Shown here in pieces: positions 1 to 64,000 of a stretch of 64,000 bases of DNA (the first letter of the stretch is position 1; every line of letters begins with the position of its first letter). The notes under the pieces are model-generated. The model saw nothing but the letters and a program-made list of their open reading frames with translations, did not search any database and was not told the DNA's origin. Source of the stretch: Liolophura sinensis (taxonomy: Eukaryota; Mollusca; Polyplacophora; Chitonida; Chitonidae); the NCBI RefSeq assembly GCF_032854445.1, contig NC_088297.1:27397915-27461914 (forward strand), given 5' to 3'. The position numbers and the translations under genes are program-made.

Positions 1-290
<290 letters not shown>

Positions 291-579
291 CCTGTGCTAT
301 CTGTCTCACATTATTACTGCTCGTCGGTCAGAAGATGTCATCTTAATCCTTTGTCCTACTATTCCATTTAAGTAGAATAGGAAGAACAGTGCCTGGCTGT
401 CACAAAATCAAATTATATGTCAGCATTTTAATTTGTCCATCTTTTCAAAAGTTTAAAAATTACAGTGTAATATATAAAGTGACTACAAAACGCATTGCTT
501 AGGTATAAATCGCAAAGCCACAAAATGATGATATTGGATCTTGTGTTTGCTGTGACAGAATGTGACAAATTCAGCAAAG

Positions 580-1225
580 GATTGGCATGTAACAGCCTAG
601 TGTAAGTGTGGATCATGGTGACTTTGTAGAGAATGACGTACCTGTGTCATGTGTGAGGAACAATGTGGCATGTAACAGCCTGGTGTAGGTGTGAATCATG
701 GTGACTTTGTAGAGAATGACGTACCTGTGTCGTGTGAGGAACAATGTGGCATGTAACAGCCTAGTGTAAGTGTGGATCATGGTGACTTGGTAGAGAATGA
801 CGTACCTGTGTCATGTGTAAGGAACAATGTGGCATGTAACAGCCTAGTGTAAGTGTGGATCATGGTGACTTTGTAGAGAATGACGTACCTGTGTCATGTG
901 TGAGGAACAATGTGGCATGTAACAGCCTAGTTTAAATGTAGATCATGGTGACTTTGTAGAGAATGACATACTTGTGTCATGTGTGAGGCACAATGTGGCA
1001 TATAACAGCGTAGTGTAGGTGTGGATCATGGTGGCTTTGTAGAGAATGACGTACCTGTGTCATGTGTGAGGAACAATGTGGTATATAACAGCCTAGTATT
1101 GGTGTGGATCATGGTGACTTTGTAGAGAATGACGTACCTGTGTCATGTGTGAGGAACAATGTGGCATGTAACAGCCTAATGTAAGTGTGGATCTTTGTGA
1201 CTTTGTAGAGAATGACATACATGTG
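580..1225. repeat. 83-bp minisatellite, about 8 copies, in an EXTL3 intron
   Basis: A unit of about 83 bp containing GGCATGTAACAGCCTAGTG and GACTTTGTAGAGAATGACG recurs near 584, 667, 749, 832, 914, 997, 1079 and 1161. Copies differ by substitutions and small indels. The array ends about 70 bp before the acceptor of the next exon. Confidence 0.9.
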
Positions 1226-1293
1226 TCATTTGTGTCTATAAACCACGCCTTCGTGTAAATGGCTCACTAATGTGTGTTTTGTTTCTCTGACAG

Positions 1294-1983
1294 TATTACG
1301 CCTACATGTACAGTCACATCATGCCTCAGGCCATCCGAGACAAAGTGGATGAGTACATGAACTGTGAAGACATTGCCATGAACTTCCTAGTCTCCCATCT
1401 CACGAGGAAGCCACCTGTCAAGGTAAGGTTTTACACTTGCTGAATGGGTTCCTACCTAAACGATAAACCACCCATCGAGTTCAGGTTATGTATATGCTGA
1501 ATGGTTTCCTCCCTAAACATGTACAAATTATATACATATATAAACAATACAAGACACATGGAGACCAGACTATTGATGAAAATAACAGTAATTTCAAGAC
1601 GTAATTAACCCTTATGCTGGCATCCTCTCCGGTCTGTAGGCAACCTGCGAATGATTTGCCCTGGGCTCTGCCCGGTATCCTCCCTCCTTAATGCTGGCTG
1701 CTGTAATAGAAGTGAAACAGTCTTGAGCAAGATGTGAAACAGACAAAATGTGTATGTGTTGTTGTTGTTGTAGGTGACGTCACGCTGGACGTTTCGCTGC
1801 CCTGGCTGTCCACAGGCTCTGTCAGGTGATGAGTCCCACTTTGAGGAGAGACACAAGTGTATTAACTTTTTTGTGGAAGTGTACGGCTACATGCCGCTGT
1901 TATACACACAGTATCGTGTTGACTCGGTCCTGTTTAAAACTCGACTGCCTCACGACAAACAAAAGTGTTTCAGATACATTTGA
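1294..1983 (+). CDS. EXTL3: EXTL3-type exostosin glycosyltransferase, last two exons
   Basis: Two exons, 1294-1422 and 1774-1983, are bounded by good splice sites (CTGACAG before, AAG|GTAAGG between, GTTGTAG before the second) and join in phase 0. They encode the C-terminal part of the GT64 domain, including [14 protein letters not shown] and [18 protein letters not shown]. The protein ends with a KTRLPHDK...CFRYI tail and a TGA at 1981-1983. This tail is typical of EXTL3 rather than EXT1, EXT2 or EXTL2 (family knowledge). EXTL3 is a type II membrane glycosyltransferase of the ER/Golgi that adds GlcNAc to start heparan sulfate chains. Earlier exons lie left of the window. A degenerate SINE sits in the intron and a minisatellite follows the stop codon. 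Confidence 0.9.
1614..1740 (+). repeat. Degenerate SINE fragment (middle and tail)
   Basis: The intron holds a diverged copy of the SINE-1 body: CTCTCCGG, then CTGGGCTCTGCCCGGTATCC, then TTAATGCTGGCTGCTGTAAT. Compare the better copies at 9,390-9,625 and 39,020-39,165. Confidence 0.6.
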
Positions 1984-1992
1984 GGCTGTAGT

Positions 1993-2185
1993 GTCACCAA
2001 TCAGCTGGAAAGTGCCAGACTTGGTGTCACCAATAAGCTGGAAAGTGCCAGACTTGGTGTCACCAAAAAGCTGGATAGTGCCAGGCTTGGTGTCACTAAT
2101 AAGCTGGATAGTGCCAGGCTTGGTGTCAACAGTAAGCTAAGTGCCAGGCTTGGTATCACCAGTAAGCTAAGTTCCACACTTGGTG
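1993..2185. repeat. 33-bp tandem repeat in the presumed EXTL3 3' UTR
   Basis: About six copies of a unit reading GTGTCACCAATAAGCTGGA then (A/T)AGTGCCAG(A/G)CTTG start 10 bp after the EXTL3 stop. The last copies are shortened. Because 33 is a multiple of three, the array stays open in more than one frame and creates spurious ORFs on both strands. Confidence 0.85.
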
Positions 2186-2890
2186 TCCCCAATAAACTGG
2201 ATTCAGGAAGCATGGAGTTTGGGAACATTGGACTACTGATTTCAACAAGACTGAGGTGAGGGAAAACATGAGGGTGTGCATGCTGAACCAGACATGAGTT
2301 ACGAACTAGGAACTACTTGTGGCTTTTGTATGGAAAACTATAACTACAGAGAAGAGAAACTTCAAGAGAAAGTGACCAGGGCTGAGATGGAAGGGACCAA
2401 GATACAGCAGAACAGAGACAAGGCTAACCAAAATGGACAAGATGTTGACAGTTCAGTGGTATGACACTGGTATAAAAGTTGCATCTTTCCGTTGTTTTTT
2501 AAATTACAAGCTTGAGTTCAGCAATAGGCACCAAAATTGGTCAAGTATTTGTTTTAAGATGTTTTAGCTCATACCTTCACACACGTGTAACTGTTTCATC
2601 AGCCAAGAGCTTTCAGGTCATCAGCGAAATTGAATTGGAATACATGTGTGTTATAGTTTGAAAAGCACACAAGGATTTTGAGAGAAGGATTCATCCCAAC
2701 CTACATTACATGTGGTGTTGTTACAGTTGATAAATATATGATCACGGATATATTGTGAGAGTTTCAGGACTTTCACTTATGTTCAGAGTAAACTTTCATC
2801 ATCCATCGTTGTATTTACTCTCTTAAGTTATCTCCCCTATGTGCTTGTCTCCCCTACCTGTCAATCTGTACATGAACACAACTGTCTCAC
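2186..2890. other. Probable EXTL3 3' UTR / intergenic, no feature recognised
   Basis: AT-rich sequence with one 62-codon ORF (2276-2464) that has no recognisable motif and no splice context. Probably 3' UTR or spacer. Confidence 0.4.
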
Positions 2891-2894
2891 ATCT

Positions 2895-3050
2895 GTCAGA
2901 GGTGGGCTTCTTCTCCACCCATGCATTGGAAGATCTGCAGCAATCGGTGCATGGTTTTGGGTTTCCTCAAACCATAATGCTGGTCGGCGTCGTATGAGTG
3001 AGATATTCTTGAGTACAGCGTAAAACACCAATCAAACAAATTAAATCTAC
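2895..3050 (+). repeat. SINE-1, tail part
   Basis: Shows the conserved 3' block of the commonest SINE-like family in the window: ATAATGCTGGTCGGCGTCGT, then ATTCTTGAGTACAGCGTAAA and ACACCAATCAAA. Confidence 0.75.
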
Positions 3051-3429
3051 CAGAGGTAGTGCTGGTTGTCTCTTGTGCAACAGTGGGTGTCTCATATACA
3101 GGTAAGGTAGGCTCTCACACGACCTACGCACATCTAAGTAGGATGAGTGAATAAGTTTGCCATGTTGATATCACATTGGCAATGTACATGCATCAGTCCT
3201 GTTGTGTCTGCTGTAGCAGAAGGGTAAATCAGCAGCCATTTTGGAGGAATGTTACCATTACTTGTATAGCAGTTGTGCACCAATATGACTGACAAAAGTT
3301 GATCATGGAATCCATTGCATCGCTCATTAATTCTGTTAATATTAGCCTAGGGTACATTCCATAATTATGGATTGAATGTCAGCTGGAATATCAGTTGTAT
3401 TGAACAGAAATGTTAATGTTCTCATGTTA
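3051..3429. other. No feature recognised
   Basis: Spacer between a SINE and a minisatellite. No exon, RNA gene or repeat could be supported. Confidence 0.4.
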
Positions 3430-3890
3430 TGCCTGCAGCGCTGGTGAGCATAGGCGAGCTCTGATGAGCATCAGGACACAAGCAGAGGTACATGGCTCTG
3501 GTGATCATAGACCAGGTCTGATAAGCGTCAGGACACAAGCAGAGGTACATGGCTCTGGTGAGCATAGACAAGCTCTGATAAGCATCAGGACACAAGCAGA
3601 GGTACATGGCTCTGGTGAGCATAGACTAGCTCTGATAAGCATCAGGACACCAGCAGAGGTACATGGCTCTGGTGAGCATAGACGAGCTCTGATAAGCATC
3701 AGGACACCAGCAGAGGTACATGGCTCTGGTGAGCAGAGATGAGCTCTGATAAGCGTCAGGACACAGGCAGAAGTACATGGCTCTGGTGAGCATAGACAAG
3801 CTCTGATAAGCATCAGGACACAAGCAGAGGTACATGGCTCTGGTGAGCATAGACTAGGTCTGATATGCATCAGGACACAGAGGTATATGG
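3430..3890. repeat. 57-bp minisatellite, about 8 copies
   Basis: The unit contains CATGGCTCTGGTGAGCATAG and CTGATAAGCATCAGGACAC. Its length (57 = 3 x 19) keeps reading frames open on both strands, giving repetitive 110- and 121-codon ORFs. There is no start context or splice structure, so these ORFs are treated as artefacts of the repeat. Confidence 0.9.
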
Positions 3891-5555
3891 TTGTTGATTA
3901 CCTGTATCTTGAAAACTTCTCTTCTCCTACATTAGTTGTGCCAACCATTTGAAGTTCAGCAGAAAGTTCTGAGATGTACCTGCACGAAACTTTTATAGTC
4001 ATTTTTAGTCACATTGTGTTTTTAGAAGCTGTTTGTGTCTGGGGTGCTTTTCAAACTTTTCAACTTTTGCTACAACGCCTATCATTCATTCCGTGTGGGA
4101 ATACTTTTGAGTTAGCATCTTTCCATTTATGTCTTATAAGAGAATCCACTTGTTATGAGGATGTTTTTCAGAGTGGTATGTAACTTACTGTAATTCTTCA
4201 ACCTTTTCACATGTTTGCAACTTGCTGTTTATTCAAGCTTATTCCGAGGGCATTATTCTATGTACCCTTTTTTTTTCAACTTTTTCAACCTGCTTAGCAA
4301 ACAACATTTTGAAACATTCTGAGAGAGCTGTATAGAGAGATAGTTTGCACAGTTCAGAATTTTTATCAGTCTTGTATCTTTAATCACACAAACAAATCAT
4401 TTTTAGTGCCTTTTTCATAATTATTGTATGCATAACTAGTATTGAAAAAAGTGGTTCATTGGTTGAAAACATTGAAGATTTACTATAGATTGATAAAACT
4501 AGAAATTGACCAACCAAGACAAATGTAGTTTTGTCTGTGAAGTGGAACTGAAAATGTGCATAAATCGTGCCGAAAGTTGCTCTTTCATATGCGAAAAGGT
4601 TGAGGAATTAGAGTAGTGTTGGCAATTTCTCCTCTGACCTAGTTCCGAGAGTACACCATATGATGTCCAGTAGGTGTTTCACCTCTTACAACTCTTTTAA
4701 CCCAAGATCACTTTCATTATAAGGATGCAGGCATCATTGCTATAAAAATATTCCATCCAAAGATCAGAACTACGTTCTTTATAGCGAAATATTAACTTGA
4801 CTGCTGCAATCTTCTTGTGTGAGGTCAACTTTACAAGGACGCCATGAGTCACTTGTGTTACAGCTGTCTTAGCAAAAGATCACCCATTGCTATATCCCCT
4901 ATGGTCTAATGTTGCGTTTGCTACAACTCGCTTTATAGCCAAAGATCACCTTTGCGACAACACAACTTTTGCTACAACGCCTATCGTCCGACAACGTGTT
5001 TGCTACAATTGGCTTTTGATACAACTTAACGTATCTTAGTCGAACTGCTCCTTAGTAAGTTTCTTTTGCTACAACCCCAGCACAGGGGTGCTTTTACATG
5101 TTTTACATGTCTTGCACGCATGAAGCTCTCAGGAGATCTTTAGCCGGCCACCATATGTATACTGTACTGTATGTCAGGTCGCTGGATACTTGAACAGATT
5201 CAGGATTTTACTCCAGTCGCTGTGTTGTTATGCTTTGAACGGGATATGTGGCAATACAGATAGTATACTACTCCCTCAAGTCTTGCACCCGACCAATTCG
5301 TATTTGCGGAAAACAAATTAGTGCAATGATATTGTGTTTCCTGCATGTTGTAACTGGGCTAAGAAAAAAATAGATGATGCCATGGTAGTTAGAATCGACT
5401 CGGCCTTTGGTCGCCTTGTGCAGAAAACCCCTGAGTAGAACTCTGTAACAGGCCCTAGAGGAGTTTTGGAGGTATATCTTTGGGGGTTGGGGGAGATATT
5501 TAGTACTACTGGGTACCGGTACTTGACATGCTGTGCTGTTTTCATACCATACATA
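3891..5555. other. Gene-free spacer
   Basis: No coding exon was found. A 19-bp string, CAACTTTTGCTACAACGCC, occurs twice (near 4064 and 4965) inside a region with several variants of the phrase GCTACAAC, perhaps an old degenerate repeat. Confidence 0.4.
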
Positions 5556-5703
5556 CATCATCCTGCATCATGTAACATCATCCTGCATCATGTAACGTCA
5601 TCCTGCATCATGTAACGTCATCCTGCATCATGTAACATCATCCTGCATCATGTAACATCATCCTGCATCATGTAACATCATCCTGCATCATGTAACGTCA
5701 TTC
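5556..5703. repeat. 20-bp tandem repeat, about 7 copies
   Basis: Seven near-identical copies of CATCCTGCATCATGTAAC(A/G)T in direct succession. Confidence 0.95.
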
Positions 5704-6364
5704 ATTTGGAGTGGTGCTTCAAATTTTATAAGCTTTTACACTGAGGTAGTGTGCGTAAACTCAGCCTCTGGCTTACAGACGACTCGGCACATTATAATGA
5801 CCTCGATATCCGCTGGAACAGCTCCCAAAGTCAACCGGATGTATTTTTTTCCCGCTGCGCAAGTCATGAAATTTGCATTACATTTCCCTGAGGATTTCAC
5901 CAGATTCTTTGACTGTAACATCCCAATTTTTGAGACCTGTTTGTATTATTTTGGTCTACATTGTACATTACATCTGAGAGACTGTAAATTCATCGCTATA
6001 ATAATTTTTCCTGTGAGGCATTATGTAACTAGGGCTTCTGTTGGGTGAAACTTTCTGTCGCATAGCAATACCGCTTTTTCTGTAAAAGTTCAGCTGTAAC
6101 AGGCCAATCACACAATCATAACGATTGAGACAAGAGAAACGAGGGGTTTGAACTGAAATTTAAAACAGAATTAAAATGAAGCGTTATCTAGACTACTGCG
6201 TTCTTTGTCCTGTGTCTTAAATTTTGAAATAATCATCTAAACCTTGTTTTAAATTTTAAATTGCGTTAGTTTTTTGTTTTTTGTTTGTTTTTGTTTTTTT
6301 CACTTAGTCCCTTGGTGTGTCTCCAGAAACGAATTTTGAGCTTGAAATTCAGGCTTCCTGTCTT

Positions 6365-6660
6365 ACGAAATGGATAGCGGGACGTGGCTCTGTGAATGGG
6401 ACTCCCGTAACGACGAGGCACACGAGGGGAAGGTTCAATCCCGGCCTTGGACAAGTCCTCATTGTTCTTTAGGCCTTGGTGACAATAAAGGATCGACGAT
6501 GGCATTTTTGCCCGGTCTTCTGTTCGCTGTAGGCCGCTTGTCTTCCACCAGAGTATTGAAGGCATACAAGTTTGTCGCACGTGGGAAACGTGTCGTCAGT
6601 TAGTTGCCATAGGTAAGTGGTTTACCACGTGGGCACTCCGTTTTCCTCAGACTCACGGCA
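6365..6660 (+). repeat. SINE-2 family copy with tRNA-like head
   Basis: The head contains a B-box-like GGTTCAATCCCGGCC. The tail has AGGTAAGTGGTTTACCACG followed by GGGCACTCCGTTTTCCTC. Related tails occur at 22,055-22,150 and 31,375-31,490. Confidence 0.65.
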
Positions 6661-7714
6661 TCCGTGAAAAGTTGTTGATTGTTGCAGGTCATTGAATAAT
6701 GTGGTAATTGTACTTTCTAAACAAATTCTCACTTTTAAACATCCAAAACTTGTACATATTCTAGTCAGCAAAGATGTAGTGTGATAGTGAATTCCAACTC
6801 CTTTACATGTACGCAATGTATAATCACCAAAGATCCATTTGCTTGTACTTATCTATTCAATATATCATAGATTTTTAAAGGCAACGAGAGAAGCATATGT
6901 CTGATGAAAGACCATTACAATAGTTAGATTTATATTTTTAAAAAAATGTTCAACCTAGGTATATGCATTTGAAACACTGGGCTCTATAGGGACATTTTCT
7001 GACATTACTGGGGCCAGTGTTGTTTGCCACATAACACGCATGGCAGGCGTAAATTTCAATATTCAAGAAACAGCAAAAATATGCATATGATACCCTCTGG
7101 GTCATTACAGACCACTGTAGAATATAATGTTTTAAAAACACCCTATTGGGTTTGAAGAATTCTTAAAATATAAATCGAACTATTTCCCTGGGCACTGTTT
7201 AACGGTCCGTCATGTGATATACTTCATTTTAGTGTTTTCTTTGCCTTTATAATGTAACGTAGCTCCCATTTATTTTGGCCTATTTTATTGTCATCGTTTT
7301 GAATCTCATGTTTGTAAATACATGTACGTGTACACCTACGCTTGTGTATTTTGTGCACGTATACACATGTACCGTACATTTGTGTACGTGGAACCCAGTT
7401 GACTGGATTAGACACATATTAAATTTGGTTGTTGTTCCTTCAACACAAAAGTCCGTGTCATTTACACAAACAGCTGTCATCGTTTATTATGCTTCGTCAA
7501 GGTTGTAATTGCTTGCCAATTTTGGTGTCAAATAAAACGATTTTTTTTTCTTTTTTTTTTTTACATTGAGGTGTTGACAGGTGTTGTGAATGGCGTTGAG
7601 TATATAACCACATGTGCATGTATGCTGGGGATTTTTCGATCGTGCTTGACAATTTTGCTGTCATGTGACAACAATGAGGCATCCGATGTGTTTATATATA
7701 CTGTGTCTTCTTGT
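6661..7714. other. Gene-free spacer
   Basis: AT-rich sequence with no supported gene. Around 7,315-7,395 the sequence alternates purine and pyrimidine (TGTACGTGTACACC, GTGCACGTATACACATGTAC) and is partly self-complementary. Confidence 0.4.
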
Positions 7715-7905
7715 GGCAGGGTGAGTCCATGCTGCCAAAGTGCTGCCGTCGGTGAAGTATCATACCGAAGACACCAGACATGACAGCAACAAGTCCCATT
7801 TTTTGAAACCTTTGGCATGAACCGACCTTGGTTTGATCCCGGGCCTCCGGACTTCGAGGCCAACCCTAATTTTCGTAGTTCTGCATTACTACCGTCAGCC
7901 ATATT
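7715..7905 (-). repeat. SINE-like repeat, tRNA-type head on the minus strand
   Basis: Ends with GGTTTGATCCCGGGCCTC, which looks like a tRNA T-arm/B-box region, and is preceded by a conserved-looking block (GGTGAAGTATCATACCGAAG). It differs from SINE-1 and SINE-2. Recognised only by pattern. Confidence 0.5.
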
Positions 7906-8424
7906 GTATTGGACTTGAGATAGTGTAAAAAGTCAGAAAGGTCTATATTATAGTTATGAATAGCTGATTGTGGCTTAAAAAGCTGTAAAAAAAAACGTGA
8001 TAGGGTAGGAGATATGGGTGGCGCATAGCTTTATGGGCAGTAAGAAAAGAAGAATAAATATTTAATTTAGGCAAAGGAAGGACCTTCAGAGGCTTTAAAA
8101 ATGAGAAGTGTGTTCCAGCCTGTGCAAAAAGGGAACGACTCGCACCTTACGTTTTTGAGGCTGAGTAAGTGGCAGCAGGTGAGTTTGGTATCTATACTTC
8201 CCCAAAGTGCGTTGTCGTCGTTCAAGCAGGAAAAGATCAAGAAAAGCGTAAAGTATTGATCTTCTTGTTAAAAGGCTTTCTCATGTGAAGGCTTTATCAT
8301 CCCAATATTTTGAGATGCTTTCATGCACGTGAAATTTAAAAGAGCCACGAAAGTTTGTTGTTGAAAATAAGGCCAAGGAATTTGTGCTCGCTCACCACGG
8401 TCAGAAGAGCTCAGTCCAGCATGA

Positions 8425-8690
8425 TATATTTATTTATTTATTTACTTATTTGTTTTACGCCATACTCCAGAATATTTCACTTGTGCGACGGCGGCCAGCA
8501 CTGATTGTGGTGGGAGGAAAGCGGACAGGGCACGGGGGAAACTCACGACCATGTGAAAGACCTCACGTATGGCCGGAAAGAAAGTCAGCATGAGCTGGAC
8601 TTGAACTCACAGCGACCACATGGATGAGGGGTGTGCCTGCTAACCTTCCTTGGCCACGGACGCCCCGTCCAGGCTGATTGATTGTCCTGG
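8425..8690 (-). repeat. SINE-1, minus-strand copy
   Basis: Reads as the reverse complement of SINE-1: a TATT-rich tail, then TTTTACGCCATACTCCAGAA, then the body, then a tRNA-like head ending near GAACTCACAGCGACC. A diverged, nearly full-length copy. Confidence 0.75.
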
Positions 8691-8944
8691 AGGAAGTTTG
8701 AGGACAGTCCTAACAATCAAGACTTTCGGCTAATTCTGTGCAAATAGTTTTATTATTAAGAGGAAGATGGATGCTACACAGCAATTGTGAGATCTTGGCA
8801 AACTCTGACGTCTTCAGATGGAGCGGACGAACAGGCACTGGTCAGCGAGTAGGCTAATTTCAAAATACTGTATGAGCGCATGTCATTGGTGCATTAAAAA
8901 AAAATGAAGAAAACCCAATATTGAGCCCTTTGAGACACCATATA

Positions 8945-9205
8945 ATACCCTAAAAAAATTGTCTTAATTTTAATGGAAAGCCTGTTGTCTGAGTGATGCT
9001 AAAATGTACTCTGTTATTATAACACAATATACTGTAATATTCCACAAAACATTCTGTTAGTCTTGTAGAATCTTTATGTTGAATTAATGGAATGTGTGTG
9101 CTGTATCTAACAGAACAATCTGCTGCAATAGCAGATTACACTGTAGCATCACTCAGTAAACAGACTTTCCGTGAAAAGTAACAGGTAAAATTTTTTTAGT
9201 GTGTT
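8945..9205. mobile_element. Small inverted-repeat element (MITE-like), copy 1
   Basis: The arms carry TGAGTGATGCTAAAATGTA at the left and TGTAGCATCACTCAGTAAAC at the right, so the ~255-bp segment is a hairpin. A related copy lies at about 10,070-10,320. No coding capacity. Exact ends and target duplication could not be fixed by eye. Confidence 0.65.
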
Positions 9206-9254
9206 GGTGTAAATGGAGACAGAAATCCTTCAAATTTGAATACTGATTCCTGGT

Positions 9255-9345
9255 TTTAAACATGTTCTCGCCACGATATGGCTGAAATATTGCCGATGTG
9301 GCGTAAAGCCATAATCATTCATTCATTCATTCCTTCAAATTTGAC
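9255..9345 (+). repeat. SINE tail of another family (ATTC-ending)
   Basis: The string CGATATGGCTGAAATATTGC is followed by GATGTGGCGTAAAGCC and then ATTC repeats, a typical SINE 3' end. Confidence 0.5.
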
Positions 9346-9389
9346 AGTTTATTGTCTGCCAGCTAAGTAATCCGGCAGCAAATCATAAA

Positions 9390-9625
9390 ATGCAGGGGCC
9401 TCCGAGGCCGAGGCAGTTGACACGCCAGCTCTGCACAATGACCCAGGAGCCTTGCACCAATGCTTTCGCTGTAAGTTCAAATCCAGTTAATTCTGGCTTC
9501 CTCTCCGGGTGTTCCCGGGAAGGTCTATCAGCCACCTCCCACCATGATGCTGGCCGCTGTCGTGTAAGTGAAATAAATGCTCTTGAGTACGTCGTAAAAC
9601 ACCAAACAAGTAAAACAATAAACAT
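9390..9625 (+). repeat. SINE-1, full-length copy with tRNA-like head
   Basis: The head reads like a tRNA (GCCGAGGCAGTTGACACGCC, then a B-box-like AGTTCAAATCCAG). The body and tail follow with ATGATGCTGGCCGCTGTCGT and CTTGAGTACGTCGTAAAACA. This is the reference copy for the other SINE-1 calls here. Confidence 0.8.
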
Positions 9626-10069
9626 TAGACGCCACAATGAAGCCATTTTTACTTCTTTTCTGTAGGAACAAGGTGTGATTCACTGTATCAAAGGCTTCCG
9701 ATAAATCAAAGAAGACAATAGCACTAACATGCGTAGATTCTCATGCAGAAAGAAGAAAGTTGTAAAGGAAACAAGCAGTATGTACACAGCTGAATGTTTT
9801 TATCCTGAAAACATGATTATCAGGATATCTGATATGATCATACATAATGAGTAAATCCACTTTACTCGCTTGAAAAATTCTATAAAAGAAAATGAAGCGG
9901 ACTCTTTCCCTTAACAGTACTTTATGGTCTTTAACCTGACATGTACTTCATGATAGTGTTTTCTTTGTCTTTATAACACGGACGCTAATTTCCTACACTT
10001 TGTGCTAATCCTTTATCCTTCTCGCGGATTAAGTCTATCCTTTCTCACAGAAATATAGACAAAAAACGA

Positions 10070-10320
10070 CATACACTCAAAAACTTCATCTGTTAAGTTT
10101 GTCAGTGATGCTAAAATGTATTTGTTATTACAGGGGATTGCTCTGCTCAGTATAATACAAATATTTTAGTAATTCAACAAAAAGATGCTATTAATCTAAC
10201 ATAATATTATGTAGAATATGACAGTATATTGTGTTATAATAACAGAATAAATTCTAACATCACTCAAGACAACAGGCTTCCTGTTAAAATTAGCAGATGA
10301 ATATTTTGAGTGTAAGAAAG
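10070..10320. mobile_element. Small inverted-repeat element (MITE-like), copy 2
   Basis: Begins ACACTCAAAAACTTCATCTG and ends GCAGATGAATATTTTGAGTG, an inverted pair. Internal arms share GTGATGCTAAAATGTA with the copy at 8,945-9,205. Confidence 0.65.
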
Positions 10321-12004
10321 TCACATGGGGCCTTCCACACGAAAAGATAGGCGGTGAGATCATACTTTTTGCTAACAACCAAAATATGACGCGGATATGA
10401 TATCAGTACCGGTATCCCACAGCGACCGTGTTAAATCGATTTTTTTTAACCTGAGCAAAACACCAAGCCCGCCACAGCACAGGTGAGAGGTACGGATATA
10501 TGTAGGTCGTCAAGTCTGTAGAGTGAACAGAGAGAGTTTCGTGATCCGAGGCGGACTACAACACAGGGATTACGTATGATATATACGTGTATATATGTAG
10601 GGCTGTGGGTGCGAGAACCATGGCTGTGAGAGTCGGAAATATACAACTGTTTGTCGGTATCACAGGTAAATGTAATATGAGTATATATAGTATAAGTCCA
10701 TATTCTTCATTATGACCCGCACTTAACTATAACGCACATCCCTTTAATATTGTATGTCTTATAGGTCAAAAAGATATGGGATTTGGATAGGTAGATGTAG
10801 GCACAGTTCAAATATGAAAGATATCGGTGAAGTTCTCCAGCTATTGCCCTATTTAAAACTCGATTATCCCGTTTAGTCCAAAATATGAAGAAAGAGCGAT
10901 CAGAATCTGGCGCAGAAGAGTCGCATTTCTTCTCGCTAAAGTATGGCTGCAGACTTACATCATGGGGTTTGCAGGGTACCCTGCGGCGTGCAGTCTTCAT
11001 CCCCTACACTTCCCCCCCCCCCACACACACACCCTCCGGTTTAGCAACACCCATTTATCTGATAGCCATCGTATAACTGAACCACGAGTAACACTGTCGA
11101 ACGTATAAGTGGCTATCATAAAGACATCATCTAGGATGAAATCGATACTGTACCTTTTTTCTATAACCCCGAATTCCCTTCTTCTTGTTGTTTGGGGGGG
11201 GGGGGGGGGTCACTACTGAAATAGTGAGATTGAGAAAGGCATATATCGGTATGCCCTTTTTTATCGCGATGCCCATCAATTGGTAGGGGACCTTTAGAGG
11301 AAACTGATGGTTTCCGAAGGATGAAACCCCCGATATGGATATGCGGTGGTTAAATGTGGTGTAACATTCCATGTCTTCTCTAGGAAGTGTAATACAACTA
11401 ACGCACCTTCCTTCTCCTTCAAACTACAGTTAGCCTGCCCAGTTCTCACAAAGCACACCTATGCTGTGTATTAACGGAAAATAGGACAGTTTACGCACTG
11501 TCCTGTGCGCTGCAAACATGATACGTTTAGCATTGACTAAATACCGTCATAGCAGCATGGCCTATATACAAGCTTGTCTCGCGCAGATTATATTATCTGT
11601 TTTATGTTTCATGTGCGGTGTGCTGTCATAAATATCACATACAGGTTTTTAGCTCGCACCTGGGCGGGCTGACTCACAAAATGACGGGAAAACACATACT
11701 CCTCACAGCGCATGCACCTAAACCGAACGAATATCGATGGAGTGCTCGGCACATCAACTGTTTTAGCAATGATAGTTATAGACGAACAATCCACAGCTCT
11801 TTCTCACTACCTGCGACTCTATGTCAAGGATTATTATTATTCTTATTAATTATACTGAAAAAACTGAAAATCATTAGCCTCTCTTTATTACTGGTTTACG
11901 TTTCGGGTGAGACACAATTTAACGATGGGGCGTCAGTGTTCTCAGTCAAGGTATGAAGGTCTCGTGGGTTAGGTTGAAGTGGAGCTGACATCAGTGTAAT
12001 ACGT
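10321..12004. other. Gene-free spacer; possible leader-type exon near 11,850-11,949
   Basis: Holds a C-run with CA repeats near 11,007-11,030 and a G-run near 11,197. An open frame around 11,830-11,949 encodes a hydrophobic stretch (LSLLLVYVSGETQF) and ends at a donor-like CAAG|GTATGA. It could be a signal-peptide exon of the Cys-rich gene to the right, but its phase (0) does not match the incoming phase of the next exon I can support (1), so it is not called. Confidence 0.3.
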
Positions 12005-12009
12005 TTTGA

Positions 12010-12125
12010 TTTATTTATTTATTTATTTGATTGGCGTTTTACGAAATACTCAAGAAAAGCTCCCTAATATGACGGCCGCTAGCATTATGGTGAGAGGAAA
12101 CCCACGACCATCCGCAGCTTGCTAT
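12010..12125 (-). repeat. SINE-1 fragment, minus strand
   Basis: A TTTA-rich tail, then GATTGGCGTTTTACGAAATA and ATGACGGCCGCTAGCATTAT, which is the reverse of the SINE-1 3' part. Confidence 0.7.
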
Positions 12126-12289
12126 TTACCTATCGGCACTAAATAGGTTATAAATGAATGACAACATGACAAATGATGGTTCATGTAGTCTCCTAGGTTT
12201 TGAAACACTCAATCACCCTATCAAGCATTTAATCAGTCAATCAAACAAGCAGTAAGTAAGACACGGCGGCGTTAATGAGTGCAATATCA

Positions 12290-13690
12290 ATGAGACAGTA
12301 TGTCAATCGACGCAGACTTAGTTAGACAATTAATCAATCAGTGCGATAAGCCAAACAATCCACCGATCAGGGAGACAATCCGTCAATCAGTGTGATCAGT
12401 GAGACAATCCGTCAGTCTGTGCGATTCGTGAGACAATCCGTCAGTCAGCGCGATCAATGAAAAAATCCGTCAATCAGTGCGATCAGCCAGACAATCCGTC
12501 AATCATTGCGAACACTCAGAAAATCCGTCAATCAGTGCAATCAGCCAGACAATCTGTCAATCAGTGCGATCAGCCAGACAATCCGTCAATCAGTGCGAAC
12601 ACTCAGAAAATCCGTCAATCAGTGCAGTCAGTCAGACAATCAGTGCGATCAGTGGGACAATCCGTCAATCAGTGCGACCAGTCAGACAATCTCTCAATCA
12701 GTGCGATCAGTCGAACAATCAGTCAGACAATCCGCCATTGCGAGCAGTCAGACAATCCGTTAATCAGCGCGATCAGCCAGAAAATCCGTCAATCAGTGCA
12801 TTCAGAGGGACAATCAGTGGGATCAGTGGGACAATGTCTCAATCAGTGCGATCAGTCGAACAATCCATCAATGGATAGGATCAGTCAGACAATCCGTCAG
12901 TCAGTGCGAGCAGTTAGACAATCTTTTATTCAGCTCGAACAACTACAAAATCCGTCAATCAGTGCGATATGTTAGACAATCCGTCAATCAGTGCGATCAG
13001 CGGAACAATCCGTCAATCAGTGCGATCATCCAGACAATTGTCAATCAATAGGATCAATCAGACAATTCGTCAATCGGTAGGATCAGTGAGACAATGCCTC
13101 AACCAGTGCGATCAGTCAGACATTCCGTCAATCAGTGCAATGAGTCAGACAATCCGCCAATCAGTGTAATCAGTCACACTGTTTGTCAGTCATTGCAATC
13201 AGTGAGACAATCCGCCAATCAATGCGATCAATCAGACAATCTATGGACCTGTGCGATCAATTAGACAATCCGTCAGTCAGTGCCACGAATGAGACAATCC
13301 GCCAATCAATGCGACGAATGAGACAATCCGTCAATCAGTGCGATGATTCAGACAATCCGCCAATCAATGCGATCAGTTAGGCAGTCTATCAATCAGTATC
13401 ACCCGTTAGACAAATCCCTCAACCACTGCCATCAGTCAGACAATCTGTCGACCAGTGCGATCAGTTAGACAATCCGCCAATCAGTGCAATGAATGAGACA
13501 ATCCGCCAATCAGTGCAATGAATGAGACAATCCGCCAATCAATGCAATGAATGAGACAATCCGCCAATCAATGAGATCAGTTAGGCAATCTATCAATCAG
13601 TATCATCCGTTAGACAATCCGTCAATCAGTACGATCAGTGAGATAATCCGTCAATCAGTACGGTCAGTGAGACAATCCGTCAATCCGACG
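12290..13690. repeat. 29-bp satellite-like array, ~1.4 kb
   Basis: About 45 imperfect copies of a ~29-bp unit, CAATCAGTGCGATCAG plus (N)CAGACAATCCGT. Since 29 is not a multiple of three and the unit has few stops, all three forward frames stay open for long stretches (172, 133 and 85 codons). These are not considered genes. Confidence 0.92.
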
Positions 13691-14137
13691 CCTATGATTT
13701 TACCACGATCAATTTTCATTTAGGTCTAGTCTCTCATGACCCCCCCCCCCCCCCCCCACCACACACACACACAGCTCTGTCTTATTCCATAAGCTTAGTT
13801 TGGCTTTAGTATACTACTGCTGGGTACCAAATAGCTTGTCTGTCCGAAGGCACAGTCGTCTTAGCTATCAATTCCAAGTACATGTTCCCAAGTGTGATCT
13901 CTAGTAAATGCACTCAAGCATGAAACTACTGGAATCTGGATAAATTCCAACTCCAACTAAAGCCAGTATACTAAAGCCAGCAAGGGAAGCACAGAGGTGT
14001 TCAAGATATAATCAAGTATACCTAATCACAGCATTACAGAGCTAGTTAGAAACGTGTGTAGCTACGGCAGCAATCTCTTGACGGTCTAGTCTCTCATGAA
14101 TTCATCCAATTCCCAATTTCGTCTTATTTCTTCACAG
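13691..14137. other. Spacer with C-run and CA repeat
   Basis: Contains a ~17-base C-run followed by (CA)n near 13,741-13,772. No gene could be supported before the exon at 14,138. Confidence 0.4.
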
Positions 14138-17100
14138 CCATACTGGTCTGTCTCTGTGACGGCCAGTTAGATAGTAAACCAGTGTGTACGTACGACATTA
14201 ATCAAGCGGCCCAGGGATGCCAGCTCGACATACTTATAATGTCTGATATACTGAAGGACCCTTTGGACGGACAGACGAATAGAGAAGACTTTTGCAGGTA
14301 GGATTTCTTCATTTATAACACAAGTACTTCACCTATTACTCAGATGTATGGGCGTTTTAAAAAAAAACACATAATAAGCTTGAACATGTTCATTATTTGG
14401 CATGTAAACTATATCTTCGTTCTGCAGGAAACTATGTCTTCGTTCTGCAGGAAACTATATCTTCGTTCTGCAGGAAACTATATCTTCGTTCTGCAGGAGA
14501 TTATATCTTCGTTCTGCAGGAAACTATATCTTCGTTCTGCAGGAAACTATATCTTCGTTCTGCAGGAAACTATATCTTCGTTCTGCAGGAAACTATGTCT
14601 TCGTTCTGCAGGAAACTATATCTTCGTTCTGCAGGAAACTATGTCTTCGTTCTGCAGGAAACTATGTCTTCGTTCTGCAGGAAACTATATCTTCGTTCTG
14701 CAGGAGATTATGTCTTCGTTCTGCAGGAAACTATATCGTTGTTCTGCAGGAAACTATGTCTTCGTCCTATATCTATATCTTCGTTCTGCAGGAAACTATG
14801 TCTTCGTTCTATATCTATATCTTCGTTCTGCAGGAAACTATGTTTTCGTTCTATATCTATATCTTCGTTCTGCAGGAAACTATATCTTTGTTCTGCAGGA
14901 AACTATATCTTCATTCTGCAGGAAACTATATCGTCGTTCTGCAGGAAACTATGTCTTCGTTCTATATCTATATCTTCGTTCTGCAGGAAACTATGTCTTC
15001 GTTCTATATCTATATCTTCGTTCTGCAGGAAACTATATCTTCGTTCTGCAGGAAACTATGTCTTCGTTCTATATCTATATCTTCGTTCTGCAGGAAACTG
15101 TATCTTCGTTCTGACAGATCAACTCCCAACCTAATTTAGTTCGAAGTGGTCCTCCCAGGTTCGAGATTTCTCTGACGTTAAGTTTGGCAAACTTTTGCTG
15201 GGCCAAGGATGGCCCCAAACCAACGTCAGAGCGCGCTGCATTTAAAATCCTGATGCAGTTACCCGTCCTTTGTCAAATACGTCGAGGCTGTCAGTACAGT
15301 CGTTCGCTTTTAACATCACCAAGGAATCTCAGACCCATCAGGTAACAGCATCAGGCAACAGCATCAGGTTTTGAAATGGAGCGCGTTCTGGGGTTGGTTT
15401 GCAGCCATCCTGGGCGGAACAAAATTTTGCCAAACCTAATATCAGAGAAATCTAGGACTAAACCTAATAGCCCTCACAGAATGTGGAAGGTAACCCTTAG
15501 TCTCTGCCAATATTTATAACTGTATGAAGTATTGGCCACGCATAATCTCTTATAATACCTAATAGAACATATCCTCAGAAAGCCTATTGTACGATTTGCA
15601 ATTAAATGCTAACGAAAAACATAACAAGTCAACGGAAGTAAATGAGTATGTTTATTAACAACAGAAGGGTAGACTTTATGTGGTACTTAACATTTTTTCA
15701 GTCATATGACGATGGGGAGTAAAGTTTATTTCTTTTGGAGAGTGGCCTATATTCAGCTCTCTGTAAATTCAGTTATACTCGCTGCCAAAATTGCCTTTAG
15801 TCAGTAACACGTAACAACACAAGCTCTACACATGGTTATGTTGGAAATCTATATTATTGCAAAGAAAAGTGAAGCTAGAACATTTTTTCTAATCCATAAG
15901 TCCATAAGCTCGGGTTTGACTGCAAGAACCCATTGCCTCGGGTGACGTCATAATTATTTAAAAGAAAAACAATGGCATGCTGGATATTGGTCGGAGTTCA
16001 ACGTGTTTTGACGGAGGGCGACACCACTTACCTAAACTGCTATGGACTTAACCGTAAACCCTGTCACTGATATAGCCATATTTGAAAATGTTTACACGTT
16101 TTAGGATAATATAACCGTAACAGATGAATTTTATTTTATCTCGTGTAGTATATGATCTCACGGCGGGTTTTTTTTGGAGATGGAAGCTAGGAAATTAAAG
16201 CCATGTAGTCAATTCACAGAGACAGTGGTGTAGGCTGTGTTACTGCGTGGGGTTTGTTCTAACCGCTTGTTGGTTCAGCCATTGTAAAACAAATTACTCT
16301 CCACGCCCGTTGTCCTGCATGTAATTTGCTTTTGAATTTTTATGACGTCACCCGAGACAATGGTTTTTTTGGTGTATGACTGATTTTACAGACAGCTGAA
16401 TACAGGCAACTCTCTAAAAGAAACAGACTATAGGTGTGTGTACAAATACTCTGTCTGCTTGTACCAGGACGAGTTTGTTCCCTCAATGTAGACCACATTG
16501 GGCCATTCTAATCATTTTCGCCTTTTTGTCTTTTGAGACCACATTGGACCATCCTAATTATTTACACAATTTTGTCTTTGTAGACCACATTGGGCCATTC
16601 TAATTTTTTACACCATTTTGTCTTTGTAGACCACATTGGGCCATTCTAATTATTTACACCATTTTGCCTTTGTAGACCACATTGGGCCATTCTAATTATT
16701 TTCGCCTTTTTGTCTTTGTAGACCACATTGGGCCATTCTAATTATTTTTGCCTTCTTGTCTTTGTAGACCACATTGGACCATTCTAATTATTTACGTCAT
16801 TTTGCCTTTGTAGACCACATTGGGCCATTCTAATCATTTTCGCCTTTTTGTCTTTGTAGACCACATTGGGCTATTCGAATCATTTTCACCTTTTTGTCTT
16901 TGTAGACCACATTGGGCCATTCTAATTATTTCGCCTTTTTGTCTTTGTAGACCACATTGGGCCATTCTAATTATTTACACCATTTTGCCTTTGTAGACCA
17001 CACTGGACCATTCTAATTATTTTCGCTTTTTGCCTTTGTAGACCACATTGGGCCATTCTAATCATTTTCGCCTTTTTGTCTTTGTAGACCACATTGGGCC

Positions 17101-20100
17101 ATTCTAATTATTTACACTATTTTGCCTTTGTAGACCACACTGGGACCATTCTAATTATTTTCGCCTTTTTTGTCTTTGTAGACCACATTGGGCCATTCTA
17201 ATTATTTTCGCCTTTTTGTCTTTGTAGACCACATTGGGCCATTCTAATCATTTTCGCCTTTTGTCTTTGTAGACCACATTGGGCCATTCTAATCATTTTC
17301 GCCTTTTTGTCTTTGTAGACCACATCGGGCCATTCGAATCATTTTCACCTTTTTGTCTTTGTAGACCACATTGGGGCCATTCTAATTATTTTCGCCTTTT
17401 TGTCTTTGTAGACCACATTGGGCCATTCTAATTATCTACACCATTTTGCCTTTGTAGACCACACTGGACCATTCTAATTATTTTCGCTTTTTGTCTTTGT
17501 AGACCACATTGGACCATTCTAATCATTTTCGCCTTTTTGTCTTTGTAGACCACATTGGGCCATTCTAATTATTTACACCATTTGCCTTGTAGACCACACT
17601 GGACCATTCTAATTATTTTCGCCTTTTTGTCTTTGTATACCACATTGGGCCATTCTAATTATTTCGCCTTTTGTCTTTGTAGACCACATTGGGCCATTCT
17701 AATTATTTACACCATTTTGCCTTTGTAGACCACACTGGACCATTCTAATTATTTTCGCCTTTTTGTCTTTGTAGACCACATTGGGCCATTCTAATTATTT
17801 ACACTATTTTGCCTTTGTAGACTACACTGGACCATTCTAATTATTTTCGCTTTTTGTCTTTGTAGACCACATTGGGCCATTCTAATTATTTTCGCCTTTT
17901 TGTCTGTAGACCACATTGGGCCATTCTAATTATTTATACCATTTTGTCTTTGTAGACCACACTGGACCATTCTAATTATTTGCGCCTTTTTGTCTTTGTA
18001 GACCACATTGGACCATTCTAATTATTTTCGCCTTTTTGTCTGTAGACCACACTGGACCATTCTAATTATTTTCGCCTTTTTGTCTTTGTAGACCACATTG
18101 GGCCATTCTAATTATTTTCGCCTTTTTGTCTTTGTACACCACACTGGACCATTCTAATTAGTTACGTCATTTTACCTTTGTAATAAATTATGCCATTTTG
18201 TCTTTGTTGAAAACATTAGGCGATTTCAATTAGTTATGCAATTGTGTCTTTGTAGAACACATTAGACTTTTGGAATTATTTAAGCCATTTTGTCTTTGTA
18301 GAGCGCATTAGATCATTACAGTCAGTTCGAACGTTCTTGTCTTTCTAGAAGATCATTTGAGATTCACAATACATTATCGCATTTCTCCATTCGTGAAAAA
18401 GTTTGAACTGTAGGATAAGTTATATGTCATGTAGAATCACGAATCCATTTTTGTCCTTAGGAATAGGTTTGAGCAGTGCGTAAAAGCCGTCCAGAGCGGA
18501 ACGGATCACCAATGTGAGGGAGTCGATGTTAAAGAAGAGATGCACCATGCACGTGTGAACGCCCTCAGGGGGTTCTGTCGTGAAATAGACGGTATGCATG
18601 TAGTTTTATAGTAACTTTTTATTGTAGTTTTGCCACATTTTTCACATTTCATCGTTATTTTTTCACTGTAAATACTCAGCTTAAACAGAGCACATTTTGA
18701 CATGCATTATGCAGATTTTTAGGTACGTTGGAAATTAATGCCTTTTGTGTTACTTACAACATTTGTGGTTACCATGACCACTGTGGCCTAGGTGGTTAGC
18801 ACCTCAGCACGCCGCAATAACCAGGAGCGTCTCACCAATGCATTAGCTGGCTTCTCTGTTTACCTTTTTGTTTACCTTTTTTACATTTATTATTGGGTGG
18901 TGGATATTTGCGTCATTATTGTAGTTACCTTTCCCATTTGTATTATTTTTCATCACTGTTATAATTATCATGACCATCATGTTTATTATCATTATAATTA
19001 TATTACATTGTATTATTATTGGCACCTTCAGTGTGGCAGAAATACAAAGGCTGTTTGCAGGCTCAGCTGCTGGACGCCATCGCTGTTTGCCAACGGGAGC
19101 ATTATCTCAACAAACAGAATTTCACTGGAACGGAGTTTTCCGGAATGTACAAATCGGAATTTGACAGGAGGAATGCGCGATGCGGGTAATTAAGTATTCT
19201 CTTAGAAAAACTTCCCAGTGGTACATATAATTAAGTATCCTGGGCGGGACGCTTCCTGCAGGTAATTAAGTGTCCCAGGAAGGAGGTCCTGTGCAGGTAC
19301 TTAGGTTTCTCCAGAGGAACGTTCCCTGTGGGTAATTACGTATCCCTGGAGGAATGCTCCCTGGGGCAATTAAGTATCCCAGGAAGGAGGTCCCCTGAGG
19401 GTACTTAGGTTTCTCCAGAGGAATGTTCCCTGTGGGTAATTACGTATCCCTGGAGGAACGCTCCCTGCGGGTAATTAAGTATCCCAGGAACTACCCCTGC
19501 AGTTACTTAGGTTTCCCCAGAAAAACGCTCTTTGCGGGTAATTAGTTATTCCTGGAGTAACGTGCCCTGTGGGTAATTAGGTATCCCCGGAGGAAGGCCC
19601 GTTGCATGTTACACGAGTTTCAGACTAACTGGAATGATTAAAGCTTTCCCACTTAAAGTGCATTCGGGTCCAAGTTGTGTAGTCATGTTATTTATTCATG
19701 CCTTGGCGATGATTTGTCGGCAAACTGATAACGTTTATACATGCAGTACTCATGCTTTGCAGCTTGGAACCGAGTCACCATAGTGAGGGAACTTTCCTTA
19801 ATTAGACTTACGAGTTGTATCTTTATTTAAGACCTATGTACTAGGTGAGGATGACACATAGGTCAGACTAGTTAGCTATCATTACGTCGGTCGTCTTGGG
19901 CTCATTCCCTAACAGTGTTATAGCAAGGACTTCTTAAAATGGGTCAACTGACGTCCGAGGGAGACGATTTGAGATATACTAGAAAGGAACCATTCTCCTA
20001 TTTTCATCTGCAGTTTTTTTTTCCCTTACAATGCTGGCCGTCGTCGTATAAGTGAAATATTCGACATAAATCACCGACGATTTACATAAACGGTGACAAT

Positions 20101-20505
20101 AAATGTTTCTCCGTTTTCTAAGTACTTTTGAATTGTTCTTTCCTAATATGAAATATTCAGTGAAAATGATATTGTATTTGCATGTACTACAATGTAAACC
20201 CTACAATGTTAATCGATGTATCGATCTCAGTAATGCATAAATTTTTGTCTTTTTTCGTCTCCAGTGTTCAGCGCTCCTTCCAAGTATGTACAGAAAACGT
20301 CATATACGCCAACTGTCGGGACTATTATTTTTACTTCAAAGACTACCAGGTGGCTCTGCTGACACCCTATTGCCGCCAGTTATACGATCTGACGTCACGC
20401 TACGTCACGGATGACCCAAACAAGGGGGCTACTCCTGGTTCTTCCATTCTTCGGGTCGCATTGGTTGCTGTTGCTACTTGCATTACGTCAAAAATCGCAC
20501 TATAA
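14138..20505 (+). CDS. Unrecognised Cys-rich, probably GPI-anchored protein, four 3' exons
   Basis: Four exons join with consistent phases: 14138-14297, 18461-18591, 19032-19185 and 20265-20505 (stop TAA). Acceptors are TTCTTCACAG, TTGTCCTTAG, CACCTTCAG and GTCTCCAG; donors are GCAG|GTAGGA, GACG|GTATGC and GCGG|GTAATT. The product is rich in cysteine, with stretches such as CLCDGQLDSKPVCTYD, RFEQCVKAVQSG and CTENVIYANCRDYYFYF. It ends in a small-residue site (GATPGSS) and a hydrophobic tail (LRVALVAVATCITSKIAL), as in GPI-anchored proteins. I do not recognise the family. One or more 5' exons, with a signal peptide, are missing from the model. Its introns contain three large repeat arrays, two of which resemble 3' splice sites and one the exon-3 donor. 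Confidence 0.75.
14405..15112. repeat. 23-bp array of PstI-site units resembling 3' splice sites
   Basis: About 30 copies of CTTCGTTCTGCAGGAAACTA with variable TATAT/TATGT. Later copies carry an inserted ATATCTATAT block, making a higher-order unit. Each copy holds a TTCGTTCTGCAG|G string that resembles a 3' splice site. The array begins ~105 bp after the donor of the first Cys-rich exon. All frames stay open, giving spurious ORFs of up to 256 codons. Confidence 0.95.
15113..16469. other. Intron sequence of the Cys-rich gene, no feature recognised
   Basis: Two short stretches are near inverted copies of each other: AATTTAGTT...TTCGAGATTTCTCTGACGTT near 15,135-15,180 and ATATCAGAGAAATCTAGGAC near 15,440-15,459. 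This may be an old inverted-repeat element of about 330 bp. Otherwise unremarkable. Confidence 0.4.
16470..18190. repeat. 46-bp array, about 37 copies, each resembling a 3' splice site
   Basis: Unit: CTTTTTGTCTTTGTAG then ACCACATTGGGCCATTC and TAATTATTTTCG or TAATTATTTACACC. Every copy has a pyrimidine tract running into TAG|A. The array ends ~270 bp before the true acceptor (TTGTCCTTAG) of the exon at 18,461. There are at least two unit subtypes (CGCC and CACC). Confidence 0.95.
18778..18850 (+). repeat. SINE-1 head fragment
   Basis: The tRNA-like head (GCCTAGGTGGTTAGCACC, then ACCAGGAGCGTCTCACCAAT) without the usual body and tail. It lies in an intron of the Cys-rich gene. Confidence 0.6.
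19182..19600. repeat. Minisatellite that repeats the donor region of the 19,032-19,185 exon
   Basis: Starting at the exon junction TGCGG|GTAATTAAGTAT, the intron continues with variants of CCTGCGGGTAATTAAGTATC, GTGGGTAATTACGTATCCC and GGTACTTAGGTTTCTCC, alternating every ~55-60 bp for about 400 bp. Each copy therefore repeats a GGGTAATTA-type 5' splice-site-like motif. Confidence 0.85.
20022..20085 (+). repeat. SINE-1 tail fragment
   Basis: Contains ACAATGCTGGCCGTCGTCGT and ATAAGTGAAATATTCGACAT, part of the SINE-1 3' block. Confidence 0.6.
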
Positions 20506-20794
20506 AAAAAATATCGTTCCATCCTAGGTAAATTGTTTCATACAAGTGGAAAGTCTTCAAAGTATCCTGCGTTTTGGGTTCAAATGTTGATGCACGGAAA
20601 TAATATGAGCTGTCAAAAGTCAGAATTAATCAGGGGCTCCGAATTCCAATGAGACATAGGGTTGACTTCAAGAAACTGAAGGTGTTTACAGCAATGTACG
20701 GGAAAATGTGAGCATATCTCATTCGTTGTGTGTTGTCTGAAATCTAGTAAATTTCTTGCCCAGCTCAGGTCATAATTACTTAATTAAGACCTAC

Positions 20795-20888
<94 letters not shown>

Positions 20889-22040
20889 CGTGAGGTAAAC
20901 ATCGTGACCAGGAAACAACCGACTTGCGGACAACGAAGATTAAGTGACACAATATGAATGGCTTAAAACAAACGTTTGGAAGGCAAATCTAATCTACTAA
21001 GACGGAAAGATTGCTTCCAAAAGAATATACAGTCTACTTTTCACTGAAGTGTTATGTAGCGTTCATATTTCAATAATTTTCCATCTGATGCTCTTTTAAA
21101 AAATCCGAGTCGACTTCCATTAGCTCTAAATGCTATATGTTTTTACATCATGTCATGAATACTATCTACTTGAGAATAACATTAGCGGTAGACTGATGCA
21201 GCGACTGTGTTATGTATTGATGTAGAATGTGTTTTTTTTAATCATCACTCATATTTTTAAGGCAAGAGAAACAAAAAACACTAAAATAAAGTGTATATCA
21301 GATGAAAAACCATTTAAAACTTTCCAGGAAAATAGTTATTTTTCTTTCTTTAAAGATTACAGATTAAAATTATGTAATAAGATTAGATTGTATGGTAGTG
21401 TGAAAAAACTCGTTTCAAGGAATGTTCCGGACATGTATTCATAGATCTATATGTTATATATGCATTTTAAATGATGAAGGTCACCATAGAATCTAATGTT
21501 TAATAAGCATTTTACCATCTTGAACAAATTCAAACAAAATAAATCCAACATTTTCTATATCTATACATCATTTTAGTGTTGTCTTTGTTTATAATGTATT
21601 TTTGTTGGTTTTGTGACCTTCTGAAAATATTACAAAACTATTTGTGCATATATAGCCTTAAACGTCTTTACATGAGTGCAACTTCTGTACGATAAATTTA
21701 GGTAGCATAACTTTTATTTGATTACATAATGTTTACTTTTGTACAAGGTGCTTTTGTTAGTTTTGTCATCTATTGAAATAAACTTTTGCTGAAAGGTAGA
21801 GAGGTTTAAAGTGCTATCTGCTGTCGTGACTGTAAACTCGTGATCAGTGAGGCGTGAGATCAAATCTATCCCTGGCTGATTTGGCTGCAATGTATTGTTT
21901 GTAAAATTAATCAAGTACTAAACGCGTGTTCAATGATACCCTCAGACAGGCAATTTACACACTCCCCCTCTCTCCCCCCTTTAGACAATCTAACCATCGC
22001 TGATACCACTTATCTTCCATAAATACTGAAACAAGTCAGC
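20506..22040. other. Spacer after the Cys-rich gene
   Basis: 3' UTR and AT-rich intergenic DNA. No exon supported. A 71-codon AT-rich ORF at 21,229-21,444 shows no motif. Confidence 0.4.
20791..20885. repeat. (AT)n microsatellite
   Basis: About 95 bp of uninterrupted TA/AT repeats. Confidence 0.98.
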
Positions 22041-22049
22041 TCGTCAAAG

Positions 22050-22160
22050 GTCGGAAAGTTCGTCAGTAACTTACAAAAGGTAGGTGGTTTAGCACGAGCA
22101 CTCCGTTTTCCTGCACCATTAAATTTGAACGCCATCGTACAACTGAATTTCAGGCAGCCA
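22050..22160 (+). repeat. SINE-2 tail fragment
   Basis: Has GTAGGTGGTTTAGCACGAGC and ACTCCGTTTTCCTGCACC, similar to the tail at 6,600-6,660. Confidence 0.5.
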
Positions 22161-23067
22161 AACTGAAAGCTGGAGCCTTTTGTTTTTGGTCGGATTATTA
22201 TTCTTTTCAAAATTTGATTTTTGTCTTCTTTGTGGAAAACTGTAGACCAGACCTGGTATTCATTTACACTGTTCATTACCAAATATCTTGCGCTATAGGC
22301 CATGGTATATGGAAGTTTTAAGTACCGTTGACCGCCATATTAAAGACATATAGGCCTACATAGAAATCCTTGGAGAAATTCTTCTCAAAAACCGCTTATC
22401 TGGTCGTCTTAAATATAATGCGCAAGTGCAAACCTAATCAAATGGTCTGAAAACTGTTGAAGCTTCGGCTCAAAAACGACCTATACATTTGAATCTTTAA
22501 ATAAAACTATGCAGCGGGGCGTGGTTTGGCATATTGAATACGAATCTGGTTTTTATTTTTGTGACCGCGATTTAGTTTTCTTGTTAATTTTAAATTTTCA
22601 TTTCATTTTTTTATTTCACTAGATATGCAGTCGACACAGGAAATCATTTTGCACCAGATGCATACATCAACAGTTATAATGATGTGCCGCTCCCTAATGG
22701 GCACAGAAACCCCAAAGGGGAAACTGTGCGGTTCTTCTTTTTTCGCGTTTTTGGAGGTCACGTGACTGAAAGAACGTGAGTTGGAACCCATTGCCTGTAT
22801 GAAGCTGAAAGAATTAAACAGGAAAGAATTTTATGTTGTTCTCTGCAAACATTGTGGAGCTCTAATAATAAGTTCATAAGGTAGGGCCGTCCAAAATTAA
22901 AAGATTGACTTTTACCTCATATACACTCTACATCTTCGATGCATACGCTTTCTCCCTCTTTGTTTGTAGCAGTGGGTAGGAGAAACAGAAGTTCATCAAA
23001 TCAGCCAGATTCCCCCAAGCTGACAACAATTATGCTTCAAAACCGACCTGCTCTAGAGCAAGAGCTC
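22161..23067. other. Spacer left of the large element
   Basis: Holds a small amount of low-complexity sequence and short ORFs without recognisable motifs. It ends at the TACCTC target duplication. Confidence 0.4.
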
Positions 23068-23073
23068 TACCTC
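23068..23073. repeat. Left 6-bp target-site duplication (TACCTC) of the 39.6-kb element
   Basis: TACCTC lies directly before the left TIR terminus AGTAGTAGAGTATGC. The same six bases lie directly after the right terminus at 62,658-62,663. Polintons/Mavericks make 6-bp duplications. Confidence 0.85.
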
Positions 23074-23402
23074 AGTAGTAGAGTATGCGCGTTTGGTGTC
23101 GCATTGAGGAGTGAGTTTTTGTGGTTTTGAGGAGGGTGTTTTTTGTGTGGGTCACACCTGTGACGTGTCAGGTGTGTGTCAGATAGTGGTGATGGTGGGT
23201 TTTTTCCACGACGGGGTGTGTATACTAGAGTTGAGTGTAGTATAATAGAGTACAGTATAGTAGTGGTGGTAGTGGGAGTGGAAAAAAGAGGCAAAACGTC
23301 GGCTTGTAAAGTTGAGTGGGACAGCTCTTTGTCGCCAAAAACGGACCAATGGGTGAGCGGGATTTGCCCCAAAACGGACCAATGGATGGCCCCCAAAACG
23401 GA
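23074..23402 (+). repeat. Left terminal inverted repeat with CCAAT boxes
   Basis: About 329 bp that matches 62,326-62,657 in inverted orientation, roughly 93-95% identical by eye apart from an indel near 23,150-23,190. Its inner part holds three ACGGACCAAT units (CCAAT at 23,346, 23,379 and 23,403), as expected of a promoter firing inward. Confidence 0.88.
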
Positions 23403-23426
23403 CCAATCACCGCGCGAGAAGAGGGT

Positions 23427-23645
23427 ATGGAAGAAAAAATGGACGCGTGTCTCAGAGAAGTCAGTAAACAGTACCGAACAGCAGACGTTCATAAGGCCGG
23501 ATGTACATCAACAACAGACGGAGCAGTTACGTCCCGTATTCCATATTATACTGATCGCAGAGGCCCACTGCATCCACACGTGAGCAAATACATATACATA
23601 GCAGCCAGAAAAGCAGAAATTGTAAGTGCATCTACTGAAGAGTAA
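23427..23645 (+). CDS. Hypothetical 72-residue ORF just inside the left TIR
   Basis: Starts MEEKMDACLREVSKQYRTAD, 20 bp after the last CCAAT motif of the TIR, and stops at 23,643-23,645. Hydrophilic, no family recognised. A donor-like ATT|GTAAGT lies inside it at 23,620, and an acceptor-like TTCCTTACAG|CCATGG with a following short open stretch ending at CCAG|GTAAGT (about 23,684-23,741) could belong to the same transcript. Its position suggests an element gene driven from the TIR, but it could be chance. Confidence 0.3.
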   Translation: MEEKMDACLREVSKQYRTADVHKAGCTSTTDGAVTSRIPYYTDRRGPLHPHVSKYIYIAARKAEIVSASTEE

Positions 23646-23871
23646 GCCCAAACGCGGCGTCTTCAGGTCACTGATTCCTTACAGCCATGGTCGATCCCAG
23701 AATCAAGCCTGTAGTAATCAAGGCGGGTGTGGTCACCAGGTAAGTCTGACTTTTTCTCAGGCGTGTCATGTATACTTAACAGGTTCTGTATATTAAACCA
23801 GCAGATACAGGTGAAAGAAAATTAAACGAAATTTCAAAATGAAAAAAGAAAAAAAAAATTCACTCTATTTG

Positions 23872-24150
23872 TTAAAATATGCCGTCTTTATTATAACACA
23901 TTATAATACAAACCTTTCTCATACGAGGCATGTTTAGGCAGGTGTTTAGTTTACAGGCCCTAATCTAAGTTATACATGTATATCCATGTCTGAAAGATTG
24001 AAGTGCCGGATCAATATACTTGTACCGTAGGTCATCCATGGCTGATCACATGATCTGTTGGAAGAGTTCCACAGGTGGGTCGGAGTGGTTGGCATAGCAT
24101 GGAGCTGTTGGAGCTGCTCCACTCGACTTTACAAGCCGACGTTTTGCTCC
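23872..24150 (-). pseudogene. Inverted, diverged fragment of the RNA-binding gene (exon 9 and downstream) joined to a piece of TIR
   Basis: Read on the minus strand, the segment contains CAAAACGTCGGCTTGTAAAG, an inner-TIR string (24,118-24,150). It is followed by sequence matching about 43,785-43,998: CCGACCCACC, CCAACAGATCATGTGA, GCCATGGAT, then AGATTGAAGTGCC (antisense), TTAGATTAGGGCCTG and AAACACCTGCCTAAACA, ending near AATAAAGACGGCATATT. There are many substitutions and several indels (roughly 80% identity by eye), and the exon-9 frame is broken. The fusion of TIR and cargo sequence suggests the remnant of another element copy, or an internal rearrangement. Confidence 0.75.
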
Positions 24151-24645
24151 TTGTCGCGCTCATTGGTCTGTCATGTCCCTCGCTCATTGGACGTCGCAGT
24201 GCGAAGGTTTGCCTGGAACATGATAAGCTGTTCTAGAAGACAATGCAGAAGCTAGAACCACGCGAAAACAAAATTTGTTTTTTCTATTTTTGAATATTAC
24301 ACAGGACAATGCCTGTTGTCAAATCGATGTCAGCGATAGTAGATTGGATTTGGGTCATTTTCAACCACCCAGATAGCCTTAGTGTTTTTTGCAGAACTCA
24401 TGTGATGTTTTTTTTTGTACAACATAACGCTAGACATGCAGGCCGTCGACTAAAACTGACATTTATCATACGAGCATGCAGTATAAAGACATGCCGTATT
24501 TCGTTCAGTAGTATACAGAATAGGAGTTCTGGCACACCCTCCCCCTGGGCCCTCCCCAGAACAAAATAGAGGCCCCCAGCCCCTTCTCATGTTCTATTAG
24601 ACATACCAATTGCACCAGGTATACGTCGATAAATTCAACAACAAC

Positions 24646-24924
24646 ATGCCAAAGGGTAGCAATAATTGCCAGTGGCTTCTCATCGGTTCCACGGGGCTCC
24701 GTGGTAAAAGTTGTCTGTGGGAGTACTGCGGGGTTCACCTAGCCCGTCTGCGGAAGAGTCCTGGCACCCAGCCATGTATTAGCTGTAGCCGGGGTGTTAA
24801 AAACCGATTTCGGCTTTGCGGGGACTGCGGATACAATAATGTCCAGACGTGTGAAAGGCAGCGGAGGCGCAAGGCTTTCTTGGACGAGTTCAAACGGCTG
24901 GCGGCTATCAAAATTCCCTATTAG
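24646..24924 (+). CDS. Polinton-associated zinc-ribbon ORF, copy 1
   Basis: The 92-residue product has CISC and CGDC pairs spaced like a zinc ribbon, after a stretch reading WLLIGSTGLRGKSCL, which looks like a P-loop but does not match the Walker A spacing. A basic C-terminus follows (RQRRRKAFLDEFKRLAAI). I took the ATG at 24,646 because the homologue at 51,769 starts at the same place; an in-frame ATG exists upstream. In both copies it lies directly before the polymerase gene, which suggests a role in replication or expression. No function is known to me. The hAT insertion at 24,925 begins right after its stop codon. Confidence 0.6.
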   Translation: MPKGSNNCQWLLIGSTGLRGKSCLWEYCGVHLARLRKSPGTQPCISCSRGVKNRFRLCGDCGYNNVQTCERQRRRKAFLDEFKRLAAIKIPY

Positions 24925-26380
24925 CAGGGTTCGTACGCTGCCTTAATTTCCTTAAAAGTCTTTAATATTCGTTGTGTTTAATTAAGGACCTTAAAAACCT
25001 TAAAATTTGATAAAAGTGAGATCAGGGTCTTTAAAAGTCTTTAAAAATTATAAACTGCAACCAGTGAAAAAAATTATTGCTGAGTAATTAATATTACAAG
25101 CTAACAATTAAGAATCATCCACGAAAATCATACGGTTAGACACCATATTTCAGAAACCCCATTTGAGCCCCTTCACACGAAAATTGCCGAGTGTTGCAGA
25201 TTGTAATATCGGAAACAGAACCACATCATAAGTAGTCATTGAAAAAGCTGGTTTCCGAAACCGGAAATTGCGCGGGTTCTCAGGAAAGTTTTCTGACGGG
25301 ATTGGTTTGAATCGAGGAAGCCGTAGTATGTGAACTTGCTAACAATGTTAAACATGCCTGGCTATTGTTTGTTCCACGAAATATGGCTGGAAAACAGTGA
25401 ATATGTCGGGTGGTTGGAAAAAGATCCAGATAAACACAAGGCGAGATGTAAAGTTTGTGTCAAATCATTTGGCCTGGGCACAATGGGGGAAGCAGCATTA
25501 CGAGTCCACATGTCTGGCAAAAAGCACATTGCTCTGATGCGCAGTAAAATGTCCTTGCGGACCCCATCCATAACGGATTTTATTAGTTCCCAGAGGCCAA
25601 CAGATGAGGCAGGTAGCAGTCAACCTTCTGCAGCTGCTGGTCCGTCACGGCCGATGCCACAACAACAACAACAACAACAAGGTAATGTGTGGTCCATGCT
25701 GGTTATATTTCGAATCAGGGGGGACAACTTATGACAAACTTGATGTAAATACATGAGTAGTCCCCCCTTAATAATACAGTTTCACATAACAACTATACGT
25801 TAATATTATAAACAGTTCTGGGTTCTGCATGCCCTGTATTTGTGCACAGTAGCAAATTTGTATTATTCAGGGAAGGCACCATCGAATTAAGTTTGTCAAT
25901 AGTTGTTCCCTTCCTCTTTTTTGTTTTTCAGTATCTATCTAATATTTCAGATTTTAATGGAAGAGAAAGAAAATCATTAACAGGTTGTAATTATTTTTAA
26001 ATTCATGTTTTTCAAATCGACCAATCAGCTCAACATTAACATCATTTGTGGAGAGAGAGGAGACTGTCAAAGCAGAGATCATATGCAGGGTTTTACCTGG
26101 CTGTAATTTTTGTGGGGTCCAATGGACCCCATTCAGAAAAAAAGTGGGGTCCCACATACCATAATGGGGGTCCAATGAATTTTTAATATATAAATGACCT
26201 ATAAAAACACATATATATATATATTAATGACCTTTGTGATCTGTTTATTTTTTTCAATGTTACAAAGACTTTTTCTCTATCATGAAAGTCAAACTCTCAA
26301 TTTATGTTATGATTATCACTTATATAGTCACTGAGTGGCCTTGAGTGACAGTCTGACTAACTGTACACTGAGAGAACTTA

Positions 26381-28523
26381 TTAATGAGGAAGTCTTTTTT
26401 TCATGTCAGTGAAAATTTTGGCTGCTCTGGCAAAGTCAAAGTGCTCCACACTGCCACCATTCAGTTTGATAAACATCAGCCTGTTTAGACGTTCTGGGGT
26501 TATCCGGTTCCTGGATTTGTTCTTGATTGCATTTTGGATGGAAAATCCCCTCTCACATGGGGCAGAGGAAACTGGAAGCACCAATGCAATTTTGCCATGT
26601 AACACAAAGTCAGGAAACTCTTCATTGAACTCTCTGATCAACACTTTCACAAAAGCTTCAAATGAAAGCACTTGGTATGACTTAACTAAGTGTTTGAACT
26701 GTAGAAAGCTAGCTTCCATTCTCTCTTTGTTAACAAGCTCTTGGTAAAACTCTACTAACACACCAAACCGCCATAATCTAAGAGGTTAAGGTCACTAGGG
26801 TATCGCCCTGGGTTGAACAGGACATCAAAACATTCAAGCTTGTCTAACATGTCACTGGGAAACCTGTCATCAAGGTTACTGCTGAGCTTATCCAGGTAGG
26901 TATTTCTGATATCATTAAACCTTTGCCTGAGAATGTTATTATCTGTAACATTCACATCATGGTACTTGGCGGCCTCTCCTGTTGTTGGCATCTCACCCAA
27001 AGCATTGAGGACTTCCGTAACCTTGCTGGACCCTTTTCTCATGTCAGTCAATGTGTTCTTGGCAGAAGTAACACTGTGTTTGATATGAGAAAGGTTGACG
27101 GCATCTTTCTGGAACGTAAGACTTAGAATTCCAATGGCTGTTAAAATGTCAATGAGGAGGGCTGTGAACAACAGGAACAATGAATTGCCAATAAATTTCG
27201 ATAGTCCTACTGCTTTCGGTGATTTTTCCGCATCAAGGGAGAGCATAATGGCACAATAACTGTCTAGAATCATTTTCACAGCAGACTCAATAGAAAGCCA
27301 ACGAACAGATGTGGGTTGCACGATTTGTTTTGCCTTGCCGTTAAGAACAGTTTGTAGCTGTCTTAGCTTATCGTATCTGACAGAAGAATCCCTGTAAAAC
27401 TGATAGAGTGAGTGGATCATGGCGTGATAGTTCTTGCAATACTCAATCGACTTTCCTGCCTGGGATACAGCTAAATTCAAACGGTGAGCCACGCAGTGGA
27501 TATGGACAATATTCTTATTTCGACGGCCCAGTTTTGCGCCGAGCCCATTGTGACGACCAGTCATTACAGCCGCTCCGTCAGTTCCCAGACCAAGGACTTT
27601 CTGCATGTCATCCTGGCAAATGTTTTTCCTTTCCAAAACTAAGATAATGGCAGTTTCAATACCAGCAGCGGTACCGTCTGTTATACGTTCATTGCCTATA
27701 AACGACACATGCACTTCTCCATTGTCAATGTATCTAACATAAATGGCATTTTTTTTTCCACTGATACATCACAGGTCTCGTCCAACATTATGCCAGTGAA
27801 GTCACTTGCCTGTAATTTGTCAAGAATGCTTTCCTCCACGACTTGTTCTATACACTCCTCCATATCGGAGACAATTTGCGGCCGTTTGTAGTACTGCTTC
27901 ACTTTTACACCATTCAAAACTTGCAAGTCCATTAGGTCTCGAAAATTATCAGCGGCAATGTTATTTTTGGCCATCACAAAAACAGTTCTTAGCTGAATCA
28001 TTTCGCTGTTCATTTTTTCGTCGTACGTATTTTGGCTGACTTCGCGAACTTTTTTCATGGCCGCATCTGTGTGAGAGCGCATATGTAAAATCTTTACAGC
28101 CTCGATGTGTTGTTTAGAATCTTGATGGCGGGACAATGCACTGAGTTGATAGTTACAACAGCCCTGGTTTGTTGCGAAGGAATAGTCAAAATTTGCACTT
28201 TTACAAGTGTTACATATCATACCCGAGGCCTGGGATTCGGAGTTGGCCCTACTCAACCATGGAAATTTCATTTGCCATTCGGTTTGAAACGATCGAGTGC
28301 GAGCCCGTTTAGGTGCCGATACCGCGTCTGTTTCAGTGTGTGAAGTTTTTTCAGCTTCAGCCGGCTCAGGTGATTCAGAATCACGCATGACAACAGTGTG
28401 GCTAGACTCGGATCCACCGCCGAAAAACTTTGACAACTTGGACTGTTTGCTCATGATTTGCTTTGAATGATAGCCCATTTGCTCAGCGGACCGCTTACAC
28501 TTTGCAGCGCGTGCCGTGTGCAT
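26381..28523 (-). pseudogene. hAT-2 transposase (ZNF862/KIAA1586-like), two frameshifts
   Basis: Three overlapping minus-strand frames make up one gene: 28,523-27,696, 27,714-26,755 and 26,761-26,381. The N-terminal part has a zinc finger (CNTC ... HQDSKQH) and LDETCDVS. The middle has GLGTDGAAVMTG, HCVAHRLNLA and SVRWLS. The C-terminus has APCERGFSIQN, the hAT dimerisation motif. The first frame break coincides with a run of nine T (A on the coding strand) near 27,750 and the second lies near 26,757. Family knowledge: this type has repeatedly been domesticated in vertebrates. This copy looks recently dead, with no internal stops besides the two shifts. Confidence 0.85.
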
Positions 28524-28784
28524 TGAAGCAGTGCGTCAATTCATTGATCCCCCTCTAGCAGCATACGTCACAATTGTAGGCCACGCATGCTATTTTTAGC
28601 GCTGGATGTGCCATGTTGCTACCGTAGAACACGTGGATGCTGGTTTATGAAAATAACTGGATACATGAATTATTTTAGTGACTAAATCAGCTTCCATGGG
28701 CACTTGGATGTGGTTGTAAATTTTGGGGGGTTTTTTTGTTGCGTCCCATGGGACCCCTGCCGATGCATTTTTTGCGTCCAAGTC

Positions 28785-28815
28785 AAAAAACACGCGTCAG
28801 AGACGCGTGTTTTTT
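28785..28815. repeat. Perfect 13-bp hairpin near the hAT-2 right end
   Basis: AAAAAACACGCGT, a CAGAG loop, then ACGCGTGTTTTTT. It sits 18 bp inside the right end and may be a subterminal transposase-binding or fold-back structure. Confidence 0.8.
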
Positions 28816-31149
28816 GCGTCCGGTAAATCCCTGATATGGACGCTTCACACTGTACAACATCACCATTCCTACAAATCCAACGAAGGGATTCAAGCTGTTT
28901 TCAAAACCGTGTTTCCAGATAGTGAAATTGCGAAACGATTTACATGTGGTGAGAAGAAAACAGCATATTTGTGTTGTTTTGGACTTGCTCCACATTTCAA
29001 ATCCTTGTTGGAAAGTCGTGTAAAACAAGAACAATTTGTGCTCTGCTTCGATGAAAGCCTCAATAAGGTAACAAAGAATGAGCAGCTTGACCTACATGTA
29101 AGATTTTGGGACACAAATTGTGTTTCCACTAGATATCTGGGATCACAGTTCTTGGGCCATACAAATGCTGAAGCCCTACTTGAGAGTGTGTGTGAAGATC
29201 TTGAGAGGATGAATCTTTCAAATTTACAACAGGTATCAATGGATGGGCCATCCGTAAATTGGAAACTTTTTGATATGCTCCAAGACAAGGTTGAAAAAGA
29301 CACTGGAAACAAATTTCTGAACATTGGCAGTTGTGGACTTCATGTTATCCACGGTGCCCTGAAAGATGGGTTCTTTAAATCTGACAATGGTGTTCACAAT
29401 TTCCTTTCATCTTTGTACTGGCTGTTTAAAGATTCCCCTGCACGACGAGAAGACTTCTCAAAACTGACAGGTTCCAACACATTTCCGTTGATGTTTTGTA
29501 AGCACAGGTGGGTGGAAAATGTCCCTGTTGCTGAAAGAGCATTGGAGATGTTCGACAATGTGAAAATGTTTGTTAAGGCAGATCAAGACAAAAAGTGAAA
29601 GACCCTGGGACAAAGTCATTTCAAACTGTGCAGGAAGGATGTCAGAATGTTTTGCTTTATGCAAATATCCATATGTTCCTGACAGTAAGCAAACTGCTGA
29701 CACCATTCCAGACCATGTATCAAGCAGAAAGACCACTGCTACCCTTCATGTCAGATGACCTCTCCTACTTGCTAAAAAGCCTGCTTCAGTCAGTGATCAA
29801 AGCAGATGTTCTAAAAGAAATTGATACCCCACTTAAACTAATTAAGCTTGATGTAAGAGACAAAAAGCTGTGGAAAGAAGTATCAGCAGTAGATCTCGGG
29901 TTTTCAGCAGAAAATGAAGTAAAGCGGTTGCATTCAAAGAAGAAAATTTCAGATCGTCAACTCATTGAGCTGCGACAGGGTCACCGTGAAGCATTACTTC
30001 GCGTTGTCGAGAAACTTCAAAACAAATCACTATTGAGGTACACTCTTGTTCGTAACATGAAGTGTTTAGATCCGAGACAGATGGTTCTGGACAAATCTGG
30101 CTGTGTAGCAAAGATAAAGAGACTGTTAAAGTGTCTGGTGGACAGTAAGAAAATCATTGAGTCAAATTGTGATGATGTGATTAGAGAGTACCAAGAGTTC
30201 TTGGATCAAGAAGTTCCAATGGCAGAGGCAAGCTTTAGTGAATTTAATCCAAAGCTTGATACCCAGAGAGGTGATGTTTTTTTGCATGACCATCTTGCCC
30301 ACAAAGCCAAAAAGTTATGGCGAGTTGTCAAAAGCCTTCTTATTTTGTCACATGGCCAGGCAAGTGTGGAGCAGGGATTCTCTGTGAATAAAGAAGTTGC
30401 AACAGACAACTTGCAAGAAAGATCTTTCGTGGCTCAGAGAATAGTCCTTGATCACCTCTCAGCAGTTGGTGGTATTTCAGGTGTAAACCTTACAAAGCCT
30501 CTAGTGCTTGCTGTAGGTAGTGCAAGGCAGAAGTATATGGCCCACCTAGATGATGTGAAAAGACAGAAAGAATCACATAAACAAGCACAGAAAAGAAAGT
30601 CAACAATGGACCAGTTAGAGGAATTGAAAATGAAGAAAAGGAGAATCGAACAGAACATAGCAGGTTTATACAAGTCATCAGAAGAGTTTTCAGAGAGGGC
30701 AGAGGCAACAGGGGACATTACCTATGTGGCAAGAGCCAACAGCCTCAGGAGAAGTGCTAAGGAGAAATCCAACAGTATTACAGATATTGACAGAGAAATA
30801 GAGGAAATCCTGAAAAATCTTAAGAATTAGGCTACAGGCATCTGAAATTTTAGAGACTTTAGTGAGTTATCTAAACTGAGTGAGACCTAATGGACCTCAT
30901 TAAAACTGTGCTCTAAACCATTATCTGAACACGTACTGTGTGATTGAACGTCTTGTTTTATTGCCTGTTACCTTAATGTGTGTTTGCCTAAATTGGCATT
31001 TGAGATTTGAAATGTGTTCAGTTATCTTAACTGACTCATTCAACATTAAAATCTGTGTCTGCTGGAATTTGTCCCAATTAAAAGTGTTACAATTTAACTC
31101 TCTGGCTTGCTTCGTATTCAGTATGGTCGCTGATGGTGTAGCTATCTCG

Positions 31150-31500
31150 AATATAGGTGCTTGTCCATCAACCTGAGGCTGCACGAGCGTGGTTTCAATA
31201 CCTGTGTCAAGGGATTTTCATGATCCTCATGCTTTCACTGTGTGAGGCCTTGATCGCAATATGCAGTCGGTGTTGCTATTTATATGGCTTTACATGGATG
31301 TTGTGACTTCCGTTCGCATTAAGTTCATTACAGATCGCATGCAGTTCATCAATATGTCGAGTCAGTCATACAAGTTCAGCTGGTATAACTCACTAAAGGT
31401 CGCTGGTTTACCACGGGTACTCTGCCTTCCTCCAGCCGCAATACACTAGTCGCCATCATAGAAGTGAAAAATTCTTTGTGTGGTGTAAGACAAAGATTAA
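31150..31500 (+). repeat. SINE-2 copy inside hAT-1
   Basis: A tRNA-like head (GTGGTTTCAATACCTGTG) is followed after ~200 bp by the family tail (GGTCGCTGGTTTACCACGGG, ATAGAAGTGAAAAATTCT). Confidence 0.55.
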
Positions 31501-31674
31501 ATGAATAGATCTTTACAAACAACTTGATGAAATTGGTCTTTAATTTTGGAGAATGACAGCCTTAAAAGTCTTTAAAAAGTCTTTAATTTTCATAATACCT
31601 AAGGTGTACGAACCCTGTATTAGAGAATCACTGTCAATAGGTATAACGATGATGTTGGTATAACAGTGCGTACA

Positions 31675-34600
31675 ATGAAACATCATCAAAAAGCACAAGC
31701 ACTACGGGAGGAGTTTGAGACGCTCCTAGGTGTGCGGCCGAAGTACCCACGGTCCCGCATTGCCTTGGAAGAACTGCAGGGGATCCTCGACAGGTATAAA
31801 ACGGCTGTGGCTGAGTTGAAGCGGCTGCAAGACAGCAAGAACTCCCGAAGTAACGAGGAGTTGAAGCAAGACGTCAGTAACGAGGAGTTAAAGCAAGACG
31901 TTAAGAACCTCATCAGTAACGAGGAATTGGATGAATTGCTAGGCGAAAAGAAACTAGAATTCATTAACACCGACAGGGTTATAAGGAATCTCCTCCGGGT
32001 CTGGCAGATGAATGTACCCGAAGGCGTTTGGACGGACTCACTAGCCTTCTTAGAAGAAGTTCGAGCTATTATTCGCCAGAAGCTAGAAGAAGAGATCCTA
32101 GCACTCAACGGGGTTCAATTCCAACTAGGCCTCAGGGTTCAGTTGCAAAAGAGCAACGCCGATGGCAGTGAAGAGTATACCAGCCCAGTACTACACAACA
32201 AACAGGAGGCCCTCTTAGAGGCCGGTGACATTGACGGGGCTCTAGAAAAGGCCTTCCCCACCATCCAGGAGGTGCTAGAAAAATGGACACAGCGAGAGTC
32301 AGGGTGGGTTGTCAATAGCGTGCAAACACTCTGGCTTGACATTGCAAGGTATCAGCCACTGAGAGGCGGGTCCTACATCCCCCTACCCGCAGCTGTGAGT
32401 AACAAGAAAGCAGTCATCGGTGTGAAGAACAAAGACGACGACTGCCTCAGATGGGCACTCCGGTCTACCTTATTTCCAGCCGCCGGGCACCCTCAGAGAC
32501 CAACAAAGTACCCCACCAATGATGGTCTTGACTTTGGGGGGATCGACACCCCCACGCCCATCTCTCAGATCCCTAAAGTGGAGTAAAAGAACGACCTCGC
32601 CATCAACGTGTTCGGGTGGGACAAGGGCGTGATCGTGCACCGCCTCAGCAAGAAGCCCGGCGACATGCCGCGAATCAATCTGCTGCTGATTGATCATGCA
32701 GAAATGTGTCAACCAGTCAATGCCGTTTTAACTCTGTTGAGGTTGACGGCCGCTGCCAAACTCCTCACCTCGTTTTTTGACAGCATGATATCGGCTAAGC
32801 ATCTGCGGGAGAATATTGACTATAAGTATTTTGTTCAGTCTTAACATTGAAGGCAGTTATACTGAATTTAGTGTCTTTAAAGATATAACTGTGAAGAAAC
32901 TACTGGTTAACAAAACTTCGCCCTGTTTGTGCAGAAAAAAATGTATCTTTGTATGGCAGAGGAATAGTTTGTTTTCTGTCGGACACTCACACGAGGGCCG
33001 AATGACTGTTTACAAAAATGGCGTCCCGTGGGAAATGCATATCGAAAAGGTCCATTGCTCTTTGGGAGGACGATTTAAAATCAAATTTTGAATTTACGTT
33101 GGATGATGGAGGAGAGAAAGTAGTGGCTGTAACATGCAGTCTGCTTACATTTATGTTGTTATTTGAGTGCCTCTGTTCCTAATGAATAAATCTGTTGAAA
33201 TTTTCAACACTGGTTTTAACATCAAACTAAAAAACGCAACTTTGTATCATCAGTTAATAAGGTTTTCTCATATGTTTATCATATGCTGAATTATGGTATT
33301 CATTTATTGTGTCCTGTTGCCGGATTGTTAGATGGCACTTGTGACAAGGGCTCGCCATCAATAAAAGTCGATTTAGGTTAATTTGTCACCAAACCGTTTG
33401 TGTTTAAAGTTTTGATAAATCTAAATATTAAAAGAGTTAAACTGAATTTTAGTTGTTTCTTACATGTATATACATTTATTTTGAGAATTTTCGTTTTGAC
33501 TCTTTAGGCTCTCGCAAATGGCAGTAGTGGGAGTCCACCTGGACTCTCGCGTCTCCGCACGAAATTCTGACCCTGGAACGCCCCGTGGAATACAGAGGCC
33601 CTAATGCGACAGAACACTTCCTCAGAGCTCTCCAACAGGAGGAGCGGGAAATCAAAAATGTTCTAGCCAACCTTATACCCATGAATATGACTCCCCAGGA
33701 CTGGCAGGCCCACAACAATGTGTGTGAGAAGCCTCTAGGCGCCGATTCTGTGCGCGATCACTGCCATATCACCGGCAAGTACAGAGGCGCGGCCCATAAC
33801 GCATGCAACCTAAAGTTGCGGCTGGGTCCCAAGACAGCCATACCAGTAGTCTTCCACAACCTACGGGGCTACGACGGGCACCTCCTGATGCAGGCCATAA
33901 AGTAAGGCGGAGGGCCGCATCTCCTGCATCCCCAACAGCACGGAAAAGTACATCTCCTTCTCACTGGGGCAGCTCCACTTCATCGACAGCATTCAATTCT
34001 TACCGACTTCCCTTGACAACCTGGTAGAGGCCAACAAACCGGAGGCTTTCCACATCACAGCCCGGTATGAGCCCGCCGAAGAAAAATGAAAGGTACTCAT
34101 GCGTAAGGGTGTCTACCCCTGTGAGTATATGGACTCCTGGGAGCGCTTCGACGAGTCAAGCCTCCAACCCAAAGAGGCTTTCTACAGTAATCTCAAAGTC
34201 AGAGGCATTAGCGATGAAGACTACATCCACGCTCAACAGGTATGGAAGGTATTTGACTGCACCAATCTGGGAGACTACACAGGCCTTTACTGCCGCACAG
34301 ACGTGCTCCTGTAGGCCGATGTGTTTGAGGCCTTCCGGAAGACTTGTTTACGGCAGTATGGATTGGACCCTGCACACTACTTTACGAGCCCAGGTCTCTC
34401 GTGGGATGTGCTGTTCAAGAAGACCGGGGTAGAGCTGGAGCTGTTGACAGACTACAACCAACATCTCTTCATTGAGAAGGGGTTGCGCGGAGGTATCTTC
34501 ATGGTAAGTAAGCGATACGCCAAAGCCAATAATCCGCAGGTGGAGGGATACAACCCAGAAAGTCCAAACAGCTACATCCAATACCTAGACGCCAATACCT

Positions 34601-35752
34601 TCCAATGGGCGGCTTCCAGTGGGTAGATGACGCACGGCGTCTCGGCGAAACGATTGCTACCCACCCCCACGACAGTCCTTCAGGTTACATCCTCGAGGTT
34701 GACCTAGAGTATCCGGCCGGCCTACATAACTCACATAACTGGTGGTCCAGAAGGAGTGGATGTCAGACTATCAGCACGGCCTTCTCGGTAGGTCTACCGA
34801 GGTCGAAAAGCTGGTCCCCAACCTCCGCAACAAGGAACGGTACGTCCTGCACTACCGGAACCTACAGCTGTATCTATCTCTGGGAATGTTCACCGGGCCC
34901 TGAGATTTGCCCAGAGCCCTTGGATGGAACCCTATATCAGGATGAACACCAAGCTCCGAAAAACGGCAACGAGTAAATTCGAGAAGGACCTGTACAAGGT
35001 AATGAACAACTCGGTCTTCGGAAAAATCATGGAGAACCTTCGGAAGCGTGTGGATGTCAAGCTGGTATGCTCTGGAGAAGACGATAAGATCCGGCGCTTG
35101 ATAGCCAGCCCGAGCTTTGCACGGGCGAACATATTTGATGATGACCCCGTTTCAGATGCACAAGACCCGTCTAGTCCTAAACCGACCTATCTACGTGGGC
35201 ATGAGCATTCTAGATCTCTCCAAGCACCTGATGTATGACTTCTACTACAACCACATGAAGGCCCAGTACGGAGAGCGCTGCCAGCTCCTCTACGCTGACA
35301 CAAATAGTTTGCTACTCGAGATTAAGACTGAGGATGTTTATGGGGATATAGCTGAGAATGCAAACCTGTACGACACCTCAGATTACCCACAAGACCACCC
35401 CCTGCACAGCGTAGCAAATATGAAGGACAAGTGCGCGGGGCGGCAGATCGTCGAATGCATGAATCGTCTGCGCCCCAAGATGTACTCCATTCTGGAGGCA
35501 GGTGGAGCCAACATTAAGAAGGCCAAGGGCGTGAAAAAGGGAGTTGTGGAAAAGCGCACCCGCCATAAGCAGTACAAAGAGGCCCTCTTCGAGAAAAAGA
35601 TCTTCCAACGCAGTATGGACGTGCTGCGATCAGAGCGCCACCATATCTATGGGCAGCACCTGAATAAGGTCTCACTGTCCCCCTTCGATAGTAAGCGCTG
35701 GATAGCCGAAGATTGTGTCCACACTTTGGCTCACGGCCATGCGCCTCCTTGA
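31675..35752 (+). pseudogene. Protein-primed DNA polymerase B of Polinton copy 1, decayed
   Basis: A DNA polymerase of the Polinton/Maverick family that would copy the element from a terminal protein. The N-terminal part (31,675-32,586) is coiled-coil and hydrophilic, then a polymerase-associated region; it ends at a TAA (32,584) where the other copy has a sense codon. Then ~870 bp of foreign sequence replaces about 400 bp. Downstream pieces show an HNH/endonuclease-VII-like DHCHITGKYRG segment, LLMQAI, NSVFGK and the palm motif. Breaks include a shift near 33,900, a TAG at 34,312, a 31-bp deletion near 34,597 and further shifts. Palm motif C reads Y-A-D-T-N-S (35,291-35,308), so one catalytic Asp is changed. 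The C-terminal 211 codons to 35,752 are open. Confidence 0.85.
32691..33570. other. Foreign sequence replacing part of the copy-1 polymerase
   Basis: Both flanks match the other polymerase copy closely (to about 32,690, and again from CGCCCCGTGGAATACAGAGG near 33,574), but this stretch does not. It encodes short open segments on the plus strand, such as MASRGKCISKRSIALWEDD at 33,020, and a hydrophobic-rich segment ending DYKYFVQS. It may be a fragment of another transposon. No TIR or duplication seen. Confidence 0.55.
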
Positions 35753-35775
35753 CAGCAGGATGGGACTTCGAGGAA

Positions 35776-35979
35776 CTACCGTAGAAGCCCATCCGGGGGA
35801 AGTTGAGTATCAGGAGGCACTATAAGCAACTCCTCACGAACGAATCCCCGTCGCGAACCATCCGACGTATCGTCTAGATAGTACAGCACGGGTTCATTAG
35901 GCTTTGTGACAGAGCGCCCAAGCCGATATATCTCTAGAGACCAGACAGGGTCAGTCGCGCGACGGCGGTCGCCCTCCAA
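35776..35979 (-). CDS. Small Polinton ORF convergent with the polymerase
   Basis: A 67-residue hydrophilic product starting MEGDRRRATDPVWSLEIYRL and ending in a Pro-rich LPPDGLLR. It is convergent with the polymerase, 23 bp away. It overlaps the opposite-strand ORF that starts at 35,938. Function unknown; the intact frame in a decayed element gives moderate support. Confidence 0.45.
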   Translation of the reverse strand: MEGDRRRATDPVWSLEIYRLGRSVTKPNEPVLYYLDDTSDGSRRGFVREELLIVPPDTQLPPDGLLR

Positions 35980-36333
35980 CTCTCCAGGCTGATAGAGATA
36001 ACGAGCGCCAACACCCTCAGGGATCTTCCGCTCATTAAGTACCAGCGCAGTGTCTTAGCCGCCGAGGCCCTTGATTCGGCCATGCTTACGGCCGGTTTGG
36101 GACTAGGGGTTGCAGGTGTGGGACTACTCACAACAATAGTTGCAGCCCCTGCTGTCTTGGCTATGGAAGCTGCGGCCATAGCTTGCGGTGTCTTAAATAC
36201 CGCCGTAAAATTCGTTAGCCGCCGACTTCACGCAAAGGCCAAGAAACATAACGATATACGGCTGAGGCTAAACTTAACAGCATCTGTGCGCAGGTATCTA
36301 CGGCATTATCTGATGGTGTTATTTCGGACGTAG
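35938..36333 (+). pseudogene. Polinton membrane-protein-like ORF, truncated
   Basis: Open from a stop at 35,935; the first ATG is at 36,082. The product has an amphipathic N-terminal part (ALQLSRLIEITSANTLRD), a Gly/Ala-rich hydrophobic segment (LGLGVAGVGLLTTIVAAP), a second one, and a basic stretch (SRRLHAKAKKH). The frame is lost after ~36,230 compared with the trend of the sequence. Possibly a capsid-associated or membrane protein; its family function is unknown to me. Confidence 0.4.
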
Positions 36334-36518
36334 AGTACACGCAAGTCGTTCAGGAACACCAGAACTACTCTGATCCAAAGCAGGAGACAGTGCTAAGTCT
36401 CGTAAGACATTCACCGCCGTAGAGATCGATGAAAGCTCGAAAAACAGCTTATAGATCTCGGCCGAAAACTAGCTCGGCAAGAGCTGAAAAACGCTCTTTC
36501 CGAATGATGTTCTGGGCG

Positions 36519-36767
36519 TTAGGGTTGTTGCCTCATTAGCTCGGGCAACAGCCGGTTTTCATAATACTGCCGGATTGGCTCGGGGTGATCCACCGAAGCG
36601 CACACGTCGTTGGTGAAGAGCTTCAGCACGAGCAGCCAGCCCGCATTGACGCGTCTGTCTTCAAACATGCTGTGGGTGACTTCTTTGGAGCCTCGCAAGT
36701 CTTGCACTGTGCCGACTAACTTCGCCCAAATAGGCTGGCTGGTCGTTTCCATCGCGGGAGATCCCAT
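36519..36767 (-). CDS. Polinton accessory ORF, copy 1, homologue of the 60.3-kb exon
   Basis: The 82-residue product contains FEDRRVNAGWLLVLKLFTND and PIRQYYENRLLPELM. The outer element's exon at 60,281-60,572 has the matching FADGRVNEGRLQVLRAYTED and PIRAYYVEIVRPTLM. Both lie next to a TIR and point the same way relative to it, so this is a conserved Polinton gene. Here the 5' exon of the longer gene is missing. Confidence 0.6.
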   Translation of the reverse strand: MGSPAMETTSQPIWAKLVGTVQDLRGSKEVTHSMFEDRRVNAGWLLVLKLFTNDVCASVDHPEPIRQYYENRLLPELMRQQP

Positions 36768-36915
36768 GATTATTCATTGTATTCGCTGTATACCTAATAA
36801 GAAATTTCGATAGCGGCCAGACCCTCCGCTGGGGGGGCTGGGGGCCTCTATTTTGTTCTGGGGAGGGCCCAGGGGGAGGGTGTGCCAGAACTCCTATTCT
36901 GTATACTACTCGTTC

Positions 36916-37349
36916 AGCGAATTTCAGGGGGAATAACTCTGGGCCGCTTGTTGACACGACTATAGACGGGGAACAGCCTTTGGCACTGAATGGCTAATCG
37001 AAGCCCACCTGTTTAAGTTGGTATAACCGAACACTCACTGAAGTATAAACACATGCCATATTTCGTACTATGAATGGTTCAATTTTCGATACATGAGACC
37101 CCTAGGTGAACTGCTTTCGCAGTGGCACAGCGAGTGCTACATAACCGTATGCCTCCAAGTTATCAGCTTATTTTTTTACCTATATGTTGCCTTACACGAT
37201 TCTGCGGTCATATTCTCTGGATTTGGTGCCTTTTCTATGTAAATTGGAATAAAACAATAATTATTGGACATCATACATGGCGCTGTATTGCTCTTCTAAG
37301 CCCACTCACGTGTGTGGTAAAGTCCAGTTTTCCTACTTTTATTTTGCAG
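36916..37349. other. Sequence between nested Polinton and the RNA-binding protein gene
   Basis: AGTATAAACACATGCCATAT at 37,041 is a diverged direct repeat of AGTATAAAGACATGCCGTAT at 24,480, so sequence on either side of copy 1 is related. The promoter and 5' UTR exon of the downstream gene should lie here or further left. The acceptor TATTTTGCAG just before 37,350 shows that at least one 5' non-coding exon exists upstream. Confidence 0.4.
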
Positions 37350-37376
37350 CAGTGAGACCAGCAACAAGGTGTAAGT

Positions 37377-40300
37377 ATGGCATCCGCGGAGAAGGCTTTG
37401 CCGTATCGTGTGACCTGGGCGCAAAACGAAGCCTTGCTGAAACTTATGGAAAGAACAGGATACACCATACGGCATAAAAAAGGGCAAAGAAAGTACGGCG
37501 GTCCACCTCCCGACTGGGAAAGCCCGCCTCCTTTAAAGGGTTGCGAACTTTACATCGGAGGTATTCCAAGAGACTGTTACGAAGACGAGCTTGTTCCAGT
37601 ATTTGAGAAGATAGGGAAGATTTACGAACTGAAACTCATAATGAGCTACCTCTCTGGATCCCATAGAGGATATGGATTTGTTATATACACTAACGAAGAA
37701 CACGCGAATCAAGCGGTAAAGGAGCTTAACAACTACGAAATTCGTAAAGGCCAGCTCTTGGGTGTTTGCAAATCTGCCGTAAGTCATGTAATTTCCACTA
37801 TAGAAGCTTTATTGGTTGTCTCTTCGTTGCAAATTAAAACACATTTAATTGCCAATGTAGACAGCACCAGACGTCGGAAATATTGGTTGGTTAGTTGTAA
37901 AATTCACGAGTATGTATCACAGTCCAAACAAATTTGACCAAATTTGAATTTATGTAAGCCGTTATTTGAAAAGTTATAATTGAACTAAAGTTTTTTGTAT
38001 GAAAGGGGTATTTTGTGAGGGTGGATATGTGTAAAATGTTGCGTAACTTCTTGAAATTTCTTATCGTCTGCTCTTTCATTTTCTGTCACGAGAAGGTGGT
38101 GTGTGCGCGCGCGCGCGCAACATTTCTTACAACAAGTGATTTCTTTTGTGTGGGAGGCTGCGGTAATAATTAATATGGTCACTTATGGCTTGAAAGCACT
38201 GATGCATCGTCATCTTGTCCATTAATATTGTGCATATTTGTATGGCTGGAATAATATTTATGTTGTGCATATTTGTATTACAGAGGAGAGTTTTGCACGT
38301 GGGGAACCTTACGTCGAGAATTACAGAAGACAAAATTAGAGAGCTGTGCAGTCAAGTTGTGGGAAGAGACAATGTTGTGGAAAGAGTAAAGAAGATAAGA
38401 GGTTTTGCATTCATTCATTTTAGAGACAGAGATGATGCTATTATGGCCATGACTAAACTTAATGGTGAGAAAAATTATTTATTTTGGAGTTGTGTTGATT
38501 GGTTTTGGATAAATACAAAATGCATTAATGGAAGTATATTTCTTCTATCGGTAGGCGAATGTAGTTTTTGTGTGCATTTATAGAGTGTGATATATTTCCA
38601 TTCTGATAGTTCTGTTTCTGATAAGTAAAAGTTCATTTTCGTTTGTCAGTCGCATGTGGTCGCATTTTTTTAACTAGTTTTTCACTTGATTGATGTTTAC
38701 AGAAAATTACATGATAGAATATCCACCAACATCTAAGGGAGAGTATTTGGAAAACATGCTAACTCGAGTAATTAAGATGAAACAGTGAATAACTGACACA
38801 TCGCTTGCCTATAGGATGTTTAATACTCCAACTACGTACAGGAAGTGGCTCACAATTATGGGACAGACTTACATATATTTACAGAAGAGCACATACAGTA
38901 TAAATTCACACTTCAAAGCATAAGGTGTGGGCATTGTCTAGAATATTTGTTTGGATAAATTTCTGTATAAATTGGATTTTATGTTAGCTTATTATTAACT
39001 TAATATCATCCCTCATTCAACATGGATGGGAAGGTCTGCCAGCAACCTGTGAATGGTTGTGGGTTTCCACCAGGCTCTGCCTGGTTTCCTCATGCTATAA
39101 TGCTGGTCACCGTCGTATAAGTGAAATATTCTTGAGTACAGCGTAAAAACGCCAATCAATAAATCATTCAGCATGAAAAAAAGCTGTTGAACATTAAATG
39201 ATCAAATGTTTAAAAGAGGGGAGTTGTTTCAACAGTTACATGTAATAGGCTGAATATTGAACCCAAGCTCCCAGGACCATTTTGCCAGGAATTTTTTGAG
39301 AAAATAAGAAGTTTTCTTGGGAAAAACTCTAGGTAGACTGTATCTGGAACACTTTTTAACTGATGTGTAGCATTTGTACTACGTCCTCATTCTTTCAAGA
39401 AATAAAACTAAAGGAAGATCAAGGTGAGAAGGCATTATATAATAAGTCATATATATTTCTCTCTAGGAATGAATGTTGAAGGCACTTGCATTGAGGTTGT
39501 ATGGGCAAAAGGAAGAAATCAGGTAAGAAATGATTTGGTCAATGTTACTGCCACATCGTGAAAGTCATCTCAAATGTGTAATTCAGGACAGCCCAGCGAT
39601 CATCCTCTCCCATAGGTTAAGTTTGTCTGTAACATAGTATGTGAAGTAAACTGTGTTAAGTTGGAAGGGTTCAAATGTTTTCATATTGAGAGTTTGTGGA
39701 AGGTATTTGGTCGGGAACCGGGACCTGTCCACATTTTTCCCCCATCAGCTTTCTTTCACCATTGTAAACTCATCTGTCGTGTATGTGTGAAGTAAGCTTT
39801 GCATATAAACACCAAATTATTTATATATATTTATATCTGGTAAATAATTGAATTTTACTACTGATGAAAATTCTTTATTGCAGGCTAATCAGGACTGTCA
39901 CTTGGATGAGGTTGATAGAGCATACAACAGAGGCCAGGAAGCATTGGAATCTTGGAAGCAGAGAGTATCATATGTCAGGGTAAGAGTTCCTCATATGGTA
40001 GGACATGGGGTTCTGTTATGTCAGGGTAAGAGTTCCTCCTATGTTAAGGTAGGGGGTTCTCATATATCTGTAGCGGGTTTTCATATATGTGGGTAGGAGG
40101 TTCTCATATGTCAGGGTAAGAGTTCCTCATATGTCAGGGTAGTGGGCTCTGTTATATCAGGGTAAGAGTTCCTCGTATGTCAGGGTAGTTGGCTCTTTTA
40201 TGTCAGGGTAAGAGTTCCTCATATGTTAAGGTAGGGGGTTCTCATATATCTGGGTAGGAGGTTCTCATATGTCAGGGTAAGAGTTCCTCATATGTCAGGG

Positions 40301-43300
40301 TAGTGGGCTCTGTTATGTCAGGGTAAGAGTTCCTCATATGTTAAGGTAGGGGGTTCTCATATATCTGGGTAGGAGGTTCTCATATGTCAGGGTAAGAGTT
40401 CCTCATATGTCAGGGTAGTGGGCTCTGTTATATCAGGGTAAGAGTTCCTCGTATGTCAGGGTAGTGGGCTCTGTTATGTCAGGGTAAGAGTTCCTCGTAT
40501 GTTAAGGTAGGGGGTTCTCGTATACCTGGGTAGGGGGTTCCCATATGTCAGGGTAAGAGTTCCTCATATGTTAGGGTAAGGGGTTCTCATATGTCAGCAT
40601 AAGAGTTTCTGGTATGTAAGCATAGGGGTTTCAGATCCGGTATGCAAGGGTAGGGAATGCCACTGATGGCTTATGATGTTGAAATTTTCCAGTGTGTAGT
40701 AATATTGAAGGCTCATATGTGTAGTATAGTGCCTTAGCCTTTCGGGCAGTTGATTAAAAAAATGATTAGAACTACATGCTAAAAATCTTTTATAATAACT
40801 TTTTTAATCGGTGTATAATACTATATTCAAGAATTGTCACATTATTCCACCACAATCAGGTTTATGGATGGAGGAAATTGGAGTAAGACCTGGATTTGTA
40901 CATGAATTTATAGGTCAAGTGGAAGCAAGTCAGCTGTTCAACCGTTTGAGCGAATCTGCTTTTATGCATGCTTTGGTTGTATGACAAGTGTACTTGATAC
41001 TGTGACAAATTTTTCAGGGCTATGGCTATGATTTTGATCCTAGTTACTCTCCACCATCGTTTTACAACCCGATGTCTCCACCACCCGCAAGGTAAGAACT
41101 ATTTTGGCCTGAAATCCACAACTCTGTTCACCCAATATAAGAATACAGATGAGAATCCAGCACAGCAGATGATCTTGCAGTCAGAAAAGAGTTGTTTTCT
41201 TGGAATTTTTATAAAAAATCGGTTAGCTTAGAACAATTTTTGAAGAATTAGGAGCATAGGTTGTCATATTCCACCGTGTGTGTCCAGTTTGTCTTTTTAA
41301 TATCAGGGTTCTCAGAACTGTCAGATGCTCCGTCATTTGTGTGCTTCAGACCAGGGACAGGATATTTGTCTTTGGTTTTAAATCATTTCAGTTATGATCA
41401 TCTAAGATGAAATCTTAGATAACCTAAGATTATATTTTACCTTATGATTTGTCTGTAATAACTGTAACTGTAAATAAGCATAGGTAAGTGGGTTTTACAA
41501 AGTACAGTATTGTAGCTCTCCTGCTGATATGTTAATGGATACAGAGTACAGAGTGAGAACTAGAAAAATGACACGGGCAAGTCTACTTTGGAAACTGAAA
41601 TCCAAAATGAGGTAATGACGGATTTCAGTTGGAAGGTGCTTCACAGGGAGCAGAAATATTTGCAAGACTGTGCAAGGCATAGCTTTATTGAAAACAGGCG
41701 ATTTTATTGAATGGTAGGGGCTTGCTTTTTGCCAAGAATTAATATGAACTTCGTACCACCTGTGACCTATATTCTTTAATTGTCACTCTGTAGCTTTCCA
41801 TTCATCAGCATACATGTAGGAAAGGTACACTACCATATTTAGTGGTTTTGCCATTGTGGCTGATAGAGTCATTTGACGTGAAAGAAGTTGCATTTATGTG
41901 TTATCCATGCGATGTCCTCAAAAAAAAAAAACGTTCTATGAACTTCTTACATGTAAGTATACAAAGAAGCATTAGGTTTCATCAACCGAACCTTAATAGC
42001 TCAATATATTTGATTTTATGTGAACATCTCAGTAGGAAAAGCAGGAAGAAGAAACTTTAAGAAGGCTCAGTCACATAATTTTTACCATGAAATAGCTTGA
42101 ATATTTGTGCTTTTTGTACTGTTAGCAGGGGGTTGGCAGAGCAAGGTCCCATGGGCATCAGAAGCCCTGTGGGAGGCCAAGGGATGATGAGTGGGTGGGG
42201 CTTTAGGAAACATCCAGCAGAGGTGTGTATCGTTGTCAATGCAGAAGGTTTCTGGTCCCATATCCCATTAAAAAGTTGCGCATTGCAACATATTCTGAAG
42301 CATGCTTAAAAGGACTATGCAGTCATAAAGTCTACAATCTGCCTACGCCGTACTAAAAGACATGAACCGATTGTGCAATTAACCAGAAGGTGAGTTAGTT
42401 CAGTTTCGTTGAAGATGGGTGTTTGTTTAAACTTTGAAGTAACAGGTAACATACTTAGAAACTAATTCTTATCTAATATTTCCTATACATGTAATGAGTT
42501 TTGAATTAAATTTCGTTAATCAGGTGTGTTAATAGCCAAAAAAAAATTGGCTGTCTTGTTATCATTGAAAGTTGTCATAATGCAAGGCTCTGTGTTTAAC
42601 CTTTGACCATGATTTTGTTTTGTGGAAGAATTTTTGTTTTACTAATTACCTTTAATTTATAGCCTGATTGCCCGAGTGAGGCTTCAGTAAATCAAGAGTG
42701 TCAAAAAGTGTATGCATGTAACGATGTTCACTATAGGTGCTCGATGACCTTTGCCAGAAGAATGGATGGGGAAGTCCTGTATACGAGCTTCAGTCTCCCA
42801 TGGTAGGGGATGGAAGTGGTGCCCAACAGCTCTTTTTGTACAAGGTACTACCATAGGTTTCAACAAAATGTTGATAAGAAACTTGTTTGAAGAGATAAGA
42901 ATCAAGTTTTTTTGCTGGAATGTAACTTTTTTTATACAATTAATCATGTCCATGTGTACCAGAAAGAATAAGAAGTAAATTATCTTATAAAAATAATTGA
43001 TCTGAAGTAAATCGAAAAAAAAGAATTTCGTGGTTGTGATTTATACATGTATAAGTGTCATGTAGAAGTTGATGTTAGACATTTACATTGGTAATCTATG
43101 GTAAAGTACATTTGTCTTTCAGATCACCATACCAGCTCTCGGTACTCGGTTTCCAAATCCTAACCCATTTACCCCAATTAAACTGTGTTCTACTGTTGAG
43201 GGGGCAAAGGTTTTTGCAGCAGAGTACACTTTGATGCAGTTAGGTGTGCCTCTTGAAGGTAAAGTTAGTGTCCAGAGAAAAAAGGAAAGACAAACAAATG

Positions 43301-44927
43301 CTTCACAGCCCAAGCTCTACCCTTTTTCCCAAATGATACATCATTTTATAAGTGGCCATTGTATGCTTTGATTTCTTCTTTCTTTCCTGAACCAGCTTTG
43401 CTTCTTGAAAGTTAATTTAAGAAAGTAAGAGCTATCTCATTTTACATGTTTGTAACAGTATATGAAAAGTATAAAAAAACTTCTTTACTGGATAATATGT
43501 AATAAGACATGCTGCAAAAACTTAATTGCTGAAAATTACTATTCATAGCTGAGCTGTTTGCCGTTATGTAAGCACTTGTGACATGCATCAGGTATTCTGT
43601 GTCTTAGCAACTCGTTTGAAGAATGAATGGTTAAATACTCACATACATACATGCATGCGGTTACCCAAGTATATTTTGAATGAATATTAGCCAGGAAAGT
43701 AACTATTTGCATAACTAGAATTGTCAGAGTTTATTGTTTTGTGCTGCAGCCCTAGAGTACATTGGCCCACCATATCCTTACACCCAGCCGAGCTATGTCG
43801 CCCACCCCGACCCACCTTCCAACAGATCATGTGAAAAGCCATGGATGGACCTAAGGTACATGTATATTGATCAGGCACTTCAATCTCTAAGACAATGTAT
43901 AACTTAGATTAGGGCCTGGACACTAAACACCTGCCTAAACACGGCTCGCGTGAGAAAGGATTGTATTATAATGTGCCATAATAAAGACCGCATATTGACC
44001 GGTCATGTTTTGTGCTATTAATTGAATGGCTGAAGTATTTGCGTCTTATAATATTGTTATTGATCGCCAAAAGTTTTCAAAACCAAGGTGCGTAAAAGCG
44101 GCCTTGCAGGAAAGTCAAAGCGCCTGAGCGATATCAGTGAGTCGCCAAACTTGGGGTTTAAGAAGCAAATTCGGAGCGAAGCTGTTGTTTCTTCACACAC
44201 AGAAAAGTTATCATTTTGTCCAAGTATGTAGCGAATAGTTTTGTTTGGTCGATTACATCTTGTGATCCCTGATCATCTGAACTACTGTGTGTAACTGACA
44301 GCCGTGTACATGGGCTTGACAGGCAAACATGACTTTTTCACATGGGTTTAATTCACCCGGCACGGAGAGTCCTGTTTCACCAGATTGCTTCTATCTCCTG
44401 AAGTCTCAAAATGGCCGCCGTCGTATAAGTGAAATATTCTTGAGTACAGCGTAAAACACCAATCAAATAAATAAATAAATCTCAGAATGGTTTGGATATA
44501 ATGTTCTAGCCATTCTCTTGGTCCGCAGTTGTTTTGCTATGTGGTTTGAATCTTAAAGCACTGATGATAAGGCTCAAACATGTTTAGTAGGCCTATGGAG
44601 CGAAACATTTAGGACAGTTTTAACAAGGGGAATAAATCTGGGGGTGTAGTATCATGGTATAATTAGTTACTTCCCTTTGAATTTTATGGAGCAAAACATA
44701 GGAATGTCAGAGCTTTAATTCAATCAGGCGTTACTGTATCAATGTAAAATGTTGAACATCTGGACATTGCTTTGGTTACTTAACCAGCTTCAATTTATGT
44801 TCTTTCTTATTTCAGTTTAAACATGGCAACTTCAAGATATCACTTGTTCGATCAGCCAGAAGAAATTGACTTCCTAGCCGTGTTCCTTGGAGCAGGAGGC
44901 GGAACCTGTGAGGACAATGGAAAATAA
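37377..44927 (+). CDS. RNA-binding protein of the A1CF/RBM46/RBM47/DND1 family lacking RRM2
   Basis: Ten coding exons join in frame: 37377-37778, 38284-38464, 39467-39522, 39884-39979, 41018-41091, 42126-42222, 42737-42844, 43123-43258, 43750-43855 and 44816-44927 (455 codons plus TAA). All have GT-AG sites. Residues ~10-50 form the family's N-terminal unit ([25 protein letters not shown]). RRM1 is ~55-133 (RNP2 LYIGGI, RNP1 RGYGFVIY). The next exon begins directly with an RRM3-type domain, ~135-213 ([21 protein letters not shown]). A DND1-type double-stranded RNA-binding domain is ~303-384 ([33 protein letters not shown]). Relatives bind mRNA in editing, meiosis and germ-cell control. The usual RRM2 is absent, with no trace in the 505-bp intron. 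The start at 37,377 follows a 5' UTR exon boundary. Confidence 0.9.
39020..39165 (+). repeat. SINE-1 copy in an intron of the RNA-binding gene
   Basis: Body and tail present: CCAGGCTCTGCCTGGTTTCC, ATAATGCTGGTCACCGTCGT, CTTGAGTACAGCGTAAAAAC. It shows that this intron has been exposed to the host's SINEs. Confidence 0.8.
39968..40650. repeat. Minisatellite built from the exon-4 splice donor
   Basis: The true junction reads TATGTCAGG|GTAAGAGTTCCTC. The intron then repeats TCAGGGTAAGAGTTCCTC about ten more times, separated by TATGTCAGGGTAGTGGGCTC, TTAAGGTAGGGGGTTCTC and similar units, for ~650 bp. Each copy keeps a near-consensus 5' splice site. Confidence 0.92.
42122..42128 (+). promoter_or_regulatory. 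Tandem (NAGNAG-type) splice acceptor of exon 6
   Basis: The intron ends ...GTACTGTTAGCAG|GGGG. Both TAG and CAG leave the frame intact, so the protein could gain or lose one residue. Typical NAGNAG arrangement; use of each site is not known. Confidence 0.6.
43856..44000 (+). terminator. Possible alternative 3' end of the RNA-binding gene
   Basis: If the exon-9 donor is not used, the frame continues for about 19 codons to a TAG near 43,913, and AATAAA follows at about 43,979. The diverged inverted copy at 23,872-24,150 ends just after the same AATAAA. This suggests an alternative terminal exon, but is not proof. Confidence 0.4.
44385..44485 (+). repeat. SINE-1 tail in the last intron of the RNA-binding gene
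   Basis: Contains AATGGCCGCCGTCGTATAAG, TTCTTGAGTACAGCGTAAAA and a (AAAT)n end. Confidence 0.8.
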
Positions 44928-45408
44928 AAGAATCAAGAGAAAGGTCAATCCTACAAAGCACACCTTTTGTGTGTTATGCAAGAATAATGGCGAGATGCTG
45001 TCGGTGTATGGTATGCACGTTTTGCAGGATGACTCCGGTTGTGTGACATGTCCAATCCTTTGGCGTTACACCTGTCCTATATGTGGGGCAGTCGGGGATA
45101 ACGCACACACCGTCAAATACTGTCCCAACAACGTGAACCGAGAAAGGCAACTAAGGAATTACTTGAAACAAAGCTTCTTGGAATTAAAAGACGCAGTTCC
45201 AGCGCTCATACAACAGGAAAGGGTACCAAGAGTGGTTATATTGAAAAAAGCCACAGACCACATTCATGAATTAACTACGAAGCAAAATGTTATGTTGACA
45301 GAACTGCAAATACAGAGAGAGCGAATTAGCAGCTTATTGGAAAGCTGCGGTTACTACAGTGTTGAAAGCTTGTACATTACCTGTCGTCGTGCCCTTGTGT
45401 TCATGTGA
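44917..45408 (+). CDS. Nanos zinc finger fused to Myc-type bHLH-leucine zipper
   Basis: An uninterrupted 163-codon ORF. Residues 18-69 are a complete Nanos domain with both CCHC sites: C18, C21, H34, C45 and C53, C56, H64, C69, with RYTCPICGAVGDNAHTVKYC. Nanos fingers bind RNA with Pumilio and recruit deadenylase in germ cells. Residues 74-143 match the C-terminus of Myc: ERQLRN, LKQSFLELKD, VPRVVILKKAT, then heptads with a/d positions I116, L119, Q123, M126, L130, Q133, I137, L140. In the DNA-contact region E76, R77 and R80 are kept, but the usual His is Asn72 and one Arg is Leu79; the upstream basic block is missing, so E-box binding may be lost while dimerisation stays possible. The ATG at 44,917 is chosen because an in-frame TAG lies at 44,875; it overlaps the upstream gene's stop by 11 nt. 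Nanos genes are often intronless. I know of no such fusion. Confidence 0.88.
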   Translation: MENKRIKRKVNPTKHTFCVLCKNNGEMLSVYGMHVLQDDSGCVTCPILWRYTCPICGAVGDNAHTVKYCPNNVNRERQLRNYLKQSFLELKDAVPALIQQERVPRVVILKKATDHIHELTTKQNVMLTELQIQRERISSLLESCGYYSVESLYITCRRALVFM

Positions 45409-46033
45409 TTGTCATTGCAAGACGGAGAGGCGTGAAGCGATCACAGTGTGATACTTGGTTACCATTATTACCATGCCTTGCTACCCAGCTTACCACAAGC
45501 GGTAGGGGTTTTACCACTAACAGGACTGACTGATTGTTTCATTATGTTGTGAACTCGTTTTGATTTTCATTTTGCAGAGGTATATATTTCCATTATTGAA
45601 GAGAAGTTGTTCTTTATGGTGCAATTTCATACATGCCCTACTTGGGTATTAGTGCTAACATTAACTGTATGGGACTTCGCTGCTCGCATTGATTTAACTG
45701 GAACTCTTTATCATCAAGCATTTGAAAGTTGTTGTTTTTGTTTGTTTCCATTTTCTTGCTGTTAAAAGATTCATCTTTTTTTTTACTATTTTTAATCCAT
45801 TTAAGAAAACAGCTTGCTTGACGTTTTCATTTTGCAAGAAGACTAGTTTTTGTGTAGCATTTTATTTTTTTTTCTTACGACAAACAGTGGCTGTGATTTT
45901 TTTGAGTGCGAGACCCATGTACTGTGTACAGTTGACGTTTGTGTTGGAAAACCATTGTTGTATTTTAAATGGCGTGCTGTGAGCATTTCATTCCATTTTT
46001 GTCTCATGTTGAGGGTCTGTCCCTGTGAGTGTA
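45409..46033. other. Probable 3' UTR of the Nanos-Myc ORF
   Basis: T-rich sequence without exon signals. No AATAAA close to the stop was noticed; the nearest clear ones are near 46,380 (inside the MITE) and at 47,697. Confidence 0.4.
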
Positions 46034-46039
46034 CATATC

Positions 46040-46547
46040 CAGACAGCGAAATTTGGCGGCGAACGAAACCGTCGGTCGCGCAACGGTTACGTGCGGTTCA
46101 ATTTGGCTAACCGGAAAATCGGTTAGGCCAACTGTCCAACGAGAACGTCCTTAGAGTCAGTGTGCATTAGGTAACTACAGATAAACTGGACTGAACAGCT
46201 TTCATAATCACAACGCGGCCAGTATGGCAACGCGTCTAAAAATAGAAACATCGATTTCAGCCACAGCCAGCTGCCTGTGCTGGTCACATGGAAATGTAAT
46301 CATTCATATATGCTTTACAGGCTTTGAGATAATACTCAAATTATTTATTTTGACTTATCTTTTCACGATCACGCAAGTAAATAAAACAAGGTTACCTTTT
46401 CATGTACATGTAGTTTAACTGCTACTCCAGCCCAAATTAGTCGAGTCTACCGTACAGATTGATGGAACCCTTACGGGACCTCACCGGCTGCGTTCTGATT
46501 TAGAGCACAGGCCTGTGACGTCAAGGTCTCTCCTGGCCCTGTAGCGA

Positions 46548-46599
<52 letters not shown>

Positions 46600-47082
46600 C
46601 TGTGGTAAGACTCCCACCACGTGCGTTGGAAACTGCGTTAATTATCAGTAATCAGGGATACCAAACTCGCTCCCCAATACCGTAATGACACTTACTGGAA
46701 GTACTTAATGTTGGACAGGGCATATTGCAAACATATAAGCCTGTATAACGGAATTTCACGTAAAAATGTGCCACAGGAGTCAAGTACCAACCAGGCAACA
46801 CACAACGTTGAAACATCGTGTGAGTGTAAAATTTCTCTTTCTTTTGTTCACCAACCTTACGGTATGAGCTGCTAGATATAGAAAAGAAAAACAAACATAA
46901 CATTGAGCTGAATACTTTTATTAATGATCCAGAATGATGCCTGAAACATAAACCACGTAAACAATTAGCGTAACCGATCGGGTTGATAAACATATGTGGC
47001 GTAACCGAATGATCGGTTAGGCGAGGCGGAAATGACGTAACCAATTTCTGGGTTTCGCCGGCAGGCCAAATTTCGCTGCCTG
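46040..47082. mobile_element. Non-autonomous TIR element (MITE-like), 1,043 bp
   Basis: Left end CAGACAGCGAAATTTGGC, right end GCCAAATTTCGCTGCCTG, flanked by CATATC on both sides (46,034-46,039 and 47,083-47,088). Subterminal sequence repeats GGTTACG/CGTAACC and GATCGGTTAGG motifs. An internal (AT)n tract is present; no transposase. The superfamily is not clear; a 6-bp duplication would fit Polinton-like or some hAT elements. Confidence 0.82.
46546..46598. repeat. (AT)n microsatellite
   Basis: About 50 bp of alternating TA, inside the MITE-like element. Confidence 0.97.
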
Positions 47083-47283
47083 CATATCTGTGCATTTATC
47101 ACCATTACTGGCCTCTGATTACAGATGTTTAGGAAACCACATCTGTACTAATAGAGCCAGACATTTTGACACCTGCTTTGACCTGTCTTTTCAAAGTCTA
47201 ATTAGCTGTTCAGTGCAACCATTTATCATTTATTTTCAATATCATGTATTTATCATTTACACGTATGGGTTCTGTTAGGTTCC

Positions 47284-47695
47284 TCATAGCAAGTACTGCA
47301 AGTTTCTGTTGAAGATATTAGTATGTTTCGGTATATCCTTTCGTATTTCAGTATGTTGGTATGTTTCGGTATATCCTTTCGTATTTCAGATTTTTGATAG
47401 AAAAGATAGACTTGCTCCCCATAGCAAGTACTGCAAGTTTCTGTTGAAGATATTAGTATGTTTCGGTATATCCTTTCGTATTTCAGATTTTTGATAGAAA
47501 AGATAGACTTGCTCCCCATAGCAAGTACTGCAAGTTTCTGTTGAAGATATTAGTATGTTTCGGTATATCCTTTCGTATTTCAGATTTTTGATAGAAAAGA
47601 TAGACTTGCTCCCCATAGCAAGTACTGCAAGTTTCTGTTGAAGATATTAGTATGTTTCAGTATATCCTTTCGTATTTCAGATTTTTGATAGAAAA
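47284..47695. repeat. ~98-bp tandem repeat, about 4 copies
   Basis: Units contain CATAGCAAGTACTGCAAGTT, AGTATGTTTCGGTATATCC and GATTTTTGATAGAAAAGATA. The first unit is shortened and partly duplicated. The last unit runs into AATAAA and an A-tract. Confidence 0.9.
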
Positions 47696-47696
47696 G

Positions 47697-47726
47697 AATA
47701 AAACATTGAAAAAAAAAAAAAAAGAA
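47697..47726 (+). terminator. AATAAA followed by a 15-A tract
   Basis: AATAAAACATTG is followed by 15 A, then GAAATC. It could be the polyadenylation region of the Nanos-Myc transcript, or the end of an inserted cDNA-like repeat, since a genomic A-run right after AATAAA is typical of retroposition. Confidence 0.45.
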
Positions 47727-48420
47727 ATCTTTAATATAACCTGGTAGTTGTTTTCTCCTTCATGGTCATTTGGTTGTCTTGTATATATGTGTTAAGATTA
47801 GTTGATAAAGAATAATTGGATTTAACCGTTTAAGAAATGGCTGTTACATATCTTGCTTAAATATGTGGATGTTGGTGAAAATACAGATGCTGAAAATATG
47901 TGCGAAATACCATCACATTGATCTCCTCCAAGTTTCTTATAAGCTTCGAGATTTTCTGATCCAAGAGTAGACAACTGGGTCGTCAGTGGACCCTTGAGTT
48001 CATTCCAGCCTATTATCCAACCTTTTGACGTAGCCGGTCAGCCAGCCTGACAAACCACATACTACAGTACACAAGGCAATGCCCTACTCTGCTCTGTTCT
48101 ACTCAGTGTTGACGCGAACGGAGACAGAGCGCGGACTCAACGACACCCCAGACTCGGCTCCTCAAAACGACAAGTTCGCAACGCTAGCTATATTACTGGG
48201 GTTTTTGATCGAGAGTGCACTTTTGGCGGGGTGTTACTAAAAACCATTTCTTTTATGGCCATATAAGCTCTATTTGTGCTTCGACCGAGATTTATACTTC
48301 TGATCTGGAAATTCACAGAATTGTGCTGGGCTGAAATTTGCACTTTCTTATCGTACCTTTCTGGGACCGATTCTCCGCCTTACTGTACCGGGTGCTTTAT
48401 CTGCTTAACAATTCGGGGAA
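47727..48420. other. Spacer between the cargo region and the integrase
   Basis: No exon or repeat recognised. No copy of the outer TIR was found here, so I see no sign of a separate Polinton end between the cargo and the integrase. Confidence 0.45.
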
Positions 48421-49130
48421 TCAGCTTCCGGCCATAGTAAGATTTTCGATTTTCTGACAAAGTAAAATAAACAAATTTCGGTCTAGCAATTGTTCCCCGT
48501 TCAAATCCTCCAGTGTGTACACAGCAGGCTGTCGAGGGTGGGAACGAACAATGCGGAACATTTCCGTGCTCCAATTCGGGAGGTATGATTTTTCGAATTT
48601 CCCTTTCACTTTACTGATACGCACGAGATCACCGGCCCGATAACGGTGGACCGAGCGTTTGGTTGTGGGTGAACCGTACAAGACTTGCCGGACTTCCTTC
48701 TGGTTCTGGGGGGTGACGTCGATAGGGGCTCGTCGTATGCTTCGGTGGTAGGCTTGATTGTAACCGCGGACCAGCGCCGGTGAGGCGTCCAGGTATCGCC
48801 GAGTGTTGTTGTAAGACCTGTTTGTCTGCGGTTGAATCACCTGCGAGACTATCTTACGTTGTCGGGTGGACACGTGACTGGCTTTTGGGGAAACAAGTGT
48901 TAAATATATGCTGGACAAAGAACGCAAATGCTCTGGTGGGTTTTCACACGTGCCACAGCCTGAGAATTTATTATGTTAGACAGAGGTAATCAGTATAAAA
49001 GTAGGAGTATCTGTAAATATGTTCCTTTCCCTTCCTTCCTTCCTTCCGAGTTTGGATAGTGTTCCCGCTGAGGGGCTCACAAGGAGAAGCAGCCTAGAGG
49101 GTAACGTCTGGCAGTCAAGACGGTACAGCA

Positions 49131-49214
49131 CCTGGGTGAAATGTATGAATGAAGACTGGCTGTGATCTTGGCAAAACACGTCTTGACTGCTCGGCTGTCT
49201 TGGAGGGAATGGGG
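49131..49214. repeat. 84-bp direct repeat, left copy, within the insertion
   Basis: Runs from CCTGGGTGAAATGTATGAAT to TTGGAGGGAATGGGG and is essentially identical to 50,965-51,048. The two copies bound a 1.75-kb AT-rich stretch, possibly a nested insertion or a recombined terminal repeat. Confidence 0.92.
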
Positions 49215-50964
49215 AGAGCTACTAGAGCTTTCAAGTATTAATGAGTAAATAATTTAGAACTTAGCTTTTAAAGACTTATTAGAAGTGCCATATGATCATA
49301 ACAGGTAAGTTAAACAAGTTAAGGTGTTGGACATGATTATTAACCCAATTATATAAGACATGTTACATGTGTGTCCACATGTATACACAGCGACCTGTAC
49401 ACATACATGTAGGTCAAGGTAGGTTGAAGTTGAGAGGTCCGCCTGACAGTCAGACCATAATGCATGTAACGTTTAAGCATGGCATCTAGAAACCAAGTGA
49501 CATCATGCTAACAATGATTGCAATATAGTCAATACTAGAGAGGCCAAGGGTCACAGGGTTACCGGTATCCTGTTTAAGAGAGGCATCTAAACATAATGTC
49601 GAGTACGTTGCCAGGCTAATAAGGGGCCAGGCTCGCATTAGAAATTTAGATGACTCAGTGTATCCACATGATGGGTACAAATGCATTTTATGATGCCAGG
49701 TCATATCTCATATATATAGACATACTGGTCTATGCCAGCTGACCTTCACCTCCAACCAAAACATAACATTCGTAAGTTACTCTTTTGATCATTTAACATG
49801 CAGGTTACAAATCAATAGTGTAGACTACTGTATGCAATAATAATCTGAGTGGTACATTTTTATGCTAGGGGCTGTATACATATTGTACAACCCAGAACGG
49901 TTACCGCATGAGGAACAATGATACGGGTCACGCAGGGTATTTTGATAATATCTATAAACTAAATACAATATTACCACGCGATAGCCTAAATGCTATTAAC
50001 TGTATATACAAAGTTAATATCTATATATATGTATCTATCAACAATAATAACAAATGCTTACTGACTGGCCATAGAGAACATGTACACTGGACTCAAAATG
50101 TCAAAGTCCAAAAGCATGATAAATTCCAGTATATGTGCATCTGCAGTGATATGTAATTTCGGAGGACTGTGTTGTGTTAAGACAATCCCAGGCATAACTA
50201 AATACAAAAACTCAGAACAGTTACAAGTGGTTGCTGTTGTACTGAGTTTTCATTTGGCTTGTGTACTGCTGGTGCAGCCATCTTGTTTAGCCACTTGATA
50301 AAGGCTGGGCTGATAGGATGAGATTAACCAGCAGGGGTCATCAGGGGCAATAGATGCCAAGAAGAAATTAATCCCTTCCAGATGTGCTGCCACCTTGCTT
50401 ACATACACTGGGATAATACACATGTCTGTAGCTACTGGAGGCTGGCATGGTCAGCTCTAACAAAGGAATTAGGCTTGACCATGTGTTAACCAGTGTAAGA
50501 GGCACTATCTGCTTTGGAAGTTTGGAGATCAAGTTAAGTTTAGGCAAAAGCTAGTAATTGATACATATAATCCTTAAATTCCAGATTAATTTAAGTAAAC
50601 AGTGGTCACTTTTTAAAACTAGTGAACTTAAGTGGGTTAATGGTTCCAATGTGGGGGTTTATCCCAAACTAACACAGCTAACCAAATATTTTCACTGTAA
50701 ACAAGTTGATGGGAGAAGCAGTTATCCCACCTGTTTCTTAGTGTAAATTCCTGAAATCTATTCAGCCAATCCTTTTAGAATGTGTGTATCTCTTTGCAGA
50801 GATCACACTAACTTGTGAATGGCTAACCAAAGTAATAACTTAAATTACTCAAAAAGATGTGCATAATATATCCTATATGGCACAGTCAGATAATTGCATA
50901 TGTGACAACAATTACATATATCAATTTATGGAAGTGTTCTGAGACCACAAGGGTTAAATTCTTA
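49215..50964. other. AT-rich stretch between the two 84-bp repeats
   Basis: No ORF with recognisable motifs. The longest open frames (72-82 codons) look random. Confidence 0.45.
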
Positions 50965-51048
50965 CCTGGGTGAAATGTATGAATGAAGACTGGCTGTGAT
51001 CTTGGCAAAACACGTCTTGACTGCTCGGCTGTCTTGGAGGGAATGGGG
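50965..51048. repeat. 84-bp direct repeat, right copy
   Basis: Second copy of the repeat at 49,131-49,214, same orientation, near-perfect match. Confidence 0.92.
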
Positions 51049-51689
51049 CTAAAACAAAGGGCCGCATGGCAAGGCTGGGGTGTGGAGGTCATGTGACCTC
51101 CCACTCCCTCTCAGGCCATGGGCACTCCCCCACAAGCATAAGGCTTGGTTACTGATGTGACTAGCTTACTGGTGAACACCCAGGGCAGATCTGGCCTGGA
51201 GATTTGGGCAGATCTGACCTGGGGGTTTACATTGTGAGCGGTGAAATATTTGTACATGCGACCTTTCAAAGTGCGGTTGAACCGTTCTACCACGGAGGCT
51301 TTGGTTTCGTTAAACGTGTGAAAGAAAAACACCCCGTTGTCCTTTAAAAAGGCTTGAAACGGTCTGTTCAGAAACTCTTTCCCCTCGTCCGTTTGCAGGT
51401 AGAACGGTCGGCGACCCGTCTTGAAAATCTGTTGAAACGCCTCGATCAAACGAGCCCCGGTTTTGGCCCGGAGTGGCATCACCCAGGCATACTTGGAGAG
51501 GACATCGATGCAGGTCAGTAGGTAACGGTTGTTGTCATTCTCTTTGGCGAACGCTGTCATGTCGACCGGGTCCGCCTGCCACTGACTGTCAATATCCCCA
51601 ACCACCACTCGGTACGCGGGTAATGGCGGCGTGCAGGTCGGTGGAGTGTGTACGTGTCCTGTTGAGCCAGCCAAGCCGACACACGGGTT

Positions 51690-51760
51690 CGACCCACGGT
51701 CAGGCATTGCCTTGGAAGAATTGCAGGGGTTCCTCGACAGGTATAGAACGACAGGGAAGG
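51690..51760 (+). pseudogene. Short fragment of the polymerase gene's N-terminal region
   Basis: GCATTGCCTTGGAAGAATTG and CTCGACAGGTATA match the polymerase leader at 31,757-31,797 and 52,228-52,266, but lie upstream of the zinc-ribbon ORF. The fragment abuts the truncated integrase at CCCACGGTC, a string also present in the polymerase gene, so the junction looks like a microhomology-mediated rearrangement. Confidence 0.75.
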
Positions 51761-51768
51761 AAGACAAC

Positions 51769-52047
51769 ATGTCAAAGAGTCTCAATATGTGCCGGTGGCT
51801 TCTCATCGGCTCTACAGAGCTCTGTGGTAAGAGTTGTCTGCGGGAGTACTACGGCTTCCACCTATACCGTCTGCGGAAGGGTCCTGGCACCCAGCCATGT
51901 ATTGGCTGTGGTCGGGGCGTTAAAAACCGATTTCAGCTTTGGGGGGCCTGCGGATATAATAATGTCCAGACGCGTGAAATGCAGCAGAGGCACAAGGCTT
52001 TCTTGGACGAGTTCAAACAGCTGGCGGCTATCGAAATTTCATATTAG
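51769..52047 (+). CDS. Polinton-associated zinc-ribbon ORF, copy 2
   Basis: The 92-residue product is clearly homologous to 24,646-24,924. It has CIGC, but the second pair reads WGAC instead of CGDC, so one metal-binding Cys is lost. The C-terminus (RHKAFLDEFKQLAAIEI) is kept. It lies ~100 bp before the polymerase start in the same direction. Its stop and the following TATTAGAG show the uninterrupted target of the hAT-1 insertion in copy 1. Function unknown. Confidence 0.6.
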   Translation: MSKSLNMCRWLLIGSTELCGKSCLREYYGFHLYRLRKGPGTQPCIGCGRGVKNRFQLWGACGYNNVQTREMQQRHKAFLDEFKQLAAIEISY

Positions 52048-52145
52048 AGAGACACCACCACAAGGCATGTGATGATATTGCACAACGACGAATACAAACG
52101 GCTATCGAAATTTCATATTGGATAGGCACCGCCACTAGGCATACA

Positions 52146-55100
52146 ATGAAGCATCATCAAAAAACGCAAGCACTACGGGAGGAGTTTGAGACGCTCCTAG
52201 GTGTGCGGCCCAAGTACCCACGGTCCCGCATTGCCTTGGAAGAACTGCAGGGGATCCTCTACAGGTATAAAACGGCTGTGGCTGAGTTGAAGCGGCTGCA
52301 AGACAGCAAGAACTCCCGAAGTAACGAGGAGTTGAAGTAAGACGTCAAGAACCCCCTCAGTAACGAGGAGTTCAAGCAAGACGTCAAGAACCTCCTCAGT
52401 AACGAGGAGTTGGATGAATTGCTAGGTGAAAAGAAATTAGAATTCATTAACACCGGCCGGGCTATAAGGAATCTCCTCCGGGCCTGGCAGATGGGCGTAC
52501 CCGAAGGCATTTGGACGGACCCAGTAGCCTTCTTAGAAGAAATTCGAGCTATTATTCGCCAGAAGCTAGAAGAAGAGATCCTAGCACTCAACAGGGTTCA
52601 ATTCCAACTAGGCCTCAGGGTTCAGTTGCGAAAGGACAACGCCGATGGCAATGAAGAGTTTACCAGCCCAGTACTTCACAACAAACAGGAGGCCCTCTTA
52701 GAGGCCGGTGACATTGACGGGGCTCTAGAAAAGGCCTTCCTCACCATCCAGGAGGTGCTAGAAACATGGACACAGCGAGGGTCAGGGTGGATTGTCAATA
52801 GCGTGCAAACACTCTGGCTTGACATTGCAAGGTATCAGCCACTGAGCCACAAAGACGACGACTGCCTCCGATGGGCACTCCGGTCTGCCTTATTTCCAGC
52901 CGCCGGGCACCCTCAGAGACCAACAAAGTACCCCACCAATGATGGTCTTGACTTTGGGGGGATCGACACCCCCACGCCCATCTCTCAGATCCCTAAAGTG
53001 GAGGAAAAGAACGACCTCGCCATCAACGTGTTCGGGTGGGACAAGGGCGTGATCGTGCACAGCCTCAGCAAGAAGCCCGGCGACATGCCGCGAATCAATC
53101 TGCTGCTGATTGGGAAGGCAGGCAATTTCTATTATACGTGGATAAAAGACCTCAACCGTCTCCTGTTCCAAGAGAGTAAGGCACACCATTGCAAACACTT
53201 CTGCGAGCGCTGCCTACACGGTTACACAAGGGAGGATCTTCTCAAGGCGCATAAGCCGGAATGCTGAGGGATTGGCCAGACGGCGGTGAGGGTGGAAATC
53301 CCCCAGGAGGGGGAAAATAAGTTCACCTTTCAGAACCACCACAAATAGCTACCGGCTCCGTTCATCATATATGCCGACTTATATACGAGGCTCTGAACAG
53401 AAAGGTTGAAGGCCCGCCGCCGTCACCTACAGAGAGCAGCACTCAAAAGACTCAGCACCACGAGCCCTGCAGTTACTGCTATGTTGTGGTGCGTTGCGAC
53501 GGCCGCACAAAACGCCCCGTGGAATACAGAGGCCCTAACGCGACGGAACACTTCCTCAGAGCTCTCCAACAGGAGGAGCGGGAAATCAAAAATGTTCTAG
53601 CCAACCCTATAGCCATGAATATGACTCCCCAGGACTGGCAGACCCACAACAACGCCGCAACCTGCCACGTGTGTGAGAAGCCTCTAGGCGCCGATTCTGT
53701 GCGCGATCACTGCCATATCACCGGCAAGTACAGAGGCGCGGCCCATAACGCATGCAACCTAAGGTTGCGGCTGGGTCCCAAGACAGCCATACCAGTAGTC
53801 TTCCACAACCTACGGGGCTACGACGGGCACCTCCTGATGCAAGCCATAAGTAAGGCGGAGGGCCGCATCTCCTGCATCCCCAACAACACGGAAAAGTACA
53901 TCTCCTTCTCGCTGGGGCAGCTCCGCTTCATCGACAGCGTTCTTGCCGACTTCCCTTGACAATCTGGTAGAGGCCAACAAACCTGAGGCTTTCCGGTATG
54001 AACCCGCCGAAGAAAAACGAAAGCTACTCATGCGCAAGGGTGTCTACCCCTGTGAGTATATGGACTCCTGGGAGCGCTTCGACGAGTCAAGCCTCCCACC
54101 CAAAGAGGGTTTCTACAGTAAGCTCAAAGTCAGAGGCATTAGCGATGAGGACTACATCCACGCTCAACAGGTAGGTAGGTATTGACTACACCAATCTGGG
54201 AGACTACACAGACCTTTACTGCCGCAAAGACGTGCTCCTGTTGGCCGATGTGTTTGAGGCCTTCCGGAAGACTTGTTTACGGCAGTATGGATTGGACCCT
54301 GCACACTACTTTACGAGCCCAGGTCTCTTGTTGGATGCGCTGTTCGGGGTAGAGCTGGAGCTGTTGACAGACTACGACCAACATCTCTTCGTTGACAAGG
54401 GGTTGCGCGGAGGTATCTCCATGGTAAGTAAGCGATACGCCAAAGCCAATAATCCGCAGGTGGAGGGATACAACCCAGAAAGTCCAAACAGCTACATCCA
54501 ATACCTAGACGCCAATAATGTATATGGCTGGGCTATAAGTCAGTTCCTTCCAACGGGCGTCTTCCAGTGGGTAGATGACGCGCGGCGTCTCGGCGAAACG
54601 ATTGCTACCCACCCTCACGACAGTCCTTCCGGTTACATCCTCGAGGTCGACCTAGAGTATCCGGCCGGCCTACATAACGCACATAACAGTTACCCATTAG
54701 CCCCGGAGCGTCTGGTGGTCCAGAAGGAGTGGATGTCAGACTATCAGCACGGCCTTCTCGGTAGGTCTACCGAGGTCGAAAAGCTGGTCCCCAACCTCCG
54801 CAACAAGGAACGGTACGTCCTGCACTACCGGAACCTACAGCTGTATCTATCTCTGGGAATACGCCTGACCAAGGTTCACCGGGCCCTGAGATTCGCCCAG
54901 AGCCCTTGGATGGAACCTTATATCAGGATGAACACCGAGCTCCGAAAAACGGCCGCGAGTAAATTCGAGAACCTGTACAAGCTAATGAACAACTCGGTCT
55001 TCGGAAAAACCATGGAGAACCTTCGAAAGCGGGTGGGCGTCAAGCTGGTACGCTCTGGAGAAGACGATAAGATCCGGCGCTTGATAGCCAGCCCGAGCTT

Positions 55101-55536
55101 CGCACGGGCGAACATATTTGATGATGACCTCGCAGCGATTCAGATGCTCACGACCCGTCTAGTCCTAAACCGACCTATCTACGTGGGCATGAGCATTCTA
55201 GATCTCTCCAAGCACCTGATGTACGACTTCTACTACAACCACATGAAGGCCCAGTACGGAGAGCGATGCCAGCTCCTCTACACTTACACGGATAGTCTGC
55301 TACTCGAGATTCAGACTGAGGATGTTTATAGGGATATAGCTGAGAATGCAAACCTGTACGACACCTCAGATTACCCACAAGACCACCCCCTGCACAGCGT
55401 AGCAAATATGAAGGTCTTGGGGAAAATGAAGGACGACTGCGTGGGGCGGCAGATCACCGAATACATTGGTCTGCGCCCCAAGATGTGCTCCATTCTGGAT
55501 GTGCAGCATTGCGTCCATAATCACATAGAGATATAG
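52146..55536 (+). pseudogene. Protein-primed DNA polymerase B of the outer Polinton, decayed and 3'-truncated
   Basis: Same family as copy 1 and about 95% identical. Open blocks: 52,146-52,340 (stopped by TAA at 52,338), 52,410-53,267, 53,486-53,959, 53,943-54,185 and 54,232-55,536. Visible parts are the coiled-coil leader, a C2H2-like finger (HFCERCLHGYTREDL, then H and C), a DHCHITGKYRG HNH-like segment, exonuclease/thumb regions, NSVFGK and palm motif C. That motif reads Y-T-Y-T-D-S (55,279-55,296), with the first catalytic Asp changed to Tyr. The gene is cut at 55,490, where it joins a duplicate of the capsid gene's 3' end, so roughly the last 100 codons seen in copy 1 are missing. Confidence 0.87.
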
Positions 55537-55639
55537 TCTGCCCACAGATAATCGCGCAGTGGGCGTCATCAATAAAACGCGTTAACGAATCAACCATTCT
55601 GGATGTGCAGCATTGCGTCCATAATCACATAGAGATATA
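55490..55639. repeat. 46-bp direct duplication at the polymerase/capsid junction
   Basis: CCATTCTGGATGTGCAGCAT through TCACATAGAGATATA occurs at 55,490-55,535 and 55,594-55,639. The second copy belongs to the capsid-like gene (minus strand); the first is joined to the truncated polymerase at CATTCTGGA, which both partners share. Confidence 0.9.
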
Positions 55640-56772
55640 CGTTCAACACGCCGGGATCTTCTCTTTCTTTTGTCACCTGTATCATAATCTCTTCTCTGGC
55701 GTTCTGAACGCGCCTCCCACTGCCATGCAGCTCGTCATCGTCGCTTGGCCGAAGGTCAAGCCAGAAGGCGTGCTTGTGGGTCAAGAACTCTTTATGGGAG
55801 ACATCTGCCAGGCCTAAGTCTTTTACGACCCTGGCCACGTCAGGGTCCCGCTTCTTATGGGGTGAGCTGGCGAAGAACCTCTGGACCTCGCCCCATTGCT
55901 GGTACGCCCGCATGCCCTGGCTGTACAGCTGATTGGGGATCCCTTCTATTGTGACTTCTACTTTGGTGATCTTCGGGTTGTAGAAGGATTCCGACCTCCT
56001 CCCCCACGGGGTTCTTTTAGCCTCGAACAGCATGAGGATGCCCTTCATTGCTCTCTCGAGTGTTCAGGTTTATGTTCCAGAGAGTATCAGACTTGTCCTT
56101 AACAAACTTTCGGTGGCGGAGGACGCAATCATACAGAACAGAGACGCCCCCTGCAAACTGGGTGCGGATCTGTCTAGCGAGCTCCTCATCGGTGACCATA
56201 TCGAACTCCAGGCTGATGTTGTCGATGGTGTAAGTCGTGGTAGAATGGCATGTGGCCATCTAGAAGCTCAATGTCTAGCGGGATGTGGAACCGGCTGCCA
56301 AAGGCACGAGCGATGGCTTTTTCTCCAGCATTGTCGTCACTTGCGTCCTCCGCTCCGACTCGAAGTTTAAGCATGTTTTCGCTGCCGATGCCTTGGTAGG
56401 CCGCATTCCTCCGTTCGTTTTTGGTCAGCCATAAGTCGTCGTAGCAATGAAACACATCAGAGTCGTCGATGGACATTACCTCATTCCCGCTTATTCTGAT
56501 CGTGGTTTTCTTGACTACTGCGCGTCCGAGATTCCCGACCACTGTGGCGTTCGGGTCGGATGAATTGATCGTGATCGAGAAGGCCAAGCGCACGGTGCCG
56601 GGCACAATGACGTCATTTGGGCCGAGGTTGGGGAAGCGGACCAAGAGTTGTTGATTCTTGTCGATCGTACTCGGGTTGTTGGTGACGACTAAGGACTGCC
56701 GTACACCTTGTACCCCCCGAGGCTTACGGAGTGTTCTGAAGGGGTTTAGCTTGCGTCCGTATGCATCCATTG
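55590..56772 (-). pseudogene. Capsid-like gene of the outer Polinton, two frameshifts
   Basis: Three minus-strand frames in order: 56,797-56,186, 56,259-56,017 and 56,048-55,590. The first encodes MDAYGRKLNPFRTLRKPRG, a beta-rich region (VPGTVRLAFSITINSSD, TTIRISGNEVMSID) and GSRFHIPLDIELLDGHMPF. The rest has ISLEFDMVTDEELARQI, SFYNPKITKVEVTIEGIPN and YSQGMRAYQQW. Beta-rich composition, size (~400 residues) and place next to the polymerase fit a double-jelly-roll major capsid protein of Polinton/adintovirus type, but I infer this from style, not from a certain motif. The two frame changes near 56,240 and 56,040 make it inactive. Confidence 0.6.
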
Positions 56773-56814
56773 TGTGTACTGAAGGTATACCTTGCAATGT
56801 TCAATACGAGGATT

Positions 56815-57351
56815 ATGGCAGACTTTGACGTTGATGATCCGTTCGAAGCCCAAGAGGACTACGCCAAAGACGACGTCGTCGAACAGACCTCTCTCTTTAC
56901 AGGTGATGTTGTTCCCAAGGCACCAATATTGGGTACGATCTACGAAGCTCAAAAACCAAGGTTGGTCCAGAACGCCGTGATGTCTTATTACAAAATCATG
57001 GCGAAGGATTCTTGGTATCCCGACTTCCCCCCACTCCGTTTTAGCGAAGAAAATAAGTTTATACTTGTCAATGGGCGTCTGCGACTCGTGAATTACCCAG
57101 AACTGGAACTCACCAACGAAAAGAATGGCGAACCACTAGCCCTCACAACAATCGCCCGGAGAGGAGGAGGGAGAAGGACTGTTACGAGTGTGGATGGGCT
57201 GGGCTTTGTAGACTGGAATGGAGAAAGCAGAGTAAAAAACAGAAAACAGCCATCGTTGCATCCAGCAGCAGTTGCAGCTCTGGAGACAGCGAGTTTAGAA
57301 CTCGGTGCCGCGGCTGAAGGATTTAAACCAAGCAGCGAAAAAGGTCGCTGA
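56815..57351 (+). CDS. Polinton-specific protein, unknown function, divergent from the capsid gene
   Basis: The 178-residue product begins MADFDVDDPFEAQEDYAKDD. It has an acidic N-terminus, then a conserved-looking middle (VQNAVMSYYKIMAKDSWYPD, FILVNGRLRLVNYPELEL). It is divergent from the capsid gene, ~40 bp away, so the two may share a promoter. Its 3' end overlaps the next ORF in another frame, and the two may be one gene with a frameshift near 57,300. The short hydrophilic C-terminus after 57,300 then would be out of frame. Confidence 0.55.
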   Translation: MADFDVDDPFEAQEDYAKDDVVEQTSLFTGDVVPKAPILGTIYEAQKPRLVQNAVMSYYKIMAKDSWYPDFPPLRFSEENKFILVNGRLRLVNYPELELTNEKNGEPLALTTIARRGGGRRTVTSVDGLGFVDWNGESRVKNRKQPSLHPAAVAALETASLELGAAAEGFKPSSEKGR

Positions 57352-58174
57352 TGCAGTCCACACACTGGAAACAAGCTTGACGGATAGTGAGGTCGGGCGG
57401 GTTATTGAAACGATGAACAACACTCCTCTTCCCATACAAGAGATGAACGACCCTCCTCTTCCCATGGGAGAACTTCTGGGGCTTAACAAGGCACTGCAGA
57501 CCTTGGAAGGCGAACACGCGTATAACAACGCCAGGCTGTCAAAATTAGATATGGAAATCGCAGAAGAAAAACAGAAGTTGGGAGAGGCCCCTAATGATGA
57601 TAATAATAAAGACTTGCGGAGACGGATCGAAGCCCGGATAAAAAATCTCGAGGACGATAGGGTGAACCGGCTTGAAGCAACCTCTTTAACGGCTGAAGCC
57701 CTGCGCACGCAAATACACCGCATCAAGCAGACGATCGATCGCATCCTACACAAGGATACCACTCTGGCCGAGCGCGTCCGCACCCTCTTCCGGGAGCAGG
57801 GAATAACAGTGGTCTCCATTCTCACGGCATTTGGGATGGCGATCTCGACACTGGGGCTAGCGATAAAGTTGGCGCTGACTGGCGGGTCCGGCGGGGGCAT
57901 CCAGCCAACACCACCTCCACCCGACGGGCGTGGTCTTAAAGAATTGGTGATAAGGCATCTCCAGTCCCTGGTGCGCGCCCTTGGCAAGCTGGCTGGGAAG
58001 GCTGCCGCTGCGATTCCGGGTATTATTGGCAGTATCGTGTCCTGGCTACTGAACCTTCTCGGGAAAGCAGCTGGGTGGCTGGCCGATATTGTCTGGGCTC
58101 TAGTCATTGCAGTAGGTGGCCTAATGCTCGTGGCTGTTCGCAATTATTTAACGCATAGTCTGCAGAAGCAGTAA
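57299..58174 (+). CDS. Polinton coiled-coil/transmembrane protein
   Basis: Open from 57,299 to the TAA at 58,172, with no ATG before 57,412. Either a GTG-like or shifted start is used, or it continues the preceding ORF by a one-base shift. The N-terminal half is helical and charged (LSKLDMEIAEEKQKLG, RRRIEARIKNLEDDRVNRLE). Two hydrophobic zones follow: VVSILTAFGMAISTLGLAIK, then after a Gly/Pro linker, IPGIIGSIVSWLLNLLGKAA and IVWALVIAVGGLMLVAVRNY. A membrane protein of the particle or of the host-cell phase is plausible. The frame is intact over 290 codons in an otherwise damaged element. Confidence 0.6.
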   Translation, partial: NSVPRLKDLNQAAKKVADAVHTLETSLTDSEVGRVIETMNNTPLPIQEMNDPPLPMGELLGLNKALQTLEGEHAYNNARLSKLDMEIAEEKQKLGEAPNDDNNKDLRRRIEARIKNLEDDRVNRLEATSLTAEALRTQIHRIKQTIDRILHKDTTLAERVRTLFREQGITVVSILTAFGMAISTLGLAIKLALTGGSGGGIQPTPPPPDGRGLKELVIRHLQSLVRALGKLAGKAAAAIPGIIGSIVSWLLNLLGKAAGWLADIVWALVIAVGGLMLVAVRNYLTHSLQKQ

Positions 58175-59473
58175 GCCGATACCAACCCTAGCGACGACGA
58201 TGGCTGTCTTCTCCGCATCGTGATTCTTTAGGGGTTCGGCGGCGGTGGGTGGTGGGACGCTTTCTTGTGGCTCAACGAGGGAAGGTGGTGGGACGCTTTC
58301 TTGCAGCTTAACGTGGAAAGGTGGTGGGACGCTTTCTTGTGGCTTAACGATCCCGTGGAAAGGTGCGCGCTTGTGCAAAGTGGGCGGTACTTTAGCGTTG
58401 ACACCCTCATTGGCGCCTAGCTTCTGGTCCTCTGTGGCCACGACGATTTTGTTGTTGTAGTTCGCCACATGGCCGATCTGCAGAAGCATGTCGCTGGGGG
58501 CCATATATAGGCCTATGCCATACACAAAGTCTACAGCGCTCCCGGCATACTGTAGCACGTTCTGGTAGCGTTTGATAGCAGACGGAAGGTCGATCGAAGA
58601 GGAAATAGCGTCTTCAACGTTCGCGGCAAACTGTTTTTGCGCGTCAAAGGCTGTGCCCGTGCCTAGAATACGCGCCCTTGTATGCGCTTGGGCGCCTAGA
58701 AAAGCCCGCACGTATGTCCAGATGGAATCGTTTAGGCGCTCTACGCCCAGCTGCGTGAATCCTTGGGATTTGTCGGCAATGAGCGACGCCCAAGCCTCCT
58801 CGGCGTCCTGCTGGATGTAGTCGACGTGGAGCGCTGTAGGCTTTCTAGAGAACGACATCCTGCTCGGATAGAAGGCCCCATCGCCAACGGGGCTGTAACC
58901 CGTTCTCGTGATATAGTAATATGCCACTCCGAGGCCGTGATTCACCCCCCTGCGCCTCCAGTCTGTGTGCTTATCTACGCGGAATTCCCTACAAATCCTC
59001 TCATAGGCCCTCTCGTCGTGGGGGTTTTTGAATGCCGCCCACGCTCTGTCTTGCGGCAGTGGGGCCTGGATCTCTTCCAAGGTCCGCCTAACTTGGTAAT
59101 ACACATGGAACGTGTACAGAGCCCTTATTTGTTTGTCGGGGGCGAGAAGATGGTCTTTTACAGAGACGCCGCAGCCCGTGGTTGCGCACCAGACCGCGAA
59201 GTTCACTTGGTTCTGCCAGAATTGCATAGGATTGATGTTCCAGGCCCGAACAATGTCATTGCTGGTTATCTGTGGCAGCCGGTACTTGGCCAACATATCT
59301 GTGAACTGGACTGGAAAGGCCTTCTTTTCATCGATGTAGATGTCAAATCGCGTGAGCTGCTCTGCGTGGGTTTGGATACTATGAAATGCCCCGGCCTTGT
59401 AAGTGGCCTCTCTATTGAACCTGTAAGCGTCGCTGTTCATCGTGGCTAAAATGTTCATCACATTGTCTGACAT
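58148..59473 (-). CDS. Intact 441-residue Polinton protein, probably structural
   Basis: Starts MSDNVMNILATMNSDAYRFN at 59,473 (a longer in-frame start exists at 59,494) and runs open to 58,148. The body is globular and rich in aromatic residues (NPMQFWQNQVNFAVWCATTG, GVAYYYITRTGYSPVGDGAF). A Pro-rich spacer follows with three copies of QESVPPP, then a hydrophobic end (TAIVVARVGIGLLLLQ), perhaps a membrane anchor. By size and place among the capsid-side genes it may be a minor capsid or penton-like protein; no motif proves it. It is convergent with the coiled-coil gene, overlapping by 27 bp. Confidence 0.6.
   Translation of the reverse strand: MSDNVMNILATMNSDAYRFNREATYKAGAFHSIQTHAEQLTRFDIYIDEKKAFPVQFTDMLAKYRLPQITSNDIVRAWNINPMQFWQNQVNFAVWCATTGCGVSVKDHLLAPDKQIRALYTFHVYYQVRRTLEEIQAPLPQDRAWAAFKNPHDERAYERICREFRVDKHTDWRRRGVNHGLGVAYYYITRTGYSPVGDGAFYPSRMSFSRKPTALHVDYIQQDAEEAWASLIADKSQGFTQLGVERLNDSIWTYVRAFLGAQAHTRARILGTGTAFDAQKQFAANVEDAISSSIDLPSAIKRYQNVLQYAGSAVDFVYGIGLYMAPSDMLLQIGHVANYNNKIVVATEDQKLGANEGVNAKVPPTLHKRAPFHGIVKPQESVPPPFHVKLQESVPPPSLVEPQESVPPPTAAEPLKNHDAEKTAIVVARVGIGLLLLQTMR
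58245..58350. repeat. Three tandem ~36-bp units coding QESVPPP
   Basis: GGTGGTGGGACGCTTTCTTG occurs three times in a row in the coding sequence of the 441-residue protein, giving a proline-rich linker of variable length. Confidence 0.85.
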
Positions 59474-60167
59474 TCTAAACGGGGCACAGCACACGCTGCC
59501 TCATGCCCTTAACAACCTCGACGGCCGTCTTAAAACCGCCCTTCGCGAGATAACCTTCTACCAGGCCTGGGTGAATATCCCCACCGGAGTGGGCTTCTTG
59601 CTTGAGCGCAAACGTGTGGAAGTGCTGACGGGCTACTACAATGTCTGTACGCTGGACAAGGACATATTCCGCCCGCATGGGGTTTCTTTGGGATTGAATG
59701 AAGCCACGGGCCGCTTAGTCCTTACCCTCCCTAAAAATTCCATCATAACGCTCCCACCGACAGGCTCTACGGTTCATAACACCGACCCTCTCCCTGCAGC
59801 AGTGAGCCTTCCTGGGCGAACAGTGTTGCAAAGACACGCTGAGCGATCCTACCCACCAGCCGGCCCGCAGTCAGGCCAACAATGTTGTCAGCTGTACTTT
59901 GTTTTGACACGTGGTTTTTGTTTTGATCGGCTGCGCCTTGTATACATTGTTGCCAGCCAGCCAGCTAGCCAGCCGGTGCACCAGCCAGCCAGCCAGCTGG
60001 GAAGTAGACCCTTATACATGTCACCTACATGGAGTGGAAACCATATCTACACACCATCTACATGTGATAGAAAACACATCTACATACCACCTACATGGAG
60101 TAGACCCTATCCCCTCAATGAGGAGCCGATGGGCGAACCTAAATTTTTTTTAATACATAATACATAG
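59451..60167 (+). CDS. Polinton ORF divergent from and overlapping the 441-residue gene
   Basis: Starts MFITLSDILNGAQHTLPHAL, 22 nt inside the opposite gene's start, so the two start regions overlap on opposite strands. Residues to ~105 look like a real protein (REITFYQAWVNIPTGVGFLL, GLNEATGRLVLTLPKNSI). From about 59,880 the frame runs through low-complexity CAGC repeats and a CTACATG-type repeat, so the true gene is probably truncated there by a deletion or a repeat insertion. Function unknown. Confidence 0.5.
   Translation: MFITLSDILNGAQHTLPHALNNLDGRLKTALREITFYQAWVNIPTGVGFLLERKRVEVLTGYYNVCTLDKDIFRPHGVSLGLNEATGRLVLTLPKNSIITLPPTGSTVHNTDPLPAAVSLPGRTVLQRHAERSYPPAGPQSGQQCCQLYFVLTRGFCFDRLRLVYIVASQPASQPVHQPASQLGSRPLYMSPTWSGNHIYTPSTCDRKHIYIPPTWSRPYPLNEEPMGEPKFFLIHNT
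59950..60115. repeat. CAGC-rich low-complexity tract and imperfect ~40-bp repeats
   Basis: GCCAGCCAGCTAGCCAGCCG and similar to 59,999, then three related units with CACCTACATGGAGT or ACCATCTACATGTGATA. Confidence 0.75.
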
Positions 60168-60280
60168 GAGCTATCTGGATAGATATCAGCCCTAGCATGA
60201 CACACTGACACACTGGCCCAGTCGATAAAAAAAGAAACACAAAAGCCGGGGTTGACTCCAAAAAAAAACGGTATTATTAT

Positions 60281-61854
60281 TTACAGCAATGTACAGGTAT
60301 GTAACACGGAGCGTTGATATACCTCTGTGTGGTTGGGAGGGACTTCGTACATTAACGTGGGACGAACAATCTCTACGTAATACGCTCGAATGGGTCGGGA
60401 ATCCTTGACATGCTGACAGACGTCTTCAGTGTACGCTCGCAGCACCTGCAGTCGCCCCTCATTGACCCTACCATCCGCAAACATACTACGAAGTACACCC
60501 GTGTAGCTTTGTAGGTCGGTGACGACAGCTACCCAGTCTTTCCATTGAGGCGTTGTACGGAGCTTCGCCAGGCTAGAAAAGACATAAAGAAGACACCGTC
60601 GTCATTCTAATGCCGTCACCGACCGAACCCTATCCACATCAATCAAACTATAGATAGATAGACAGATAGATAGATAGATAGATATCACTTAACAACAGGT
60701 AAGACATAACCAACACAAAAGACCAGGGTGAAATTTCAACCTGAAAACTTTTTTTCGAACTCGAACAGTGAAGGCATGAACGAATCAACGAATGAATAAA
60801 TGCATGCTGTATGTGTCCATTATTTTTTTCACGGTGAGATATGTCTCGTCATGACGGTTGAATCACCAAAATGATGGTGCCGACACTGGTCAATGTTTAT
60901 AACGCACACCACCCTAGTCACCTCCCTGTAAAAACACATAGGTAAAAAAACAAGAATGAATGAAGGGAGAGGGGAAAAAAGAAACAAAACAAAAAGTGGG
61001 TAAAAGTGGGTAAGGGTGGTGCGGTTAAAAAAAAACACTCACTCAGTCATTGTCTGGGTGGCCTGGGCGGCCTGGGTGGCTTGGTTGTTAGGTAGGATTG
61101 TAGGCTTATCGTCAGGTACAGGGAGGTTGTTGGCTGTCATCAAATACTCCACGTACATCTGGGCGAATGCCGGGTCCGATCTGTTGATCGGCGTCTCATT
61201 TAAAAACTGCCGCAGTTGGTCTTTCAAACTCTTCTCCACAGCCCACGGGAGGGAGGCTGCCTTACGGGCCTGGCGCATGAACTTGACCAACACAGCTCCC
61301 TCTTTCAGGTAACGCATACGAGCCTCGTCCACGATACTCAGGGCCAGCTCTCGGTTCTCCAGCAAGGGAGGTCGGGGAGGAGATGGATCATTCGTGGTGT
61401 TGGTGGGTTGTTGACCGTACACATCGCGCTGTAACTTGAGGAGGTGGGGTTGGAGAGCCGCATCGTAAGTTTGCCATAGCAAGGCTGTTAGCGCCGTCTC
61501 AAGCTCTGGCTTTAACGGCTCCGCCTTTTCCACCTTTTCCACTGGGACGTCGGGGATGATGGGGGCAGTAGTAGCAGCAGCAGTCTCATCATCAGCAGTC
61601 ACAGCAGCAGTCACAGCAGCAGTCAAAGCGGCACTCACAGCAACACTCACCTCTCCATTGTTCCCCTCCTCCTCCTCCTCCATCTCCATCCCCGGCTCTT
61701 GGTTGTCGTCGTTATCTCCAGCCTCTACCACCACCAGCAACAAGGCGTCGATGTCGGGGATGGACTGGACCAGTTTTTGCCAGTAAGTCCGGTACTTGAG
61801 CGTGATAGAGTACTCGTCGGGTAGAGTGGACCGTTCGGACGGTAGGCTCGCCAT
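60281..61854 (-). CDS. Two-exon Polinton gene with Ala/Glu-rich N-terminal half
   Basis: Exon 1: 61,854-61,043; exon 2: 60,572-60,281 (minus strand). The donor ACTGA|GTGAGTG and acceptor TTTTCTAG join in phase 2 and keep the frame. Starts MASLPSERSTLPDEYSITLK; middle low complexity (MEMEEEEEGNN, then Ala/Thr-rich runs); then a helical domain (SIVDEARMRYLKEGAVLVKF); exon 2 gives LRTTPQWKDWVAVVTDL, GRVNEGRLQVLRAYTED and a short tail. The exon-2 domain also occurs in copy 1 at 36,519-36,767. The start overlaps the end of the next upstream reading frame. Unknown function; intact and spliced, so it may still be expressed. Confidence 0.6.
60651..60688. repeat. (TAGA)n microsatellite
   Basis: About nine TAGA/CAGA units in the intron of the two-exon Polinton gene. 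Confidence 0.95.
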
Positions 61855-62105
61855 TTCTTCACATAAACATACAGGACACCCTCCGAGGTCGTCAGCGTGG
61901 ACAGAAAGTACCCGTTGGATAACGGCTCCCGCACTGGTAAACCCGCCTCAGGTAGATCACCAGCCAGGGTCTTGAGCCGGATCCACCCCTCCCCGTCAAG
62001 CCTGACGCGTTTGGGTGGAGCGTTCGGGTTTGTAGGTGATACAGAAGCTGAGCGTTTCATTCTGATGGCAGCATGCAGGGGGTTCACGGTCGTAGAGCGT
62101 TTCAT
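61725..62105 (-). CDS. First inward ORF at the right TIR
   Basis: Starts MKRSTTVNPLHAAIRMKRSA at 62,105; a longer frame to 62,282 exists but would begin upstream of the likely transcription start. The product has a nuclear-localisation-like PPKRVRLDG and a conserved-looking GYFLSTLTTSEGVLYVYVKK. Past about 61,860 the frame overlaps the next gene's N-terminus out of phase and looks random, so the two could be joined by a frameshift, natural or mutational. It is driven from the TIR promoter. Function unknown. Confidence 0.5.
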   Translation of the reverse strand: MKRSTTVNPLHAAIRMKRSASVSPTNPNAPPKRVRLDGEGWIRLKTLAGDLPEAGLPVREPLSNGYFLSTLTTSEGVLYVYVKKWRAYRPNGPLYPTSTLSRSSTGLTGKNWSSPSPTSTPCCWWW

Positions 62106-62250
62106 CTCGGCAGGCAGGTAGGTAGTGTAGCAGACTCTCTCTTCTCTCTCTCTCCTCTCTCTCGGTAGGTCGGTAGGTCGGGTCGTCAGGAGGCTGGCAG
62201 GCAGGTAGGGCGTCAGGTAAATCTGAGGCTGCTGGTCGTCGTCTTCACCG

Positions 62251-62293
62251 GCTTTTATCCTATCCACGCGGAACTCAACCACACGCTGATTGG
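62251..62293 (-). promoter_or_regulatory. TATA and CCAAT boxes firing inward from the right TIR side
   Basis: On the minus strand GACCAAT (ATTGG at 62,289-62,293) is followed 28 bp downstream by GGATAAAAG (62,251-62,260). A start of transcription would fall near 62,225, about 120 bp before the ATG at 62,105. More CCAAT-like units lie in the TIR itself. Confidence 0.55.
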
Positions 62294-62325
62294 TCCTTTT
62301 TTTCTTACATAACCCACTTCTCGTC

Positions 62326-62657
62326 CGTTTTGGGGGTTATCCATTGGTCCGTGTTGGGGCAAATCCCGCTCACCCATCGGTCCGTTTTTGGCGACAAAGA
62401 GCTGTCCCACTCAACTTTACAAGCCGACGTTTTGCCTCTTTTTTCATTCCCACTACCACCACTACTATACTGTACTCTATTATACTACACTCCACTCTAG
62501 TATACACACCCCGTCGTGGAAAAAACCCACCATCACCACTGCCTCACACACACTTGACACACCTCCGGGCTGGGAGTGACCCACACAAAAAACACGCTCC
62601 TCAAAACCACAAAAACTCACTCCTCAATGCGACACCAATCGTGCATACTCTACTACT
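62326..62657 (-). repeat. Right terminal inverted repeat of the outer Polinton
   Basis: Inverted match to 23,074-23,402. Ends GTGCATACTCTACTACT|TACCTC. Shares GGCAAAACGTCGGCTTGTAA (as the complement) and the block GTGTATACTAGAGT with the left copy. Confidence 0.88.
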
Positions 62658-62663
62658 TACCTC
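62658..62663. repeat. Right target-site duplication (TACCTC)
   Basis: Identical to 23,068-23,073 and directly adjacent to the terminus. Confidence 0.85.
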
Positions 62664-62674
62664 AAATTCAGCAA

Positions 62675-62765
62675 TATTTCGTATTTATTTATTTGATTGG
62701 TGTTTTTATGCCATACTCAAGATATTTCGCTCATATCTCGGCGGCTGACATTAAGAGGAAGAGGA
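62675..62765 (-). repeat. SINE-1 fragment, minus strand, just outside the element
   Basis: TATTTATTTATTTGATTGGT, TTTTTATGCCATACTCAAGA, then the SINE-1 tail block, cut short. Confidence 0.7.
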
Positions 62766-63039
62766 GAGGAAAGAGAAAGACCGTATACCTCGACTGATAA
62801 ATATTAAACAAACAAAAAAACTCACACATAACCACCATAAACATTTGGTATAATGAGCTGAAGTGAAACTTTTCCAGTTATTGATGGAAATTAAGGCATA
62901 TCTCTCATCACCATCGGCGTTAACAACTGATATACAAATCCACTCGCCAACGTTTCGCTTTTGACGAATGCGCCTTTAGCACTTGTCGATCAAAAGTAGT
63001 TCGGTATTCCCGCGCAGCGTAGCTGTTTACTGAGTGCGG
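62766..63039. other. Spacer, no feature recognised
   Basis: Short AT-rich stretch with no exon signal noticed. Confidence 0.4.
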
Positions 63040-63258
63040 ATCCTCATGAGAGACCAGTTAGAGGCCTGGGACCAAGATGGCGTCCTGGCGTTCACGTTGG
63101 TGGTAGAACAGCTGTACTGATAGCGACTACAGGATCCCCACCAGCCAGATTTGGCGCAGTATCTCGTGGTCTTAAACCAAAAGCCGCCATTTTGTGTACT
63201 ACTACATCTGTTGTTGTTGTTTTCTCTGTCCTTTGTGCCGAAGCTGTAGTTTCGCAGG
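63040..63258 (+). CDS. Possible exon of an unidentified gene
   Basis: An open plus-strand frame without an obvious ATG reads GPRWRPGVHVGGRTAVLIAT, then PKAAILCTTTSVVVVFSVLC, and ends at a strong donor, TTCGCAG|GTAAGT. The hydrophobic stretch could be a membrane helix or leader. An ATG in another frame (ACCAAGATGGCG) gives only a 9-codon ORF. No family recognised. Confidence 0.3.
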
Positions 63259-63630
63259 TAAGTCAATTGATCGCCTGCAAATAAAATAAACCTTCATAAA
63301 GAACAGTTGTACTAAAAACAATTAGCACGTGAAGTTTTACATAGGTTTAGCATAGGTTAACAAAACCTACAGACATAGATCTATATAGGAAGTCAAAAAT
63401 ATAACGTCCCCGTTATGGAATATTTAGGGCAAAACTTACTCCCCTTAGCTAATAGCGAATGTACCATATTTCAGCTGGACGTTGTGACTTTTCAAAGAAA
63501 CATAAATAATTATTAACACTGAACCTTTTCCTCAAACAGAGCTTTGTTTTTATAGTTTTGTTATGTGGTTGTTTTCTGTGAAAAGAATTTGCCACTATAG
63601 TGGCACACACTATGTTTGTTTATATCGCAC
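63259..63630. other. Spacer or intron, no feature recognised
   Basis: AT-rich sequence between the possible plus-strand exon and the minus-strand fibrinogen exon. Confidence 0.4.
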
Positions 63631-63795
63631 CTGCATTTCCTGCGGTGTAGCGAACTGACTTCAGCTTAAAGTTGCGGCTGCTGGAATCCATCTGGAAATC
63701 CCTGTAATGCGAGTATCGGAGCTGACCAACACTCGTCTTGATGTACACCTTCAGTTCGGAGTGACGCGTCGTCAGGGAGGAAATGGCGTCATTAC
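63631..63795 (-). CDS. Fibrinogen C-terminal (FReD) domain exon
   Basis: A 165-bp minus-strand exon with acceptor CTCTTTCAG|GTAATG and donor GCAG|GTGCGA, phase 1 on both sides. It encodes NDAISSLTTRHSELKVYIKT, then SHYRDFQMDSSSRNFKLKSV and RYTAGNAG. This is the central part of a fibrinogen-related domain: the beta strands before the calcium-loop half, with the characteristic Tyr-x-x-Phe and Gly-Asn-Ala-Gly. Such secreted lectin-like proteins (FREPs, ficolins, techylectins) are expanded in molluscs and act in innate recognition. Other exons lie to the left or right and were not found in the window. Confidence 0.8.
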
Positions 63796-64000
63796 CTGAA
63801 AGAGAAGAGAGGGATAAATCACCATGTTAATACTTTAGGCCGAGTCAAGCCAAGGACATATGTGTAATCACTGACGTCATGACTGGAGAGAAAGAGAGAG
63901 ACCAAAAATTACTCAGTGGAGTGGTTTAAAACTTCTTCTCTGTTTTCCTATTGGCAACTGTCTGCATGATAGAAACCAGTTATCACCTTATTTCTTAGTT

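Follow-up and report, generated by a model that had tools for sequence, protein, structure and literature searches.

Duplicated (unprocessed) pseudogenes and chimeric duplicate genes form a known general class. The two genes of concern here are nanos, whose product recruits CCR4-NOT through its N-terminal region, and Myc. In the chiton Liolophura sinensis parts of both are joined in a single open reading frame (ORF), which lies within a window of 64,000 nucleotides (C3:27397915-27461914), the whole stretch of DNA that was analysed. If this ORF is translated then its product would be, to our knowledge, the first single chain to link RNA binding of the Nanos type with Myc/Max dimerisation. The features of the locus and of its copies are collected in Table 1. 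The genome searched for relatives comprises 609,464,459 bases in 632 contigs. The assembly was published as 609.5 Mb in 632 scaffolds under the name L. japonica (PMC11068029, available part); L. sinensis is mentioned in a correction published later (PMC12441733, available part), which appears to reassign the assembly.

Table 1. The Nanos-Myc locus and related places in the genome (window positions unless a contig is named; protein identities are to L001).
Feature	Location	Strand	Description
A1CF/RBM46-like gene	37377..44927	+	ten phase-consistent exons spliced by script, 454 aa
A1CF-like exons 1-5	37377-37778, 38284-38464, 39467-39522, 39884-39979, 41018-41091	+	
A1CF-like exons 6-10	42129-42222, 42737-42844, 43123-43258, 43750-43855, 44816-44927	+	
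Homology to presumed Myc intron 1 (upstream of exon 2)	43995..44815	+	blocks within C7:26246489-26247190
Myc exon-2 start	44816..44903	+	acceptor, ATG at 44823; 2-bp deletion relative to older copies
Nanos-derived insert	44904..45142	+	239 bp, 91.6% to canonical nanos C1:24540148-24540386 (minus strand); finger, without N-terminal half
Nanos-Myc ORF	44917..45408	+	163 aa; Met start inside nanos-derived piece; context ACAATGG
Overlap of Nanos-Myc start and A1CF-like stop TAA (44925-44927)	44917..44927	+	11 nt
Myc-derived 3' part	45142..45901	+	second half of basic region, HLH, zipper, 3' flank; 83.9% to C7:26249002-26249806
Further Myc 3'-flank blocks	45915..48032	+	reach C7:26251690; broken by non-homologous stretches
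L001	window copy	+	chimera, reference for identities
L002	C3		99% protein identity; chimera
L003	C3		98% protein identity; chimera
L004	C3		73%, residues 1-140; older chimera; ATT for Myc ATG, two zinc cysteines lost
L005	C3		53%, stops; older chimera; ATT for Myc ATG, two zinc cysteines lost, frameshifted
L006	C3		77%; older chimera; internal deletions, parts of finger and second join lost
L007	C3		93%, residues 1-67; older chimera; homology ends before second join
L008	C1		canonical nanos

A reading of the DNA made from the sequence alone had placed a Nanos zinc finger and a Myc helix-loop-helix (HLH) in one frame. Both identifications are right. The frame is open and, in Pfam, the product matches the complete zf-nanos profile (E=6.9e-22; residues 18-71, profile positions 1-54 of 54) and all but the first six positions of HLH (E=1.0e-9; residues 74-120, profile positions 7-53 of 53). 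A sequence search of the PDB matched the first half to Nanos (5.9e-17) and the second half to c-Myc (8.2e-11), which scored better than Max (6.7e-6). Each of the eight Cys/His ligand positions of canonical nanos, in two zinc knuckles, is kept. The ORF thus contains a Myc-like HLH sequence, and two such domain matches in one frame far exceed chance.

Neither parent is represented in full. The N-terminal half of Nanos is absent, the insert starting at PVGTM of canonical nanos, and the Myc boxes and transactivation region (within C7:26247281-26249001) are missing from the copy. The basic region of Myc is incomplete: its first half is replaced by nanos and the remainder carries an Arg-to-Leu change, which had been noticed earlier and is real in the alignment of copies. 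The accompanying claim of Asn in place of His was mistaken, there being no changed Myc residue at that point; CPNNVN is nanos sequence and Myc begins at ERQLRN. The zipper recognised in the same reading is indeed Myc-derived, but its end is scrambled by a 1-bp deletion (LKRKLQLLQC in Myc versus SSLLESCGYYS in the window copy).

Among database proteins of about 90-285 aa there were 12 matches, 11 to Nanos and one to HLH, and none carried both domains. P0002 is a nanos (80%), and P0011 is 90% identical to the chiton Myc. Between 286 and 910 aa a composite query of 520 aa passed only P0014 from 477 candidates; no Myc was returned, so that the negative value of the search in this range is limited. 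The titles and opening lines of abstracts covered by a literature search held no Nanos-Myc protein, in agreement with the earlier statement that none has been described.

Donor and recipient are both present in the same assembly. Alignment to canonical Myc (C7) and canonical nanos (C1) places the joins at about window positions 44903/44904 and 45142; between them 1,721 bp of Myc (C7:26247281-26249001) are missing and 239 bp of nanos stand instead, the last base of the insert being common to the nanos and Myc blocks. The frame is kept at both joins (Myc GA + nanos A-CCT; nanos CCA-G + Myc AA-AGG), and in older copies the Myc N-terminal LEQEAE or FEHEAE continues as nanos PVGTMENKR or a close variant. 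In the window copy the Myc ATG no longer shares the frame of nanos, owing to the 2-bp deletion in the exon-2 start.

Homology to Myc starts only about 0.8 kb upstream of exon 2 (C7:26246373 in L006), and the first exon and promoter of Myc were therefore probably not included. The sequence upstream of the acceptor, presumably intron 1, is kept, which means that the gene was copied as DNA and not from mRNA; an mRNA-derived retrocopy is ruled out on the same ground. A copy made at the DNA level, together with the non-coding flanks of a gene held elsewhere, is what is expected of a duplicated pseudogene. A short unrelated repeat (about 44412-44480) lies inside the upstream homology, extra copies of one segment (47351-47700) interrupt the 3'-flank blocks, and poly(A)-like AATAAA motifs occur at 46380 and 47697. 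Capture by a transposon was also considered and rejected: a dispersed repeat with at least 62 matches (from the best 40 of 150 candidates) adjoins the Myc unit just upstream of L006 and is absent from the window copies.

Nanos-like sequences occur at other places in this genome. A tandem array on the minus strand of C11 (17950666-18196940) holds at least 138 matches (138 of the best 150 of 183), many of which stay open, free of stops, for 201-218 codons; in 7 kb of this array (L033) the repeat distance is mostly 1,575-1,677 bp and a motif search picked out three frames of 100-184 aa. A second, small cluster (C1:59619533-59646359) comprises four matches, each open for 222-232 codons, and two of these (L034) have a long N-terminal part. 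In the window itself, inspection by eye pointed to two stretches of frames resembling broken and more complete Polinton/Maverick-type elements (about 33585-35752 and 52410-59494) and to long frames resembling hAT-type or domesticated transposase genes (26381-28523 and 28723-30830).

A search of the genome with the 163 residues found the chimera at seven places, all on C3, among the best 150 of 183 candidates. With the Myc relative P0011 as query, six of the seven matches were chimeras and the seventh was another Myc, on C7. Junction 1 is present in all seven copies, and junction 2 is identical base for base in five. Since the chimera recurs at seven differently decayed places, it is not an assembly join, a possibility that the sequence-only reading had itself named as a refutation.

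Every copy carries a disabling change, whether in the Myc start, the zinc ligands, the frame or the zipper end, or by deletion or truncation. L006 and L007 retain a Myc ATG in the reading frame of nanos. L001-L003 have in common the 2-bp deletion, a TAG in frame ahead of the nanos piece and the 1-bp deletion at the zipper end; as a consequence of the first two, the ORF starts at a Met internal to nanos. These three copies sit, together with an A1CF-like gene, in a repeated block that is about 96-99% identical by segment and covers at least 36000-48809 of the window, a minimum extent because 36000 is the edge of the query. Its main part (36000-44392) is 98.8% identical to L003. This divergence is close to the published heterozygosity of 1.22-1.26% (PMC11068029, available part), which leaves the number of recent copies uncertain. 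No A1CF-like exons were found in the fetched flanks of the four older copies (L004-L007).

The rate of evolution of the coding part was estimated with a codon model (our own script; nanos and Myc parts, 133 codons, eight rows). For the L001-L003 clade with its stem omega was 1.44; neither 1 (p=0.63) nor 0.5 (p=0.14) was rejected, and both 0.3 (p=0.027) and 0.1 (p=2e-4) were. Over all fusion branches omega was 1.29, with 1 not rejected (p=0.33) and 0.5 rejected (p=1.3e-4); the canonical branch gave 0.47. Taken by part, all fusion branches gave 1.56 for nanos and 0.90 for Myc, where 0.5 was not rejected (p=0.10). The corresponding values for L001-L003 were 0.95 and 1.34, with 0.3 rejected in neither part (p=0.17 and 0.11); in the nanos part 0.1 was rejected. 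Parsimony assigned 12 nonsynonymous and 3 synonymous changes to the stem of L001-L003, an omega of about 1.03 when corrected for sites, and with 15 polarised changes power is low. Some pairwise ratios fell below 1 (L001-L007 nanos part 0.39; L001-canonical nanos 0.70; L001-Myc 0.89; L004-Myc 0.42), those against canonical genes including the constrained branch of the latter.

Divergence from Myc amounts to 23/177 in the HLH, 12/88 in the exon-2 piece and 84/965 in the non-coding flank (Fisher test of HLH versus non-coding, p=0.09); the coding part is not below the flank. An open frame and a full set of ligands are both kept in L001-L003; in each of the four older copies at least one of the two has been lost. 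In neutral simulations without indels (5,000 runs each) frame and ligands survived in 16.9% of runs with 20 changes, 6.4% with 30 and 2.8% with 41, so that such survival in a single lineage is uncommon without being compelling. Judged by the omega values, the coding part evolves about neutrally. Selective maintenance as a protein, a mark of membership among Nanos proteins, was not found for the whole ORF in L001-L003; a neutral rate combined with disabling changes, the mark of a duplicated pseudogene, was.

The chimera lies at the 3' end of the A1CF/RBM46-like gene, whose 454 residues match without a difference a protein listed in the database as 'APOBEC1 complementation factor-like isoform X2 [Liolophura sinensis]'. 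The last exon of this gene opens at the Myc exon-2 acceptor (44816), which the phase of exon 9 fits, and the Myc-upstream homology is joined to its intron 9 at 43995. The Myc-derived exon, entered by way of the exon-2 acceptor, forms the end of two protein models in the database, P0014 and P0026; P0026 reads this exon in another frame, and its tail was located in the L002 and L003 copies. Because the gene models splice into this acceptor, the chimera likely supplies, and appears to serve as, the terminal exon. It probably also provides the 3' UTR and poly(A) site, and RNA support behind the two models is plausible for annotation of this type. The ancestral end of the A1CF-like protein (FQQIM, stop) is present in window exon 9 but out of frame; of the 16 relatives from L. 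sinensis that were listed (P0014-P0029), nine have an FQQI[MLV] end in frame. The ATG of the Nanos-Myc ORF overlaps the A1CF-like stop by 11 nt in a context (ACAATGG at 44917) that we take to be good, and some re-initiation is therefore possible. A direct splice from the A1CF-like gene to the nanos frame was considered and set aside; judged by eye, it would depend on a weak acceptor at about 44912.

A1CF/RBM46-like genes are expanded in the chiton, with at least 16 L. sinensis sequences at the top of the match list; several of them (P0014-P0029) appear by eye to be without the middle RRM and to repeat one exon type. Intron 4 of the window gene (about 39968-40655) has internal repeats holding copies of the exon-4 splice donor ('ATGTCAGGGTAAGAGTTCCTC').

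The locus also shows that an open frame with two strong domain matches is no proof of a working protein. The sequence-only reading had suggested a regulator that tethers a partner to mRNA or acts as a dominant-negative Myc. In such a young functional chimera the 163 residues would be made by stop-start re-initiation on the A1CF-like mRNA (ATGGAAAATAA) or from a promoter of their own; the Nanos finger would bind RNA and the HLH would bind Max, sequestering it or tethering it to mRNA. The open frame, the eight ligands, the HLH match (E=1e-9) and a start context combined with overlap of the upstream stop speak in its favour, and values of omega from about 0.5 to above 1 are compatible with it. 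The sequence evidence nonetheless does not support it and we consider it improbable: omega is about 1 and low values are rejected for the whole ORF, the sister copies are broken, the end of the zipper is frameshifted, the basic region has Leu for Arg and the nanos part is without the N-terminal half of the canonical protein. Moreover, the ORF is cut off from the Myc ATG, and no such protein was found in the database in either size range (about 90-285 and 286-910 aa). A narrower version seems to us decidedly improbable: a young gene whose re-initiated product, with Nanos finger and Myc HLH, would bind both mRNA and Max in the gonad and would be evolving rapidly, at an omega of up to about 3. 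An independent intact gene was likewise considered for the ORF and set aside.

It is also conceivable that a single A1CF-Myc(N)-Nanos-Myc(C) fusion protein was once made, of which the window holds a split remnant. The Myc exon-2 start in frame with nanos in L006 and L007 and the phase of A1CF-like exon 9 would suit such a protein; however, no A1CF-like exons turned up in the flanks fetched around the older copies, and the three copies that are linked to A1CF all have the 2-bp deletion, which makes this reading highly unlikely. That an assembly or sequencing artefact joined nanos to Myc has a chance close to negligible, given seven places with junction 1 in common and decay that varies from 98-99% down to 53% protein identity, even though the long-read depth was modest (14x, according to the available part of PMC11068029).

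The explanation that we favour, with a probability of about 0.87, is that the Nanos-Myc locus is a chimeric, duplicated pseudogene that has been reused as a terminal exon. A partial duplicate of Myc arose at the DNA level and retained what lies before exon 2. Its interior lost 1,721 bp, reaching from early in exon 2 to midway through the basic region of exon 3, and has 239 bp of nanos in their place, in frame twice. The chimera was copied within one scaffold (C3) and is decaying as a family of pseudogenes; a copy cut at its 5' side, presumably at a later stage, landed behind the 3' end of an A1CF-like paralogue that has lost the frame of its own stop. Splicing of that gene into the old Myc exon-2 acceptor would have made the chimera a terminal exon in cis, adding a tail of 37 residues and probably also a 3' UTR and poly(A) site. 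The 163-aa ORF would be a still-open remnant, probably without function as a protein and at most weakly translated by re-initiation.

The locus offers a clear example of how a two-domain protein can originate: part of a duplicated transcription-factor gene was exchanged precisely and in frame, and donor, recipient and decayed sister copies are all present in one genome. Compared with canonical nanos of the same chiton (C1:24540149, an open frame of 274 codons), the finger is 81% identical in protein over residues 1-75 and 91.6% in DNA over 239 bp, but the window copy is finger only, the N-terminal half being missing. With canonical Myc (C7; exon 2 from 26247191, exon 3 to 26249224) it shares the upstream sequence, the exon-2 acceptor and start, the HLH and zipper and the 3' flank; it differs in that the middle and the first half of the basic region are swapped for nanos, and in the frameshifted end of the zipper. 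The A1CF-like gene has, like A1CF/RBM46/DND1-type proteins, two RRM_1 stretches and a DND1_DSRM; unlike them its last exon is Myc-derived, and by eye it is without the middle RRM that P0015 and P0023 carry. As in duplicated pseudogenes and chimeric duplicates in general, the Nanos-Myc locus was copied as DNA, has decayed and evolves at near-neutral rates; unlike duplicated pseudogenes in general, it joins two germline/growth regulators in frame at both ends.
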